A stretch of 43,412 nt of DNA from an uncultured Treponema sp. (GTDB lineage: Bacteria; Spirochaetota; Spirochaetia; Treponematales; Treponemataceae), in contig CAMNIU010000251.1 of the NCBI GenBank assembly GCA_946540605.1, positions 1 to 43,412 on the forward strand, written 5' to 3'. Below are positions 1 to 43,412 of the stretch, piece after piece. The position numbers and the translations under genes were made by a program. Below the pieces are notes generated by a model, which was given only the letters and a program-made list of their open reading frames with translations, searched no databases and was not told where the DNA came from. Numbering within the stretch: position 1 is the first letter of the stretch; each line of letters begins with the position of its first letter.

Positions 1-19
1 GATGAACCTAAATGTGTAA

Positions 20-119
20 GGCCGCTGGCGGCCGGTGTTCTATAGCAAGGCGTTAAAAAAATTGCACTGCAATTTTTAGCCTTACCATCAACCCCGCTGT
101 CGCAGCCCATTTTTTAACG
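20..119. repeat. Hairpin-rich intergenic end with nested inverted repeats
   Basis: Three dyads are visible in this short gap. GGCCGC at 20-25 pairs with GCGGCC at 28-33. A 10-bp stem at 57-66 pairs with 68-77. CGTTAAAAAA at 51-60 is the perfect inverse of TTTTTTAACG at 110-119. The second and third dyads share bases, so they are mutually exclusive folds. Nothing coding is seen in 1-136. The region lies downstream of the minus-strand chemoreceptor gene and may serve as its terminator or be a dispersed element. Confidence 0.5.
55..77 (-). terminator. Possible terminator of the chemosensory operon
   Basis: Read on the minus strand, a 10-bp stem with a one-base centre (77-68 paired with 66-57) ends in a run of T. 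It lies about 60 nt after the TAA stop of the last chemoreceptor gene. The stem is A+T-rich, so its strength is uncertain. Confidence 0.4.
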
Positions 120-136
120 GTTCTTCGATTATAGGC

Positions 137-1930
137 TTATATCTCAGATGAGATAATTTGTGTATGCAGATTCTCCAGAAGATTTGCAGCTTCCTTAAGC
201 TTTTGTGCCGTATTATTAACGGTGCTTGTAGAAGTTGAGAAGTTCTCTATTCCAGAAGAAATCTGGCGTACAGTAGCAACAATCTGATCGAAGGCTGTAG
301 ACTGCTGATTAATAATTTCCTTAATCTGGTTTGCAGACTCTACAGTGATTTCTGAAGAACTCTGAATGTCGCTGAACTTTTCCTTAAGTTTTTCAGAAAG
401 CTCAAGACCTTCGCGGATTTTTTCAGTTCCACTTTCTGATGTAATAATCAGGTTGTCGGAAGAATGCTGAATCTCAGTAATACGCTCTTTGATTTTGTCT
501 ACAGAGTTTGTAATTCCGGCAGCAAGGCGGCGAACCTCATTAGCAACAATGTGGAAGTTTTTACCACTGTCACCAGCGCTTGAGGCTTCCAGCTCAGCGT
601 TGAAGGCAATGATACGGGTTTGATCAGCAATATCATTAATAATCTTAACGATTTCCCAGATGCCGCCAATTTTTTCACCAAGCTCACGGATTCCAGAAAT
701 TGTAGAAACATTGGCATCTGTAATTTCTGTCATCTTATCAAGATTAGACTGGAGAGTTTCAAAACCTACATTTACATTATTTTCTGTTCCCTCTGCAACA
801 GTAGTTACATCAGCAATTTTTTCTACGATATTACGAGTCTGGCGGTCTGTGTCTTCCATTGTCGCAAGAATCTCTTTAACACCGGTAGACTGCTCAAGAG
901 AAGTCGAAGCAGTGCTTTGAGCGATTTCTGCGAGTTCATTCATTGGAATAACCATTGTCTGACCAATCATGCGGATATCGTCCAGAACCGAACGGAACAA
1001 AAGCACAATCTGATTAATGAGATACAGATTATAAGAAACCTCTGTTTCAAAATCAGTTGGAGCAAGTTTTACAGTAAACACATCGTTTTTAATAATGTGA
1101 ATCATTGCAGACTGAAGTTTTTCTGAAGATACAAGAATACTATTTAAGAATGAGTAAACCGAAATAATTCCAATGGCCGCATTAATTGTGAGAACGACAG
1201 CTATGCGCGAAAGTTGTACACCGCGGAAACCTGGCCCCATTATGTCTGCAGGAAGGAAACCTGCGGCAGACGGAACATTATTAAAGTAATAAACGTAGAA
1301 GAGCATTGCCGCAAGTATAATTCCCCAGATTACAGGAACAGTACAATAGAGTGTAAATGTTTTCTGATACGAAGTACCAAAGAAAGTCTTATTCTTAAGA
1401 ATTCGTTCATCTACACCCTGCTCTACAAGCTGGCATGCATAATCATTACAAATTGCACGGGTATTTGCCAAAGCAAGAAGACTTGCTACATAAGCTCCTA
1501 ACAGACAGCTGAAAAGGCTTACAAGATTCAGATATGTATTTATTTCAAGAATCCATTCATAAGCTGCTGCAAGCATAAAAGAACAGATAAAGAAATAAGA
1601 AAAAGCTTCTAACTGCTTTCTCTGAGGCAGCTTATGCAGGGCAAGCAAAAGCTTTGTACGATCTTCAACAGTTGAATCTTCAGCTTCCAGTTTCTGGATT
1701 TTTTTAGAAACACGGCCCATAAACAAATGATTAGTAATAGGCGACAGACAGAACTGAGCAAACAGAATTCCTGCAAAAACTATAACAATCAGCAGATAAT
1801 GAGTTTTGATATTCAGATTCAAAATAAAAACTGTATACAAAAGAATGATAATTCCGCACATTACATCAGGAAGATGACTTGCTTTTAATATTTTCTGTTC
1901 GAGTGTTGTATTTTTTTCGTTATCTTTCAT
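137..1930 (-). CDS. Methyl-accepting chemotaxis-type receptor, six TM helices (second of tandem pair)
   Basis: About 597 aa. The N-terminal half has six predicted membrane helices with only short loops and no periplasmic ligand domain, so the stimulus is probably sensed in or near the membrane. The C-terminal half is a long helical MCP signalling domain. Its hairpin tip is recognisable (DIADQTRIIAFNAELEAS, then GKNFHIVANEVRRLA) but differs from the usual LNAAIEAARAGE core. I start at the ATG at 1930 (MKDNEK), preceded by a GGGGGA ribosome-binding site. An upstream in-frame start at 1978 would lie deep in the previous gene. The start overlaps the previous stop codon by 11 nt, so the two receptors are translationally coupled. 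It is last in the chemosensory operon and is presumed to feed the adjacent CheA. Confidence 0.88.
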   Translation of the reverse strand: MKDNEKNTTLEQKILKASHLPDVMCGIIILLYTVFILNLNIKTHYLLIVIVFAGILFAQFCLSPITNHLFMGRVSKKIQKLEAEDSTVEDRTKLLLALHKLPQRKQLEAFSYFFICSFMLAAAYEWILEINTYLNLVSLFSCLLGAYVASLLALANTRAICNDYACQLVEQGVDERILKNKTFFGTSYQKTFTLYCTVPVIWGIILAAMLFYVYYFNNVPSAAGFLPADIMGPGFRGVQLSRIAVVLTINAAIGIISVYSFLNSILVSSEKLQSAMIHIIKNDVFTVKLAPTDFETEVSYNLYLINQIVLLFRSVLDDIRMIGQTMVIPMNELAEIAQSTASTSLEQSTGVKEILATMEDTDRQTRNIVEKIADVTTVAEGTENNVNVGFETLQSNLDKMTEITDANVSTISGIRELGEKIGGIWEIVKIINDIADQTRIIAFNAELEASSAGDSGKNFHIVANEVRRLAAGITNSVDKIKERITEIQHSSDNLIITSESGTEKIREGLELSEKLKEKFSDIQSSSEITVESANQIKEIINQQSTAFDQIVATVRQISSGIENFSTSTSTVNNTAQKLKEAANLLENLHTQIISSEI

Positions 1931-3797
1931 TATTTCCCCCCTTTGCCATTGTTGCAGATACGGCCTCAGCAATTGCATCTACAGCATCCTGTGTATTCAT
2001 TCCGCTGTCTGCAGTTGCTTCATCAAAATCTTCCGGCTGAAGATTTTTGAGATTGGTAGAAATTGTACAAAGGTTTTGAGCCGAATCGCTGATTTTCTGT
2101 GTAGAAGAAGAGAAGGTTTCTGCCGCATCAGAAATCTGGCGAAGAGTTATTACAATCTGTGCAAACGAAGCAGTCTGCTGTTCAATGATTTTCTGAATAT
2201 CTTCAGATGCATAATCCATTGATTCAGATGAAGATTTAAGTTCTTCGAACCTCTTGTTCAATTCATTTATAATCTGAGTTCCATCAAGAATCTTTGTACT
2301 ACCATTCTTTGATGAAAGTAAAAGTTCATCAGAAGAATGCTGAATCTCAATAATTCGTTTACGGATTTCTTCGGTAGACTGAATTGTGTTATTGGTAAGT
2401 CGACGGATTTCATTTGCAACCAGAGAGAAGTTGTCACCTACACTACCCGCACTTGAAGCTTCAAGTTCAGCATTAAAGGCAATGATATTTGTCTGATCTG
2501 CAATATCATTGATGATTCTTGCAATATCTGAAATACCGGTAATTTTTTCTGTAAGCTTTTTAATTCCTTCTACAGTAATATCGTTTGCAGCTTTAATTTC
2601 GTCAAGCTTCTGCATATTCTGTTTGAGGATTCCAAAACCGTCTTCAATATTTTCAGTAGTCTTTTTAGCAACCAGAGAAACTTCACCGATTTTTTCAGCG
2701 ATGTTCTTTGAAAGAGCATCTGTCTCTTCCATTGCAGAAAGCAACTCTTTAATACCAGAGTTCTGTTCAAGAGAGGTTACCGCTGTTTCGCGGGAAATAA
2801 CAGAAAGCTCATTGCTTGACTCAATTACATCCATACTGATTCGCTGACTTTCTTTAAGAATCTTCTGCAGGATTTCTACTATTGTATTGATGAGGTATAC
2901 ATTGTACATGAACTCGTTAGAAAGGTCGGTACGTTCAAGCTTTACCTTATGAAGATTTTCTTTATTCATTCCGCTCAGAAGATTTTTCATATTGTTTATT
3001 GAACGCATCATTCTATTAAAAAGAGATGTAGAATAAATTGTGTAAACAATTGCGCAGACAATGCCAATCAAAATCAAGCGAGAGAAAACAATGGTCATTG
3101 AAATATATGAAACATAAGTTCGCCAGGCAAGAATAAAGAAGAAGAGGTTTACAAAAAGAATTGGTGCAAAAATGTGAAGCACAGTAATTGTTGCAGACTT
3201 AGTACCAAAGGTATGATTTTTTTCTACCTCATCTTTTGAAACTCCCTTCTTTACAATTTCAGAGGCGTGCTTTGAACAGATTACCTGAGTAATTCCGGTG
3301 ATAGCATGAACAGAGGCAAAGTATGAGCCAAAGAACAAGGCTGATGAAAAGAGGATTACATAATCCATGCTAAGCTTGGCGATATTTGCAGTAATTGCCG
3401 TCCACGCAGCACCACACACTGTAAACACAATGAATACCGCAATTCCTATTTTGGCAGGCATTGCCATCAGCTGTTTCATAAGCTTGGTTCGCTCTTTCAC
3501 CGTAGTATCATAACAGTAGAACGAAACAAGATCTTCTGTAACAGACTGCGTTATCTGCTTATTAGTAATCATCATAATCAGAAACTGAAGAATCAGACAG
3601 ATGATTACTCCTGCAATAATAACGGAGTTCAATTTCTGCATAGGAATATTTCCTATCACAATACAAAAAATCATTGTAAGGAGCTCAAAGAAAATATTTG
3701 AAATTTTCAGACGGGCAAAAACTTCGTTTCCAAAGTCGATGTCCTTTTGAGAGTCCTTCCTGGTTTTAAGTTTTTCTGTAACGTTTGAAATATTCAT
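1920..3797 (-). CDS. Methyl-accepting chemotaxis-type receptor, six TM helices (first of tandem pair)
   Basis: About 625 aa and paralogous to the next gene. There are six N-terminal TM segments, then a coiled signalling domain with the tip DIADQTNIIAFNAELEAS and SLVANEIRRLT. No HAMP or Cache domain is evident. Both receptors share the unusual ELEASSAG sequence at the protein-interaction tip, which suggests they signal to a common CheA/CheW set distinct from the flagellar one. The ATG at 3797 is preferred over the GTG at 3803 because GAGAGG lies 5 nt upstream of it. The gap to the upstream cyclase gene is 18 nt. The C-terminal tail (about 50 aa) is acidic and alanine-rich and carries no CheR-docking pentapeptide that I can recognise. 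Confidence 0.88.
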   Translation of the reverse strand: MNISNVTEKLKTRKDSQKDIDFGNEVFARLKISNIFFELLTMIFCIVIGNIPMQKLNSVIIAGVIICLILQFLIMMITNKQITQSVTEDLVSFYCYDTTVKERTKLMKQLMAMPAKIGIAVFIVFTVCGAAWTAITANIAKLSMDYVILFSSALFFGSYFASVHAITGITQVICSKHASEIVKKGVSKDEVEKNHTFGTKSATITVLHIFAPILFVNLFFFILAWRTYVSYISMTIVFSRLILIGIVCAIVYTIYSTSLFNRMMRSINNMKNLLSGMNKENLHKVKLERTDLSNEFMYNVYLINTIVEILQKILKESQRISMDVIESSNELSVISRETAVTSLEQNSGIKELLSAMEETDALSKNIAEKIGEVSLVAKKTTENIEDGFGILKQNMQKLDEIKAANDITVEGIKKLTEKITGISDIARIINDIADQTNIIAFNAELEASSAGSVGDNFSLVANEIRRLTNNTIQSTEEIRKRIIEIQHSSDELLLSSKNGSTKILDGTQIINELNKRFEELKSSSESMDYASEDIQKIIEQQTASFAQIVITLRQISDAAETFSSSTQKISDSAQNLCTISTNLKNLQPEDFDEATADSGMNTQDAVDAIAEAVSATMAKGGNNER

Positions 3798-3815
3798 GTA
3801 CACCTCTCTTTTTTT

Positions 3816-5666
3816 TTATTTTGATGTAAGCGCAATTGCGCCATCCCAATTTTCCGGTTTATTTTCTGCAAACTCATTGCAGCGTTTCAGCATCAGTGTT
3901 GCAGCCTTATCCTGTGGAAGGAATTTCAAAGCTTCCTCAAAATATGGAACTGCAAGACTAAAAGCTCCTTCTGAATAAGACTTAAAGCCTTTTTCATAAG
4001 CCTGAGTAAAATCTTTTGAAAGCGGTTTTTCATCTACACGGTAAATGAATACACTTTCTGTTTTACCTTTTACTTTTACTGAATCCAGAAGCAAAGCATT
4101 CATAGATTCATCAAGCTCATCACGAACTGCTTCTGAAATAATTATTCGCGCACCATAAAGCTTAGTGAGTCCTTCAAGACGAGAAGCAAGGTTTACGGTA
4201 TCACCAATTACTGTGTAGTTTGTTTTGTCGGCACTTCCAATCTGACCTACAATTACTGGTCCATAATGAATTCCAATTCCAATATCCAGTTTTATGCCTT
4301 CTGGAAATTTGAGGTTATTACAAGGAATTTTTTCCAACTGAGCATACATTTCCATTGCAGCCTGAACGGCACGCTTTGCATTGTCGTTGTAGCTGATAGG
4401 TGCACCAAACAAAACCATTATTGCATCACCGACAAACTTATCTACGGTTCCGCCATATTTTTTTACAATATCTACCATATGGGTAAAATAAGTATTCAAA
4501 AAGTTTACGACATCTTCCGGTTTATTTACTTCGCTTATTGAAGTAAAGCTTCGGATATCGCTCATAAGTACAACTACATTGCGTTTTTCATTTTTGTTTT
4601 TAAGTTCCTGACTTGCTGTAGAAATCAAAAAGTCATTAATAACTTCTTCCGGAACAAATTTCGAAAAGGCTGTGCGAAGTTTTGATTCCTTCAGTGCGAG
4701 TTCAGAACGCTCCACTGCTTCCCGCAAAATATTTGCAAGCGCCGGCAGAATAAATTCTATTGAAGACTGAATTTTATAATTAAACAATTTTCTTTTTGTA
4801 GAAGCCAGGTGAAGAGTTCCTACAAAGCCATTCTTATTTTTCAACGTAAAGACTCTGTAAGATTCGTACTTTTGCCGTTCCGGCTGTTTAAGAAGAATGT
4901 TTTCATAATATTTTTCTTCATAGGTAATTGTATGATTCTTTTTTGCCTGCTGTTCGTATTCAACTCTGCAGATATTCCAGAATTCATCGGCAACTGAAAC
5001 ATCAAAATATTCCGTACCACTCATAAACACTTTTGCCGGCTGGCTATCCAGAACAAGCACAATACCATCGTAAGAACAGGCACTGTATATAAGGCGGAAA
5101 ATCTGTTCAACAAGATTTTCAATATCATTTACAGAAGAATAAAGCTGAATAACATTCTTTGACATATTAAAGAAAAAGTTACTCTTGCTCATTGCATTGA
5201 CAATCCATGGAACAAGAACTTCATCTTCTGTCTTTTTTTTGCCTTTATCAGCCTCAGCTTCCTCCGTTTCAAAAAAAGTTCCGGCTTCTACATATTTATA
5301 GTCCAGCAAACTTTTTACAGATTCAAGCAGATAATCGATATTATCATTTTTTATAAGAACTACGCGGTTTGCTTCTATTGCGCTGATCCAGAAATCAAAA
5401 ACAGAATCATCTGCAGAAATCAAAATAAACGGAATGGAATCTTTTGGCGAACCTGTCTTTAAGATTTTGCAAACCTCAATTCCATTTATTTCTGCAAGAT
5501 TATTATCGCAAATAATCAGATTCGGTGTACCGGTGGTAATCTTTTTCAAAAGCGAAAAACCATCCTTAAAACACTGAACCTCATAATCTAATTTTTCGAG
5601 TTCTGTCTGAATTATTTTTGAGAGTATTCGCGAAGGTTCAGCAAGATAAATCAGAGGCTTAGTCAT
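3816..5666 (-). CDS. Receiver-GAF-class III adenylate/guanylate cyclase
   Basis: 616 aa. The N-terminal receiver (about 1-125) keeps a phosphoacceptor Asp54 (LIICDNN) and a C-terminal Lys. A GAF-like region (about 165-315) follows, then a class III cyclase domain (about 335-545). The metal aspartates are visible as D370 (SDIR) and D414 (VGDAIM). K410 in VDKFVGD and the IGDTVNLASR segment (N492, R496) fit an adenylate-type active site. The C-terminus looks TPR-like. The ATG overlaps the cheA stop by 8 nt and has GGAG 7 nt upstream. Because there is no CheY in the operon, this receiver is the obvious target of CheA phosphorylation, making cAMP the inferred pathway output. Specificity for ATP over GTP is inferred from motif only. 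Confidence 0.92.
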   Translation of the reverse strand: MTKPLIYLAEPSRILSKIIQTELEKLDYEVQCFKDGFSLLKKITTGTPNLIICDNNLAEINGIEVCKILKTGSPKDSIPFILISADDSVFDFWISAIEANRVVLIKNDNIDYLLESVKSLLDYKYVEAGTFFETEEAEADKGKKKTEDEVLVPWIVNAMSKSNFFFNMSKNVIQLYSSVNDIENLVEQIFRLIYSACSYDGIVLVLDSQPAKVFMSGTEYFDVSVADEFWNICRVEYEQQAKKNHTITYEEKYYENILLKQPERQKYESYRVFTLKNKNGFVGTLHLASTKRKLFNYKIQSSIEFILPALANILREAVERSELALKESKLRTAFSKFVPEEVINDFLISTASQELKNKNEKRNVVVLMSDIRSFTSISEVNKPEDVVNFLNTYFTHMVDIVKKYGGTVDKFVGDAIMVLFGAPISYNDNAKRAVQAAMEMYAQLEKIPCNNLKFPEGIKLDIGIGIHYGPVIVGQIGSADKTNYTVIGDTVNLASRLEGLTKLYGARIIISEAVRDELDESMNALLLDSVKVKGKTESVFIYRVDEKPLSKDFTQAYEKGFKSYSEGAFSLAVPYFEEALKFLPQDKAATLMLKRCNEFAENKPENWDGAIALTSK

Positions 5667-7761
5667 GCAACAGCTCCTTTACTTTTGCGGTAAGGCTTTC
5701 GCGTTCAAAATCAGATTTTACGATATAGCCCTGCGCCCCAAGATTTTTTGCCTTATCCAGAGTGTCACTTTCGAACACAGAAGAAACCATAATTACAGGA
5801 ATATTTTTAAGTTCATCTTTATGACGCATATTGTGCAAAAGAACAAAGCCGTCCATACGAGGCATCTTTACATCCGTAACCACAAGATCAAACTTAAACT
5901 GTTTCATTTTTTCAAGCGCATCAATTCCATCTACTGCTGTTGAAACATTGTAGTTTTCTGCTTCAAGAATAATCTGCTCAATGTGACGGGTAGTATGAGA
6001 ATCATCAACAACGAGAACTGAATGAATCTTTGGTCTTTTGCGAACTTCAAGATTTTTAATGTCATAAACATTTACAACCTTAAAGCGGCGGATTGTATCC
6101 GGAATATTGAGAACAGGAATGATGCGATAGTTTTCATCGAACACAACTCCCTGCAAGGCATTAAAGTCTTTCAGGAGAGGAGGTACCGGCTTAATAACGA
6201 CAGTTCCATAATGTAGAATCTTATCTACAATAATGGCAATTTTTCGATTTAAGTATTCAAGAATAACGATTGAAACTTCGTTTTTTATATTTGCCTGTTT
6301 TTTTGATTTTTGATTGATGATATCAAAGTCAAAAACAGGAACAAGTTCATTATGAAGATTGATTACAGGACCATGCTGGAGCTGCAAGAAATCATCTTTT
6401 TTGATAGTAAGAATTTCTTTTATATAATGAGAAAGAATCAAATAAGAGTTGTCAGAAACCGAAACAAAAAGTCCGTCCTGAGTTGCAAGCGAAGCAGGAA
6501 GCGAAAGTTCAAAATTTGTTTCTTTATTAAGTTCAGAATATACAGTGATTTTTCCCTTAAGTTTGTCCATTTCGGTGCGGACAACATCGAGTCCTATTCC
6601 ACGACCAGAAAGTTCTGTCTGTGTATCTTTTGTAGAAAAGCCCGATGCAAAAATATATTGCAGTAATTCAGGTTCATCTGCAGAAAGAATTTCAGCCTCG
6701 CGTTCCGGAAACAGACGTAATGCTTTTTCGCGGATTTTTTCATAATCAATTCCGTGGCCATCATCTTTTACGTTTACAAAGATTCTGTTAGAAACCTGAC
6801 TTACAGAAACAGAAATAGTTCCCTTTTCCGGCTTGCCAAGTTTAACGCGCTCTTCTGTAGTTTCAATTCCGTGGTCAATTGAATTACGAACAAGATGAAT
6901 CAAAATTGCAGGGAGTTTTTCGAGAATGAATTTATCGATTGTGATGTCCGATTGCGGAATATCAAAATCAATGTTCTTTCCTGTCTTAAGAGCTTCGGCT
7001 ACGATTGACCTTTTTATTGGCCGCAGAATCATATCAAAAGGAAGCATTCGGAGCGCAATAATATTTTTCTGGATGTCGACACTTTGATTTTCAAGTACGG
7101 AAATATTTTCCGAGAGTTCCTGAAACGACTGGAATTCAGATGCGTCACTTTTTGCTTTTAAGAACTCAATTTCATTTTTGAGTTTTATCTGACGCATTAT
7201 CAGTTTATCAAGAGACTGAAGAATAGACTCAATTTCTGAAACTTGAATTTTGATGGTTTGAGAATCATGGAAAAATTCAGAGTTCTCTTCATCAATCTCA
7301 TCTTCTTCTTTCTGTTCATTTTTTTCAGATTTTGAATCTTCTGTTTTTGATGAAAAATCTGTCTTAAACTCTTCATCTTCCATTGCACGGTCGATGTTTT
7401 TTAAAACCTCTTCGTATTGCTCAAAGGTTCCGTCTGCCCCATCTTCAATACTGTCTATAACCTTATGAATGAGAGCATTAACGCCCATCAAAAGCTGAAT
7501 AATTCTATTTGAAATTTCTGTCTGATTGCTCTGAATATTTTTAAAAACAGTTTCAAGATGATTTACAACTTTTTCAATCTGAACATACTCCATCATGCGT
7601 GAAGAGCCTTTGAGCGTATGCAGCAGGCGGAGAATTTCATTAAGATAGTCAGAATTTCTTTTTTCCTTAGTTGCTTCAATTGCAATATCATCAAGAGAAT
7701 CGAGAATCTCGCGGGATTCAGCAATGTAATCTGCTTTAAAAAGATTTTTATCAAGATTCAT
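5659..7761 (-). CDS. cheA: CheA-type histidine kinase with C-terminal receiver
   Basis: 700 aa. The HPt domain carries H48 in HTLKGSSRMM. An acidic linker (about 130-165) follows with no recognisable P2 domain, then a dimerisation region and an HATPase domain with N-box HLVRNSIDHGIE (289-300), G1 DDGHGID (333-339) and G2 GRGIGLDVV (386-394). A CheW-like regulatory domain (about 425-565) precedes a full receiver domain with VVDDS, phosphoacceptor D630 (TDVKMPRMDG) and a conserved Lys. CheA-receiver hybrids are typical of chemosensory systems controlling functions other than simple swimming. The start codon directly abuts the cheR stop, and the ribosome-binding site GGAGGA lies inside cheR. The internal receiver could be a phosphate sink or an adaptation element. 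Confidence 0.95.
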   Translation of the reverse strand: MNLDKNLFKADYIAESREILDSLDDIAIEATKEKRNSDYLNEILRLLHTLKGSSRMMEYVQIEKVVNHLETVFKNIQSNQTEISNRIIQLLMGVNALIHKVIDSIEDGADGTFEQYEEVLKNIDRAMEDEEFKTDFSSKTEDSKSEKNEQKEEDEIDEENSEFFHDSQTIKIQVSEIESILQSLDKLIMRQIKLKNEIEFLKAKSDASEFQSFQELSENISVLENQSVDIQKNIIALRMLPFDMILRPIKRSIVAEALKTGKNIDFDIPQSDITIDKFILEKLPAILIHLVRNSIDHGIETTEERVKLGKPEKGTISVSVSQVSNRIFVNVKDDGHGIDYEKIREKALRLFPEREAEILSADEPELLQYIFASGFSTKDTQTELSGRGIGLDVVRTEMDKLKGKITVYSELNKETNFELSLPASLATQDGLFVSVSDNSYLILSHYIKEILTIKKDDFLQLQHGPVINLHNELVPVFDFDIINQKSKKQANIKNEVSIVILEYLNRKIAIIVDKILHYGTVVIKPVPPLLKDFNALQGVVFDENYRIIPVLNIPDTIRRFKVVNVYDIKNLEVRKRPKIHSVLVVDDSHTTRHIEQIILEAENYNVSTAVDGIDALEKMKQFKFDLVVTDVKMPRMDGFVLLHNMRHKDELKNIPVIMVSSVFESDTLDKAKNLGAQGYIVKSDFERESLTAKVKELLHD

Positions 7762-9141
7762 TTACTGTCCTCCTCCCATAGAAAAAGTTTCGCACAGAGA
7801 ATAGATATATGATGGACTAAAGGAGTCCAGTGTAAAATCATAAGGAATAGAAGAACTATTAAAATCAGAAATAATAGTCTTGCATTTTGTAAAGCAGCCT
7901 TGAGCATGCTCGTTACGCCCCATATCCCGCAGCACCATTCCGTGATAGAAAAAGGCTGGCCAGAAATCAGGCGAAATACTTTCTGCAGAGGCAAAAAGAG
8001 TTTCTGCAGCAGCACGATTATCTGCCTGATATTCTATATAACCGAGCATAAAGTATGCGTACTTTTTTGTATCCGTTCCGCTGATTGCTCTGGCAAGGGT
8101 GCGGGCTTTTTCGAAGTTTCCACGATTGATTTCAAGGCATACGTCTTCATAAGTTTGTTTCGCATCAAAACCTTTTTCAATCTTTTGAGTTGAAGAAACT
8201 GAAGTCTGTTTTTTAAGTTCAAGAGTTTTCTGTGTTTTAGCTTTTTCAACTTCCTGCTTAAGCTTTTGTTTTTTTGCCTCGCTTTCTTTTTTTCGAGAAT
8301 CTACGGCAGCCACAACCTTTAAAGGCTTGTTCTTTTGCACATCATTTACAAAATAGTAAACCTGCTTACTGTTTGTTTTATAAAGATTTTCAGGAATTAC
8401 AGAATTATCTATTGAACCAATCTCATTCATAGAAAAAAGAAGAAGGCCTTTCTGCTTTAATCTGCTGATAATTTTTTTAGTTACATTAGTTCGAGTCGGC
8501 TTATCAAAATAAATGAAAACATTACGCATAAAAATTATGTCTGCATTTTCATAGAATGGAAGATCAGAAACTTCTCCCTGAATCAGATTAAACTTAAATG
8601 CATGAATGCGGTTTAAAAACTCACGTCTAAAAACAATTTCATTTTCTGTCCGGTCTGAATATGGTTCCAAAAGTTTATGATATTTATGACCATCAGTGCG
8701 CAATGAAAAAATTGAATAGTGCCCACGGTGCAAAGTTTCCAGTGCATTGTCATCTATATCTGAAGCATAAATTGTAAGATTTACATTCATAGAAAGTGCC
8801 AGTGCTAAAAGCGAAATCGGTTCTTCGCCGGTAGAACAGCAGCAGCTCCAGATTGTAAGATTTTTTCCCATAAATTTCGGGAACACTTCTTCCTTCAAAA
8901 AATCAAATTGCTTTTCTTCTCTAAAGAAATAAGTTTCGTTTACAGTTACAAGATTGATTACCGCATCAAAATCTGAAGTATGCGGAGTAAGTCCATTTAC
9001 AAAATCTAAAGGAGAGATCCCCCTGGCTTTTGCATGCTTTGTAATATGTTCTTCCAAAGTCTGAAACTGAGACTTTGCAACATAAATGCCCGAATAGCTG
9101 AGGATTTTAGAATTTGCAAGTTCTATAAGTTCGTTGCTCAT
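7762..9141 (-). CDS. cheR: CheR methyltransferase with C-terminal TPR domain
   Basis: 459 aa. The N-terminal all-alpha CheR domain contains TVNETYFFRE (66-75). The SAM-binding domain shows SCCCSTGEEP (99-108; the family usually has AACSTGEEP), ASDIDDNAL and FMRNVFIYFD. A lysine-rich linker (about 285-330) leads to TPR-like repeats (about 330-430). TPR-fused CheRs are common in alternative chemosensory operons. The ATG overlaps the cheB TGA as ATGA, so the genes are translationally coupled. It presumably methylates the two receptors encoded at the end of the operon. Confidence 0.93.
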   Translation of the reverse strand: MSNELIELANSKILSYSGIYVAKSQFQTLEEHITKHAKARGISPLDFVNGLTPHTSDFDAVINLVTVNETYFFREEKQFDFLKEEVFPKFMGKNLTIWSCCCSTGEEPISLLALALSMNVNLTIYASDIDDNALETLHRGHYSIFSLRTDGHKYHKLLEPYSDRTENEIVFRREFLNRIHAFKFNLIQGEVSDLPFYENADIIFMRNVFIYFDKPTRTNVTKKIISRLKQKGLLLFSMNEIGSIDNSVIPENLYKTNSKQVYYFVNDVQKNKPLKVVAAVDSRKKESEAKKQKLKQEVEKAKTQKTLELKKQTSVSSTQKIEKGFDAKQTYEDVCLEINRGNFEKARTLARAISGTDTKKYAYFMLGYIEYQADNRAAAETLFASAESISPDFWPAFFYHGMVLRDMGRNEHAQGCFTKCKTIISDFNSSSIPYDFTLDSFSPSYIYSLCETFSMGGGQ

Positions 9142-10211
9142 ATCAGTTCTAAGTCATCTCCAGCAAGATCCCAAAGTCTCTGTGAAATCTGCTCCAGCGG
9201 CAAAACTTCACAGGACCCTCCGTTTTCATAAGCAGCTTTTGGCATTCCATAAATTACACAGGTTTCAGAACTCTGGGTAATTGTATAAGCTCCTATATTT
9301 TTTAAATGCAGACATTCCTTTGCCCCATCTGCACCCATACCGGTAAGCACAACAGCAATACAGTCAGGCCCAAAAACATTAGCTGCGCTTTCAAACATTT
9401 TATCTACAGACGGTCGCAAAAAGTTGATTGGGGCATCATGATTTAAAATCATTCTAAAGCCATCTTCAGGATGAGCAACAAAAGTAAGATGAACATCTGA
9501 AGGTGCAAAATAAACATGTCCCGGAAGTGCGGCAGTATTATTCTGAGCAAGATGTACCGGAACATGAGCTTCCTGAGCCAGCCAGCTGATTAGATTTTTA
9601 TCAAAGAAGGAATTTATATGCTGAGTAATAAAAACAGGGAGCGTAAAATGTTTCCCCACCCCCTTAAGAAGTTCCAGCAATGCGCCGGGACCTCCGGTTG
9701 AAACTCCTACAAGAACAGCCTTAAATTTACGCTTACTGACATCTTTTGGTAAAACCTGAAGTGGAGCTGTATAACTGCCATCTTCATTTATAGAAGGAAC
9801 TACCGAAACAGGATGATTTTCAAAAAGGACCGAACACTTTATGTCTAAAATATGCTGCTCTAAATATTTTGTATATTCATTGATTTTTTCTGAAGAAAAA
9901 TTAATAAACTGCGGCATTTCCAGGTAATTTATATTCTTTGATGAATAATATGTTTTTTCACCTGGTGAGTAATAAATCAAAGTTGGAATTTCTGCAGTAT
10001 GACAATAATCTGTCAAAGCTGTACTTCTTTCACTGTCAAAAAGAGTTTTTTCCGTAATAATAAAATCCGGTTTGAGTTCTCGACTCAGAGATTTTAATGA
10101 GTTATAGGAAACTGCTTCTCCAACCCAGGAAAGCTTTTTAGTTTTTAGAATTATTTCTTTGAGAACTGAACGAATAATTGCCGAAGAATCTGCTACAAGA
10201 ACTTGAATCAT
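9138..10211 (-). CDS. cheB: CheB-type methylesterase with degenerate receiver domain
   Basis: About 357 aa. The C-terminal methylesterase domain has its full triad: S171 in GVSTGGPG, H198 in ITQHIN and D295 in GMGADGA. The N-terminal receiver-like domain (about 1-110) has lost key residues. The acidic pair is VLVADSS instead of VDDS, and the phosphoacceptor aspartate is replaced by E54 (DFIITEK). Phosphorylation control by CheA is therefore unlikely in the usual way; Glu may mimic the phosphorylated state. I start at the ATG at 10211, which has GGAGGAG just upstream and overlaps the previous TGA as ATGA. Confidence 0.9.
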   Translation of the reverse strand: MIQVLVADSSAIIRSVLKEIILKTKKLSWVGEAVSYNSLKSLSRELKPDFIITEKTLFDSERSTALTDYCHTAEIPTLIYYSPGEKTYYSSKNINYLEMPQFINFSSEKINEYTKYLEQHILDIKCSVLFENHPVSVVPSINEDGSYTAPLQVLPKDVSKRKFKAVLVGVSTGGPGALLELLKGVGKHFTLPVFITQHINSFFDKNLISWLAQEAHVPVHLAQNNTAALPGHVYFAPSDVHLTFVAHPEDGFRMILNHDAPINFLRPSVDKMFESAANVFGPDCIAVVLTGMGADGAKECLHLKNIGAYTITQSSETCVIYGMPKAAYENGGSCEVLPLEQISQRLWDLAGDDLELI

Positions 10212-10639
10212 AACTCCTCCAGAAAACAATCATTCAAATAATTTACTGTCTGTCGTACATCCATTAGCATTCTAAGCCGCTCTTCTTTGAAACTGCAGGC
10301 TAGAAAACCAAGCTTCTTAAACTGTTCGCTGTAAAAATCCGAAAAAAGCCCAAACTCTCTTAAATCTATCATACACACCTTGCATTCTTGAGTTGTCAGA
10401 AGAGACAATCGTTTGCCATTCACATCCTTTAAAACTATCATTGTTTTAATAGAAGATTCGCGGGGAATCTGTATAAACTGTGAGGCAATTTCATCAAAAT
10501 CAAAAAATCCCGATTTCTGATCGCTGAGCAGGGAAAGATTTAAATCTTTTACACCTACACTGGAAGCAACATAGTCACTTGGAATCAGAAAATCAATTTG
10601 AGGATAGGTAATACAAATGAATCTTTCAAGCTGCGGCAA
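10208..10639 (-). CDS. Divergent CheW-like coupling protein
   Basis: About 143 aa. The order of strands and the overall length fit a CheW/SH3-like fold (an ITYPQIDFLIPSDYV start, a TMIVLKD middle strand), but sequence similarity to CheW is weak. The only plausible start is TTG at 10639, overlapping the end of cheW by 14 nt, with AAAGAGA just upstream. The next in-frame ATG lies deep in the gene. The context (between cheW and cheB, with overlaps on both sides) supports a coupling or adaptor role. It could be an inhibitor or a docking variant rather than a true CheW. Confidence 0.65.
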   Translation of the reverse strand: MPQLERFICITYPQIDFLIPSDYVASSVGVKDLNLSLLSDQKSGFFDFDEIASQFIQIPRESSIKTMIVLKDVNGKRLSLLTTQECKVCMIDLREFGLFSDFYSEQFKKLGFLACSFKEERLRMLMDVRQTVNYLNDCFLEEL

Positions 10640-11117
10640 TCTCTTTACCTACTTTTTGTATAATATCCTGTACCTTTAAAACAAAAACATCCTGTCCGTT
10701 TATTGTAAGCGTACCTTCATAAAATTCAGATAATTCAGCTTCTGAAAAATGAACAACATCTTTTTCTGTCGCAGTGAAAAAGTCTTTTACATCGGTAATT
10801 CGGAAACAAGAATGGCTTTCATCATTCAAAACGATGAAGAGCATTGACTGAGGTGCCTCGTAACCTTCGAGTGCCGCAGGATTAATTACTACATAAGGAT
10901 CGCCGTAACGGTTAAGAACACCGTCTACATAAGGTGGAACAAAAGGAAGTGGGAATACGGTCGCATCCCGTAGGATTTCTTTTACATTTTCCGCAGGTAT
11001 TGCTAAACGTTTTTCTCCGATGGTGAAAATCAGCCAGACAGCTTTTTTGTCTTTTTGTTTTTCTTCTGTTTTTTCTATTTTAACATTTTTAATCAGTGAT
11101 AAAATCTCTTCTGCCAT
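10626..11117 (-). CDS. cheW: CheW-type coupling protein, first gene of chemosensory operon
   Basis: About 163 aa. A CheW domain is clear from AVWLIFTIGEKRLAIPAENV, the VFPLPFVPPYVDGVLNRYGD segment and the DVFVLKVQDII C-terminal strand. It joins CheA to the receptor array. I start at the ATG at 11117 (MAEEIL). The longer reading uses a TTG at 11156 that coincides with the -35 box of the promoter, so it cannot be translated from that transcript. The ATG lacks a Shine-Dalgarno sequence and lies 9 nt after the -10 box, so the mRNA is probably leaderless or nearly so. Confidence 0.88.
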   Translation of the reverse strand: MAEEILSLIKNVKIEKTEEKQKDKKAVWLIFTIGEKRLAIPAENVKEILRDATVFPLPFVPPYVDGVLNRYGDPYVVINPAALEGYEAPQSMLFIVLNDESHSCFRITDVKDFFTATEKDVVHFSEAELSEFYEGTLTINGQDVFVLKVQDIIQKVGKEIAAA

Positions 11118-11126
11118 AGTGTTTCT

Positions 11127-11156
11127 ATTATACAGTACAAAAGGAGAAATCGGCAA
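11127..11156 (-). promoter_or_regulatory. Promoter of the chemosensory operon
   Basis: On the minus strand, TTGCCG (11156-11151), an 18-bp spacer and a perfect TATAAT (11132-11127) lie 9 nt before the cheW ATG. The -35 box begins immediately after the glgP terminator, so the operon has its own start. Confidence 0.75.
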
Positions 11157-11158
11157 GA

Positions 11159-11184
11159 AAAAACGGGCCTTTCGGCCCGTTTTT
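11159..11184 (-). terminator. Rho-independent terminator after glgP
   Basis: A perfect 11-bp inverted repeat (11159-11169 with 11174-11184, loop of 4) has the G+C-rich core CGGGCC/GGCCCG and ends in a T-run on the minus strand. It starts 1 nt after the glgP stop codon. Confidence 0.92.
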
Positions 11185-11185
11185 A

Positions 11186-13630
11186 TTAGAACTCTACTTT
11201 TTTAAGATGCCAGATGTCGCGAACATAATCTTCGATTGTTCGATCGCTCGAGAACTTACCGGCATTGGCAATGTTCTTAAGTGCCATCTTCGCCCAGCCC
11301 TTCTTATCGGCATAAGCTGCAGCAATCTTCTCACGGGCTTTAGAGTAAGAATCAAAGTCTGCAAGAACATAGTAAACATCAGGACGCTGACCTTCTACAC
11401 CATAAATCAAAGAATCGTGAAGCTCCTTGAAAAGCTGATGGGTCGGGTCATAAGTACCGTCTACCAGCTGCTCAACAACCTTTGCAAGAGCTGGGTTGCG
11501 GTCCAGATATTCCTGTGGATTATAAGAATGTTCTGCTTCCATCTTCTTGATTTCTTCTGTAAGAAGTCCGAATACAAAGCCGTTTTCTTTTCCGGCTTCT
11601 TCGAAAATCTCAATGTTAGCACCATCCATTGTACCAAGTGTGAGTGCACCATTGAGCATAAACTTCATGTTTGAAGTTCCCGATGCTTCGAGACCTGCTG
11701 TAGAAATCTGTTCAGAAACATCTGCTGCAGGGAAGATTTTTTCTGCAACAGAAACGCGGTAGTTTTCTACGAATACAACGCGAATCTTTCCGCGAACACG
11801 GCGGTCGTTATTAATGCGTTCTGCAACAGTATTAATCAATTTGATGATTGATTTTGCACGGCGATAACCACTTGCTGCCTTTGCACCAAAAATGAAAGTA
11901 CGAGCCGGTGGGTTATAACTTGGGTCTTCTACAAGACGGTTGTAAATATACATAACGTGCAGAATATTCAAGAGCTGGCGTTTGTACTCATGGAGACGCT
12001 TAACCTGAACATCAAAAATGCTTTCCGGATCAAGGAACTCATTCTGAGCGTGCTTGAGGTAGTCTGCGAGAGCCTGCTTGTTTTCTGTTTTAATACGGAT
12101 AAGTTCATTGATTGATTCTTCATCATCAAGGAACTTTTCAAGGCCTTTAAGCTTAGACAAATCCTTTTCCCAGCCGTGACCAATGCGGTCTGTAATGAAC
12201 TTTGCAAGCTGTGGGTTTGCGTTCAAAAGCCAGCGTCGCTGTGTAATACCATTAGTCTTGTTATTGAATTTTTCTGGATAAAGGCTATACCAGTCTTTAA
12301 GTTCTGCAGTCTTCAAAAGTTCTGTATGAAGTTCTGCAACACCGTTTACGCTGAAGCAGGCGTGAATAGCCATCCATGCCATGTAAACCATATTGTTATG
12401 GATGATTGCCATATGCTCGTGCTTGTAGTAGTCGTTAGGGAATTTCTGGCGCAGCTCAATTACAAGGCGGCGGTTGATTTCTTCAACAATCTGATATACA
12501 CGAGGGAGAAGTCCCTGGAAGATTTCAATCGGCCACTTCTCAAGTGCTTCTGCAAGAATTGTGTGGTTTGTATAAGCAAAGGTATGAGTTACTACATCCC
12601 AGGCTTCATCCCAGCTTACATTGTATTCATCAATCAAGATACGCATAAGCTCAGGAATTGCAACTACCGGGTGAGTATCATTGAGCTGAATTACATGAAG
12701 GTCTGCAAACTTAGAGAAGTCTGTTCCATGGTCTGCAACATAGTGGCGAACAAGGTCCTGCAAAGAAGCAGAACTGAAGAAGTACTGCTGTTTAAGGCGG
12801 AGAGCCTTTCCGCTTGGACCGTTATCGTTAGGATAGAGAACGCGGCTGATATTTTCTGCGCTGTTCTGGCGCTCTACGGCACGGTTATAATCCATGTTGT
12901 TAAAAAGCTGAAGGTCAAATCCATTTGGAGATGAAGCCTGCCACAAGCGCAAAGTATTTACAGTTTTTGTATCAAAACCAATGATTGGCATATCATAAGG
13001 AGTTGCAGTTACTTCTTCTGCATTCTCAATGAAGAAACGTGGGTTTCCTTCCGGAGTTTTTCCGTAAGCAATGTTTCCGCCAAACTTTACGGTTACGGCA
13101 AGGTCTGAACGTTTAATTTCCCAAGGGTCGCGGTGCTGAAGCCAGTTATCCGGATATTCAACCTGGTAGCCGTCTTCTATGCGCTGCTCGAACATACCGT
13201 ATTCGTAACGGATTCCATATCCATGTCCAGGATAGTCGAGGGTTGCAAGAGAATCGAGGAAGCAGGCTGCGAGTCGGCCAAGACCACCATTACCAAGACC
13301 TGCATCAGGCTCTTCATCTTCAATCATATTGAAGTCGATGTTCATTTCTTTAAGAACTTCGGTTACAGACTCTTTTATACCACAGTTGATGAGATTGTTA
13401 CTTAAAGCTCGTCCCATCAAAAATTCTGCAGAAAGATAATAAAGCTGTTTTGTAGGCTTTTTATCATATTCATTGCGGGTTGCCATCCAGTTAGGCATAA
13501 TTAACTCAAGTGCCGAAGCAGATACAGCATCAAAAAGGTCATGTTTATTGGCCTGAGAAATATCCTTTCCATACTGACGGCGAAGTCGTGCAGAAAGGTT
13601 TGCCTTAAATTGTTCCTTGTCGAATTCCAT
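11186..13630 (-). CDS. glgP: Glycogen/maltodextrin phosphorylase
   Basis: 814 aa, the usual bacterial length. It removes glucose-1-phosphate from alpha-1,4-glucans with pyridoxal phosphate. Conserved blocks are visible: the N-terminal YYLSAEFLMGRAL, the glycine-rich DAGLGNGGLGRLAACFLDS, VIQLNDTHP, and the PLP-lysine region EASGTSNMKFMLNGALTLGT. The ATG has CCGGAGG 9 nt upstream. It follows glgX by 19 nt, so the two act together: phosphorolysis by GlgP and debranching by GlgX. Confidence 0.97.
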   Translation of the reverse strand: MEFDKEQFKANLSARLRRQYGKDISQANKHDLFDAVSASALELIMPNWMATRNEYDKKPTKQLYYLSAEFLMGRALSNNLINCGIKESVTEVLKEMNIDFNMIEDEEPDAGLGNGGLGRLAACFLDSLATLDYPGHGYGIRYEYGMFEQRIEDGYQVEYPDNWLQHRDPWEIKRSDLAVTVKFGGNIAYGKTPEGNPRFFIENAEEVTATPYDMPIIGFDTKTVNTLRLWQASSPNGFDLQLFNNMDYNRAVERQNSAENISRVLYPNDNGPSGKALRLKQQYFFSSASLQDLVRHYVADHGTDFSKFADLHVIQLNDTHPVVAIPELMRILIDEYNVSWDEAWDVVTHTFAYTNHTILAEALEKWPIEIFQGLLPRVYQIVEEINRRLVIELRQKFPNDYYKHEHMAIIHNNMVYMAWMAIHACFSVNGVAELHTELLKTAELKDWYSLYPEKFNNKTNGITQRRWLLNANPQLAKFITDRIGHGWEKDLSKLKGLEKFLDDEESINELIRIKTENKQALADYLKHAQNEFLDPESIFDVQVKRLHEYKRQLLNILHVMYIYNRLVEDPSYNPPARTFIFGAKAASGYRRAKSIIKLINTVAERINNDRRVRGKIRVVFVENYRVSVAEKIFPAADVSEQISTAGLEASGTSNMKFMLNGALTLGTMDGANIEIFEEAGKENGFVFGLLTEEIKKMEAEHSYNPQEYLDRNPALAKVVEQLVDGTYDPTHQLFKELHDSLIYGVEGQRPDVYYVLADFDSYSKAREKIAAAYADKKGWAKMALKNIANAGKFSSDRTIEDYVRDIWHLKKVEF

Positions 13631-13649
13631 GAAATAAACCTCCGGATAT

Positions 13650-15785
13650 TTATTTACTCATTAAAATGACAGTTGCCCCTGAAATCAAAACATAACGTCT
13701 CTGTTCGCTCAGAAGTTCTTCATTTCCTTTTTCTAATATATCATCAGGACTTTCAAATGCAGTGTCCGCAACGCGGTGCCATTTTTTGTTTCCTGGTAAT
13801 GTCGGTAATGTAATTGTAAGGTCATACTTGTCAAGATTTGTGGCTACATAAAAATCATTGTCTACCTCAAGCCCATTAAGCTTAAAGGCAAGAAAGCGGT
13901 TCATCTTTGCCCAGTCTGGAACCTTAGCATTAATATCATACCACGATATCTCTGGAATTGCACTTGTCTCGTAGGTATCGCGGAAAAACTTAATTCTACT
14001 GAAAATATTATGAGATTTGCGAAGATCTATCAACAAAGATGTAAATCGCACAAGCCCCTTGTTTTTTTCTGCAAGTTCCCAATTGAACCAGCTGAGTTCA
14101 TTATCCTGACAATAAGCATTATTGTTTCCATTTTGAGTTCGGCGCATCTCATCGCCACCAAGCATCATTGGTACACCCTGCGAAACAAAAAGATAAATCA
14201 ATGCGTTCTTTATTGTCTGAAGACGTGCATGTTCAATTTTTGGATTAGTACACTCCCCTTCAAAACCGTAGTTATAGCTGAGGTTATCATCTGAACCATC
14301 TCGGTTACATTCCCCATTTTCTTCGTTGTGCTTGCTGTTATAACTTACAAGGTCATTAAGCGTAAAACCATCATGCGCTGTAATAAAGTTGATTGAAGCA
14401 AGTGGAGTGCGGCCATCATGATTGTAGCAGTCTGAACTTCCGCTTATGCGGGTAGCTGCTGCAGTTGAAAAATGTTCATCGCCACGAATAAAACGTCGTA
14501 TATCATCTCTGAAACGACCATTCCATTCACTCCAGCGGTTTTTAGGCCCGCCAGGAAAGCCACCCAGCTGGTACAGCCCCGCACAATCCCAAGGCTCTGC
14601 AATTATTTTTGTGTGCGACAAAACCGGATCATCATTTATAGCCACAGTGAGAGACGGCAAATCTCCGAATATAGGAGCACCACTTGGAGAGCGACTCAAG
14701 ATAGAAGCCAGATCAAAACGGAAGCCGTCTACATGCATTTCTAAAACCCAGTAACGAAGACTGTCCAGAATAAAAGCGGAGGTTATAGGGTTATTGCAGT
14801 TTACGCTGTTTCCACAGCCACTGAAATTCATATAGTAATTTTTGTCGCTTGGAGGAAGCGAATAATAAACATCATTCTGAAGTCCGCGGAACTCAAAAGT
14901 GTATCCTCGCTCGTTTCCTTCGGCAGTATGATTGTATACAACATCAAGAATTACTTCGATTCCAGCCTTATGCAAATCTTTAACCATCTGCTTGAACTCG
15001 CGCACAGGACCACCCGGCCCCTTGTCTGCTGCATACGAAGTTTTAGGTGCAAAAAAACCGATTGTACTGTAGCCCCAGTAATTTACCAGAGTCTCGCCTG
15101 TACGCGGGTTTGTATTTGCATTTTCATTTTCATCAAATTCAAAAACAGGGAGAAGCTCAACAGCTGTAATACCGAGCCCCTTCAAATATTCTGCCTTCTG
15201 AGCGAAACCACAGTAAGTCCCCGCAATTTCGCGAGGCACACCAGAAGTTTCAGAAGCAGTAAAACCCTTTACATGAGTTTCATAGATTACCGTATGTTCA
15301 AGAGGACGATTGATTGGCCTGTCCCCTTCCCAATCAAAAGCCTGATCATCTACAACAACACACTTAGGAAAGTCCGACAGATCCTGAAGTTCGCCCCCTA
15401 GATTACCTTCAAAGCCCTGTTTCCACTGTTTGTTATATGAACGGAAAACAGAACCAGAAGTAAAGGCTTTTGCATAAGGATCAAAAAGATATTTATTGGA
15501 ATTAAAACGAAGTCCCTTTGGCGGAACATAAGGCCCGTCCACCTTGTAAAGATAGAGAGTGCCCGCTCCAAGTCCTTCTATATATATGTGCCAGATGTCG
15601 CCGGTCCTGTTGGCATGCAGGTCAAAATCAACCACCTTCGCCGGCTTCTGATCGTATTCACTGTCAAAAAGCACAAGGCTCACTTTGGTTGCATCGCGGC
15701 TATAAATCGAAAAATTAATGCCGCCCTCCATAAGCACCGCGCCAAAGCCCATCGGCTTTCCGTTATGAACCTTTATATCAGTCAT
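13650..15785 (-). CDS. glgX: Glycogen debranching enzyme (GlgX/isoamylase family)
   Basis: 711 aa, GH13 family. An N-terminal CBM48-like domain (about 10-110) precedes a (beta/alpha)8 barrel with ILDVVYNHTAEG, the nucleophile region VDGFRFDLA, the acid/base region IIAEPWDCAG and the third Asp in ITAHDGFTLND. It hydrolyses alpha-1,6 branches left by phosphorylase. The ATG at 15785 has no Shine-Dalgarno sequence but sits 9 nt after a TAAAAT box and directly beside a 9-bp inverted repeat, so the transcript may be leaderless and regulated there. Confidence 0.95.
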   Translation of the reverse strand: MTDIKVHNGKPMGFGAVLMEGGINFSIYSRDATKVSLVLFDSEYDQKPAKVVDFDLHANRTGDIWHIYIEGLGAGTLYLYKVDGPYVPPKGLRFNSNKYLFDPYAKAFTSGSVFRSYNKQWKQGFEGNLGGELQDLSDFPKCVVVDDQAFDWEGDRPINRPLEHTVIYETHVKGFTASETSGVPREIAGTYCGFAQKAEYLKGLGITAVELLPVFEFDENENANTNPRTGETLVNYWGYSTIGFFAPKTSYAADKGPGGPVREFKQMVKDLHKAGIEVILDVVYNHTAEGNERGYTFEFRGLQNDVYYSLPPSDKNYYMNFSGCGNSVNCNNPITSAFILDSLRYWVLEMHVDGFRFDLASILSRSPSGAPIFGDLPSLTVAINDDPVLSHTKIIAEPWDCAGLYQLGGFPGGPKNRWSEWNGRFRDDIRRFIRGDEHFSTAAATRISGSSDCYNHDGRTPLASINFITAHDGFTLNDLVSYNSKHNEENGECNRDGSDDNLSYNYGFEGECTNPKIEHARLQTIKNALIYLFVSQGVPMMLGGDEMRRTQNGNNNAYCQDNELSWFNWELAEKNKGLVRFTSLLIDLRKSHNIFSRIKFFRDTYETSAIPEISWYDINAKVPDWAKMNRFLAFKLNGLEVDNDFYVATNLDKYDLTITLPTLPGNKKWHRVADTAFESPDDILEKGNEELLSEQRRYVLISGATVILMSK

Positions 15786-15787
15786 AG

Positions 15788-15817
15788 TTCTAATATTTTA
15801 ACACAGTTATATTAGAA
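15788..15817. promoter_or_regulatory. Palindromic operator candidate at the glgX promoter
   Basis: TTCTAATAT (15788-15796), a 12-bp gap and ATATTAGAA (15809-15817) form a perfect 9-bp inverted repeat. It overlaps a plausible -10 box TAAAAT (minus strand 15800-15795) 9 nt before the glgX ATG. The matching -35 (TAGAAT) is poor, as is usual for activated or repressed promoters. Confidence 0.55.
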
Positions 15818-15833
15818 ATTCTAGTTTGATTTA

Positions 15834-16892
15834 TTATCTGGCAATTTCATGAATAATATCGGAAAATTCCTTTGAATGAGCTTCCAGAAGTCCGTGAGTT
15901 TCTCCTTTCATTATAAATATTTTTTTTACAGGAACCTTCAGCTTATCAAAATATTCCTGTGCCTGAATATGATTAGCCTGATAATCTCTGTCTCCATTTA
16001 TATTGTAGTAAGGAATTTCATATTCCAGCTTATCTTTTAATGAGAACTTATTGATTTCAGCAGAACTCCAGAAACGTTCATAAACGGCAAAGCCTGTTCC
16101 ATAATACTGCACGGCTCCAATAATATCTGAAATCGAATAATACGGATTAAAAATTATTGCAGCGACCATATTGTAATCTCTTCCCTTGGCAAACATATCA
16201 TAACCGTACTTTTTCATAAGTGCCTGACGTGCAAGAAGATATTCACGGGAATCTATACCACTGCTGAGCATTTCAAGATATTTACTGCTGGAATCATCAC
16301 CATAAGCCCATTTATAGGCAGCCTCAACAAAGGCTTTTTCATTTTCTTCCAAATCGACCACCTGACCTGTTCCGATATAGCAATCATAATATTCAGGATA
16401 GGCAAGAGCCAGATTTGCACCAAAGAGTGTTCCCCAGGAATGTCCCAGCAGAGTAATTTTTTCTTTTCCAAGATAATCCAAAATGAACTGTGTCATCTCA
16501 AGCCCATCCTGCATAAAAATATCATGAGTAAGCTCAAGACTATTCTGATCTGGAGTATAACTTTTTCCACAGTTTCGCTGATCCCAAGTTACGACTGTAT
16601 AAATATCAGACCATTTTCTTGTAAAGGCATAATCATAAGGACTAGTAGCAGAGCCTGGTCCACCATGCAGATAAAGAAGTACAGGGTTAGCCTTATTCTG
16701 ACCATAAATACTTATCCACTGTTTACTGCCGTTTATATCAACATAAAGCTCCTGATTAATTCCCCCCTTAGGAATTTTCGCATTGATTTTTCGACCTACA
16801 AAACGTACAACTGAAAAACTGACGATAAGAGTGCAAAGAATAATTAAAAACCATTTTAAAATGTTTAAGATTTTTTTAGATGCTTTTTTCAT
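15834..16892 (-). CDS. Membrane-anchored alpha/beta hydrolase (proline iminopeptidase-like, S33)
   Basis: About 352 aa. There is one N-terminal hydrophobic helix (about 10-32), then an alpha/beta hydrolase with oxyanion motif LYLHGGPGSA, WDQRNCGKS and the nucleophile elbow LGHSWGTLFG. The acid is likely in NGDRDYQ and the catalytic His in KGETHGLLEAH. HGGPG plus DQRG-like motifs are typical of proline iminopeptidase and related S33 hydrolases. The substrate is not predictable, and with an anchor it should act outside the membrane. I start at the ATG at 16892, which has GAGG upstream, instead of a TTG at 16910. It is separated from glgX by only 48 nt and could be cotranscribed with it. Confidence 0.88.
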   Translation of the reverse strand: MKKASKKILNILKWFLIILCTLIVSFSVVRFVGRKINAKIPKGGINQELYVDINGSKQWISIYGQNKANPVLLYLHGGPGSATSPYDYAFTRKWSDIYTVVTWDQRNCGKSYTPDQNSLELTHDIFMQDGLEMTQFILDYLGKEKITLLGHSWGTLFGANLALAYPEYYDCYIGTGQVVDLEENEKAFVEAAYKWAYGDDSSSKYLEMLSSGIDSREYLLARQALMKKYGYDMFAKGRDYNMVAAIIFNPYYSISDIIGAVQYYGTGFAVYERFWSSAEINKFSLKDKLEYEIPYYNINGDRDYQANHIQAQEYFDKLKVPVKKIFIMKGETHGLLEAHSKEFSDIIHEIAR

Positions 16893-16930
16893 AATAACCT
16901 CACTTAGCAAGCAAAAAAATTAAATGTTTT

Positions 16931-16959
16931 TTTATAATATTATTCAAACTCTTTAACAA
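16931..16959 (-). promoter_or_regulatory. Promoter of the alpha/beta hydrolase gene
   Basis: On the minus strand, TTGTTA (16959-16954), a 17-bp spacer and TATAAA (16936-16931) precede a leader of about 35 nt that includes a GAGG ribosome-binding site. Confidence 0.5.
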
Positions 16960-17013
16960 GCAAAATCTGTCACTAAAATTAAAAAAATATAAAAAAAATA
17001 CAATAAGAAAAGT

Positions 17014-17046
17014 ACAGTTGCCCTCTGACAATTCAACTGTTATAAT
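17014..17046 (+). promoter_or_regulatory. Promoter of era with flanking inverted repeat
   Basis: TTGCCC (17018-17023), a 17-bp spacer and a perfect TATAAT (17041-17046) lie 10 nt before the ATG, which has no Shine-Dalgarno sequence. ACAGTTG (17014-17020) and CAACTGT (17034-17040) form a perfect 7-bp inverted repeat bracketing the spacer. Confidence 0.7.
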
Positions 17047-17056
17047 CTATTACTAT

Positions 17057-17995
17057 ATGAATACTGAGAATCACGAAGAAATCAAATCAAACGAAAATAA
17101 CGCACCTCTGCGCACTGCTGTTGTGGCAATCATAGGACGCCCAAGTGCCGGAAAATCTACCTTCCTCAACACTGCCTGTCAGGAGCCGGTGAGCATTGTT
17201 TCGCCAATTCCGCAGACAACCCGCAACGCAATTAAGGGAATTGTAAATACATCTTTTGGCCAGCTGATTTTTATTGATACCCCCGGCTATCATGATTCTG
17301 AAAAGAAATTAAACCTTCGCCTGCGCAACGTAACAGAAAGCCAGCTGGAAGGAATTGATTGTGTTCTATATATAATTGACTCTACCCGTGCCCTTGGAGA
17401 GGAAGAAGCCCACACCGCTGCCCTGCTCAAAGACTTGCAGGCAAAAACTGTTGTAGCAATCAACAAGTGCGACCTTCCTGCCAGCAAGCCCCTCCCTATC
17501 CGCCAGTTTATAAGCGAGCAGTTGCCACAAGTGCCAGCCAGCCGCATTCTCGAAATGTCTGCCGAAAAGGATACCGGCATAAACGAAGTCCTCAAAGCCC
17601 TTTATGATATTTCTCCGGAAGGAGAGCCTGTTTACGACGAAGAGCTTTACACCGACCAGGACCTTACCTTCCGTGTCTGCGAAGTAATCCGTGGCGAAGC
17701 AATCAACCGCCTGCAGGACGAGATTCCCCACGCAGTTTATGTAGAGGTTGCAGATATTGAACACCGCAACGATGGCAAAAAGCTCTGGATACGAGCCTTC
17801 CTCTGTGTTGAGAGGGAAAGCCAGAAGGGAATTGTAATCGGCAAGGGAGCATCAAAAATCAAGGAAATAAGAACTGCTGCAGTACGCAAACTTTCTGAAA
17901 TTTATATACAGAAGATTGACCTGGACTTGCAGGTTAAGGTTGATAAGAACTGGCGTCAGAGGGATTACACGATTAATCGTTTGATTCCACAATAG
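17057..17995 (+). CDS. era: GTPase Era
   Basis: About 312 aa. Era binds 16S rRNA and acts in 30S subunit maturation. The GTPase domain shows G1 GRPSAGKS (27-34), the PQTTRN switch I, G3 DTPGYH, G4 NKCD and a SAEKDTG G5 region. The C-terminal KH domain has the GIVIGKGASKIKEI loop. The ATG at 17057 is chosen over an upstream TTG that falls inside the -35 box. The N-terminus has about 20 extra residues before the first strand, and the transcript is probably leaderless. Confidence 0.95.
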   Translation: MNTENHEEIKSNENNAPLRTAVVAIIGRPSAGKSTFLNTACQEPVSIVSPIPQTTRNAIKGIVNTSFGQLIFIDTPGYHDSEKKLNLRLRNVTESQLEGIDCVLYIIDSTRALGEEEAHTAALLKDLQAKTVVAINKCDLPASKPLPIRQFISEQLPQVPASRILEMSAEKDTGINEVLKALYDISPEGEPVYDEELYTDQDLTFRVCEVIRGEAINRLQDEIPHAVYVEVADIEHRNDGKKLWIRAFLCVERESQKGIVIGKGASKIKEIRTAAVRKLSEIYIQKIDLDLQVKVDKNWRQRDYTINRLIPQ

Positions 17996-17996
17996 A

Positions 17997-18017
17997 TTGT
18001 CCGGTCAAGCCGGACAA
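17997..18017. repeat. 8-bp stem hairpin after era
   Basis: TTGTCCGG and CCGGACAA form a perfect stem with loop TCAAG, starting 1 nt after the era stop. There is no T-run, so termination is doubtful. The following ATGACA matches the ends of the palindromic repeats seen at 19464 and 19805. Confidence 0.55.
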
Positions 18018-18060
18018 TGACAATTACGCGCAGAACGGAGGCGCTTACCGCTAATTTTAT

Positions 18061-19458
18061 ATGCTGTCTTTAGAAAAAGGTATGAACCAGGTCCACCATG
18101 TTCTTAAGGCCGACCAGATGGCGAATATCGCTTTGAGAATGCTTGCCTGCATAAACAGGGAAGTTGTTCTTCATAGCGTAAGGACAGCATATCTCGCTTA
18201 CAAAACCGTATGCGTACATCCGATGAATAAACAATGCATACCGGAAAAGCTGGTCATGCTTGCAATCTTCCATACAATCGGATTTTTCCGCGAAGACATT
18301 CATTTTAATTATTTTCCGCATGATACAAACATCGACTACTTTGCAAATGAAAAATCTGTAGAAAGCAAATATGTTTTTGCCTGCTACTATCTTGAATACA
18401 TGACCCCGCTCAAAGGCGATGCGGTAGGCCTCCAGAATTTTTTACAGCCCTATAATAAAGATTTGCGGCAGTACGTTTATCAGGAAGAATACAAAGACGT
18501 AATTTACCTCTGCGCAAGAATCAGCGATTACGTAATGAAAAATCCAGACAAGCCCCTTCCTTCTGATTTAAACGAACTTGCTCCAGGTTATTTTGATCCT
18601 GAATATGTAGCAGCTTTTTCTGAGGCTAACAAAAATAATGTGCTTACTGAAACTATTAAAACAGGAACTCATTTTGATGAAATTACAAAGCTGGTTTCCA
18701 CAATTCAGCTTTCTCCGGCAGAAAACAAAATGCTTGAAAAAATGCTGATTCACCTGCTGGATTTTAAGAGCACTTCGACGATGAAGCATTCCATTAATAC
18801 TTCCAGTTATGCACTCTCACTCGGTCTGAGAATGAACCTCACTGACGATGAATTAACGGTTCTCTATAACAGCGCTTTCCTTCACGACATAGGCAAAATG
18901 GCAACTCCACAGCGCATTCTGGAATGCCCCGGAAAGCTTTCGCCGGAAGACATGGGTATTATGCGCCATCATGTAAATCATTCTAAACGCATTCTCAGCG
19001 GATTTGTAGATGATGAAATCTTGGAAACAGTTTACCGGCATCACGAAAAGCTTAACGGTCAGGGCTACCCCCATCATGTAGAAGGAAAAGACCTTACGCT
19101 GATACAGAGGATTCTCACGGTTGCAGACATCACAAGTGCCCTGCACGACAGCCGCAGCTATAAGGGTGAGTTCTCTAAATATAAAACCATTTCCATTATC
19201 AAAGATATGACAGACAAAGGCGAGCTCGATTCTAAGATTACAAAGTTTGTAATAGAAGATTTTGATGAACTGGTAAAAGAACAGCAGTTTTTCCAGAACA
19301 TGCTTGCTGTTGATTTTAGTAAGGTTATCATCAATTACAACAATTACATTTATGAAGATGTTGATTTGTGGGTTGAAAATCTCTTAAACGCAAGCACACC
19401 TTACAATGAAGAAGATATTGATGATATTGAAGAGCTCGAAGATTTAGAAGAGTTGTAA
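18061..19458 (+). CDS. HD-GYP phosphodiesterase with a degenerate N-terminal HD domain
   Basis: 465 aa. The C-terminal HD-GYP domain (about 235-400) keeps H243, HD 275-276 (FLHDIGK), H303/H304, H327/H328 and the signature HHEKLNGQGYP, plus VADIT with D356. This predicts hydrolysis of cyclic di-GMP. The N-terminal part (about 25-160) resembles another HD domain (LHSVRTAYLAY, AIFHTIGFF), but the metal-binding HD is HT at 71-72, so it is probably a non-catalytic regulatory domain. The tail is very acidic. The start at 18061 lacks a clear ribosome-binding site; the ATG at 18082 is an alternative. Confidence 0.88.
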   Translation: MLSLEKGMNQVHHVLKADQMANIALRMLACINREVVLHSVRTAYLAYKTVCVHPMNKQCIPEKLVMLAIFHTIGFFREDIHFNYFPHDTNIDYFANEKSVESKYVFACYYLEYMTPLKGDAVGLQNFLQPYNKDLRQYVYQEEYKDVIYLCARISDYVMKNPDKPLPSDLNELAPGYFDPEYVAAFSEANKNNVLTETIKTGTHFDEITKLVSTIQLSPAENKMLEKMLIHLLDFKSTSTMKHSINTSSYALSLGLRMNLTDDELTVLYNSAFLHDIGKMATPQRILECPGKLSPEDMGIMRHHVNHSKRILSGFVDDEILETVYRHHEKLNGQGYPHHVEGKDLTLIQRILTVADITSALHDSRSYKGEFSKYKTISIIKDMTDKGELDSKITKFVIEDFDELVKEQQFFQNMLAVDFSKVIINYNNYIYEDVDLWVENLLNASTPYNEEDIDDIEELEDLEEL

Positions 19459-19463
19459 CATAC

Positions 19464-19524
19464 CGTCACCCCGAACTTGATTCGGGGTCTCTTATTATAG
19501 ATCCTGAAACAAGTTCAGGATGAC
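19464..19524. repeat. Dispersed double-hairpin repeat, copy 1
   Basis: About 60 bp made of two hairpins in tandem: CCCCGAA/TTCGGGG, then ATCCTGAA/TTCAGGAT, with outer ends GTCA and TGAC. It is closely similar to the copy at 19805-19863. Its right end forms the likely -35 box of the next gene. Confidence 0.8.
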
Positions 19525-19548
19525 AAAAAAAGCCCTTTTCATTATATT
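19520..19548 (+). promoter_or_regulatory. Promoter of the TSCPD gene
   Basis: ATGACA (19520-19525), a 17-bp spacer and TATATT (19543-19548) lie 7 nt before the ATG at 19556. There is no Shine-Dalgarno sequence. The -35 comes from the end of the palindromic repeat. Confidence 0.55.
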
Positions 19549-19555
19549 ATATAGT

Positions 19556-19795
19556 ATGCAAATAACTTACAAAACACAGGGCGTGTGCGCACGTTCTATT
19601 ACTTTTGATAAGGACGAGAGTGGAAAAATCACAAACATCAGTTTTGAAGGCGGCTGTAACGGCAACCTCAAGGCAATTTCAAAGCTCTGCGACGGCATGA
19701 CAGCAGATGAAATTGCGGCTAAGCTCAAGGGCAACACCTGCGGTTTTAAAAGTACAAGCTGCGCCGATCAGTTAGCAATCGCTGTAAGTAAATAA
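19556..19795 (+). CDS. TSCPD-domain protein (TIGR03905-like)
   Basis: 79 aa. The sequence pattern (ITYKTQGVCARSI, FEGGCNGNLKAIS, LKGNTCGFKSTSCADQLA) is that of the TSCPD domain, here as a stand-alone small protein. The domain is also found at the C-terminus of some ribonucleotide reductases, and its free form has no established role. Its four cysteines (CARS, GGCNGN, NTCGF, TSCADQ) could bind a metal. The start at the ATG at 19556 fits the family N-terminus; the longer reading from 19520 would begin in the promoter. Confidence 0.85.
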   Translation: MQITYKTQGVCARSITFDKDESGKITNISFEGGCNGNLKAISKLCDGMTADEIAAKLKGNTCGFKSTSCADQLAIAVSK

Positions 19796-19804
19796 TAAAC
19801 AAAT

Positions 19805-19863
19805 CGTCATCCCGAATTTGTTTCGGGATCTACTAGTAGATGCTGAAACAAGTTCAGCATGAC
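19805..19863. repeat. Dispersed double-hairpin repeat, copy 2
   Basis: Same design as the copy at 19464: CATCCCGAA/TTTCGGGAT, then ATGCTGAA/TTCAGCAT, ending in TGAC. Arms differ from copy 1 in compensating pairs (CCTGAA/TTCAGG against GCTGAA/TTCAGC), so structure is conserved. It sits between the TSCPD gene and ychF and may end transcription of the former. Confidence 0.8.
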
Positions 19864-19877
19864 ACGATGGAGTATAT

Positions 19878-21008
19878 ATGGCACTTGAATGTGGTATTGT
19901 CGGACTTCCTAACGTTGGAAAGTCTACTATTTTTTCGGCTCTGACTGCGGCACCTGCTGCGGCAGAGAATTTTCCTTTCTGTACGATTGACCCAAATATC
20001 GGTATTGTTGACTTGCCTGATGAACGTCTCGACTTCCTTGCAAGCATTCACAATCCAAAAAAGAAGACTCCTGCAAGCGTAAAGTTTGTTGATATTGCGG
20101 GACTCATTAAGGGTGCAAGCAATGGCGAAGGTCTTGGAAACAAGTTCCTTGCAAATATCCGCGAGTGTTCTGTAATTGCTCATGTTGTCCGCTGTTTTGA
20201 CAATCCTGACATTATGCACGTTCGCGACAATGCAAACGAAGCCGCTCCGATTGACCCGGAAAGCGATATTCTTACCATTAACTGGGAGCTCTGTCAGGCC
20301 GACCTGAACACTATCGAAGCCCGCCAGGACAAGGTTACCCGCGCCATCCGTTCCCTTGGAAAAGAAGAAGAAAAGAAGTACGCACCTTGGATCAGCGCTG
20401 TTGCAAAAATCAAACCTCTTCTTCAGGACGGAAAATGTGCCCGCACAGCTGATTTAACTGATGACGAAAAGAACGCTCTTTACGATATGTTCCTCCTCAC
20501 AATGAAGCCTACAATTTACGTTGCAAACGTTGATGAAGATTCTATTGAAGCTCAGACTAACAAATATGTTGAAGTTGTTAAAAAATATGCCGACGAAGAG
20601 CACAGCGAAGTTGTCGTAATCTGCGGTAAGTTCGAGGCAGACCTTGCAGAAATTACCGACCCGGCAGACCGCAAGGACTTTATGGACAGCGTTGGTCTTA
20701 AGGAAAGCGGACTTGCAACTCTTGCCCGCAAAACCTATCACCTTATGGGACTGCGCACCTTCTTTACAGGCGGACCAGATGAATGCCGCGCCTGGACAAT
20801 TCACGCAGGCGACAAGGCTCCACGCGCGGCCGGCGTAATCCACACCGACTTTGAAAAAGGCTTTATCAAAGCCGAAGCCTACACTATAGACGACCTCCGC
20901 CAATACAAGGACGAAGCTGCAATTAAGGCAGCCGGCAAGTACCGCCAGGAAGGTAAGGAATATGTAGTTCAGGACGGAGATGTACTGTTCTTTAAGTTCA
21001 ACGTCTGA
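19878..21008 (+). CDS. ychF: Redox-regulated ATPase/GTPase YchF (OLA1 family)
   Basis: 376 aa. The N-terminal G domain has [47 protein letters not shown] and the family signature YVANVDED in place of NKxD. The C-terminal TGS domain includes [13 protein letters not shown] and [15 protein letters not shown]. YchF-type proteins prefer ATP and associate with ribosomes. GGAG lies 5 nt before the ATG. Confidence 0.96.
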
Positions 21009-21010
21009 TC

Positions 21011-21113
21011 ATGCTGACACGCAGGCGTGCAGCATATCTGGAACATATCAGGACGCTGCGCGCCTGATAAACTAATTTCGTACCGACAAACTTGCTTCGC
21101 TCGTTTGCGGTAC
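21011..21113. repeat. Three consecutive hairpins after ychF
   Basis: The dyads are ATGCT...AGCAT (21011-21035, with inner CACGC/GCGTG), ATCAGG...CCTGAT (21047-21068) and GTACCG...CGGTAC (21080-21113, with inner CAAAC/GTTTG). None is followed by a long T-run. This looks like a cluster of REP-type elements filling the gap before the TtcA-like gene. Confidence 0.65.
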
Positions 21114-21137
21114 AAATCATAGGAAAATTTCCCCTTT

Positions 21138-21848
21138 ATGTCACAACCAAAACTTTTCAGCATTATCGATAAGGCTATATTCGATTATAAAATGATAGAA
21201 CCCGGCGATAGAATCCTCATTGGGGCTTCCGGGGGGAAAGATTCAACCGCACTTGTCGAGTATTTTTCAAACCGAGCAAAACGAAAGGATGCAGATTTTA
21301 CTTTTACTGCAATTCATATTGAAACCGATTTTGAAGCATGCACGATGAATCCTCGTCTGCGCCAGCAGCTGAAGGAATGGAATGTCGATACGCTGAACTA
21401 TTTTGTTGACGTTGAAAACCGCGTGAAAGAAGGTTTTAAAATGAGCTGCTACTGGTGCAGCCAGCAAAGAAGAAATGAACTTGTTCACTTTGCGGTAAAG
21501 CACGGCTACAATAAACTTGCACTCGGACATCATTTAGACGATATTCTCGAAACCCTGCTAATGAACATGCTTACAAAAGCAGAACTTTCAACAATGCCTC
21601 CGCGCCTTGACTATAAAAAGTACCAGCTTTCACTGATTAGACCGCTCTGCTATGCAGATGTAGAAACAATTAAGGAACATGCAAAAGAAGCCGGTTACAT
21701 AAGCACTACCTGCACCTGTATGTATCAGGATAATTCCGGCAGAAAAGATGCAAGAGCCCGTCTTGAAGCACTGACCCATGGCGACCGTCATGCCAAAGAA
21801 AAAATGCTCAATTCACTAAAAAACATCAACAAGGAATATTTGCCGTAA
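21138..21848 (+). CDS. TtcA-like tRNA 2-thiolation enzyme
   Basis: 236 aa. The PP-loop is ILIGASGGKDSTALV. A CYWCS CxxC pair follows, then LALGHHLDDILETLLMNM and a later TCTCMYQ cysteine group, as in the TtcA/TtuA family of Fe-S-dependent tRNA thiolases. TtcA makes 2-thiocytidine at tRNA position 32. It is shorter than E. coli TtcA (about 310 aa), so the exact target base is uncertain. No strong Shine-Dalgarno sequence precedes the ATG. Confidence 0.85.
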   Translation: MSQPKLFSIIDKAIFDYKMIEPGDRILIGASGGKDSTALVEYFSNRAKRKDADFTFTAIHIETDFEACTMNPRLRQQLKEWNVDTLNYFVDVENRVKEGFKMSCYWCSQQRRNELVHFAVKHGYNKLALGHHLDDILETLLMNMLTKAELSTMPPRLDYKKYQLSLIRPLCYADVETIKEHAKEAGYISTTCTCMYQDNSGRKDARARLEALTHGDRHAKEKMLNSLKNINKEYLP

Positions 21849-21859
21849 GTTCTTAAAGT

Positions 21860-21891
21860 ATGTAAAGTAAAAATTTACAAACATTTTACAT
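21860..21891. promoter_or_regulatory. Nested dyad upstream of the carrier gene
   Basis: ATGTAAA (21860-21866) is the inverse of TTTACAT (21885-21891), and inside lies GTAAA-AA-TTTAC. It is 20 bp before the -35 box of the carrier promoter and could bind a repressor or be a weak terminator of the preceding gene. Confidence 0.35.
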
Positions 21892-21910
21892 CCACATTTT
21901 CACTCCTATT

Positions 21911-21939
21911 TTGACGGAAGCAAAAAAATGCGATAAACT
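21911..21939 (+). promoter_or_regulatory. Promoter of the ArsB/NhaD-type carrier
   Basis: TTGACG (21911-21916), a 17-bp spacer and TAAACT (21934-21939) lie 6 nt before the ATG. No Shine-Dalgarno sequence is present, so the mRNA would start at or next to the ATG. Confidence 0.65.
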
Positions 21940-21945
21940 TACATC

Positions 21946-23286
21946 ATGAACTTCGATATCAAATGGATTATTCTTGGCATCGCACTTGTGATGTACCTCT
22001 TAGTAATTATTTTTCAGGAAAAGAAAGTTTGGATGACTTCGATTTCTGCGCTTGTCATAATAATTTTAGGCTTTTTGGCGCAGAGCGGAGCCGTACAGGG
22101 AAACGTATTCGAGCCTCTTTCTGGCCTAGGGCAGCTTTTCAATCACATCTTTTTTGAATTAATTAACTGGAATATATTGATGATTTACGTAGGCTCCATG
22201 ATTATTGCAGCCCTCTTCATCTACTCGCGCGTACCCGCACGCATCGCGGACGCTTTGGTTACAGTTTCGCCTAGCACAGGAATTGCAGTTGTTTTAATTC
22301 TCGCAATGACCGGCATCATTTCTATTTTCGTAGAAAATGTAGCAACCGTTCTTGTAATGGCTCCAATCGCACTGGCACTTTCCCGCAAGCTCAAGCTCAA
22401 TCCTGTACCATTTATGATTGGTCTTGCACTTATGTCAAACCTCGAAGGAACGGCTACCCTCGTTGGCGACCCTCCAAGCATGATTTTTGCAAGCTACGCC
22501 CACTACACCTTCAATGACTTTTTTGTACACCAAGGAAAGATTTCCATTTTCTTCTTTATCCAGGCCGGCATGCTTGTAGGCTGTATTTTCTTTTACTGTT
22601 TCTTCCGCAAAGCAAAGGAAAAGGCAAGCGTAGATAAAGAAGAGGTAATTTCATATCTTCCACTCTGGCTGCTTTTGATTATGATTGCAGGACTTGCTGT
22701 AATTTCTTTTATGAGCACAGAACTCGGTTACAGCTCAGGCTGCTTTGTACTCGGACTTGGTCTTATCGGACTCCTCTGGTACCGTTTCTCACAGAAAAAA
22801 TCAGGCCGCGAAGTCTGGACACTTGTAAAAGAACTGGACTGGGAAACAATTGCTTTCTTAATCGGCATATTTGTAGTTGTCGGCGCAATCAGTGAAACAG
22901 GTCTTCTGGATGATTTTGCCACATGGCTTGCTCACGTAACGGGTGGCAGCAAGTTCGCTGGTTTTATTCTGATTCTAGCTTTTTCCGTTCTTATTTCCGG
23001 CTTTGTTGATAACGTTCCATACATCATCGTAATGCTGCCTGTTGCAGGTTCTCTCGCAACAGGACTTGGCATTCAGAAAGAACTTTTGATGTTTGCACTT
23101 TTGATTGGTTCCTGCCTTGGAGGAAACCTCACACCATTTGGAGCATCTGCAAATGTCGTTGCAATGGGAATCCTCAAAAAAGAAGGGCATCCAATTACCT
23201 TCCCAGGCTTCCTCAAAATCTCTGCACCATTTACAATTCTTACAACCGCCGCAGCCGCAGCCCTTCTCTGGGCTATCTGGGCATAG
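21946..23286 (+). CDS. ArsB/NhaD-type ion transporter (IT superfamily)
   Basis: 446 aa, with about 11-12 membrane helices. Two re-entrant-loop signatures in the two halves are typical of this superfamily: MSNLEGTATLVGDPPSMI and SCLGGNLTPFGASANVVA. The family exports arsenite, exchanges Na+/H+ or takes up dicarboxylates, and the sequence alone does not settle the substrate. Its TAG stop overlaps the first bases of the palindromic repeat that follows. Confidence 0.88.
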   Translation: MNFDIKWIILGIALVMYLLVIIFQEKKVWMTSISALVIIILGFLAQSGAVQGNVFEPLSGLGQLFNHIFFELINWNILMIYVGSMIIAALFIYSRVPARIADALVTVSPSTGIAVVLILAMTGIISIFVENVATVLVMAPIALALSRKLKLNPVPFMIGLALMSNLEGTATLVGDPPSMIFASYAHYTFNDFFVHQGKISIFFFIQAGMLVGCIFFYCFFRKAKEKASVDKEEVISYLPLWLLLIMIAGLAVISFMSTELGYSSGCFVLGLGLIGLLWYRFSQKKSGREVWTLVKELDWETIAFLIGIFVVVGAISETGLLDDFATWLAHVTGGSKFAGFILILAFSVLISGFVDNVPYIIVMLPVAGSLATGLGIQKELLMFALLIGSCLGGNLTPFGASANVVAMGILKKEGHPITFPGFLKISAPFTILTTAAAAALLWAIWA

Positions 23287-23394
23287 ATTGCTTCGCCTTC
23301 GGCTCGCAATGACGATAAAAGCGCGTCATTGCGAAGAACGTTAGCGACAATGCTACGTCATTGCGAGGAGCCTGTAAGGCGACGTGGCAATCTA
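23284..23394. repeat. Dispersed 'ATTGCGAGG' palindromic repeat with T-run
   Basis: Terminal inverted repeat TAGATTGC (23284-23291) and GCAATCTA (23387-23394) enclose several internal GTCATTGCGA-like units. A run of T follows at once. The left end includes the stop codon of the carrier gene. Similar 'CGTCATTGCGAGGAGC' elements occur in many bacterial genomes. It probably acts as the carrier's terminator. Confidence 0.75.
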
Positions 23395-23402
23395 TTTTTT
23401 TC

Positions 23403-23429
23403 TAATCTTTTTTCTCCAGACTCCGACAA
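23403..23429 (+). promoter_or_regulatory. Possible sigma-28 (flagellar) promoter
   Basis: TAAT (23403-23406), exactly 15 bp, then TCCGACAA (23422-23429) compares well with the sigma-28 consensus TAAA-N15-GCCGATAA (3 of 4 and 6 of 8). It would give a leader of about 37 nt to the ATG at 23473. Confidence 0.45.
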
Positions 23430-23472
23430 ATAAAGTAGAAACCTAAAAAGTGGAAGGGACTGGAGAAAAAAA

Positions 23473-23850
23473 ATGACAAGTGCAATCGGAAATTTCAGTA
23501 ACGCTTATTCTTACAGTGGCGCAATCGGTAGTGCCGCAGGAAAGCTTTATGTACCTGTAAGCCGTTCTGCCCTTCTCTATTCACACTTTGACCACGTTTC
23601 AGGCGTAGCCGCAGGAAACGGACAACAGGGCGTTTCAATCAGCAAAATCAGAATTTTAAACTCACTCATCGACCGTCTTTCAGCAATCAAAAATCAGCCA
23701 AAAGAATCTATTACAGATATAAGCGATGACCAGGCACAGGTTCTCATTGAACAGTATCAGAAGCAGCTCCAGCAGACAGTAGCACAGCAGTCCTTTATGC
23801 TCGCCGGAGCTCAGCCAATGGCAGGTTCTCTTTTTGCAATTGACGCTTAA
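23473..23850 (+). CDS. Small protein of unknown function behind a possible sigma-28 promoter
   Basis: 125 aa, and I recognise no family. The first 60 residues are rich in Ser, Gly and Ala (SNAYSYSGAIGSAAGKLYVP). A helical middle (ILNSLIDRLSAI) is followed by a Gln-rich amphipathic helix (IEQYQKQLQQTVAQQSFM). No signal peptide or TM helix is seen. GGAG lies 7 nt upstream of the ATG. The promoter suggests a motility-linked role, but this is inference. Confidence 0.75.
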   Translation: MTSAIGNFSNAYSYSGAIGSAAGKLYVPVSRSALLYSHFDHVSGVAAGNGQQGVSISKIRILNSLIDRLSAIKNQPKESITDISDDQAQVLIEQYQKQLQQTVAQQSFMLAGAQPMAGSLFAIDA

Positions 23851-23857
23851 ACTGATT

Positions 23858-24700
23858 TTATAACATTCTCGTAGATTTTTTATATTCCGCAAAACCAGGC
23901 TTACGCGACTGTCTCTTATCTGCCATAGGAATACTAATGAATAAAAACATCAAAGTGTTTATGGCTGCACCAAGCAAAAGTTGCCACTGCATATCCATTG
24001 CAAAAAAGCAGGCTAAACCAACGCTCCACCACATGAGAATCTCACAGGCGTAATTCGGGTGACGTGAATGTTTCCACAAGCCGGTGCGGATAAATCCACC
24101 ACATCCTTCTTTACGGAACGAATGCATCTGAACATCAGCAATTCCCTGAACAACAGGGGCCAGAAAAGCAAGTACAAGAAACGGCACACTCAAAGCACTA
24201 AATTCCGCACCAAACCGTACAGCCTCTACCGCCGGTAAAATACATAAATAAACAACAAGAGTTGGAAAAAGATGAATCCCGAGGAAGTTGATCAGCGGAT
24301 AAGCAATTCCACTCTTTTCCTTAAGCATAGTATATCGCCAGTCCTGATAATCAAAACCTGTAAAATTATAAGCCCAGTTGCCGGTTAGTCTGAGTCCCCA
24401 AATCAAAATGGCAGCAAATAAAATCCAGCTGAAAACTGTACCTCCGAACCTTAATAGTACCCCAAACAAAATCACAGGCGGCTGCACACTCCAGTACGGA
24501 TCATAAACCGAAGCATTCCTGAAAATCAAACTGAAAGCAAATACAATCACTGTACCAAAAACATCAGCAATCAAAAGCATAATCTCAAACGAAAGTCCAT
24601 TCCGCTGCGACAAAAAATCAAAACAAAAAGTACCACCCGCAACAGCAAGCAAATACACAAAAACAATCACACAAAAACTAAGCATTCTGTTCTTTATCAT
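23858..24700 (-). CDS. DUF1295-type membrane reductase (steroid 5-alpha-reductase family)
   Basis: About 280 aa, with 6-7 TM helices. Family motifs are DPYWSVQP near the second helix, RLTGNWAYNFTGFDYQDWRY, and the C-terminal FIRTGLWKHSRHPNYACEILMWW, which is the NADPH-binding signature of DUF1295/isoprenylcysteine methyltransferase-related proteins. The substrate is unknown. I start at the ATG at 24700 (MIKNRM), not at the longer in-frame start at 24793. A perfect TATAAT (24713-24708) ends 7 nt before this ATG and no ribosome-binding site is present. Its 3' end is convergent with the small protein, 7 nt apart. Confidence 0.85.
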   Translation of the reverse strand: MIKNRMLSFCVIVFVYLLAVAGGTFCFDFLSQRNGLSFEIMLLIADVFGTVIVFAFSLIFRNASVYDPYWSVQPPVILFGVLLRFGGTVFSWILFAAILIWGLRLTGNWAYNFTGFDYQDWRYTMLKEKSGIAYPLINFLGIHLFPTLVVYLCILPAVEAVRFGAEFSALSVPFLVLAFLAPVVQGIADVQMHSFRKEGCGGFIRTGLWKHSRHPNYACEILMWWSVGLACFFAMDMQWQLLLGAAINTLMFLFISIPMADKRQSRKPGFAEYKKSTRML

Positions 24701-24707
24701 AGCTTCT

Positions 24708-24713
24708 ATTATA
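24708..24713 (-). promoter_or_regulatory. -10 box of the DUF1295 gene
   Basis: A perfect TATAAT on the minus strand, 7 nt before the ATG. No good -35 is visible 17 bp upstream. The spacing is again the leaderless pattern. Confidence 0.5.
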
Positions 24714-24786
24714 ATCGATTTTAAAATAATCACCACGAAGAATCGCTCAAACAATTGTAAAAATCGCTTTATAAAATAAACTACAG

Positions 24787-24816
24787 TTGACAAAACTACT
24801 TCTTTAGAAGTAGTTT
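24787..24816 (+). promoter_or_regulatory. Promoter and palindromic operator of the DUF3990/HTH pair
   Basis: TTGACA (24787-24792) is immediately followed by a perfect 10-bp inverted repeat, AAACTACTTC (24793-24802), TTTA, GAAGTAGTTT (24807-24816). The palindrome fills the spacer and covers the probable -10 (TAGTTT at 24811-24816, 18-bp spacing, 6 nt before the ATG). This is the classic arrangement for autorepression by the HTH antitoxin-like partner. Confidence 0.72.
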
Positions 24817-24822
24817 AATTAT

Positions 24823-25500
24823 ATGAGCAAACTTTCTTTATATCATGGTTCGCCTCAAATTGTAGAAAATCCTCTTTTTGGTTTCGGTAAATCATATAAT
24901 GATTATGGACAGGGCTTCTATTGCACACAAAATATTGAACTCGCAAAAGAATGGGCATGTCCTGGTATTGATGATGGATTTGCAAATTGTTACGAATTAG
25001 AAACAGATAATCTAAAGCTTCTTGATTTACAGGGTGCAGAATTTTCCACACTAAACTGGCTCGCCATTTTGGTAAATAACCGTAAATTCGATTTAGACAC
25101 ACCAATAATGAGACAGGGAGTTTATTATCTGAAAGAAAAGTTTCTTCCAGACATTTCAACATTTGATATTATCAAGGGATACAGGGCAGATGATTCATAT
25201 TTTTCTTTTGCCCGCGCATTTCTTTCAAACCAGATTTCATATAGCCAGCTTCGAACAGCAATGAAACTTGGAAAACTTGGCGAACAGATAATGCTAAAAA
25301 GCCAGAAATCATTTGAACAAATCAAATTTACAGGTTATGAAATTGCAGAAGGAAAGAAATATTATCCACTCCGAAAAGAACGTTTTAATAAAGCAAAAAA
25401 TGATTTCGCCGCATCACTTGAAACAGCAGATATTTCCGGCTTATTTATTCGTGACTTGATTTTAGAGGAGGTAAAACCAGATGATCCACGCTTACAGTAA
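24823..25500 (+). CDS. DUF3990 protein, ADP-ribosyltransferase-like (putative toxin)
   Basis: 225 aa. The N-terminal LSLYHGSP and GQGFYCTQNIELAKEWA blocks, the later GYRADDSYFSFA and the LGEQIMLKS block match DUF3990, a family placed with the ADP-ribosyltransferase fold. H8, Y33 and E154/Q155 are candidates for an H-Y-E-like active site. There is no signal peptide, so it acts in the cytoplasm. It overlaps the downstream HTH gene by 20 nt. The pairing with an HTH protein and the palindromic promoter suggest a toxin-antitoxin or anti-phage module. The target is unknown. Confidence 0.8.
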   Translation: MSKLSLYHGSPQIVENPLFGFGKSYNDYGQGFYCTQNIELAKEWACPGIDDGFANCYELETDNLKLLDLQGAEFSTLNWLAILVNNRKFDLDTPIMRQGVYYLKEKFLPDISTFDIIKGYRADDSYFSFARAFLSNQISYSQLRTAMKLGKLGEQIMLKSQKSFEQIKFTGYEIAEGKKYYPLRKERFNKAKNDFAASLETADISGLFIRDLILEEVKPDDPRLQ

Positions 25501-26146
25501 ATTATTTCTGCCAGATGTCCAGCAAAACTTAGGCTATGCCTGCCATTTTGCAATTAATTCCTGTGACGTTGAGCCAGACAGTTTTTACGATTTTTTTATA
25601 GCGTCTAAAGTCGCCAACGAAATAGAAACTGGTTCTCCGAAATTCGTGTGCGGTTATTCCGGCACAGAACTTGCATTAACAATTTTTAATCGAATCGGCT
25701 ACGCACCAAAGAAAATGGATTTCGACGATAATTCTATAATGTTTCATCGAAGCAAGGAATATTGGGCCGGATGGATACTCGCATATTATCAATGGATGAC
25801 AGGAATCAGATTTTCAAAGATTCGTGACATCATAAGTTTCAATCAGATTATTCAAATGTATCATCCTCTTCACGAAGCCCCAGAAGAAAAGTTTATTGAA
25901 GCAATGGATGAAATTGTTAGAAAAAACAATATGAACTTCGGCACAAACCTTCACCGCCTCCGCAAAGCCGCCGGCCTCACTCAAAAACAACTCGCCGAAC
26001 TCAGCGGTGTAAATCTCCGCACCCTCCAGCAATACGAAATCGGATCAAAAGACATAAACATGGCCAGCGGAAAATCAATCAACGCTCTGGCCCTTGCCCT
26101 TCACTGTAATTTCTACGATATTATGGAACTGGAAGATTTAGACTGA
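25481..26146 (+). CDS. HTH (XRE) protein paired with DUF3990, putative antitoxin
   Basis: 221 aa. The C-terminal XRE helix-turn-helix (about 153-210) reads LHRLRKAAGLTQKQLAELSG, then VNLRTLQQYEIG. The N-terminal 150 residues are a separate alpha-helical region (ELALTIFNRIG, EYWAGWILAYYQWMTG) that I cannot assign and that may bind the toxin. GAGGAGG 11 nt before the ATG lies inside the upstream gene, so the two are translationally coupled. The probable role is to neutralise DUF3990 and repress the operon through the palindrome at 24793-24816. Confidence 0.82.
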   Translation: MIHAYSKLFLPDVQQNLGYACHFAINSCDVEPDSFYDFFIASKVANEIETGSPKFVCGYSGTELALTIFNRIGYAPKKMDFDDNSIMFHRSKEYWAGWILAYYQWMTGIRFSKIRDIISFNQIIQMYHPLHEAPEEKFIEAMDEIVRKNNMNFGTNLHRLRKAAGLTQKQLAELSGVNLRTLQQYEIGSKDINMASGKSINALALALHCNFYDIMELEDLD

Positions 26147-26158
26147 TTATTTGGGAAT

Positions 26159-26494
26159 CTATCGAACTGAAGCAGACTTTTTATTCAACGTTTTCAAAAG
26201 ATTCAAAACAAGACTCCGTTCATCAGAAGAAAGCTTTTCAAAGGAATTCAGCACCTCAAGTTTTTCACCAGTAACAGCAATTGCGTTTTTATACTCTTTA
26301 CCAGTAACAAGATATTCAACAGAAACTTTAAGAGCTTTAGCTATTTTCTGTGCATTGTAAACACCGGGCTCTTGGGGATTGGTCATAAGATAATGGTCTA
26401 TTGTTCTCTTACCAACTCCTGATTTCTCAGCAAGCTCTTTAGTAGTAATTCCCTGATACTCCATTTCTTCCTTTAAATTTTCTCTGAATCCCAT
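26159..26494 (-). CDS. XRE-family transcriptional regulator
   Basis: 111 aa. The N-terminal HTH (about 5-65) shows LKEEMEYQGITTKELAEKSG, then VGKRTIDHYL and AQKIAKALKVSVEYLVTG. A short C-terminal helical tail follows. It is divergent from the surface lipoprotein operon (starts 118 nt apart) and converges on the DUF3990/HTH pair, 12 nt away. No Shine-Dalgarno sequence is present; TATTAT lies 6 nt before the ATG. Two CTTATTAG copies in the divergent gap are candidate operators, so it may control both itself and the lipoproteins. Confidence 0.85.
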   Translation of the reverse strand: MGFRENLKEEMEYQGITTKELAEKSGVGKRTIDHYLMTNPQEPGVYNAQKIAKALKVSVEYLVTGKEYKNAIAVTGEKLEVLNSFEKLSSDERSLVLNLLKTLNKKSASVR

Positions 26495-26508
26495 AAATAA
26501 ATAATACT

Positions 26509-26546
26509 CTTATTAGGGTAACAATATTATAAATTTGCCTTATTAG
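26509..26546. promoter_or_regulatory. Direct-repeat operators (CTTATTAG) in divergent gap
   Basis: CTTATTAG occurs at 26509-26516 and at 26539-26546, exactly 30 bp (about three helical turns) apart. The first sits just upstream of the XRE gene's -10, and the second overlaps the -35 and spacer of the lipoprotein promoter. Confidence 0.5.
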
Positions 26547-26563
26547 CGGTTGAGTGATAAAAT
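26535..26563 (+). promoter_or_regulatory. Promoter of the surface lipoprotein operon
   Basis: TTGCCT (26535-26540), a 17-bp spacer and TAAAAT (26558-26563). The predicted start near 26570 gives a leader of about 40 nt to the TTG start at 26612. Confidence 0.65.
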
Positions 26564-26601
26564 ATATACCTTGAAAGCGGTATGTCACTGTATTTTCACA
26601 C

Positions 26602-26610
26602 GGAGGAAGG
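26602..26610 (+). promoter_or_regulatory. Ribosome-binding site deciding a TTG start
   Basis: GGAGGAAGG is the strongest Shine-Dalgarno sequence in the region and precedes TTG at 26612 at proper distance. The ATG at 26582 has none. Confidence 0.7.
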
Positions 26611-26611
26611 A

Positions 26612-29389
26612 TTGAAAAAACTATTTAATGGGAAAATTAAATCTACAAAGTTTTCTGATATATTTTTGCTTTTATATTTTCTATCCCTAATATTACTTTC
26701 TTCTTGTGAAATAACAGTTTCTCCCAATATTCCTCCTTATGTTACAGATATAAAAATATCATCAATGCCGATAAAAAATGTTTATCATATAGGTGAATCA
26801 GTTGACTATACAGGCTTAAAAATATCCGCAACATATTCCGATGGAAGCGAAAAAGAAATTACAGATTACACACTTTCTTTAGAAGACGGAACAATTCTTT
26901 CAAAAGAACAGACTTATACAATAGAAATTAAGTATAAAGAGTTTTCTCAATCATTCACTATTGAAGTTTTACCAATAATGATAGGAATAAAGATAGCTTC
27001 ACTCCCTAAAAAGCTAACTTATTACGTTGGTGAACCAATTGATTACACAGGACTAGAAATTGCAGAAATATATTCTGATGGAACCATAAAAGAGATTGCT
27101 GACTACACCCTATCTTTAGGCACCGGAACAATTCTTTCAAAAGAACAATCATATACAATAGAAGTTCAATATAAGAGTTTCTCTCAAACTTTCACTATTG
27201 ATGTTTTACCGGTAATAACAGGAATAAAGATAGCTTCACTCCCTAAAAAGACAACCTACTACATTGGTGAAACAATCGATTATAATGGACTAAAAATTTC
27301 AGAAACATATTCCGATGGCTCCGTAAAAGAAACTACTAACTACACTCTATCTTTAGAAAACGGAACAATTCTTTCAAAAGAACAGACATATGTAATAGAA
27401 GTTCAATACAAGGGATTCTCTCAAACTTTCAACATCGAAGTTCTACCTGTTATAACAGGAATACAGATTCTTTCTCTTCCTCTAAAGATAACATATTACA
27501 TTGGTGATTCTGTTAATTATGATGGATTAAAAGTAGCAGTTACATATTCAAACGGTACCGAAGAAGAAATTACGAATTACGAGATTTCCTTAAAGAGCGG
27601 AACTGTTCTTTCAAAAGAACAAACCTGCATTATAACAGTTCAATATAAAGATTTTTCTCAATCTTTCAATATTGAAATCTTACCAATAATGACTGGTATA
27701 AAGATAACCTCGCTTCCTAACAAGACAGTCTACTATGACAGGGAAGCTATAGATTATACAGGCCTAAAAATATCAGAAACATATTCCGATGGAACCGAAA
27801 AAGAAATTACAGATTATACTCTTTCCCTAAAAAAAGGCTCAATCCTTACATCAAAACAAATAAACAAAATAGAGGTCAATTATAAGGGATTTTCTCAAAC
27901 TTTCAATATTGATGTTTTACCTGTTATTACAGGGCTAAATATAAAATCACTTCCAGAGAAAACAGTTTACTACGTTGGAGAAACTGTTAATTACGCAGGA
28001 TTAAAAATAACAGCTTCATATTCAGATGACAGCGAAAAAGAAATTACAGATTACACACTTTCTTTGCATAATGGAACGCCACTTGCAAAAGAGGAAAACT
28101 ACGTCATAAATGTACAGTACGAGGGATATTCTCAAGCATTCACTATTGAAGTGTTACCAGTAATGACAGGAATAAAACTGCTCTCTCTTCCACTAAAAAC
28201 AACCTATTATGTTGGTGATTCAGTAAATTACAATGGATTAAAAATTGCAGCTACTTATTCAAATGGAAACGAGAAAGAAATTACAGACTACACTCTTTCC
28301 TTTGAAAATGGAGCGACTCTTTCTAAAGAGCAGACTTACAAAATAGAAGTTCAGTACAAGGAGTTTTCTCAATTTTTCAATATAGAAGTTTTACCTGTAA
28401 TGACAGGTATAAAGATAGCTTCTTTGCCAGCAAAAACAGTTTATTATGATGGAGAATCTTTCAATTATGATGGTCTAAAAATATCATTGACATATTCAGA
28501 TAAGACAGAAAAAGAAATTACAGATTATACAGTTTCTTTACCAAACGGAACGATTCTTTCTTCAAAGCAAAACTACACAATAGAAGTTCTGTATAAGAAT
28601 TTTTCAAAAGCATTCAACATAGAAGTACTGCCAGTAATGACAGGTATAAAAGTTCTCTCTCTTCCACTAAAAACAACCTATTACGTTGGAGAATGTATCA
28701 ATTATGATGGATTAAAAATTCTAGCTACTTACTCAGACGGCAGTGAAAAACAACTTACAAACTATACACTTTCTTTTGCAAATGGAACGACTCTTTCAAA
28801 AGAACAAACGTATACAATCGAAGTTCAGTACAATGAGTTTTCACAAAACTTCAACATTGAAGTATTACCAGTAATGACAGGAATAAAGATAACTTCTCTG
28901 CCAGAAAAAACTGTCTATCACGTTAGTGAATCTGTTGATTATACAGGGCTAAAAATAGCTGCTACCTATTCTGATACTCATGAGGAAGAAATTACTGACT
29001 ATACACTTTCCTTAAATAACGGAAGTAATCTTACAAGAGCTCAAACATATACAGTTATAATTCAATACAATGGATTTTCTACATCATTTGATATAGAAAT
29101 ACTTCCGAACAAAGTCAGTGTAATTCAAGTCACACTACCAGAACATTTTGATGTAGAAAACTTATTATCGTATGAAGAAGATAACCATAAATTCATCGCA
29201 AAAGCTGGATTTACAGAATATATATGGTGGTTAGATTCAGAAAAACTGTCAAACAAAACAGCAATCTATTCCTTAAATACCTCAAATCTTTCCTCGGGTT
29301 ATCATTTTTTAATGATTCTCGTAAAAACTTCTGATGGCGAAAGATTTTCTGCAACAGCAACCATTAATATTTTGAGAGAGGAGCGATAA
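26612..29389 (+). CDS. Surface lipoprotein with ten tandem group-3 Ig-like repeats
   Basis: About 925 aa, starting at TTG 26612. This yields MKKLFNGK, a hydrophobic stretch and the lipobox ILLSSC with C32. Ten consecutive 79-residue repeats (DNA 26741-29110) each read roughly GIKIxSLPxKTxYYVGE, NYxGLKIxATYSDG, EITDYTLSL, GTxLSKEQTYTIEVQY, FSQxFNIEVLPV. This is the bacterial Ig-like group 3 (Big_3) pattern. A last domain of about 90 aa has the YIWWLDSEK motif shared with the next protein. It is probably an exposed stalk or adhesin. The near-identity of the units makes length variation by recombination likely. It is the first of three cotranscribed lipoprotein genes. Confidence 0.88.
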   Translation: MKKLFNGKIKSTKFSDIFLLLYFLSLILLSSCEITVSPNIPPYVTDIKISSMPIKNVYHIGESVDYTGLKISATYSDGSEKEITDYTLSLEDGTILSKEQTYTIEIKYKEFSQSFTIEVLPIMIGIKIASLPKKLTYYVGEPIDYTGLEIAEIYSDGTIKEIADYTLSLGTGTILSKEQSYTIEVQYKSFSQTFTIDVLPVITGIKIASLPKKTTYYIGETIDYNGLKISETYSDGSVKETTNYTLSLENGTILSKEQTYVIEVQYKGFSQTFNIEVLPVITGIQILSLPLKITYYIGDSVNYDGLKVAVTYSNGTEEEITNYEISLKSGTVLSKEQTCIITVQYKDFSQSFNIEILPIMTGIKITSLPNKTVYYDREAIDYTGLKISETYSDGTEKEITDYTLSLKKGSILTSKQINKIEVNYKGFSQTFNIDVLPVITGLNIKSLPEKTVYYVGETVNYAGLKITASYSDDSEKEITDYTLSLHNGTPLAKEENYVINVQYEGYSQAFTIEVLPVMTGIKLLSLPLKTTYYVGDSVNYNGLKIAATYSNGNEKEITDYTLSFENGATLSKEQTYKIEVQYKEFSQFFNIEVLPVMTGIKIASLPAKTVYYDGESFNYDGLKISLTYSDKTEKEITDYTVSLPNGTILSSKQNYTIEVLYKNFSKAFNIEVLPVMTGIKVLSLPLKTTYYVGECINYDGLKILATYSDGSEKQLTNYTLSFANGTTLSKEQTYTIEVQYNEFSQNFNIEVLPVMTGIKITSLPEKTVYHVSESVDYTGLKIAATYSDTHEEEITDYTLSLNNGSNLTRAQTYTVIIQYNGFSTSFDIEILPNKVSVIQVTLPEHFDVENLLSYEEDNHKFIAKAGFTEYIWWLDSEKLSNKTAIYSLNTSNLSSGYHFLMILVKTSDGERFSATATINILREER
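26741..29110 (+). repeat. Ten tandem 237-bp coding repeats
   Basis: In-frame units of 237 bp encode 79 aa each, with no spacer between them. Units 7 and 9 and units 2 and 3 look most alike at DNA level. Such an array can expand or contract by recombination without breaking the frame. Confidence 0.88.
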
Positions 29390-29391
29390 AA

Positions 29392-31767
29392 ATGAAAAAC
29401 AAAAAAACTCTTTTTTCAATTATAGCACTAGGATTAATGTTCGCTTCCTGCAAACAGCTAACTTTAAATTTAGAAAAAGAAATTGAAAAATCAGAAAACT
29501 CTGCATCCTTTCTAAAAGTTACTTTACAGGAAGTACCATCAAGAACCATTCTTCCAGAAAAATACAATTATACTGACTTCGATTACGAATTATATGGTAC
29601 AAATTCTGATGGTAACCAATCCTTATTACAAACCTGGACAAACTATGAAGATATGACCTCCTCAAAGGTTAATATAAAGACGGGTGAATGGATTTTTGAA
29701 CTTCATGCTATAAAAAATTCTGAAATTGCACTAACAGGAGTTTATTCCACAAGCATTCAGTTAGGAGAAAATGCCGTCTCTTTCACACTAACTGAGTCAT
29801 CATATGGCAATGGAAATTTATTTGTTGAGTTTTATGTTTCTAAAAATATAGCGCAAAAAATTGAAGCAAAGCTGCTTTCAGAATATGGTTCTTCTATAGA
29901 AGGGTTCGAAAATACGAACTTACTTACAGAATATGATTCTACAAAAGAAAAAAACAAAGCGATTTATCAACTAACCAACATTCCAAAAGGATATTATCTG
30001 GTTCGCTTTTTCCTTTATAAAAATGAAACTGATACAAATTATTCCTCAGTTTATAACACATTTGCTCGTATTGAACCATGTTTCACAAGTTACGGAGTTG
30101 AAGAAATAGATTTATCAGAAAATCTGTACGAAGTATCTATTCCACTTGATCATATAGAAATTTTGAATATACCAAATACCACAGTCTATTATGCAGAACA
30201 ACATCTATCTCTTGAAGGTCTGGAAGTAAACGCTTGTTATAAAGACGGAAGAAAAGAAAAAATAACAAACTACACAACCTCAATGGAAGAAGGAGACCTA
30301 CTTGCTCCAACAGATAAACTTATTACTATTGCTTATGGAGAGTTTACAGATTCTTTCGAAATATCAGTAATACCAAATACTATTGATGGTATTTACGTAA
30401 CAGTCCCGTCTCTTGAACAAGACATATCAGGTTTATTGTCTTATTCAAACACAACAAACATTTTTACAGCAAAGAGTGGATTTTCTGCTTATGAATGGTG
30501 GCTTGATGGAGAGAAAGAAAATAATCAAACACGTTATTTTACAGTTAATTCATCGCTACTATCATCTGGAAATCATAATCTAATGCTTGTTGTTAAAGAT
30601 TATTCTGGAAAGAAATATTCCGCCTCATCTGAATTTGTTATTTATGAAAACTCATTATCATTTATCAAAGTAACAATTGAAAATCTCACTGAAATTTCAA
30701 GCTTACTATCTTTTGATGAAACCTCATTTACTGCAACTTCTGGATTTATGAAATACATTTGGTGGCTGGATGATAAACTACAGACTGTAAGCGATAACAT
30801 ATTTACATTACCGGACAATCTTAATCCCGGCCATCACACTGTAACAGTAATTGTCAGAGATAATCAAAATAATTATTTTTCAGAATCAAAAACCGTTTCT
30901 GTTACAAAAGATAATCTCAAATTAGATGAAAATATCAATACAAATATCACTGTAAAAATACTTGATTATCAAGATAATAACGATTTGCTAACGTATGATG
31001 ATAAATTGCAACGTTTTGTAGCAAAAAAAGGCTATACCTCTTATGTTTGGTGGATTGATAGCACAAAGCAAAATGAAACCAAAAACTATTATACACTCAC
31101 AAATACTATCAACAAAGGCAATCATACAATTGTAATTGTAGTTCAAGATTCTAAAGGAAATATTTATTCAGCCTCAAGAAGTTTTTACATTTCTGCAGAG
31201 AATTTACAATTAGATGATATTAGCGACACGACTAATATTTATGTAAGTTTTCCAAACTACGATGAGGTCATTGATTTCCTAACCTATGATAATGAAAACC
31301 AGAAATTTGAAGCTCAAAAGGGATATCAAACCTATTCCTGGTGGATTGACGGTACAAAAATAACCGAAACAAACAAATCATTCAAATTGAAAGAATCTGA
31401 TTATTCAATTGGCAATCATACTGTAATGCTTGTTGTAACAGATTCAAATGGTAATACATATTCAGCTTCAAAAATTTTTACAATATCTGGAAATTACATG
31501 GACACATATTGCGCAAATACTGCTATCTATGTAGTTCTACCAACATATCAGGAAATTGAAGATTTATTGATTTATGACGATTCGCTTTTCATTGCAAAAT
31601 CAGGCTTTTCAACTTATACATGGTGGATTGATGACATTAAAACATCTCAAACAGGAAAGAGATTCAATATTAGTAATCTTAGTAAAGGAAACCACAATCT
31701 TATGATTGTTGTTGAAACGACATCAGGCGCAGTGTATTCCTCTACTGCTGAAATAGCAATTTATTAG
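29392..31767 (+). CDS. Surface lipoprotein with one Ig-like and five 'WWxD' repeats
   Basis: 791 aa. The signal peptide ends in the lipobox MFASC (C20). Residues about 40-250 form a domain shared with the downstream BspA-like protein (RTILP near the start, GNGNLFVEFYV, IPKGYYLVRFFLYKN, FARIEPCFTSYGVEEI). One Ig-like group-3 domain (about 252-328) matches the repeats of the upstream protein. Five domains of about 90 aa follow, each with SGFxxYxWWLD or WWID, then GNHxLMLVVxDxxGxxYSAS. The start lies 2 nt after the previous stop, with GAGAGGAGCG upstream. Likely a surface-exposed binding protein; the ligand is unknown. Confidence 0.85.
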   Translation: MKNKKTLFSIIALGLMFASCKQLTLNLEKEIEKSENSASFLKVTLQEVPSRTILPEKYNYTDFDYELYGTNSDGNQSLLQTWTNYEDMTSSKVNIKTGEWIFELHAIKNSEIALTGVYSTSIQLGENAVSFTLTESSYGNGNLFVEFYVSKNIAQKIEAKLLSEYGSSIEGFENTNLLTEYDSTKEKNKAIYQLTNIPKGYYLVRFFLYKNETDTNYSSVYNTFARIEPCFTSYGVEEIDLSENLYEVSIPLDHIEILNIPNTTVYYAEQHLSLEGLEVNACYKDGRKEKITNYTTSMEEGDLLAPTDKLITIAYGEFTDSFEISVIPNTIDGIYVTVPSLEQDISGLLSYSNTTNIFTAKSGFSAYEWWLDGEKENNQTRYFTVNSSLLSSGNHNLMLVVKDYSGKKYSASSEFVIYENSLSFIKVTIENLTEISSLLSFDETSFTATSGFMKYIWWLDDKLQTVSDNIFTLPDNLNPGHHTVTVIVRDNQNNYFSESKTVSVTKDNLKLDENINTNITVKILDYQDNNDLLTYDDKLQRFVAKKGYTSYVWWIDSTKQNETKNYYTLTNTINKGNHTIVIVVQDSKGNIYSASRSFYISAENLQLDDISDTTNIYVSFPNYDEVIDFLTYDNENQKFEAQKGYQTYSWWIDGTKITETNKSFKLKESDYSIGNHTVMLVVTDSNGNTYSASKIFTISGNYMDTYCANTAIYVVLPTYQEIEDLLIYDDSLFIAKSGFSTYTWWIDDIKTSQTGKRFNISNLSKGNHNLMIVVETTSGAVYSSTAEIAIY

Positions 31768-31792
31768 TAATTCATAGAAGAAGGAGAATTAT

Positions 31793-34700
31793 ATGAAAAT
31801 CAAAAACTTAATGTTCATTTTCAGTACATTACTGTTAGCAACTGCTTTTAATGGATGCAGTAATAACAATGAAGATGTTACTTTGAATTATGAAGACCGA
31901 GCGTATATTACGGTCAACATTTCAAATGAAACTGCAAGAACAGTTCTTCCAACAGCCCTTTCTCGTGATGAACTTTCTTATGTCTTAAAAGGTAGAAAAG
32001 CATCCGAAAGTGCCATGACACAGCTTGATTCATGGGCTAATTATTCTGCTTTACAAAACATGTCCAAAATTGAACTTTCAGTTGCTGATTGGTATTTTAC
32101 CTTGGAAGCATCCAAAGGAGATACTGTAGTTCTCACTTCAACCATTTCAAAATCAATCAGCTATGGTAACAACAGTTTATCATTTACTCTCAATGAAGTT
32201 TCCACAGGAAACGGTAGTTTAAAGGTTAGCTTAAAATATCCTGCAAATGGCATTGCAAAGGTTACAGCCGGACTTTTTGATTTAAATGGAACTGCTATAA
32301 CTGGTTATACTGCACAAAATCTTACAGCAACTACAACTAACGGAAAATCTACAGTCACATACAATAAGACTTCTGTTGCAAAAGGTTCATATATTCTTCG
32401 TTTTTATCTATATCAAAATGCATCTGATTCAACATATACAAATACTTACAGTGTAATAGTTCGTATTGCTCCTGGTTGTGCTACCACAGGTGCAGAAGAA
32501 ATCGAAAAACTCAATACAGTCTATTCAATTACGTATGAATTAAATGAAGGTAATTGGGACGATGATATTTACATTCCACTTTCTTATACAAACTATACAA
32601 CAATTACATTACCTGTTACCTTATCAAAAGAAGGAGCTGTATTTGCCGGTTGGTATGATAATGCAGAACTTACAGGTCAAAAAGTAACTGAAATACCTTT
32701 GGGAACTGATGGAAATAAAACTTATTATGCAAAATGGATTACTGAACTTACCTGTACAGCGGCAGAGTTTTATTCAGCATTTAAGGGATATAATGATGGT
32801 ACCGTTACTGTAAAAATTACAGATACAAATCCATCAATGAGTTATATTAGAACTGCTCTTGATTCAACTGGCGTAAAGGTAAATCTGGATTTGTCTGAAT
32901 GTACAAGTTTAACATCTATTCCAGGAAGAACTTTTGCGAATTGTGAAAATCTTGCAGGAATTACACTTCCTTCTTCAGTAACTTCCATTGCAGATTCTGC
33001 TTTTATGAATAATAAAATTATTACATCTGTTGTAATTCCAAATTCAGTTTTGAGCATTGGCAAACAAGCATTCTCCGGTTGTAGCGCGCTAACAACAATA
33101 AATCTTGGAACTGGAGTAAGAACACTTGGATATGGAGCTTTTGAAAATTGCACCTCTCTTACTTCAATTGAAGTTCCTGACAGTATAACCTCTTTGGGCG
33201 AACACGCATTCTCTGGTTGTTCAAAATTGGAAAGCGTAGAACTTGGCGAAAATGTTACTACAATTAATTCATATTGTTTCTCTGGTTGTTCAAAACTCAC
33301 ATCTGTAACAATGAGTGATAATGTCGCTGTTATTTCAAGCAATGCATTTTCAGATTGTAAAAAGCTTGCTACATTAACACTTTCTGCAGCATTGGAAAAT
33401 ATCGGCAAAAATGCGTTTGCAAATTGTGATGAACTTTCTGAACTTATAATTCCAGAAACTGTAGTTTCAATAGACAATAACGCTTTTGAAAACTGTAAAA
33501 AACTCACAACCCTTGTTGTTCCAAATAATGTTACATCAATTGGAAGTTCTGTTTTCAAAGGATGTAAAAACATTGCAATAACAATAAACAATACACTTCT
33601 TAACTCTATTGCGCCCGCAGAAGACAGTACAAGCAAAGAAAATACTCTCCTTGCAGGATGTAAAAACTACACAATTACAGTTACTGGCGGAACTACGACA
33701 TTAGCTGCATACTGCTTCTATAATTGTACAGAATTAAAGTCTATTACATTCCCATCTAATTTAAAAGAAATAGGTGCATATTGTTTTTATAATTGTACAG
33801 GATTATCTGATTTGACATTGCCAAGTGGATTAACAACAGTAGGAAATTATGCTTTTGCAAAGTGTGATGGTTTTACAACAATTTCTTTACCGAACACAGT
33901 TACAAGTATTGGAAAGCACGTCTTCTCAGCATGTTCGAATTTGCAGGATCTTACTTTGTCTAATACATTGCAAAGTATCGGTACATATGCATTCGAAAAA
34001 TGTATAAAACTTCCTAGAATTGTAATTCCAGATTCAGTTACAACAATTGGAGAATACGCATTTAAGGAAACAAGCAATATTGAAATTACGATAAAGAATG
34101 GTCTTTTGACAAGTTTTGCGCCTACATCAATATCTTCATCTTTTACAAATTATTTGTTCAAAGACTGTTTAAATTATTCTATTATTCTCTCATCCGCATC
34201 AACTACTATTAGTGATTATGCATTTGCATATTGTTCATCCCTTAAATCAATTACTATTCCAGAAACAGTTCTTTCTATAGGAGAATATGCATTCTATAAG
34301 TGTAGTTCTTTGGAAGGTGTTGCCGTACCTAGTTCAGTTACCTCAGTTGGTAAATCTGCATTTTATGGTTGTTCATCTGCCAAAGAAATTACCTTACCAA
34401 ATGATATTGAAGTTATAAACACACATACCTTCTATGACTGTTCTTCACTTGAATCTATTCAAATTCCAGCAAATACAACAATTATAGAAAATTATGCTTT
34501 TGCCAAATGCTATGCATTAGAAACAATCGAAATCCCAAATCAAGTTTCTAGTATTGGGTATTTTGCGTTCTCAGATTGTTCAGAACTTACTAATATAACC
34601 CTTGGTATCAGAGTTGAAAGTATTGGGCAATGCGCATTTAAGAATTGTTCACGTCTTACAAGCATAGTTATTCCTAATAATGTAACAAGTATTGGAACAA

Positions 34701-35164
34701 ATTTATTCAATGGTTGTGCAGCACTTGAAGAAGTTACTGTTCCATTCCTAGGTTTGAAAGCAACTACAAAAAGTTATAGTTCAGATACTTTGTTTGGCAC
34801 TTTTTTTGGTACAGTTGTTGACAATAATGCAACAGCTTTTACTTCTGTTAAACAAAGCTCTTCTGTATATCAAATACCAAAATCACTTACAAAAGTAACT
34901 ATAATCGGCAACATGCTCTTCTACAGATCATTCCAGAATTGTGAAATGCTTTCGGAAATTATAATCGGCGATGGTGTAACAGAAATTCACCAAGAAGTTT
35001 TCTCTGGTTGTTCCAATCTTAATAATATTACATTTATTGATACGACAAGTAATTGGCTCAAAGACAATGAAAACATCGGCCCCATGTCTGCAACAGATAC
35101 AAATGCAAACGCAACTTTATTATGTAGCAACGCAAACTCGATTTTCACAAAAGAAAGCAATTAG
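31793..35164 (+). CDS. BspA-like leucine-rich-repeat surface lipoprotein
   Basis: 1123 aa. The signal peptide ends in the lipobox AFNGC (C22). An N-terminal domain of about 200 aa (ARTVLP, GNGSLKVSLKY, VAKGSYILRFYLYQN, VRIAPGCATTGAEEI) is homologous to that of the preceding protein. A Listeria-Bacteroides (Flg_new) repeat (about 243-316) ends in FAGWYDNAELTG and TYYAKW. About 26 BspA-type LRR units of 23 aa (about 364-1090) follow the pattern LTSIxIPNSVTSIGxxAFxGCS, interrupted by longer variant units near NTLLNSIAP, NGLLTSFAP and PFLGLKATT. TpLRR/BspA proteins bind host proteins or other bacteria. The ribosome-binding site is AAGGAG. Confidence 0.92.
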   Translation: MKIKNLMFIFSTLLLATAFNGCSNNNEDVTLNYEDRAYITVNISNETARTVLPTALSRDELSYVLKGRKASESAMTQLDSWANYSALQNMSKIELSVADWYFTLEASKGDTVVLTSTISKSISYGNNSLSFTLNEVSTGNGSLKVSLKYPANGIAKVTAGLFDLNGTAITGYTAQNLTATTTNGKSTVTYNKTSVAKGSYILRFYLYQNASDSTYTNTYSVIVRIAPGCATTGAEEIEKLNTVYSITYELNEGNWDDDIYIPLSYTNYTTITLPVTLSKEGAVFAGWYDNAELTGQKVTEIPLGTDGNKTYYAKWITELTCTAAEFYSAFKGYNDGTVTVKITDTNPSMSYIRTALDSTGVKVNLDLSECTSLTSIPGRTFANCENLAGITLPSSVTSIADSAFMNNKIITSVVIPNSVLSIGKQAFSGCSALTTINLGTGVRTLGYGAFENCTSLTSIEVPDSITSLGEHAFSGCSKLESVELGENVTTINSYCFSGCSKLTSVTMSDNVAVISSNAFSDCKKLATLTLSAALENIGKNAFANCDELSELIIPETVVSIDNNAFENCKKLTTLVVPNNVTSIGSSVFKGCKNIAITINNTLLNSIAPAEDSTSKENTLLAGCKNYTITVTGGTTTLAAYCFYNCTELKSITFPSNLKEIGAYCFYNCTGLSDLTLPSGLTTVGNYAFAKCDGFTTISLPNTVTSIGKHVFSACSNLQDLTLSNTLQSIGTYAFEKCIKLPRIVIPDSVTTIGEYAFKETSNIEITIKNGLLTSFAPTSISSSFTNYLFKDCLNYSIILSSASTTISDYAFAYCSSLKSITIPETVLSIGEYAFYKCSSLEGVAVPSSVTSVGKSAFYGCSSAKEITLPNDIEVINTHTFYDCSSLESIQIPANTTIIENYAFAKCYALETIEIPNQVSSIGYFAFSDCSELTNITLGIRVESIGQCAFKNCSRLTSIVIPNNVTSIGTNLFNGCAALEEVTVPFLGLKATTKSYSSDTLFGTFFGTVVDNNATAFTSVKQSSSVYQIPKSLTKVTIIGNMLFYRSFQNCEMLSEIIIGDGVTEIHQEVFSGCSNLNNITFIDTTSNWLKDNENIGPMSATDTNANATLLCSNANSIFTKESN

Positions 35165-35209
35165 TCTGAAAAAAAACAACAGAGAGAGTAATTTAAACAG
35201 TGAGAAAGA

Positions 35210-36013
35210 ATGAAAATGCAAATCATTACAGTACAAGGTAAGAGTAATTCAGGAAAAACGACACTAATAAGAAATATTTTTCTAAAATTGATAAAAAATG
35301 GGGCAGGAATTGTTTTCTTTGAAAATAGAGGTGAAAGTAAACAAGATTTTCTTGCTGTTATAATATGGAAATCTCGAACTATTGCATTTTGCAGTGCTGG
35401 TGACATTGATACTCCAGATTGGAATATCGTTGAAGAAGGATTGAAACTTTCCGAAAAATATAATGCTAATATTTTGATAAATGCATTATCCATCGACCAG
35501 GGACTAACAATCGATGGATATAAAAACTTATTAAAAACACATTATAACATTATAAATTTCCAAGAAGATGTTTTTACAATAGAATCTTCAAAAAGACAAA
35601 AAAGAATAAATTGCAAAAGAATTTTAAAATCCATCAAACAAGCTTTGCCATGCTTCTATTTAGACGTTTCTTCTATCAAGAGTAATAAATATAAAAAAGA
35701 AAAAAGAAGAAAGTATAATTTTACATTCTATACATTACTAGTTATCCTGATAACGATATTAGCAAATGCAGTTCTAACTTTCTATTCTAAAAATGATTTA
35801 TCATTCCTTATTTTTAGCGGTATTACAATAATATGCTTAAATGTTGCAATTATAACTTCTTTCTTCAAGCAAAAGAAAAAAACAAAATACAAAGCAAAAC
35901 TTTTATCAAAAGATCTTTATAATACAGAAGATATTCTTATACAAAATGGAACATCATCTAAGGATATAGCATATGTTCATAAAGCTACAGCAAATGCAAT
36001 GGCGGATATTTGA
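35210..36013 (+). CDS. P-loop NTPase with two C-terminal TM helices, unknown function
   Basis: 267 aa. A Walker A motif GKSNSGKT (10-17) follows an opening beta strand (MQIITVQ). No convincing Walker B is seen; NANILINALSID is a possible one. Residues about 125-170 are very basic. Two TM helices lie at about 171-193 and 198-220, followed by a cytoplasmic tail. Starts at 35210 or at the ATG at 35216 are both possible, and the ribosome-binding site (GAGAAAG) is weak. It is 45 nt behind the BspA-like gene and abuts the next membrane-protein gene. I do not recognise a family. Confidence 0.7.
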   Translation: MKMQIITVQGKSNSGKTTLIRNIFLKLIKNGAGIVFFENRGESKQDFLAVIIWKSRTIAFCSAGDIDTPDWNIVEEGLKLSEKYNANILINALSIDQGLTIDGYKNLLKTHYNIINFQEDVFTIESSKRQKRINCKRILKSIKQALPCFYLDVSSIKSNKYKKEKRRKYNFTFYTLLVILITILANAVLTFYSKNDLSFLIFSGITIICLNVAIITSFFKQKKKTKYKAKLLSKDLYNTEDILIQNGTSSKDIAYVHKATANAMADI

Positions 36014-36015
36014 TT

Positions 36016-36612
36016 ATGGAGACCCCAAAAGTGTTCACTGTAATAATTGCACCATTACTTCAGATTATTCTTGCCTTTGTAGCCTGTATTTTTGCTTGGT
36101 ATATTCCTAATAAACTTAGTTGGGAACAGCGTTACTCCCAACTTCTATCTGACTATCGCGGATATGATTTTGGAGCGGCAGTGATGGGAATTACCATGTT
36201 TTTTAAGAGGTCTTGCGACAATGATATAAACAAGATCGAAGAAAAATATAGAGAAATCTTTCAATCGCAGTTTAAGAATCAATGGAATCCAGATAAAGAT
36301 AATTATAAACCAAAAGTCTCCAACGACCAGAATCTTCATTTTCAGCGACGCTTGCTTACACAGTTTTACTGGGATTTAGACCAATGTGCAACTTCTCATT
36401 ACATCAGTAAAAAGCGTATTCAAAAAGACTTTACTTCAAAAGAGGCAAATCTTCTGAAAATCCTTTATTATATGAATGAAGCAAGCCAAGCTGAAGGAAT
36501 TTATATGGACATAACAACTGTTGACCGGCTGACTCCAAATCCGCAGAGCATAAACAAATACATCAAGCATATTTACAATATCTTAAAAGATTCAAAACCG
36601 TATGTAAGATAA
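36016..36612 (+). CDS. Small membrane protein of unknown function
   Basis: About 198 aa from the ATG at 36016 (METPKV). A TTG start at 36010 overlapping the previous stop is also possible. There is one N-terminal TM helix (about 8-30), then a soluble helical domain with KLSWEQRYSQLLSDYRGYDFG and LHFQRRLLTQFYWDLDQCA. It starts 2 nt behind the P-loop gene, so they are probably a functional pair. No family is recognised. Base composition is A+T-rich like the rest of the accessory segment. Confidence 0.68.
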   Translation: METPKVFTVIIAPLLQIILAFVACIFAWYIPNKLSWEQRYSQLLSDYRGYDFGAAVMGITMFFKRSCDNDINKIEEKYREIFQSQFKNQWNPDKDNYKPKVSNDQNLHFQRRLLTQFYWDLDQCATSHYISKKRIQKDFTSKEANLLKILYYMNEASQAEGIYMDITTVDRLTPNPQSINKYIKHIYNILKDSKPYVR

Positions 36613-36670
36613 TTTCATTCACTAAACATTTTTTTTGGAAAACTACAATACACATAATTGTAAAATTCGC

Positions 36671-36706
36671 TCCATAGTAGTATTCTAGAGTTGCCCAAAA
36701 CGGGCA
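36671..36706 (+). promoter_or_regulatory. Promoter candidate and 5' hairpin of pta
   Basis: TTGTAA directly before position 36665, a 17-bp spacer and TATTCT (about 36681-36686) resemble a promoter. The expected transcript begins close to a 5-bp hairpin, TGCCC (36692-36696) and GGGCA (36702-36706), which could protect the mRNA 5' end. A clear GAGG precedes the ATG. The rest of 36613-36734 shows nothing else. Confidence 0.4.
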
Positions 36707-36734
36707 GTAACACTTCATTAAAATAGAGGAAAAT

Positions 36735-37766
36735 ATGAATTTTGTAGAAGACTTACTAAAAAAAGCTAAGGCTGCAAACAAAACTATCGTTCTTTGCGAA
36801 GGTGAAGACAAGCGCGTTGTAGAAGCAGCTTCTAAAATCGTAAAAGATGGAATCGCCAAAATTATTTTGATTGGAAGCGACGAAGATATTAAGGCAAGCG
36901 GAAGCAATGCTGACCTTTCTGGAGTTACAATTGTTGACCCAGCTAAAGATGCAAATGCAGACAAATATGCAGAGCTCCTTTTCAAGGCTCGCGAAGGAAA
37001 AATCAACAAGAAGACCGGCGCTCCAGAATATGCTGATGTAGCCGCTGCTAAAGCTGCAATTCTTAAAGACCACACAATGTACGGTGCTCTTATTCTTAAA
37101 GCTGGAGATGCAGATGGTTTCGTTTCTGGTGCATGTCACTCAACAGCAAATACTTTGCGCCCAGGACTTCAGGTTATTAAGACTGCACCTGGCTTCAAGA
37201 CAGTTTCAAGCTGCTTCATTATGGTTGCTCCAGAAGGTGGAAACAAGTACGTTCCAGAAGGAGTTGCAGTATTCGGTGACTGCGCTATCAACATTGAACC
37301 TACAGCAGAAGAACTTGCAGACATCGCAGTTGCATCTGCTGACACAGCAAAGAAGATTGCAGGTATTGAACCACGAATTGCAATGCTTTCATTCTCTACA
37401 AAGGGTTCTGGAAACGACGCTAAGTTCTACGACACAGTAACAAAGGTTCAGAAGGCTACAGAACTTGCTAAGGCTGCAGCTCCAGACCTCGCACTCGACG
37501 GAGAATTCCAGTTCGACGCAGCAGTTGCTCCAGAAGTTGGTGAACTCAAGGCTCCAGGAAGCAAGGTTGCTGGTCACGCTAACACATTCATCTTCCCTAA
37601 CATCAACGCTGGTAACATTGGTTACAAGATCTGCCAGCGCATGGGTGGCTGGATGGCTATTGGTCCTGTTTGCCAGGGCTTTGCAAAGCCTCTCAACGAC
37701 CTCAGCCGCGGATGTAATGTAGACGACATCGTTGCTACAGTTGCAGTTACAGCTCTTCAGGCATAA
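36735..37766 (+). CDS. pta: Phosphate acetyltransferase
   Basis: 343 aa, the short single-domain form. It converts acetyl-CoA and phosphate to acetyl phosphate in acetate fermentation. Recognisable blocks are IVLCEGEDKRVVEAA, GFVSGACHSTANTLRPGLQVI, CAINIEPTAEELADIA, MLSFSTKGS and FIFPNINAGNIGYKICQR. Codon use is strongly biased to a few codons (AAG, GCT/GCA, TTC), as expected for a highly expressed enzyme, and contrasts sharply with the A+T-rich genes upstream. ackA is not adjacent in this window. Confidence 0.95.
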   Translation: MNFVEDLLKKAKAANKTIVLCEGEDKRVVEAASKIVKDGIAKIILIGSDEDIKASGSNADLSGVTIVDPAKDANADKYAELLFKAREGKINKKTGAPEYADVAAAKAAILKDHTMYGALILKAGDADGFVSGACHSTANTLRPGLQVIKTAPGFKTVSSCFIMVAPEGGNKYVPEGVAVFGDCAINIEPTAEELADIAVASADTAKKIAGIEPRIAMLSFSTKGSGNDAKFYDTVTKVQKATELAKAAAPDLALDGEFQFDAAVAPEVGELKAPGSKVAGHANTFIFPNINAGNIGYKICQRMGGWMAIGPVCQGFAKPLNDLSRGCNVDDIVATVAVTALQA

Positions 37767-37841
37767 GTTAGACCCCCGGGTCAAGTCCCGCGATGTTTGC
37801 GGAGCAAACTCGGTCAAGGATGACATTATTATAACATTGGC

Positions 37842-37871
37842 ATTCCCCGGCAGGACCGGGGAATCTTTTTT
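37842..37871 (+). terminator. Rho-independent terminator after pta
   Basis: ATTCCCCGG (37842-37850), loop CAGGA, then CCGGGGAAT (37856-37864) is a perfect 9-bp stem followed by C and six T. Between the stop and this stem, 37767-37830 holds a degenerate repeat with a GTTTGC/GCAAAC hairpin, ending in GGATGACA like the elements at 19464 and 19805. Confidence 0.9.
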
Positions 37872-37903
37872 AACCATATCTTCAATTTTACTAAAGTTTT
37901 TAA

Positions 37904-37932
37904 TTGACACTTAATCCATCTTTACTTATACT
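37904..37932 (+). promoter_or_regulatory. Strong promoter of the unknown 178-aa gene
   Basis: A perfect TTGACA (37904-37909), a 17-bp spacer and TATACT (37927-37932). Transcription should begin near 37939. Confidence 0.8.
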
Positions 37933-37955
37933 TAAAATTGTTAGGTATACTAAAG

Positions 37956-38489
37956 ATGGATTCTTTTTATGTAATAAAAAAGTTACTGCCTGCATTCTCG
38001 CAGTATTACACTATTAAAGAAGTTGATATTACCCCACCCTTCTGCGCCGAAGCAGAATTTCGCTCTCACAACGAACAGTATTTCCTTGTCCGCTCAGCGC
38101 ATATTGCAGATATAGATTCCAACGAGTTTGTTTATTTTGCCGCTGTTGATGAACTAAACGAAGCCAAACTGAATGAACTTACAACCACAGCCTGGGAGCG
38201 CGGACTAGCCAGAGTTCACCCTCACGAAGGCCATCGTAATTCTGACGTTACATTAATCGTTATGGCCCGTCACATTACCTCCGACACAAAAATCAAAATC
38301 AAAAAAACTAAGCTTTATAAATCATATAAATTCAGCTTTCACGGCTGGAGCAATTTCAAACTTGTGGCTGCGGATTTAGAAGAATTCGAAAAATCACCCG
38401 ACAACCCGAAAAAATCTGCAGTCATCTCCAACCGACACGGCAAAGATTTTACAAAGCTTATTATTAAGAATTTAAAAAATCAGTTTTGA
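37956..38489 (+). CDS. Conserved-looking protein of unknown function
   Basis: About 177 aa from the ATG at 37956 (MDSFYV). A TTG at 37938, 5 nt behind the -10 box, is an alternative start. No signal peptide or TM helix is present. It has a central alpha/beta segment (AHIADIDSNEFVYFAAVDEL, ending in VTLIVMARHI) and a basic C-terminal half (KIKIKKTKLYKSYKFSFHGW, KDFTKLIIKNLK) that could bind nucleic acid or a membrane surface. I recognise no family. It lies between pta and cstA and has its own promoter. Confidence 0.75.
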   Translation: MDSFYVIKKLLPAFSQYYTIKEVDITPPFCAEAEFRSHNEQYFLVRSAHIADIDSNEFVYFAAVDELNEAKLNELTTTAWERGLARVHPHEGHRNSDVTLIVMARHITSDTKIKIKKTKLYKSYKFSFHGWSNFKLVAADLEEFEKSPDNPKKSAVISNRHGKDFTKLIIKNLKNQF

Positions 38490-38536
38490 TTTTTTTAAAT
38501 AAAAAAACTTACACGGATTTACGAGGAGGTAAATTC

Positions 38537-40252
38537 ATGACAGCATTATTAATTATTATTGCTGCAATCGTTTTGCTTTTAGCCGGCTATATCTGTTATG
38601 GCTCATGGCTTGCAAAACAGTGGGGAATCGACCCTACAAGAAAAACACCGGCTAATGAAAAAACTGACGGTGTAGACTATGTTCCGGCAAAGCCTGCCGT
38701 TTTGATGGGACATCATTTCTCATCTATCGCAGGTGCAGGTCCAATCAATGGCCCAATTCAGGCTGCTGTTTTTGGATGGGTTCCAGTATTCCTTTGGTGT
38801 GTTGTCGGAGGTATTTTCTTCGGCGGTCTTCAGGACTTTGGCTCTCTCTTCGCTTCAATCCGCCACGACGGAAAATCAGTTGGAGAAATCATTAAGGACT
38901 CTATGGGTTCTAAAGCAAAGAAGCTCTTTATTATCTTTGCACTTCTCGTATTGATTCTCGTAATTGCATCCTTTGTAAACGTAGTTGCAGGAACTTTCTT
39001 TACAGCTGCTGATGCTGCAAAAACTTTTGGTTTCGTAACAAACCCAACTGGTGCACAGTCTACAGCTATGATTTCTCTGCTTTTCATTGTACTTGCAATT
39101 GTATACGGAATCCTCACAAACAAGTGTGGTCTTAAGACTCTTCCAGCAACCATCATCGGAATTGCAGGAATCATTCTTATTACAGTTCTTGGTTTGAATG
39201 TTGGTTTTGCAATGACTCGTACAGCATGGATTGTATTCATTGGTCTTTACATTGCAATCGCATCTTTGGTTCCAGTATGGATTCTTCTTCAGCCACGTGA
39301 TTATCTTTCATCATTCCTTTTGTATGCAATGATGATTCTTGCTCTCCTTGGAATCGTAAGTTCTGCATTCACAGGAAGTGCAACATTCACAATTCCTGCA
39401 TTCACAGGATGGAAAACAAGCATTGGAACAATGTTCCCAGCCCTCTTCATCACAGTTGCCTGCGGTGCATGTTCAGGTTTCCACTCATTGATTTCTACAG
39501 GTACATCTTCTAAACAGCTCGATAATGAAAAGAACGCAAAAGCTATCGGTTATGGTTCAATGCTTATTGAATCTGCACTCGGTATTATTTCTTTGATTGC
39601 TGTTGGTATGGTATTTGATAAATACAAGAACGGTGGATTCGGTTCTCCATCTGCAGCATTTGGTGCAGGTATTGCAGTTCTCTTTGGAAAAGAAGGTACA
39701 AGCGTATACAATACAATCTTTGCTTTGCTCACTCTTGCAGTTTCAGTATTCGCTCTTACATCTCTTGATACAGGTACTCGTTTGAGTCGCTTTATGTTCT
39801 CTGAACTCTTCCTTAAAGAAGACGAAGCAACATGGAAGGATGCAAAAGGGATCCGCAAACTTCTTGCTAACCCATTGTTCGGTACAGGAATTATGGTTCT
39901 TATTGGTTGTATTCTTGGTGGACTTAAACTCAGCGCAATCTGGGGATTGTTCGGTGCTGCTAACCAGCTCCTTGCAGGTATTGCTTTGATGGCAGTTGCA
40001 GCTTGGCTTGGAAATGCAGGAAAGAACAACAAGATGTTCTTCATTCCAATGATTTTCATGCTTGCAGCAACTCTTACTTCACTTGTACTTACAATCATAA
40101 ACAAGCTTAAGCCAATGTTCGCAGGTGCACAGGGTGCATTCTTCTGGGGCAACTGGTTCCAGCTGTTGTTTGCTCTTGCAATGACTGTACTCGCAGTAAT
40201 TCTTGTTATTGAGGGTGTTCAGACATTCGCTAAGCAGGCTAAACGCGCTTAA
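38537..40252 (+). CDS. cstA: CstA-family carrier (peptide/pyruvate transporter)
   Basis: 571 aa, the short form of the carbon starvation protein family, with about 15-16 TM helices. Family motifs include VPAKPAVLMGHHFSSIAGAG, PINGPIQAAVFGW and ACGACSGFHSLISTGTSSKQ. Members take up peptides or pyruvate. The ATG at 38537 is set by GAGGAGGT 7 nt upstream; the longer reading from 38486 would overlap the previous gene. The 3' end overlaps the convergent phosphatase gene by 14 nt. Confidence 0.93.
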   Translation: MTALLIIIAAIVLLLAGYICYGSWLAKQWGIDPTRKTPANEKTDGVDYVPAKPAVLMGHHFSSIAGAGPINGPIQAAVFGWVPVFLWCVVGGIFFGGLQDFGSLFASIRHDGKSVGEIIKDSMGSKAKKLFIIFALLVLILVIASFVNVVAGTFFTAADAAKTFGFVTNPTGAQSTAMISLLFIVLAIVYGILTNKCGLKTLPATIIGIAGIILITVLGLNVGFAMTRTAWIVFIGLYIAIASLVPVWILLQPRDYLSSFLLYAMMILALLGIVSSAFTGSATFTIPAFTGWKTSIGTMFPALFITVACGACSGFHSLISTGTSSKQLDNEKNAKAIGYGSMLIESALGIISLIAVGMVFDKYKNGGFGSPSAAFGAGIAVLFGKEGTSVYNTIFALLTLAVSVFALTSLDTGTRLSRFMFSELFLKEDEATWKDAKGIRKLLANPLFGTGIMVLIGCILGGLKLSAIWGLFGAANQLLAGIALMAVAAWLGNAGKNNKMFFIPMIFMLAATLTSLVLTIINKLKPMFAGAQGAFFWGNWFQLLFALAMTVLAVILVIEGVQTFAKQAKRA

Positions 40253-42341
40253 GAATAATTACAGACACGTCGTCAGTGCGCGGCGTGTCTTTTATAAAGT
40301 CAGAAAGTCTTTCCATTAATCTTTTAGCGATTTCTTCTGCACTGCAATCTTTATTCTTTTCGATAATCTGTTTTATCGGATCAATTCCAAAATCAAGTTT
40401 TTCTTTATTTGGCATTTCCGTAATTCCATCTGTATAGAGGAACAATATATCGCCTTTTTTCATCGTAAAAGACATATCAGAATAATCAACACCAAAACCA
40501 CTCAAACCTACAGGGCCTGTATATGGCATATCTGCCGTAGGAAGCATTTCTTCAACACAACCTTCATCTACGCTGTAAAAAAGAGGATATGGGTGACCGG
40601 CATTTGTCATGGTAACAGTACAGGTTCCATCATCATTTTCTTTTGTGCTTAAAAGAATACCTGTTAGATAATTTTCAATTTCACCTTTTGATTCAATAAA
40701 GCGATAATTAATTCGTTTCAGAATGGCAGCTACACTTTCTTCTGTTCCTAAGGCTTCATTATAAGTCTGCTGAATAATATTTTCGGCAAGCATAGTAACA
40801 AGACTTGCTGCGACACCATGCCCCGAAGCATCAAAGAGAGAAACGCCATTTAAGTTTTCTCCATCATGATAGAAATTAAAAAGATCACCCGAAACCAGAG
40901 AGAGCGGTTCATAACGTACGGCAAAATCCCAGTTTTTAAGAGAAATTTCAGGTGCATGGAAAAACTTATTCTGAACAATTGCGGCCATTCGCATATCTTT
41001 AAGAGACATTTCACGGTCGTGTTCAAGACTTTCTTTTGCATTCAAAAGACGCTTTGTCTGACTCTTTATTTCCTCTTCAAGTCCCTGATTCAAATAATCA
41101 AGTCGTCCAGACATCTGACTGTAATCAACACAGAAATAAACAAAGATGATAAGAATTACACCTGTCAAACCGAAAATCGAAATGAACGGCATCTTTATAT
41201 TTCGGAATGCACCCTTAATAATTACATCTATGCTCATTATAACAAGCAGGAATGAAACAGCATATAAAACAACTTTTGCCTTTTCTCGAATCTTCGGTTC
41301 TGCTTTTTTTGCGGCAATAGCAGCACAAACAATAGAATATAAAAATCCTACAATTGAAATTGGAATCAAAATAAGCGTTTTCTTTACAAGCCAGAGATAT
41401 GAAGGTGCAAGCATTGAACACGCAGCACTAATCAAAAATGAAAGATATTGTATCGCAATTTCATAAGCTTTCATTTTCTTCTCAATGAAAGAACAAATAA
41501 ACATTGAAAAAACAAATTCTATTGCAAAGAAACAGGTACACTTCGCAATTTTTACATACCATATAAAAGGCACACCACCATGAAAGCCTGCCCACGGCAA
41601 TTCTGTTATAAAGAAAATAGAAAAGAATATAGCCGTAAGAATATTTAAGAAAGCAAAGCGTCTTAAACTAGCCAATGGTTTATAAAGGAAATACAACATT
41701 AAGAAGAACGAAGCACAAAGAATCAGCATTCCTTCAAAGAACATATAAAAACGGCATCGCCAGAAGGTCATATTGTCAGAAGTTCGCCAGCAATCCTGTC
41801 TAAGACCTACAAATACTCCGTCTGTAATTGTTGCATGACCAAGACACTGTACCTTAATAAGAATTGTATTTTTACCTTCCTGATTCAAATATAATTCAGG
41901 AAAATCAAAAAGATGCGCAACATAACCAGCTTCCTGATTAATCGGGTCATCAGGAGTCTCGCCCATTACGCCATAATCATCAATATATTTACCATTTAGA
42001 TAAAGAACATCTGCATAATGAAGATAAGGAATAACCATTGAAAGATCATCATTTTTTAATTCAGGAATCAGTTCAAACTCGGCCTTGAGCCACACATATT
42101 TTCCATCTATGCCAACAAGATCCATAAGGTTTTTGTAGCCCATGTTGTCGAGATGCTCAAACTTAAGTTTTTCAGCATCTTCCGGCACACTGTTTGCACC
42201 TGTCAAAGACCAGTAAAACTCATCATCCAGATATATACGCGGAGAATCATTCTTTTTCCCACAGGAAGTCAGCAAAAAAAGAGAACAGATTAAAACGACA
42301 GAAAAGAAATGCCTGAGAGGCAAAAAAACACATTTTCGCAT
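40239..42341 (-). CDS. Lipoprotein-anchored 7TM receptor with SpoIIE/PP2C phosphatase output
   Basis: 700 aa. The signal peptide ends in the lipobox FLLTSC (C27). An extracytoplasmic beta-rich domain (about 35-185, ADVLYLNGKYIDDYG) resembles 7TMR-DISM sensors. Seven TM helices (about 200-405) and a coiled linker (about 410-450) precede a PP2C/SpoIIE domain (about 455-700) with VSGDLFNF, LFDASGHGVAASL, TNAGHPYPL, LYTDGITEMPN and DDVSVIIL. It probably dephosphorylates an anti-sigma antagonist in response to an external ligand. No partner anti-sigma gene is seen nearby. Confidence 0.92.
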   Translation of the reverse strand: MRKCVFLPLRHFFSVVLICSLFLLTSCGKKNDSPRIYLDDEFYWSLTGANSVPEDAEKLKFEHLDNMGYKNLMDLVGIDGKYVWLKAEFELIPELKNDDLSMVIPYLHYADVLYLNGKYIDDYGVMGETPDDPINQEAGYVAHLFDFPELYLNQEGKNTILIKVQCLGHATITDGVFVGLRQDCWRTSDNMTFWRCRFYMFFEGMLILCASFFLMLYFLYKPLASLRRFAFLNILTAIFFSIFFITELPWAGFHGGVPFIWYVKIAKCTCFFAIEFVFSMFICSFIEKKMKAYEIAIQYLSFLISAACSMLAPSYLWLVKKTLILIPISIVGFLYSIVCAAIAAKKAEPKIREKAKVVLYAVSFLLVIMSIDVIIKGAFRNIKMPFISIFGLTGVILIIFVYFCVDYSQMSGRLDYLNQGLEEEIKSQTKRLLNAKESLEHDREMSLKDMRMAAIVQNKFFHAPEISLKNWDFAVRYEPLSLVSGDLFNFYHDGENLNGVSLFDASGHGVAASLVTMLAENIIQQTYNEALGTEESVAAILKRINYRFIESKGEIENYLTGILLSTKENDDGTCTVTMTNAGHPYPLFYSVDEGCVEEMLPTADMPYTGPVGLSGFGVDYSDMSFTMKKGDILFLYTDGITEMPNKEKLDFGIDPIKQIIEKNKDCSAEEIAKRLMERLSDFIKDTPRTDDVSVIILKRV
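40263..40293 (+). terminator. Terminator of cstA inside the convergent phosphatase gene
   Basis: AGACACGTCG (40263-40272) pairs with CGGCGTGTCT (40281-40290), one wobble, loop of 8, followed by TTTT. It starts 11 nt after the cstA stop and lies within the last codons of the phosphatase gene on the other strand. Confidence 0.6.
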
Positions 42342-42384
42342 ATTATAACTTATAAAGTATAACAGAGAAAATGTGTTTTGACAA
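42325..42384 (-). promoter_or_regulatory. Promoter of the SpoIIE phosphatase gene with a 13-bp inverted repeat
   Basis: On the minus strand, TTGTCA (42384-42379), a 17-bp spacer and TATACT (42361-42356) precede a leader of about 8 nt without a Shine-Dalgarno sequence. AAAACACATTTTC (42325-42337) is a perfect inverse of GAAAATGTGTTTT (42367-42379). One arm lies in the promoter spacer and the other in codons 2-6. Confidence 0.65.
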
Positions 42385-42428
42385 AGAAAATAACGTTATA
42401 TTGTACCTGTCAGCTTTTTAGAATTGCT

Positions 42429-43412
42429 TCACCCAAAGTTTTTTGCAACAGTTTTAAGCTGTTCAATAATGCTGATTTTCTGAGGACAGTGACCTTCACA
42501 GTTACCGCAGCCTACACATTCAGCAGGATTACCGGTCTTTTTAAGCTCCTCGCCATAGTGCCATTTGAACGAAGCAACGCCATAACGCTTACTTTCGTTG
42601 TAAAGCTCAAACATGCGTGGAATATTAATGTTCTGTGGACATCCGCCGTTAGTTTCATCAACACAGTATCGGCAACCAGTACAAGGAATTGCAATAGTAG
42701 ATTTAATAAGTTCAGTAGCCTTCTGTACACAAGCCTGTTCTTCTGCATTAAGTGGAACAAAATCCTTCATGTAGCTCATGTTGTCGCGCAACTGTTCCAT
42801 ATTGCTCATACCGCTGAGGACAACAAGAATATTGTCCATGCTTGCACAGTAGCGGACAGCCCAGCTTGCAACACTTGCATTCGGATTATAATCCGTAAAA
42901 ATTTTCTTAGCGTCGTCCATAACGTTTGCAAGACTTCCGCCCTTAATTGGTTCCATAATAGAAACTGGAATTCCATAGCGCTTACAGATTTCGTAGCACT
43001 TGCGGCTCTGAACATTGTCACTTTCCCAGTCAATGTAGTTAATCTGCAGCTGAACAAGTTCAACCTCAGGGTGCTTGCTGAGCATCATCTCAAGAGCCTC
43101 AGCAGAATCGTGGAAGCTGAAGCCCGGATGCTTAATTTTTCCTTCAGCCTTCATTTTCTGCATCCATTCAAAAGCACCAAGTTTTTCTGCAGTTGCAAAA
43201 ACATCACGGTTCAAGGCATGCAAAAAGTAATAATCAAAATATTCTACGCCGCATTTTTTAAGCTGTTCATCAAAAGTCTTCTGCAATTCAGCAGGGTCAG
43301 TTTTTCCCCAGAGAGGCATTTTAGAAGTAACCTGAAATTTCTCACGAGGATAGCGTTTTGCAACAAGCTCACCAAAAACACGCTCAGAAAATCCGCCATG
43401 ATAAACCCAGGC
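42429..43412 (-). CDS. Aldo/keto reductase with C-terminal 4Fe-4S motifs (partial, runs off window)
   Basis: 327 aa visible. The frame stays open to the window edge, so the start lies beyond 43412. Catalytic-tetrad members are visible: Tyr in VYHGGFSE, Lys in FQVTSKMPL and His in YYFLHALN. The C-terminal region carries CTGCRYCVDE...GCPQNI and CVGCGNCEGHCPQ, typical of the ferredoxin-like tail of anaerobe aldo/keto reductases. It probably reduces a small carbonyl compound; the substrate is unknown. The start at 43319 is only an internal Met, since residues coded before it fit the family. Confidence 0.9.
   Translation of the reverse strand, partial: AWVYHGGFSERVFGELVAKRYPREKFQVTSKMPLWGKTDPAELQKTFDEQLKKCGVEYFDYYFLHALNRDVFATAEKLGAFEWMQKMKAEGKIKHPGFSFHDSAEALEMMLSKHPEVELVQLQINYIDWESDNVQSRKCYEICKRYGIPVSIMEPIKGGSLANVMDDAKKIFTDYNPNASVASWAVRYCASMDNILVVLSGMSNMEQLRDNMSYMKDFVPLNAEEQACVQKATELIKSTIAIPCTGCRYCVDETNGGCPQNINIPRMFELYNESKRYGVASFKWHYGEELKKTGNPAECVGCGNCEGHCPQKISIIEQLKTVAKNFG

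Follow-up and report, generated by a model that had tools for sequence, protein, structure and literature searches.

The PKD domains (PF00801, PF18911) of ColG/ColH, PrtV and AAVR are Ig-like sandwiches of 80-90 aa that usually carry GDG and are used in tandem in extracellular proteins. Spirochaetes are abundant in the gut and rumen, and to our knowledge their contact with fibre or host surfaces is poorly understood. Among described surface systems, fibrillar adhesins join a stalk to an adhesive domain (excerpts of PMC9210967), and all-beta domains of the gut SGBPs are regarded as spacers (excerpts of PMC7157763). In the type V (fimbrillin) pili of Bacteroidetes (Mfa1, Mfa2, FimA), an arginine protease trims the fimbrillins and thereby uncovers a groove for the strand of the next subunit (excerpts of PMC5954841).

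Here we analyse a cluster of three lipoprotein genes (p1, p2 and p3) in a 43,412-nucleotide stretch of DNA from an uncultured Treponema sp. (hereafter the window). We consider this cluster to be probably a fibrillar-adhesin cassette, in which six repeat units of PKD/Ig type would form the stalk and tip of surface proteins anchored by an N-terminal lipid. Its likeness to fibrillar adhesins, as the excerpted source presents them, lies in a long repeat stalk, a putative anchor signal and an LRR domain of putatively adhesive type, and the ten Big_3 domains of p1 form the kind of stalk by which such adhesins are recognised. Unlike in those adhesins, the functions are split over three successive lipoproteins, with LRR_5 on p3, a separate polypeptide. 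The repeated domain is an unnamed new branch of a known fold, and the main interest of the locus may lie above the domain itself, in a recurrent pairing of genes.

The p1-p2-p3 cluster

p1, p2 and p3 are successive plus-strand ORFs with gaps of 2 nt and 25 nt between them (Table 1), and all three begin with lipoprotein-type signals, recognised as lipobox-like by reading the sequence only. In a Pfam scan, p1 holds ten Big_3 stretches (E 5.6e-75), p3 matches LRR_5 (E 3.3e-188) and Flg_new (E 1.7e-11), and the Big_3-like domain of p2 scores 15 bits, under the cut-off of 21.2. The Big_3 copies of p1 measure about 237 nt each, adjacent copies being 64-83% identical. The N-terminal domains (NTDs) of p2 and p3 share 32% identity (E 1.4e-33), and residues 254-417 of p2 match the last Big_3 domain plus the unit of p1 at 40%; in its make-up p2 resembles a p3-type front fused to a p1-type back. 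Two other genomes (G384 and G392) lack p2 at this place, and a p1-like gene stands directly before an NTD-LRR gene.

Table 1. Positions of the cluster features in the window
Feature	Position	Strand	Description
XRE-type regulator	26159..26494	-	divergent from p1; also adjoins the cluster in L049
p1	26582..29389	+	lipoprotein, 935 aa; LLSSC lipobox, Cys 42 (lipobox read from sequence); ten Big_3 domains, then C-terminal PKD-like unit A1
Big_3 (Ig-like group 3) array	26744..29107	+	ten domains; period 237 nt
Unit A1, PKD-like	29108..29386	+	WWLD; last 93 aa of p1
p2	29392..31767	+	lipoprotein ORF, 791 aa; FASC lipobox, Cys 20; NTD, one Big_3-like domain, five PKD-like units
p2 NTD	29506..30138	+	about 210 aa; SRTILP basic motif; profile A6 E 5.7e-62
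p2 Big_3-like domain	30151..30375	+	single, p1-type; matches every p1 Big_3
Unit B1, PKD-like	30376..30648	+	WWLD; p2
Unit B2, PKD-like	30649..30912	+	WWLD; p2
Unit B3, PKD-like	30937..31200	+	WWID; p2
Unit B4, PKD-like	31228..31491	+	WWID; p2; structure predicted
Unit B5, PKD-like	31516..31764	+	WWID; C-terminus of p2
p3	31793..35164	+	lipoprotein ORF, 1123 aa; FNGC lipobox, Cys 22; NTD, Flg_new repeat, long BspA-type LRR_5 array
p3 NTD	31901..32545	+	ARTVLP motif; profile A6 E 1.3e-71

The initial annotation had proposed six repeats, one ending p1 and five in p2, and these proved to be true homologues: all 15 unit-versus-unit alignments gave z values of 17.5-30.7 (300 residue shuffles each) at 30-51% identity. 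The units are 83-93 aa long, typically about 88 aa, and share 14 invariant columns, including Y36, W38, W39, D41, G62, H64 and V70 (first-row numbering). Among the motifs said to be shared, the double Trp is present in all six units, but GNHxLMLVV and G(N/K)xYSAS are consensus forms that are not invariant, B2 having GHHTVTVIV and NNYFSES instead. The span given for the family (29110-31767) holds the units but also takes in the p2 signal peptide, the NTD of about 210 aa and the Big_3-like domain.

The same cluster is found in L049, a contig of MAG RUG14753 from an uncultured Spirochaetaceae, which we take from its name to be rumen-derived. The p1-p2-p3 order is kept there, p2 is 70% identical and a divergent XRE gene lies beside p1; genes beyond the cluster differ from those of the window. 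Units of the two loci pair by position in six of six cases (starred support in five of the six; A1 92/88), and dN/dS between them is 0.18-0.30 per unit. Given this position-wise pairing, we conclude that multiplication of the units predates the separation of the two species, and that purifying selection has kept them distinct ever since. The number of Big_3 domains in p1, ten in the window versus two in L049, may differ for biological reasons or through assembly collapse. An origin from a phage or plasmid was rejected, as p2 had no match there and none in viral contigs.

The XRE gene, a possible regulator of the cluster, is 86% identical over 93 aa to positions 7762-7484 of L049 (tblastn). Similar DNA to that between the XRE gene and p1 (26495-26581) is present in L049, and a P-loop-type protein encoded downstream of p3 (35210-36013) has a 33% identical gene at the same place there. 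A DUF3990 protein (24823-25500) adjoins an XRE gene at 25481-26146, and the pair may be a toxin/antitoxin-like arrangement. An Rfam scan of the window gave no match, and a promoter scan gave a signal no richer than in shuffled sequence.

Fold and spread of the repeated domain

The initial annotation had guessed at an Ig/PKD-type fold but could not assign it to a named family. None of the six single units reached a Pfam gathering score (PF00801/PF18911 PKD included), the best single unit for BiPBP_C (PF06832) giving 21.9 against a cut-off of 26.8 bits. The absence of a named family therefore stands for single units but not for p2 as a whole, which passes the cut-offs of BiPBP_C (46.3 vs 26.8 bits) and Big_13 (40.6 vs 27) because the scores of its repeats add up; PKD_4 on whole p2 gave 18.7 bits (cut-off 27). 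When 25 family members were scanned singly (E up to 0.1), nine touched BiPBP_C, six Big_13, and three each PKD, PKD_3, PKD_4 and K319L-like_PKD. BiPBP_C, the best Pfam match of p2, is the C-terminal domain of penicillin-binding protein 1C; unlike that protein, p1 and p2 show no transglycosylase or transpeptidase domain in the Pfam scan.

The fold itself is better defined by profile and model comparisons, which bear out the guess. A profile built from a 25-row alignment of the family (A2) matched, among solved structures, SGBP-B 6e57 (whole-chain E 4.1e-6, best stretch i-E 1.1e-4), the KIAA0319L PKD (E 5.1e-6) and endoglucanase 2c26 (E 5.7e-6). Carcinoembryonic antigen 1e07, which had the best E-value with A2, was set aside as a sum of weak repeats (best single stretch i-E 0.26), and p2 itself had no convincing direct relative in the PDB. 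An AlphaFold2 model of a unit (12 rows, B4) has seven strands at pLDDT 79. With this model, PKD domains make up most of the top Foldseek rows at probability 1.00 and E 0.007-0.1, none passing 0.001, and VIA reaches Z 7.4 (2.6 A over 72 residues), a value below 8 that, by VIA's own caution, may mean only a common arrangement. On these profile matches and the predicted model, we assign the units with reasonable confidence to the PKD/Ig-superfamily beta-sandwiches.

Like PKD and PKD_4 domains, the units appear as Ig-like sandwiches of similar length with YxW at strand C and GxHxxxLxVxD at strands F-G; unlike them, they have L/I-D-G for GDG, an N-terminal extension and a second Trp, and reach no Pfam cut-off. 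The best convincing profile match is the near-N-terminal all-beta domain of Bacteroides SGBP-B (6e57; also 7kwb), which shares the lipoprotein context, but no SusC/SusD partner was seen here and p2 lacks a known glycan-binding C-terminal domain.

A search of the genus with the strict six-row profile (E 0.001) found units or relatives in 29 of 98 genomes; for the order the figure was 37 of 116 (E 1e-4) and for the phylum 19 of 198, the window's own genome being counted each time. Describing them as a 'WWxD' repeat family proved too narrow, since the family is really one of YxWxxDG, spread through the order. In relatives the domain comes after Flg_new or Big_3 repeats, and in several proteins it is also internal, ahead of LRR.

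The two tryptophans

In the A2 alignment W38 is present in 25 of 25 rows, while the position after it is W in the six window rows only and elsewhere I, R, K, T, Y, M, Q or L. Among 172 distinct units from all fetched loci, this second position is Y in 37, T in 21, K in 17 and W in 16, with other residues in the remainder, and a YxWxxDG-type motif is absent from eight. Of the 16 WW units, 14 belong to the p1/p2 lineage (window, L049/G449, G384, G392), and every one of the 12 units in the two closest species (window and L049) retains the double Trp. The two WW units outside this lineage, in L277 (minus strand, near 9350) and L224 (plus strand, near 2761), have a longer loop before WW. We infer that the first Trp is a near-universal core residue of the fold and the second mostly a lineage trait, which, from strand alternation, would face outward. 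The second Trp could bind a ligand, pack on the N-terminal extension or touch a neighbour, and contact with a neighbouring domain or partner protein is more likely than contact with sugar.

These counts bear directly on an earlier suggestion that the double Trp may form a carbohydrate- or protein-binding site, for which, as regards sugar, we find no support. On the sugar reading the units would be carbohydrate-binding modules, with the paired Trp on strand C as a putative glycan-binding face, and the occurrence of both Trp in each of the 12 units from the two species, the presence of domains of the glycan-binding SGBP-B and Sas6 among the profile and fold relatives, and a closest named relative that is a rumen MAG all speak for it. 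We nevertheless judge it distinctly improbable: the first Trp is a core residue, the second is W in few units of the wider family, the SGBP match falls on a near-N-terminal domain of a kind that excerpts of PMC7157763 treat as spacers, and the proteins scanned revealed no carbohydrate-enzyme gene next to the cluster. A pure spacer role does not explain the frequent placing of the domain at the extreme C-terminus directly before an NTD gene, or the retention of the second Trp in 12 of 12 units.

The NTD and a recurrent gene pair

A 22-row profile of the NTD of p2 and p3 (A6, E 1e-15) matched 101 of the 196 genomes searched in the genus, up to 15 times in one genome. The NTD carries a basic motif of consensus (S/A)R-T-(A/V)-L-P, and R[TSNDA] occurs at this motif in 92 of 102 NTDs versus 106 of 495 control windows. 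In the fetched loci related to p2, an ORF that ends in the PKD-like domain is repeatedly and closely followed by an ORF that starts with the NTD. Among the 56 best-scoring NTD genes (those of the window and of G449 excluded), 42 have an upstream PKD-like match, which in 30 lies within 12 aa of the ORF end, commonly with 9-26 nt left to the NTD start. Most of the 14 others show a divergent look-alike by eye, and three have unrelated neighbours.

In a larger set of 105 NTD genes, from which genes sharing an identical 60-residue stretch had been removed, a first model, not trained on these loci although its training loci were already drawn from some of these genomes, places the domain at the end of the upstream ORF in 66, and a second-round model does so in 79, a count that is partly circular since this model was trained on the same loci. 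The 26 without it include upstream ORFs in which an internal PKD-like domain is followed by terminal LRR, and others that finish in FGE-sulfatase-like sequence or in a divergent version. When two independent profile lists were compared over 116 genomes of the order (G000 rows left out), a PKD match ended no more than 450 nt upstream of 21 of 51 NTD matches, versus 1 of 51 on the mirror side; seen from the other partner, 21 of 101 PKD matches have an NTD after them and 80 have no recognised one. We conclude that the pairing is real and order-wide and that the domain is used elsewhere too. It is apparently unreported so far, and among open-library papers we found none describing it. In G201 (C2, C18, C46), small PKD-like ORFs of 135-281 aa lie downstream, not upstream, of the NTD gene.

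p2 and proteins in L223, L224, L239, L272 and others begin with the NTD and finish with the PKD-like domain, and such proteins tend to have another NTD gene after them. Among 90 complete NTD proteins, 15 have both a C-terminal PKD-like domain and a next NTD gene, 4 the domain only, 11 the next NTD gene only and 60 neither (Fisher p 3.6e-7, which is optimistic as the genomes are related). Chains with a first, a middle and a last member occur in the window, L223, L224 and L272.

What the pairing may mean

Ig-like C-terminal domains act as sorting/export signals in type IX secretion, and the C-terminal domain here might likewise be such a signal, neither stalk nor binder. The 30 of 56 loci with the domain close to the ORF end would fit this, and three of 25 family members give weak Por_Secre_tail matches (best E 0.012) that would fit it too. 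Against it stand the five tandem copies in p2, the internal position before LRR in other proteins and the lipoprotein-type signals on p1, p2 and p3, and we regard it as highly improbable. A reading in which the C-terminal PKD-like domain binds the NTD of the next protein, linking p1, p2 and p3 head to tail, with no NTD on the first protein and no C-terminal PKD-like domain on the last, explains the gene order best; it is in keeping with the upstream domain of 66 or, by the second-round model, 79 of 105 NTD genes, the excess over the mirror side, the association in the 90 proteins and the first-middle-last chains. The mirror-tree correlations give it no such help, however: in 11 middle proteins r is 0.70 and 0.79 at the junctions versus 0.68 within the same protein and 0.73 at non-junctions, and over 71 junctions (6 of 77 removed as near-duplicates) r is 0.58, no better than in non-docking controls, and therefore co-inheritance suffices. 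Moreover, of the order's 101 PKD matches, 80 lack a recognised NTD after them, several proteins have the domain internal before LRR and yet an NTD gene next, and the geometry is awkward if both proteins remain lipid-anchored. Docking of this kind thus seems unlikely to us.

A bolder form of the same idea, an order-wide surface assembly in which the C-terminal PKD-like domain engages the next fimbrillin-like NTD, by docking or by strand donation, to give pilus-like head-to-tail chains, we hold to be quite unlikely. Cleavage at the basic (S/A)R-T-x-L-P site would perhaps precede docking, and LRR or FGE/C-type-lectin-like modules would be presented at the chain end; if true, a type V pilus-like principle would operate outside Bacteroidetes. 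The basic residue just after the first strand of the NTD sits in a place like that of the arginine-protease site of fimbrillins, and the NTD model (pLDDT 66) weakly resembles Mfa2 and fimbrillin-like proteins (Mfa2 5nfi: Foldseek E 4.2e-5, TM 0.22-0.25; VIA Z 7.2, rmsd 9.1). Unlike type V pili, the cluster has LRR effector domains. Membership of the NTD in a fimbrillin family failed the sequence profile tests, with no genome of 39 having Mfa_like_1 (PF13149) over cut-off and no Mfa/FimA family found among 22 NTDs at E 0.01. C11 protease, by its specificity a candidate arginine protease, occurs in 44 of 59 genomes, 29 of 33 with the NTD and 15 of 26 without (p 0.015, from a tally by hand that takes genomes unlisted for the NTD as negative and is uncorrected for kinship); this association is too weak to use.

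The reading we prefer is the fibrillar-adhesin cassette, which draws on the repeat homology, the fold class given by profile and model, the lipobox-like signals, conservation in L049 and the recurrent gene order. In such a cassette, p1, with its ten Big_3 domains and terminal unit, and p2, with its NTD, Big_3-like domain and five units, would be elongated fibres, and the BspA-type LRR of p3 the likely ligand-binding part. The first Trp of each unit would lie in the core, and the second, lineage-specific one would point outward and make contact. Surface display, extended shape and adhesion are what we infer for these proteins. The recurrent pairing and its upstream rule supply testable pairs for how spirochaetes build surface complexes.

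Other chains

The window's own genome holds a second chain, L223 (G000:C169:5000-21000), with ORFs at 1462-3888, 3900-8216 and 8229-13433. In order, these encode a Flg_new lipoprotein, a protein running from NTD to PKD-like domain, and one running from NTD to an FGE-sulfatase-like C-terminus. C-type-lectin folds are DGR targets in Treponema, according to the title of a reference in PMC8144416; the window's own genome, 85% complete, gave no match to reverse transcriptase (PF00078), and a DGR link for the FGE modules was rejected. Chain members in L276 and L279 (G043:C57, G449:C14) also end in FGE-sulfatase-like sequence (RGGSF...GFRVVRTITE; family assigned by eye), which is found on the upstream and the NTD protein alike and replaces LRR or the PKD-like domain.
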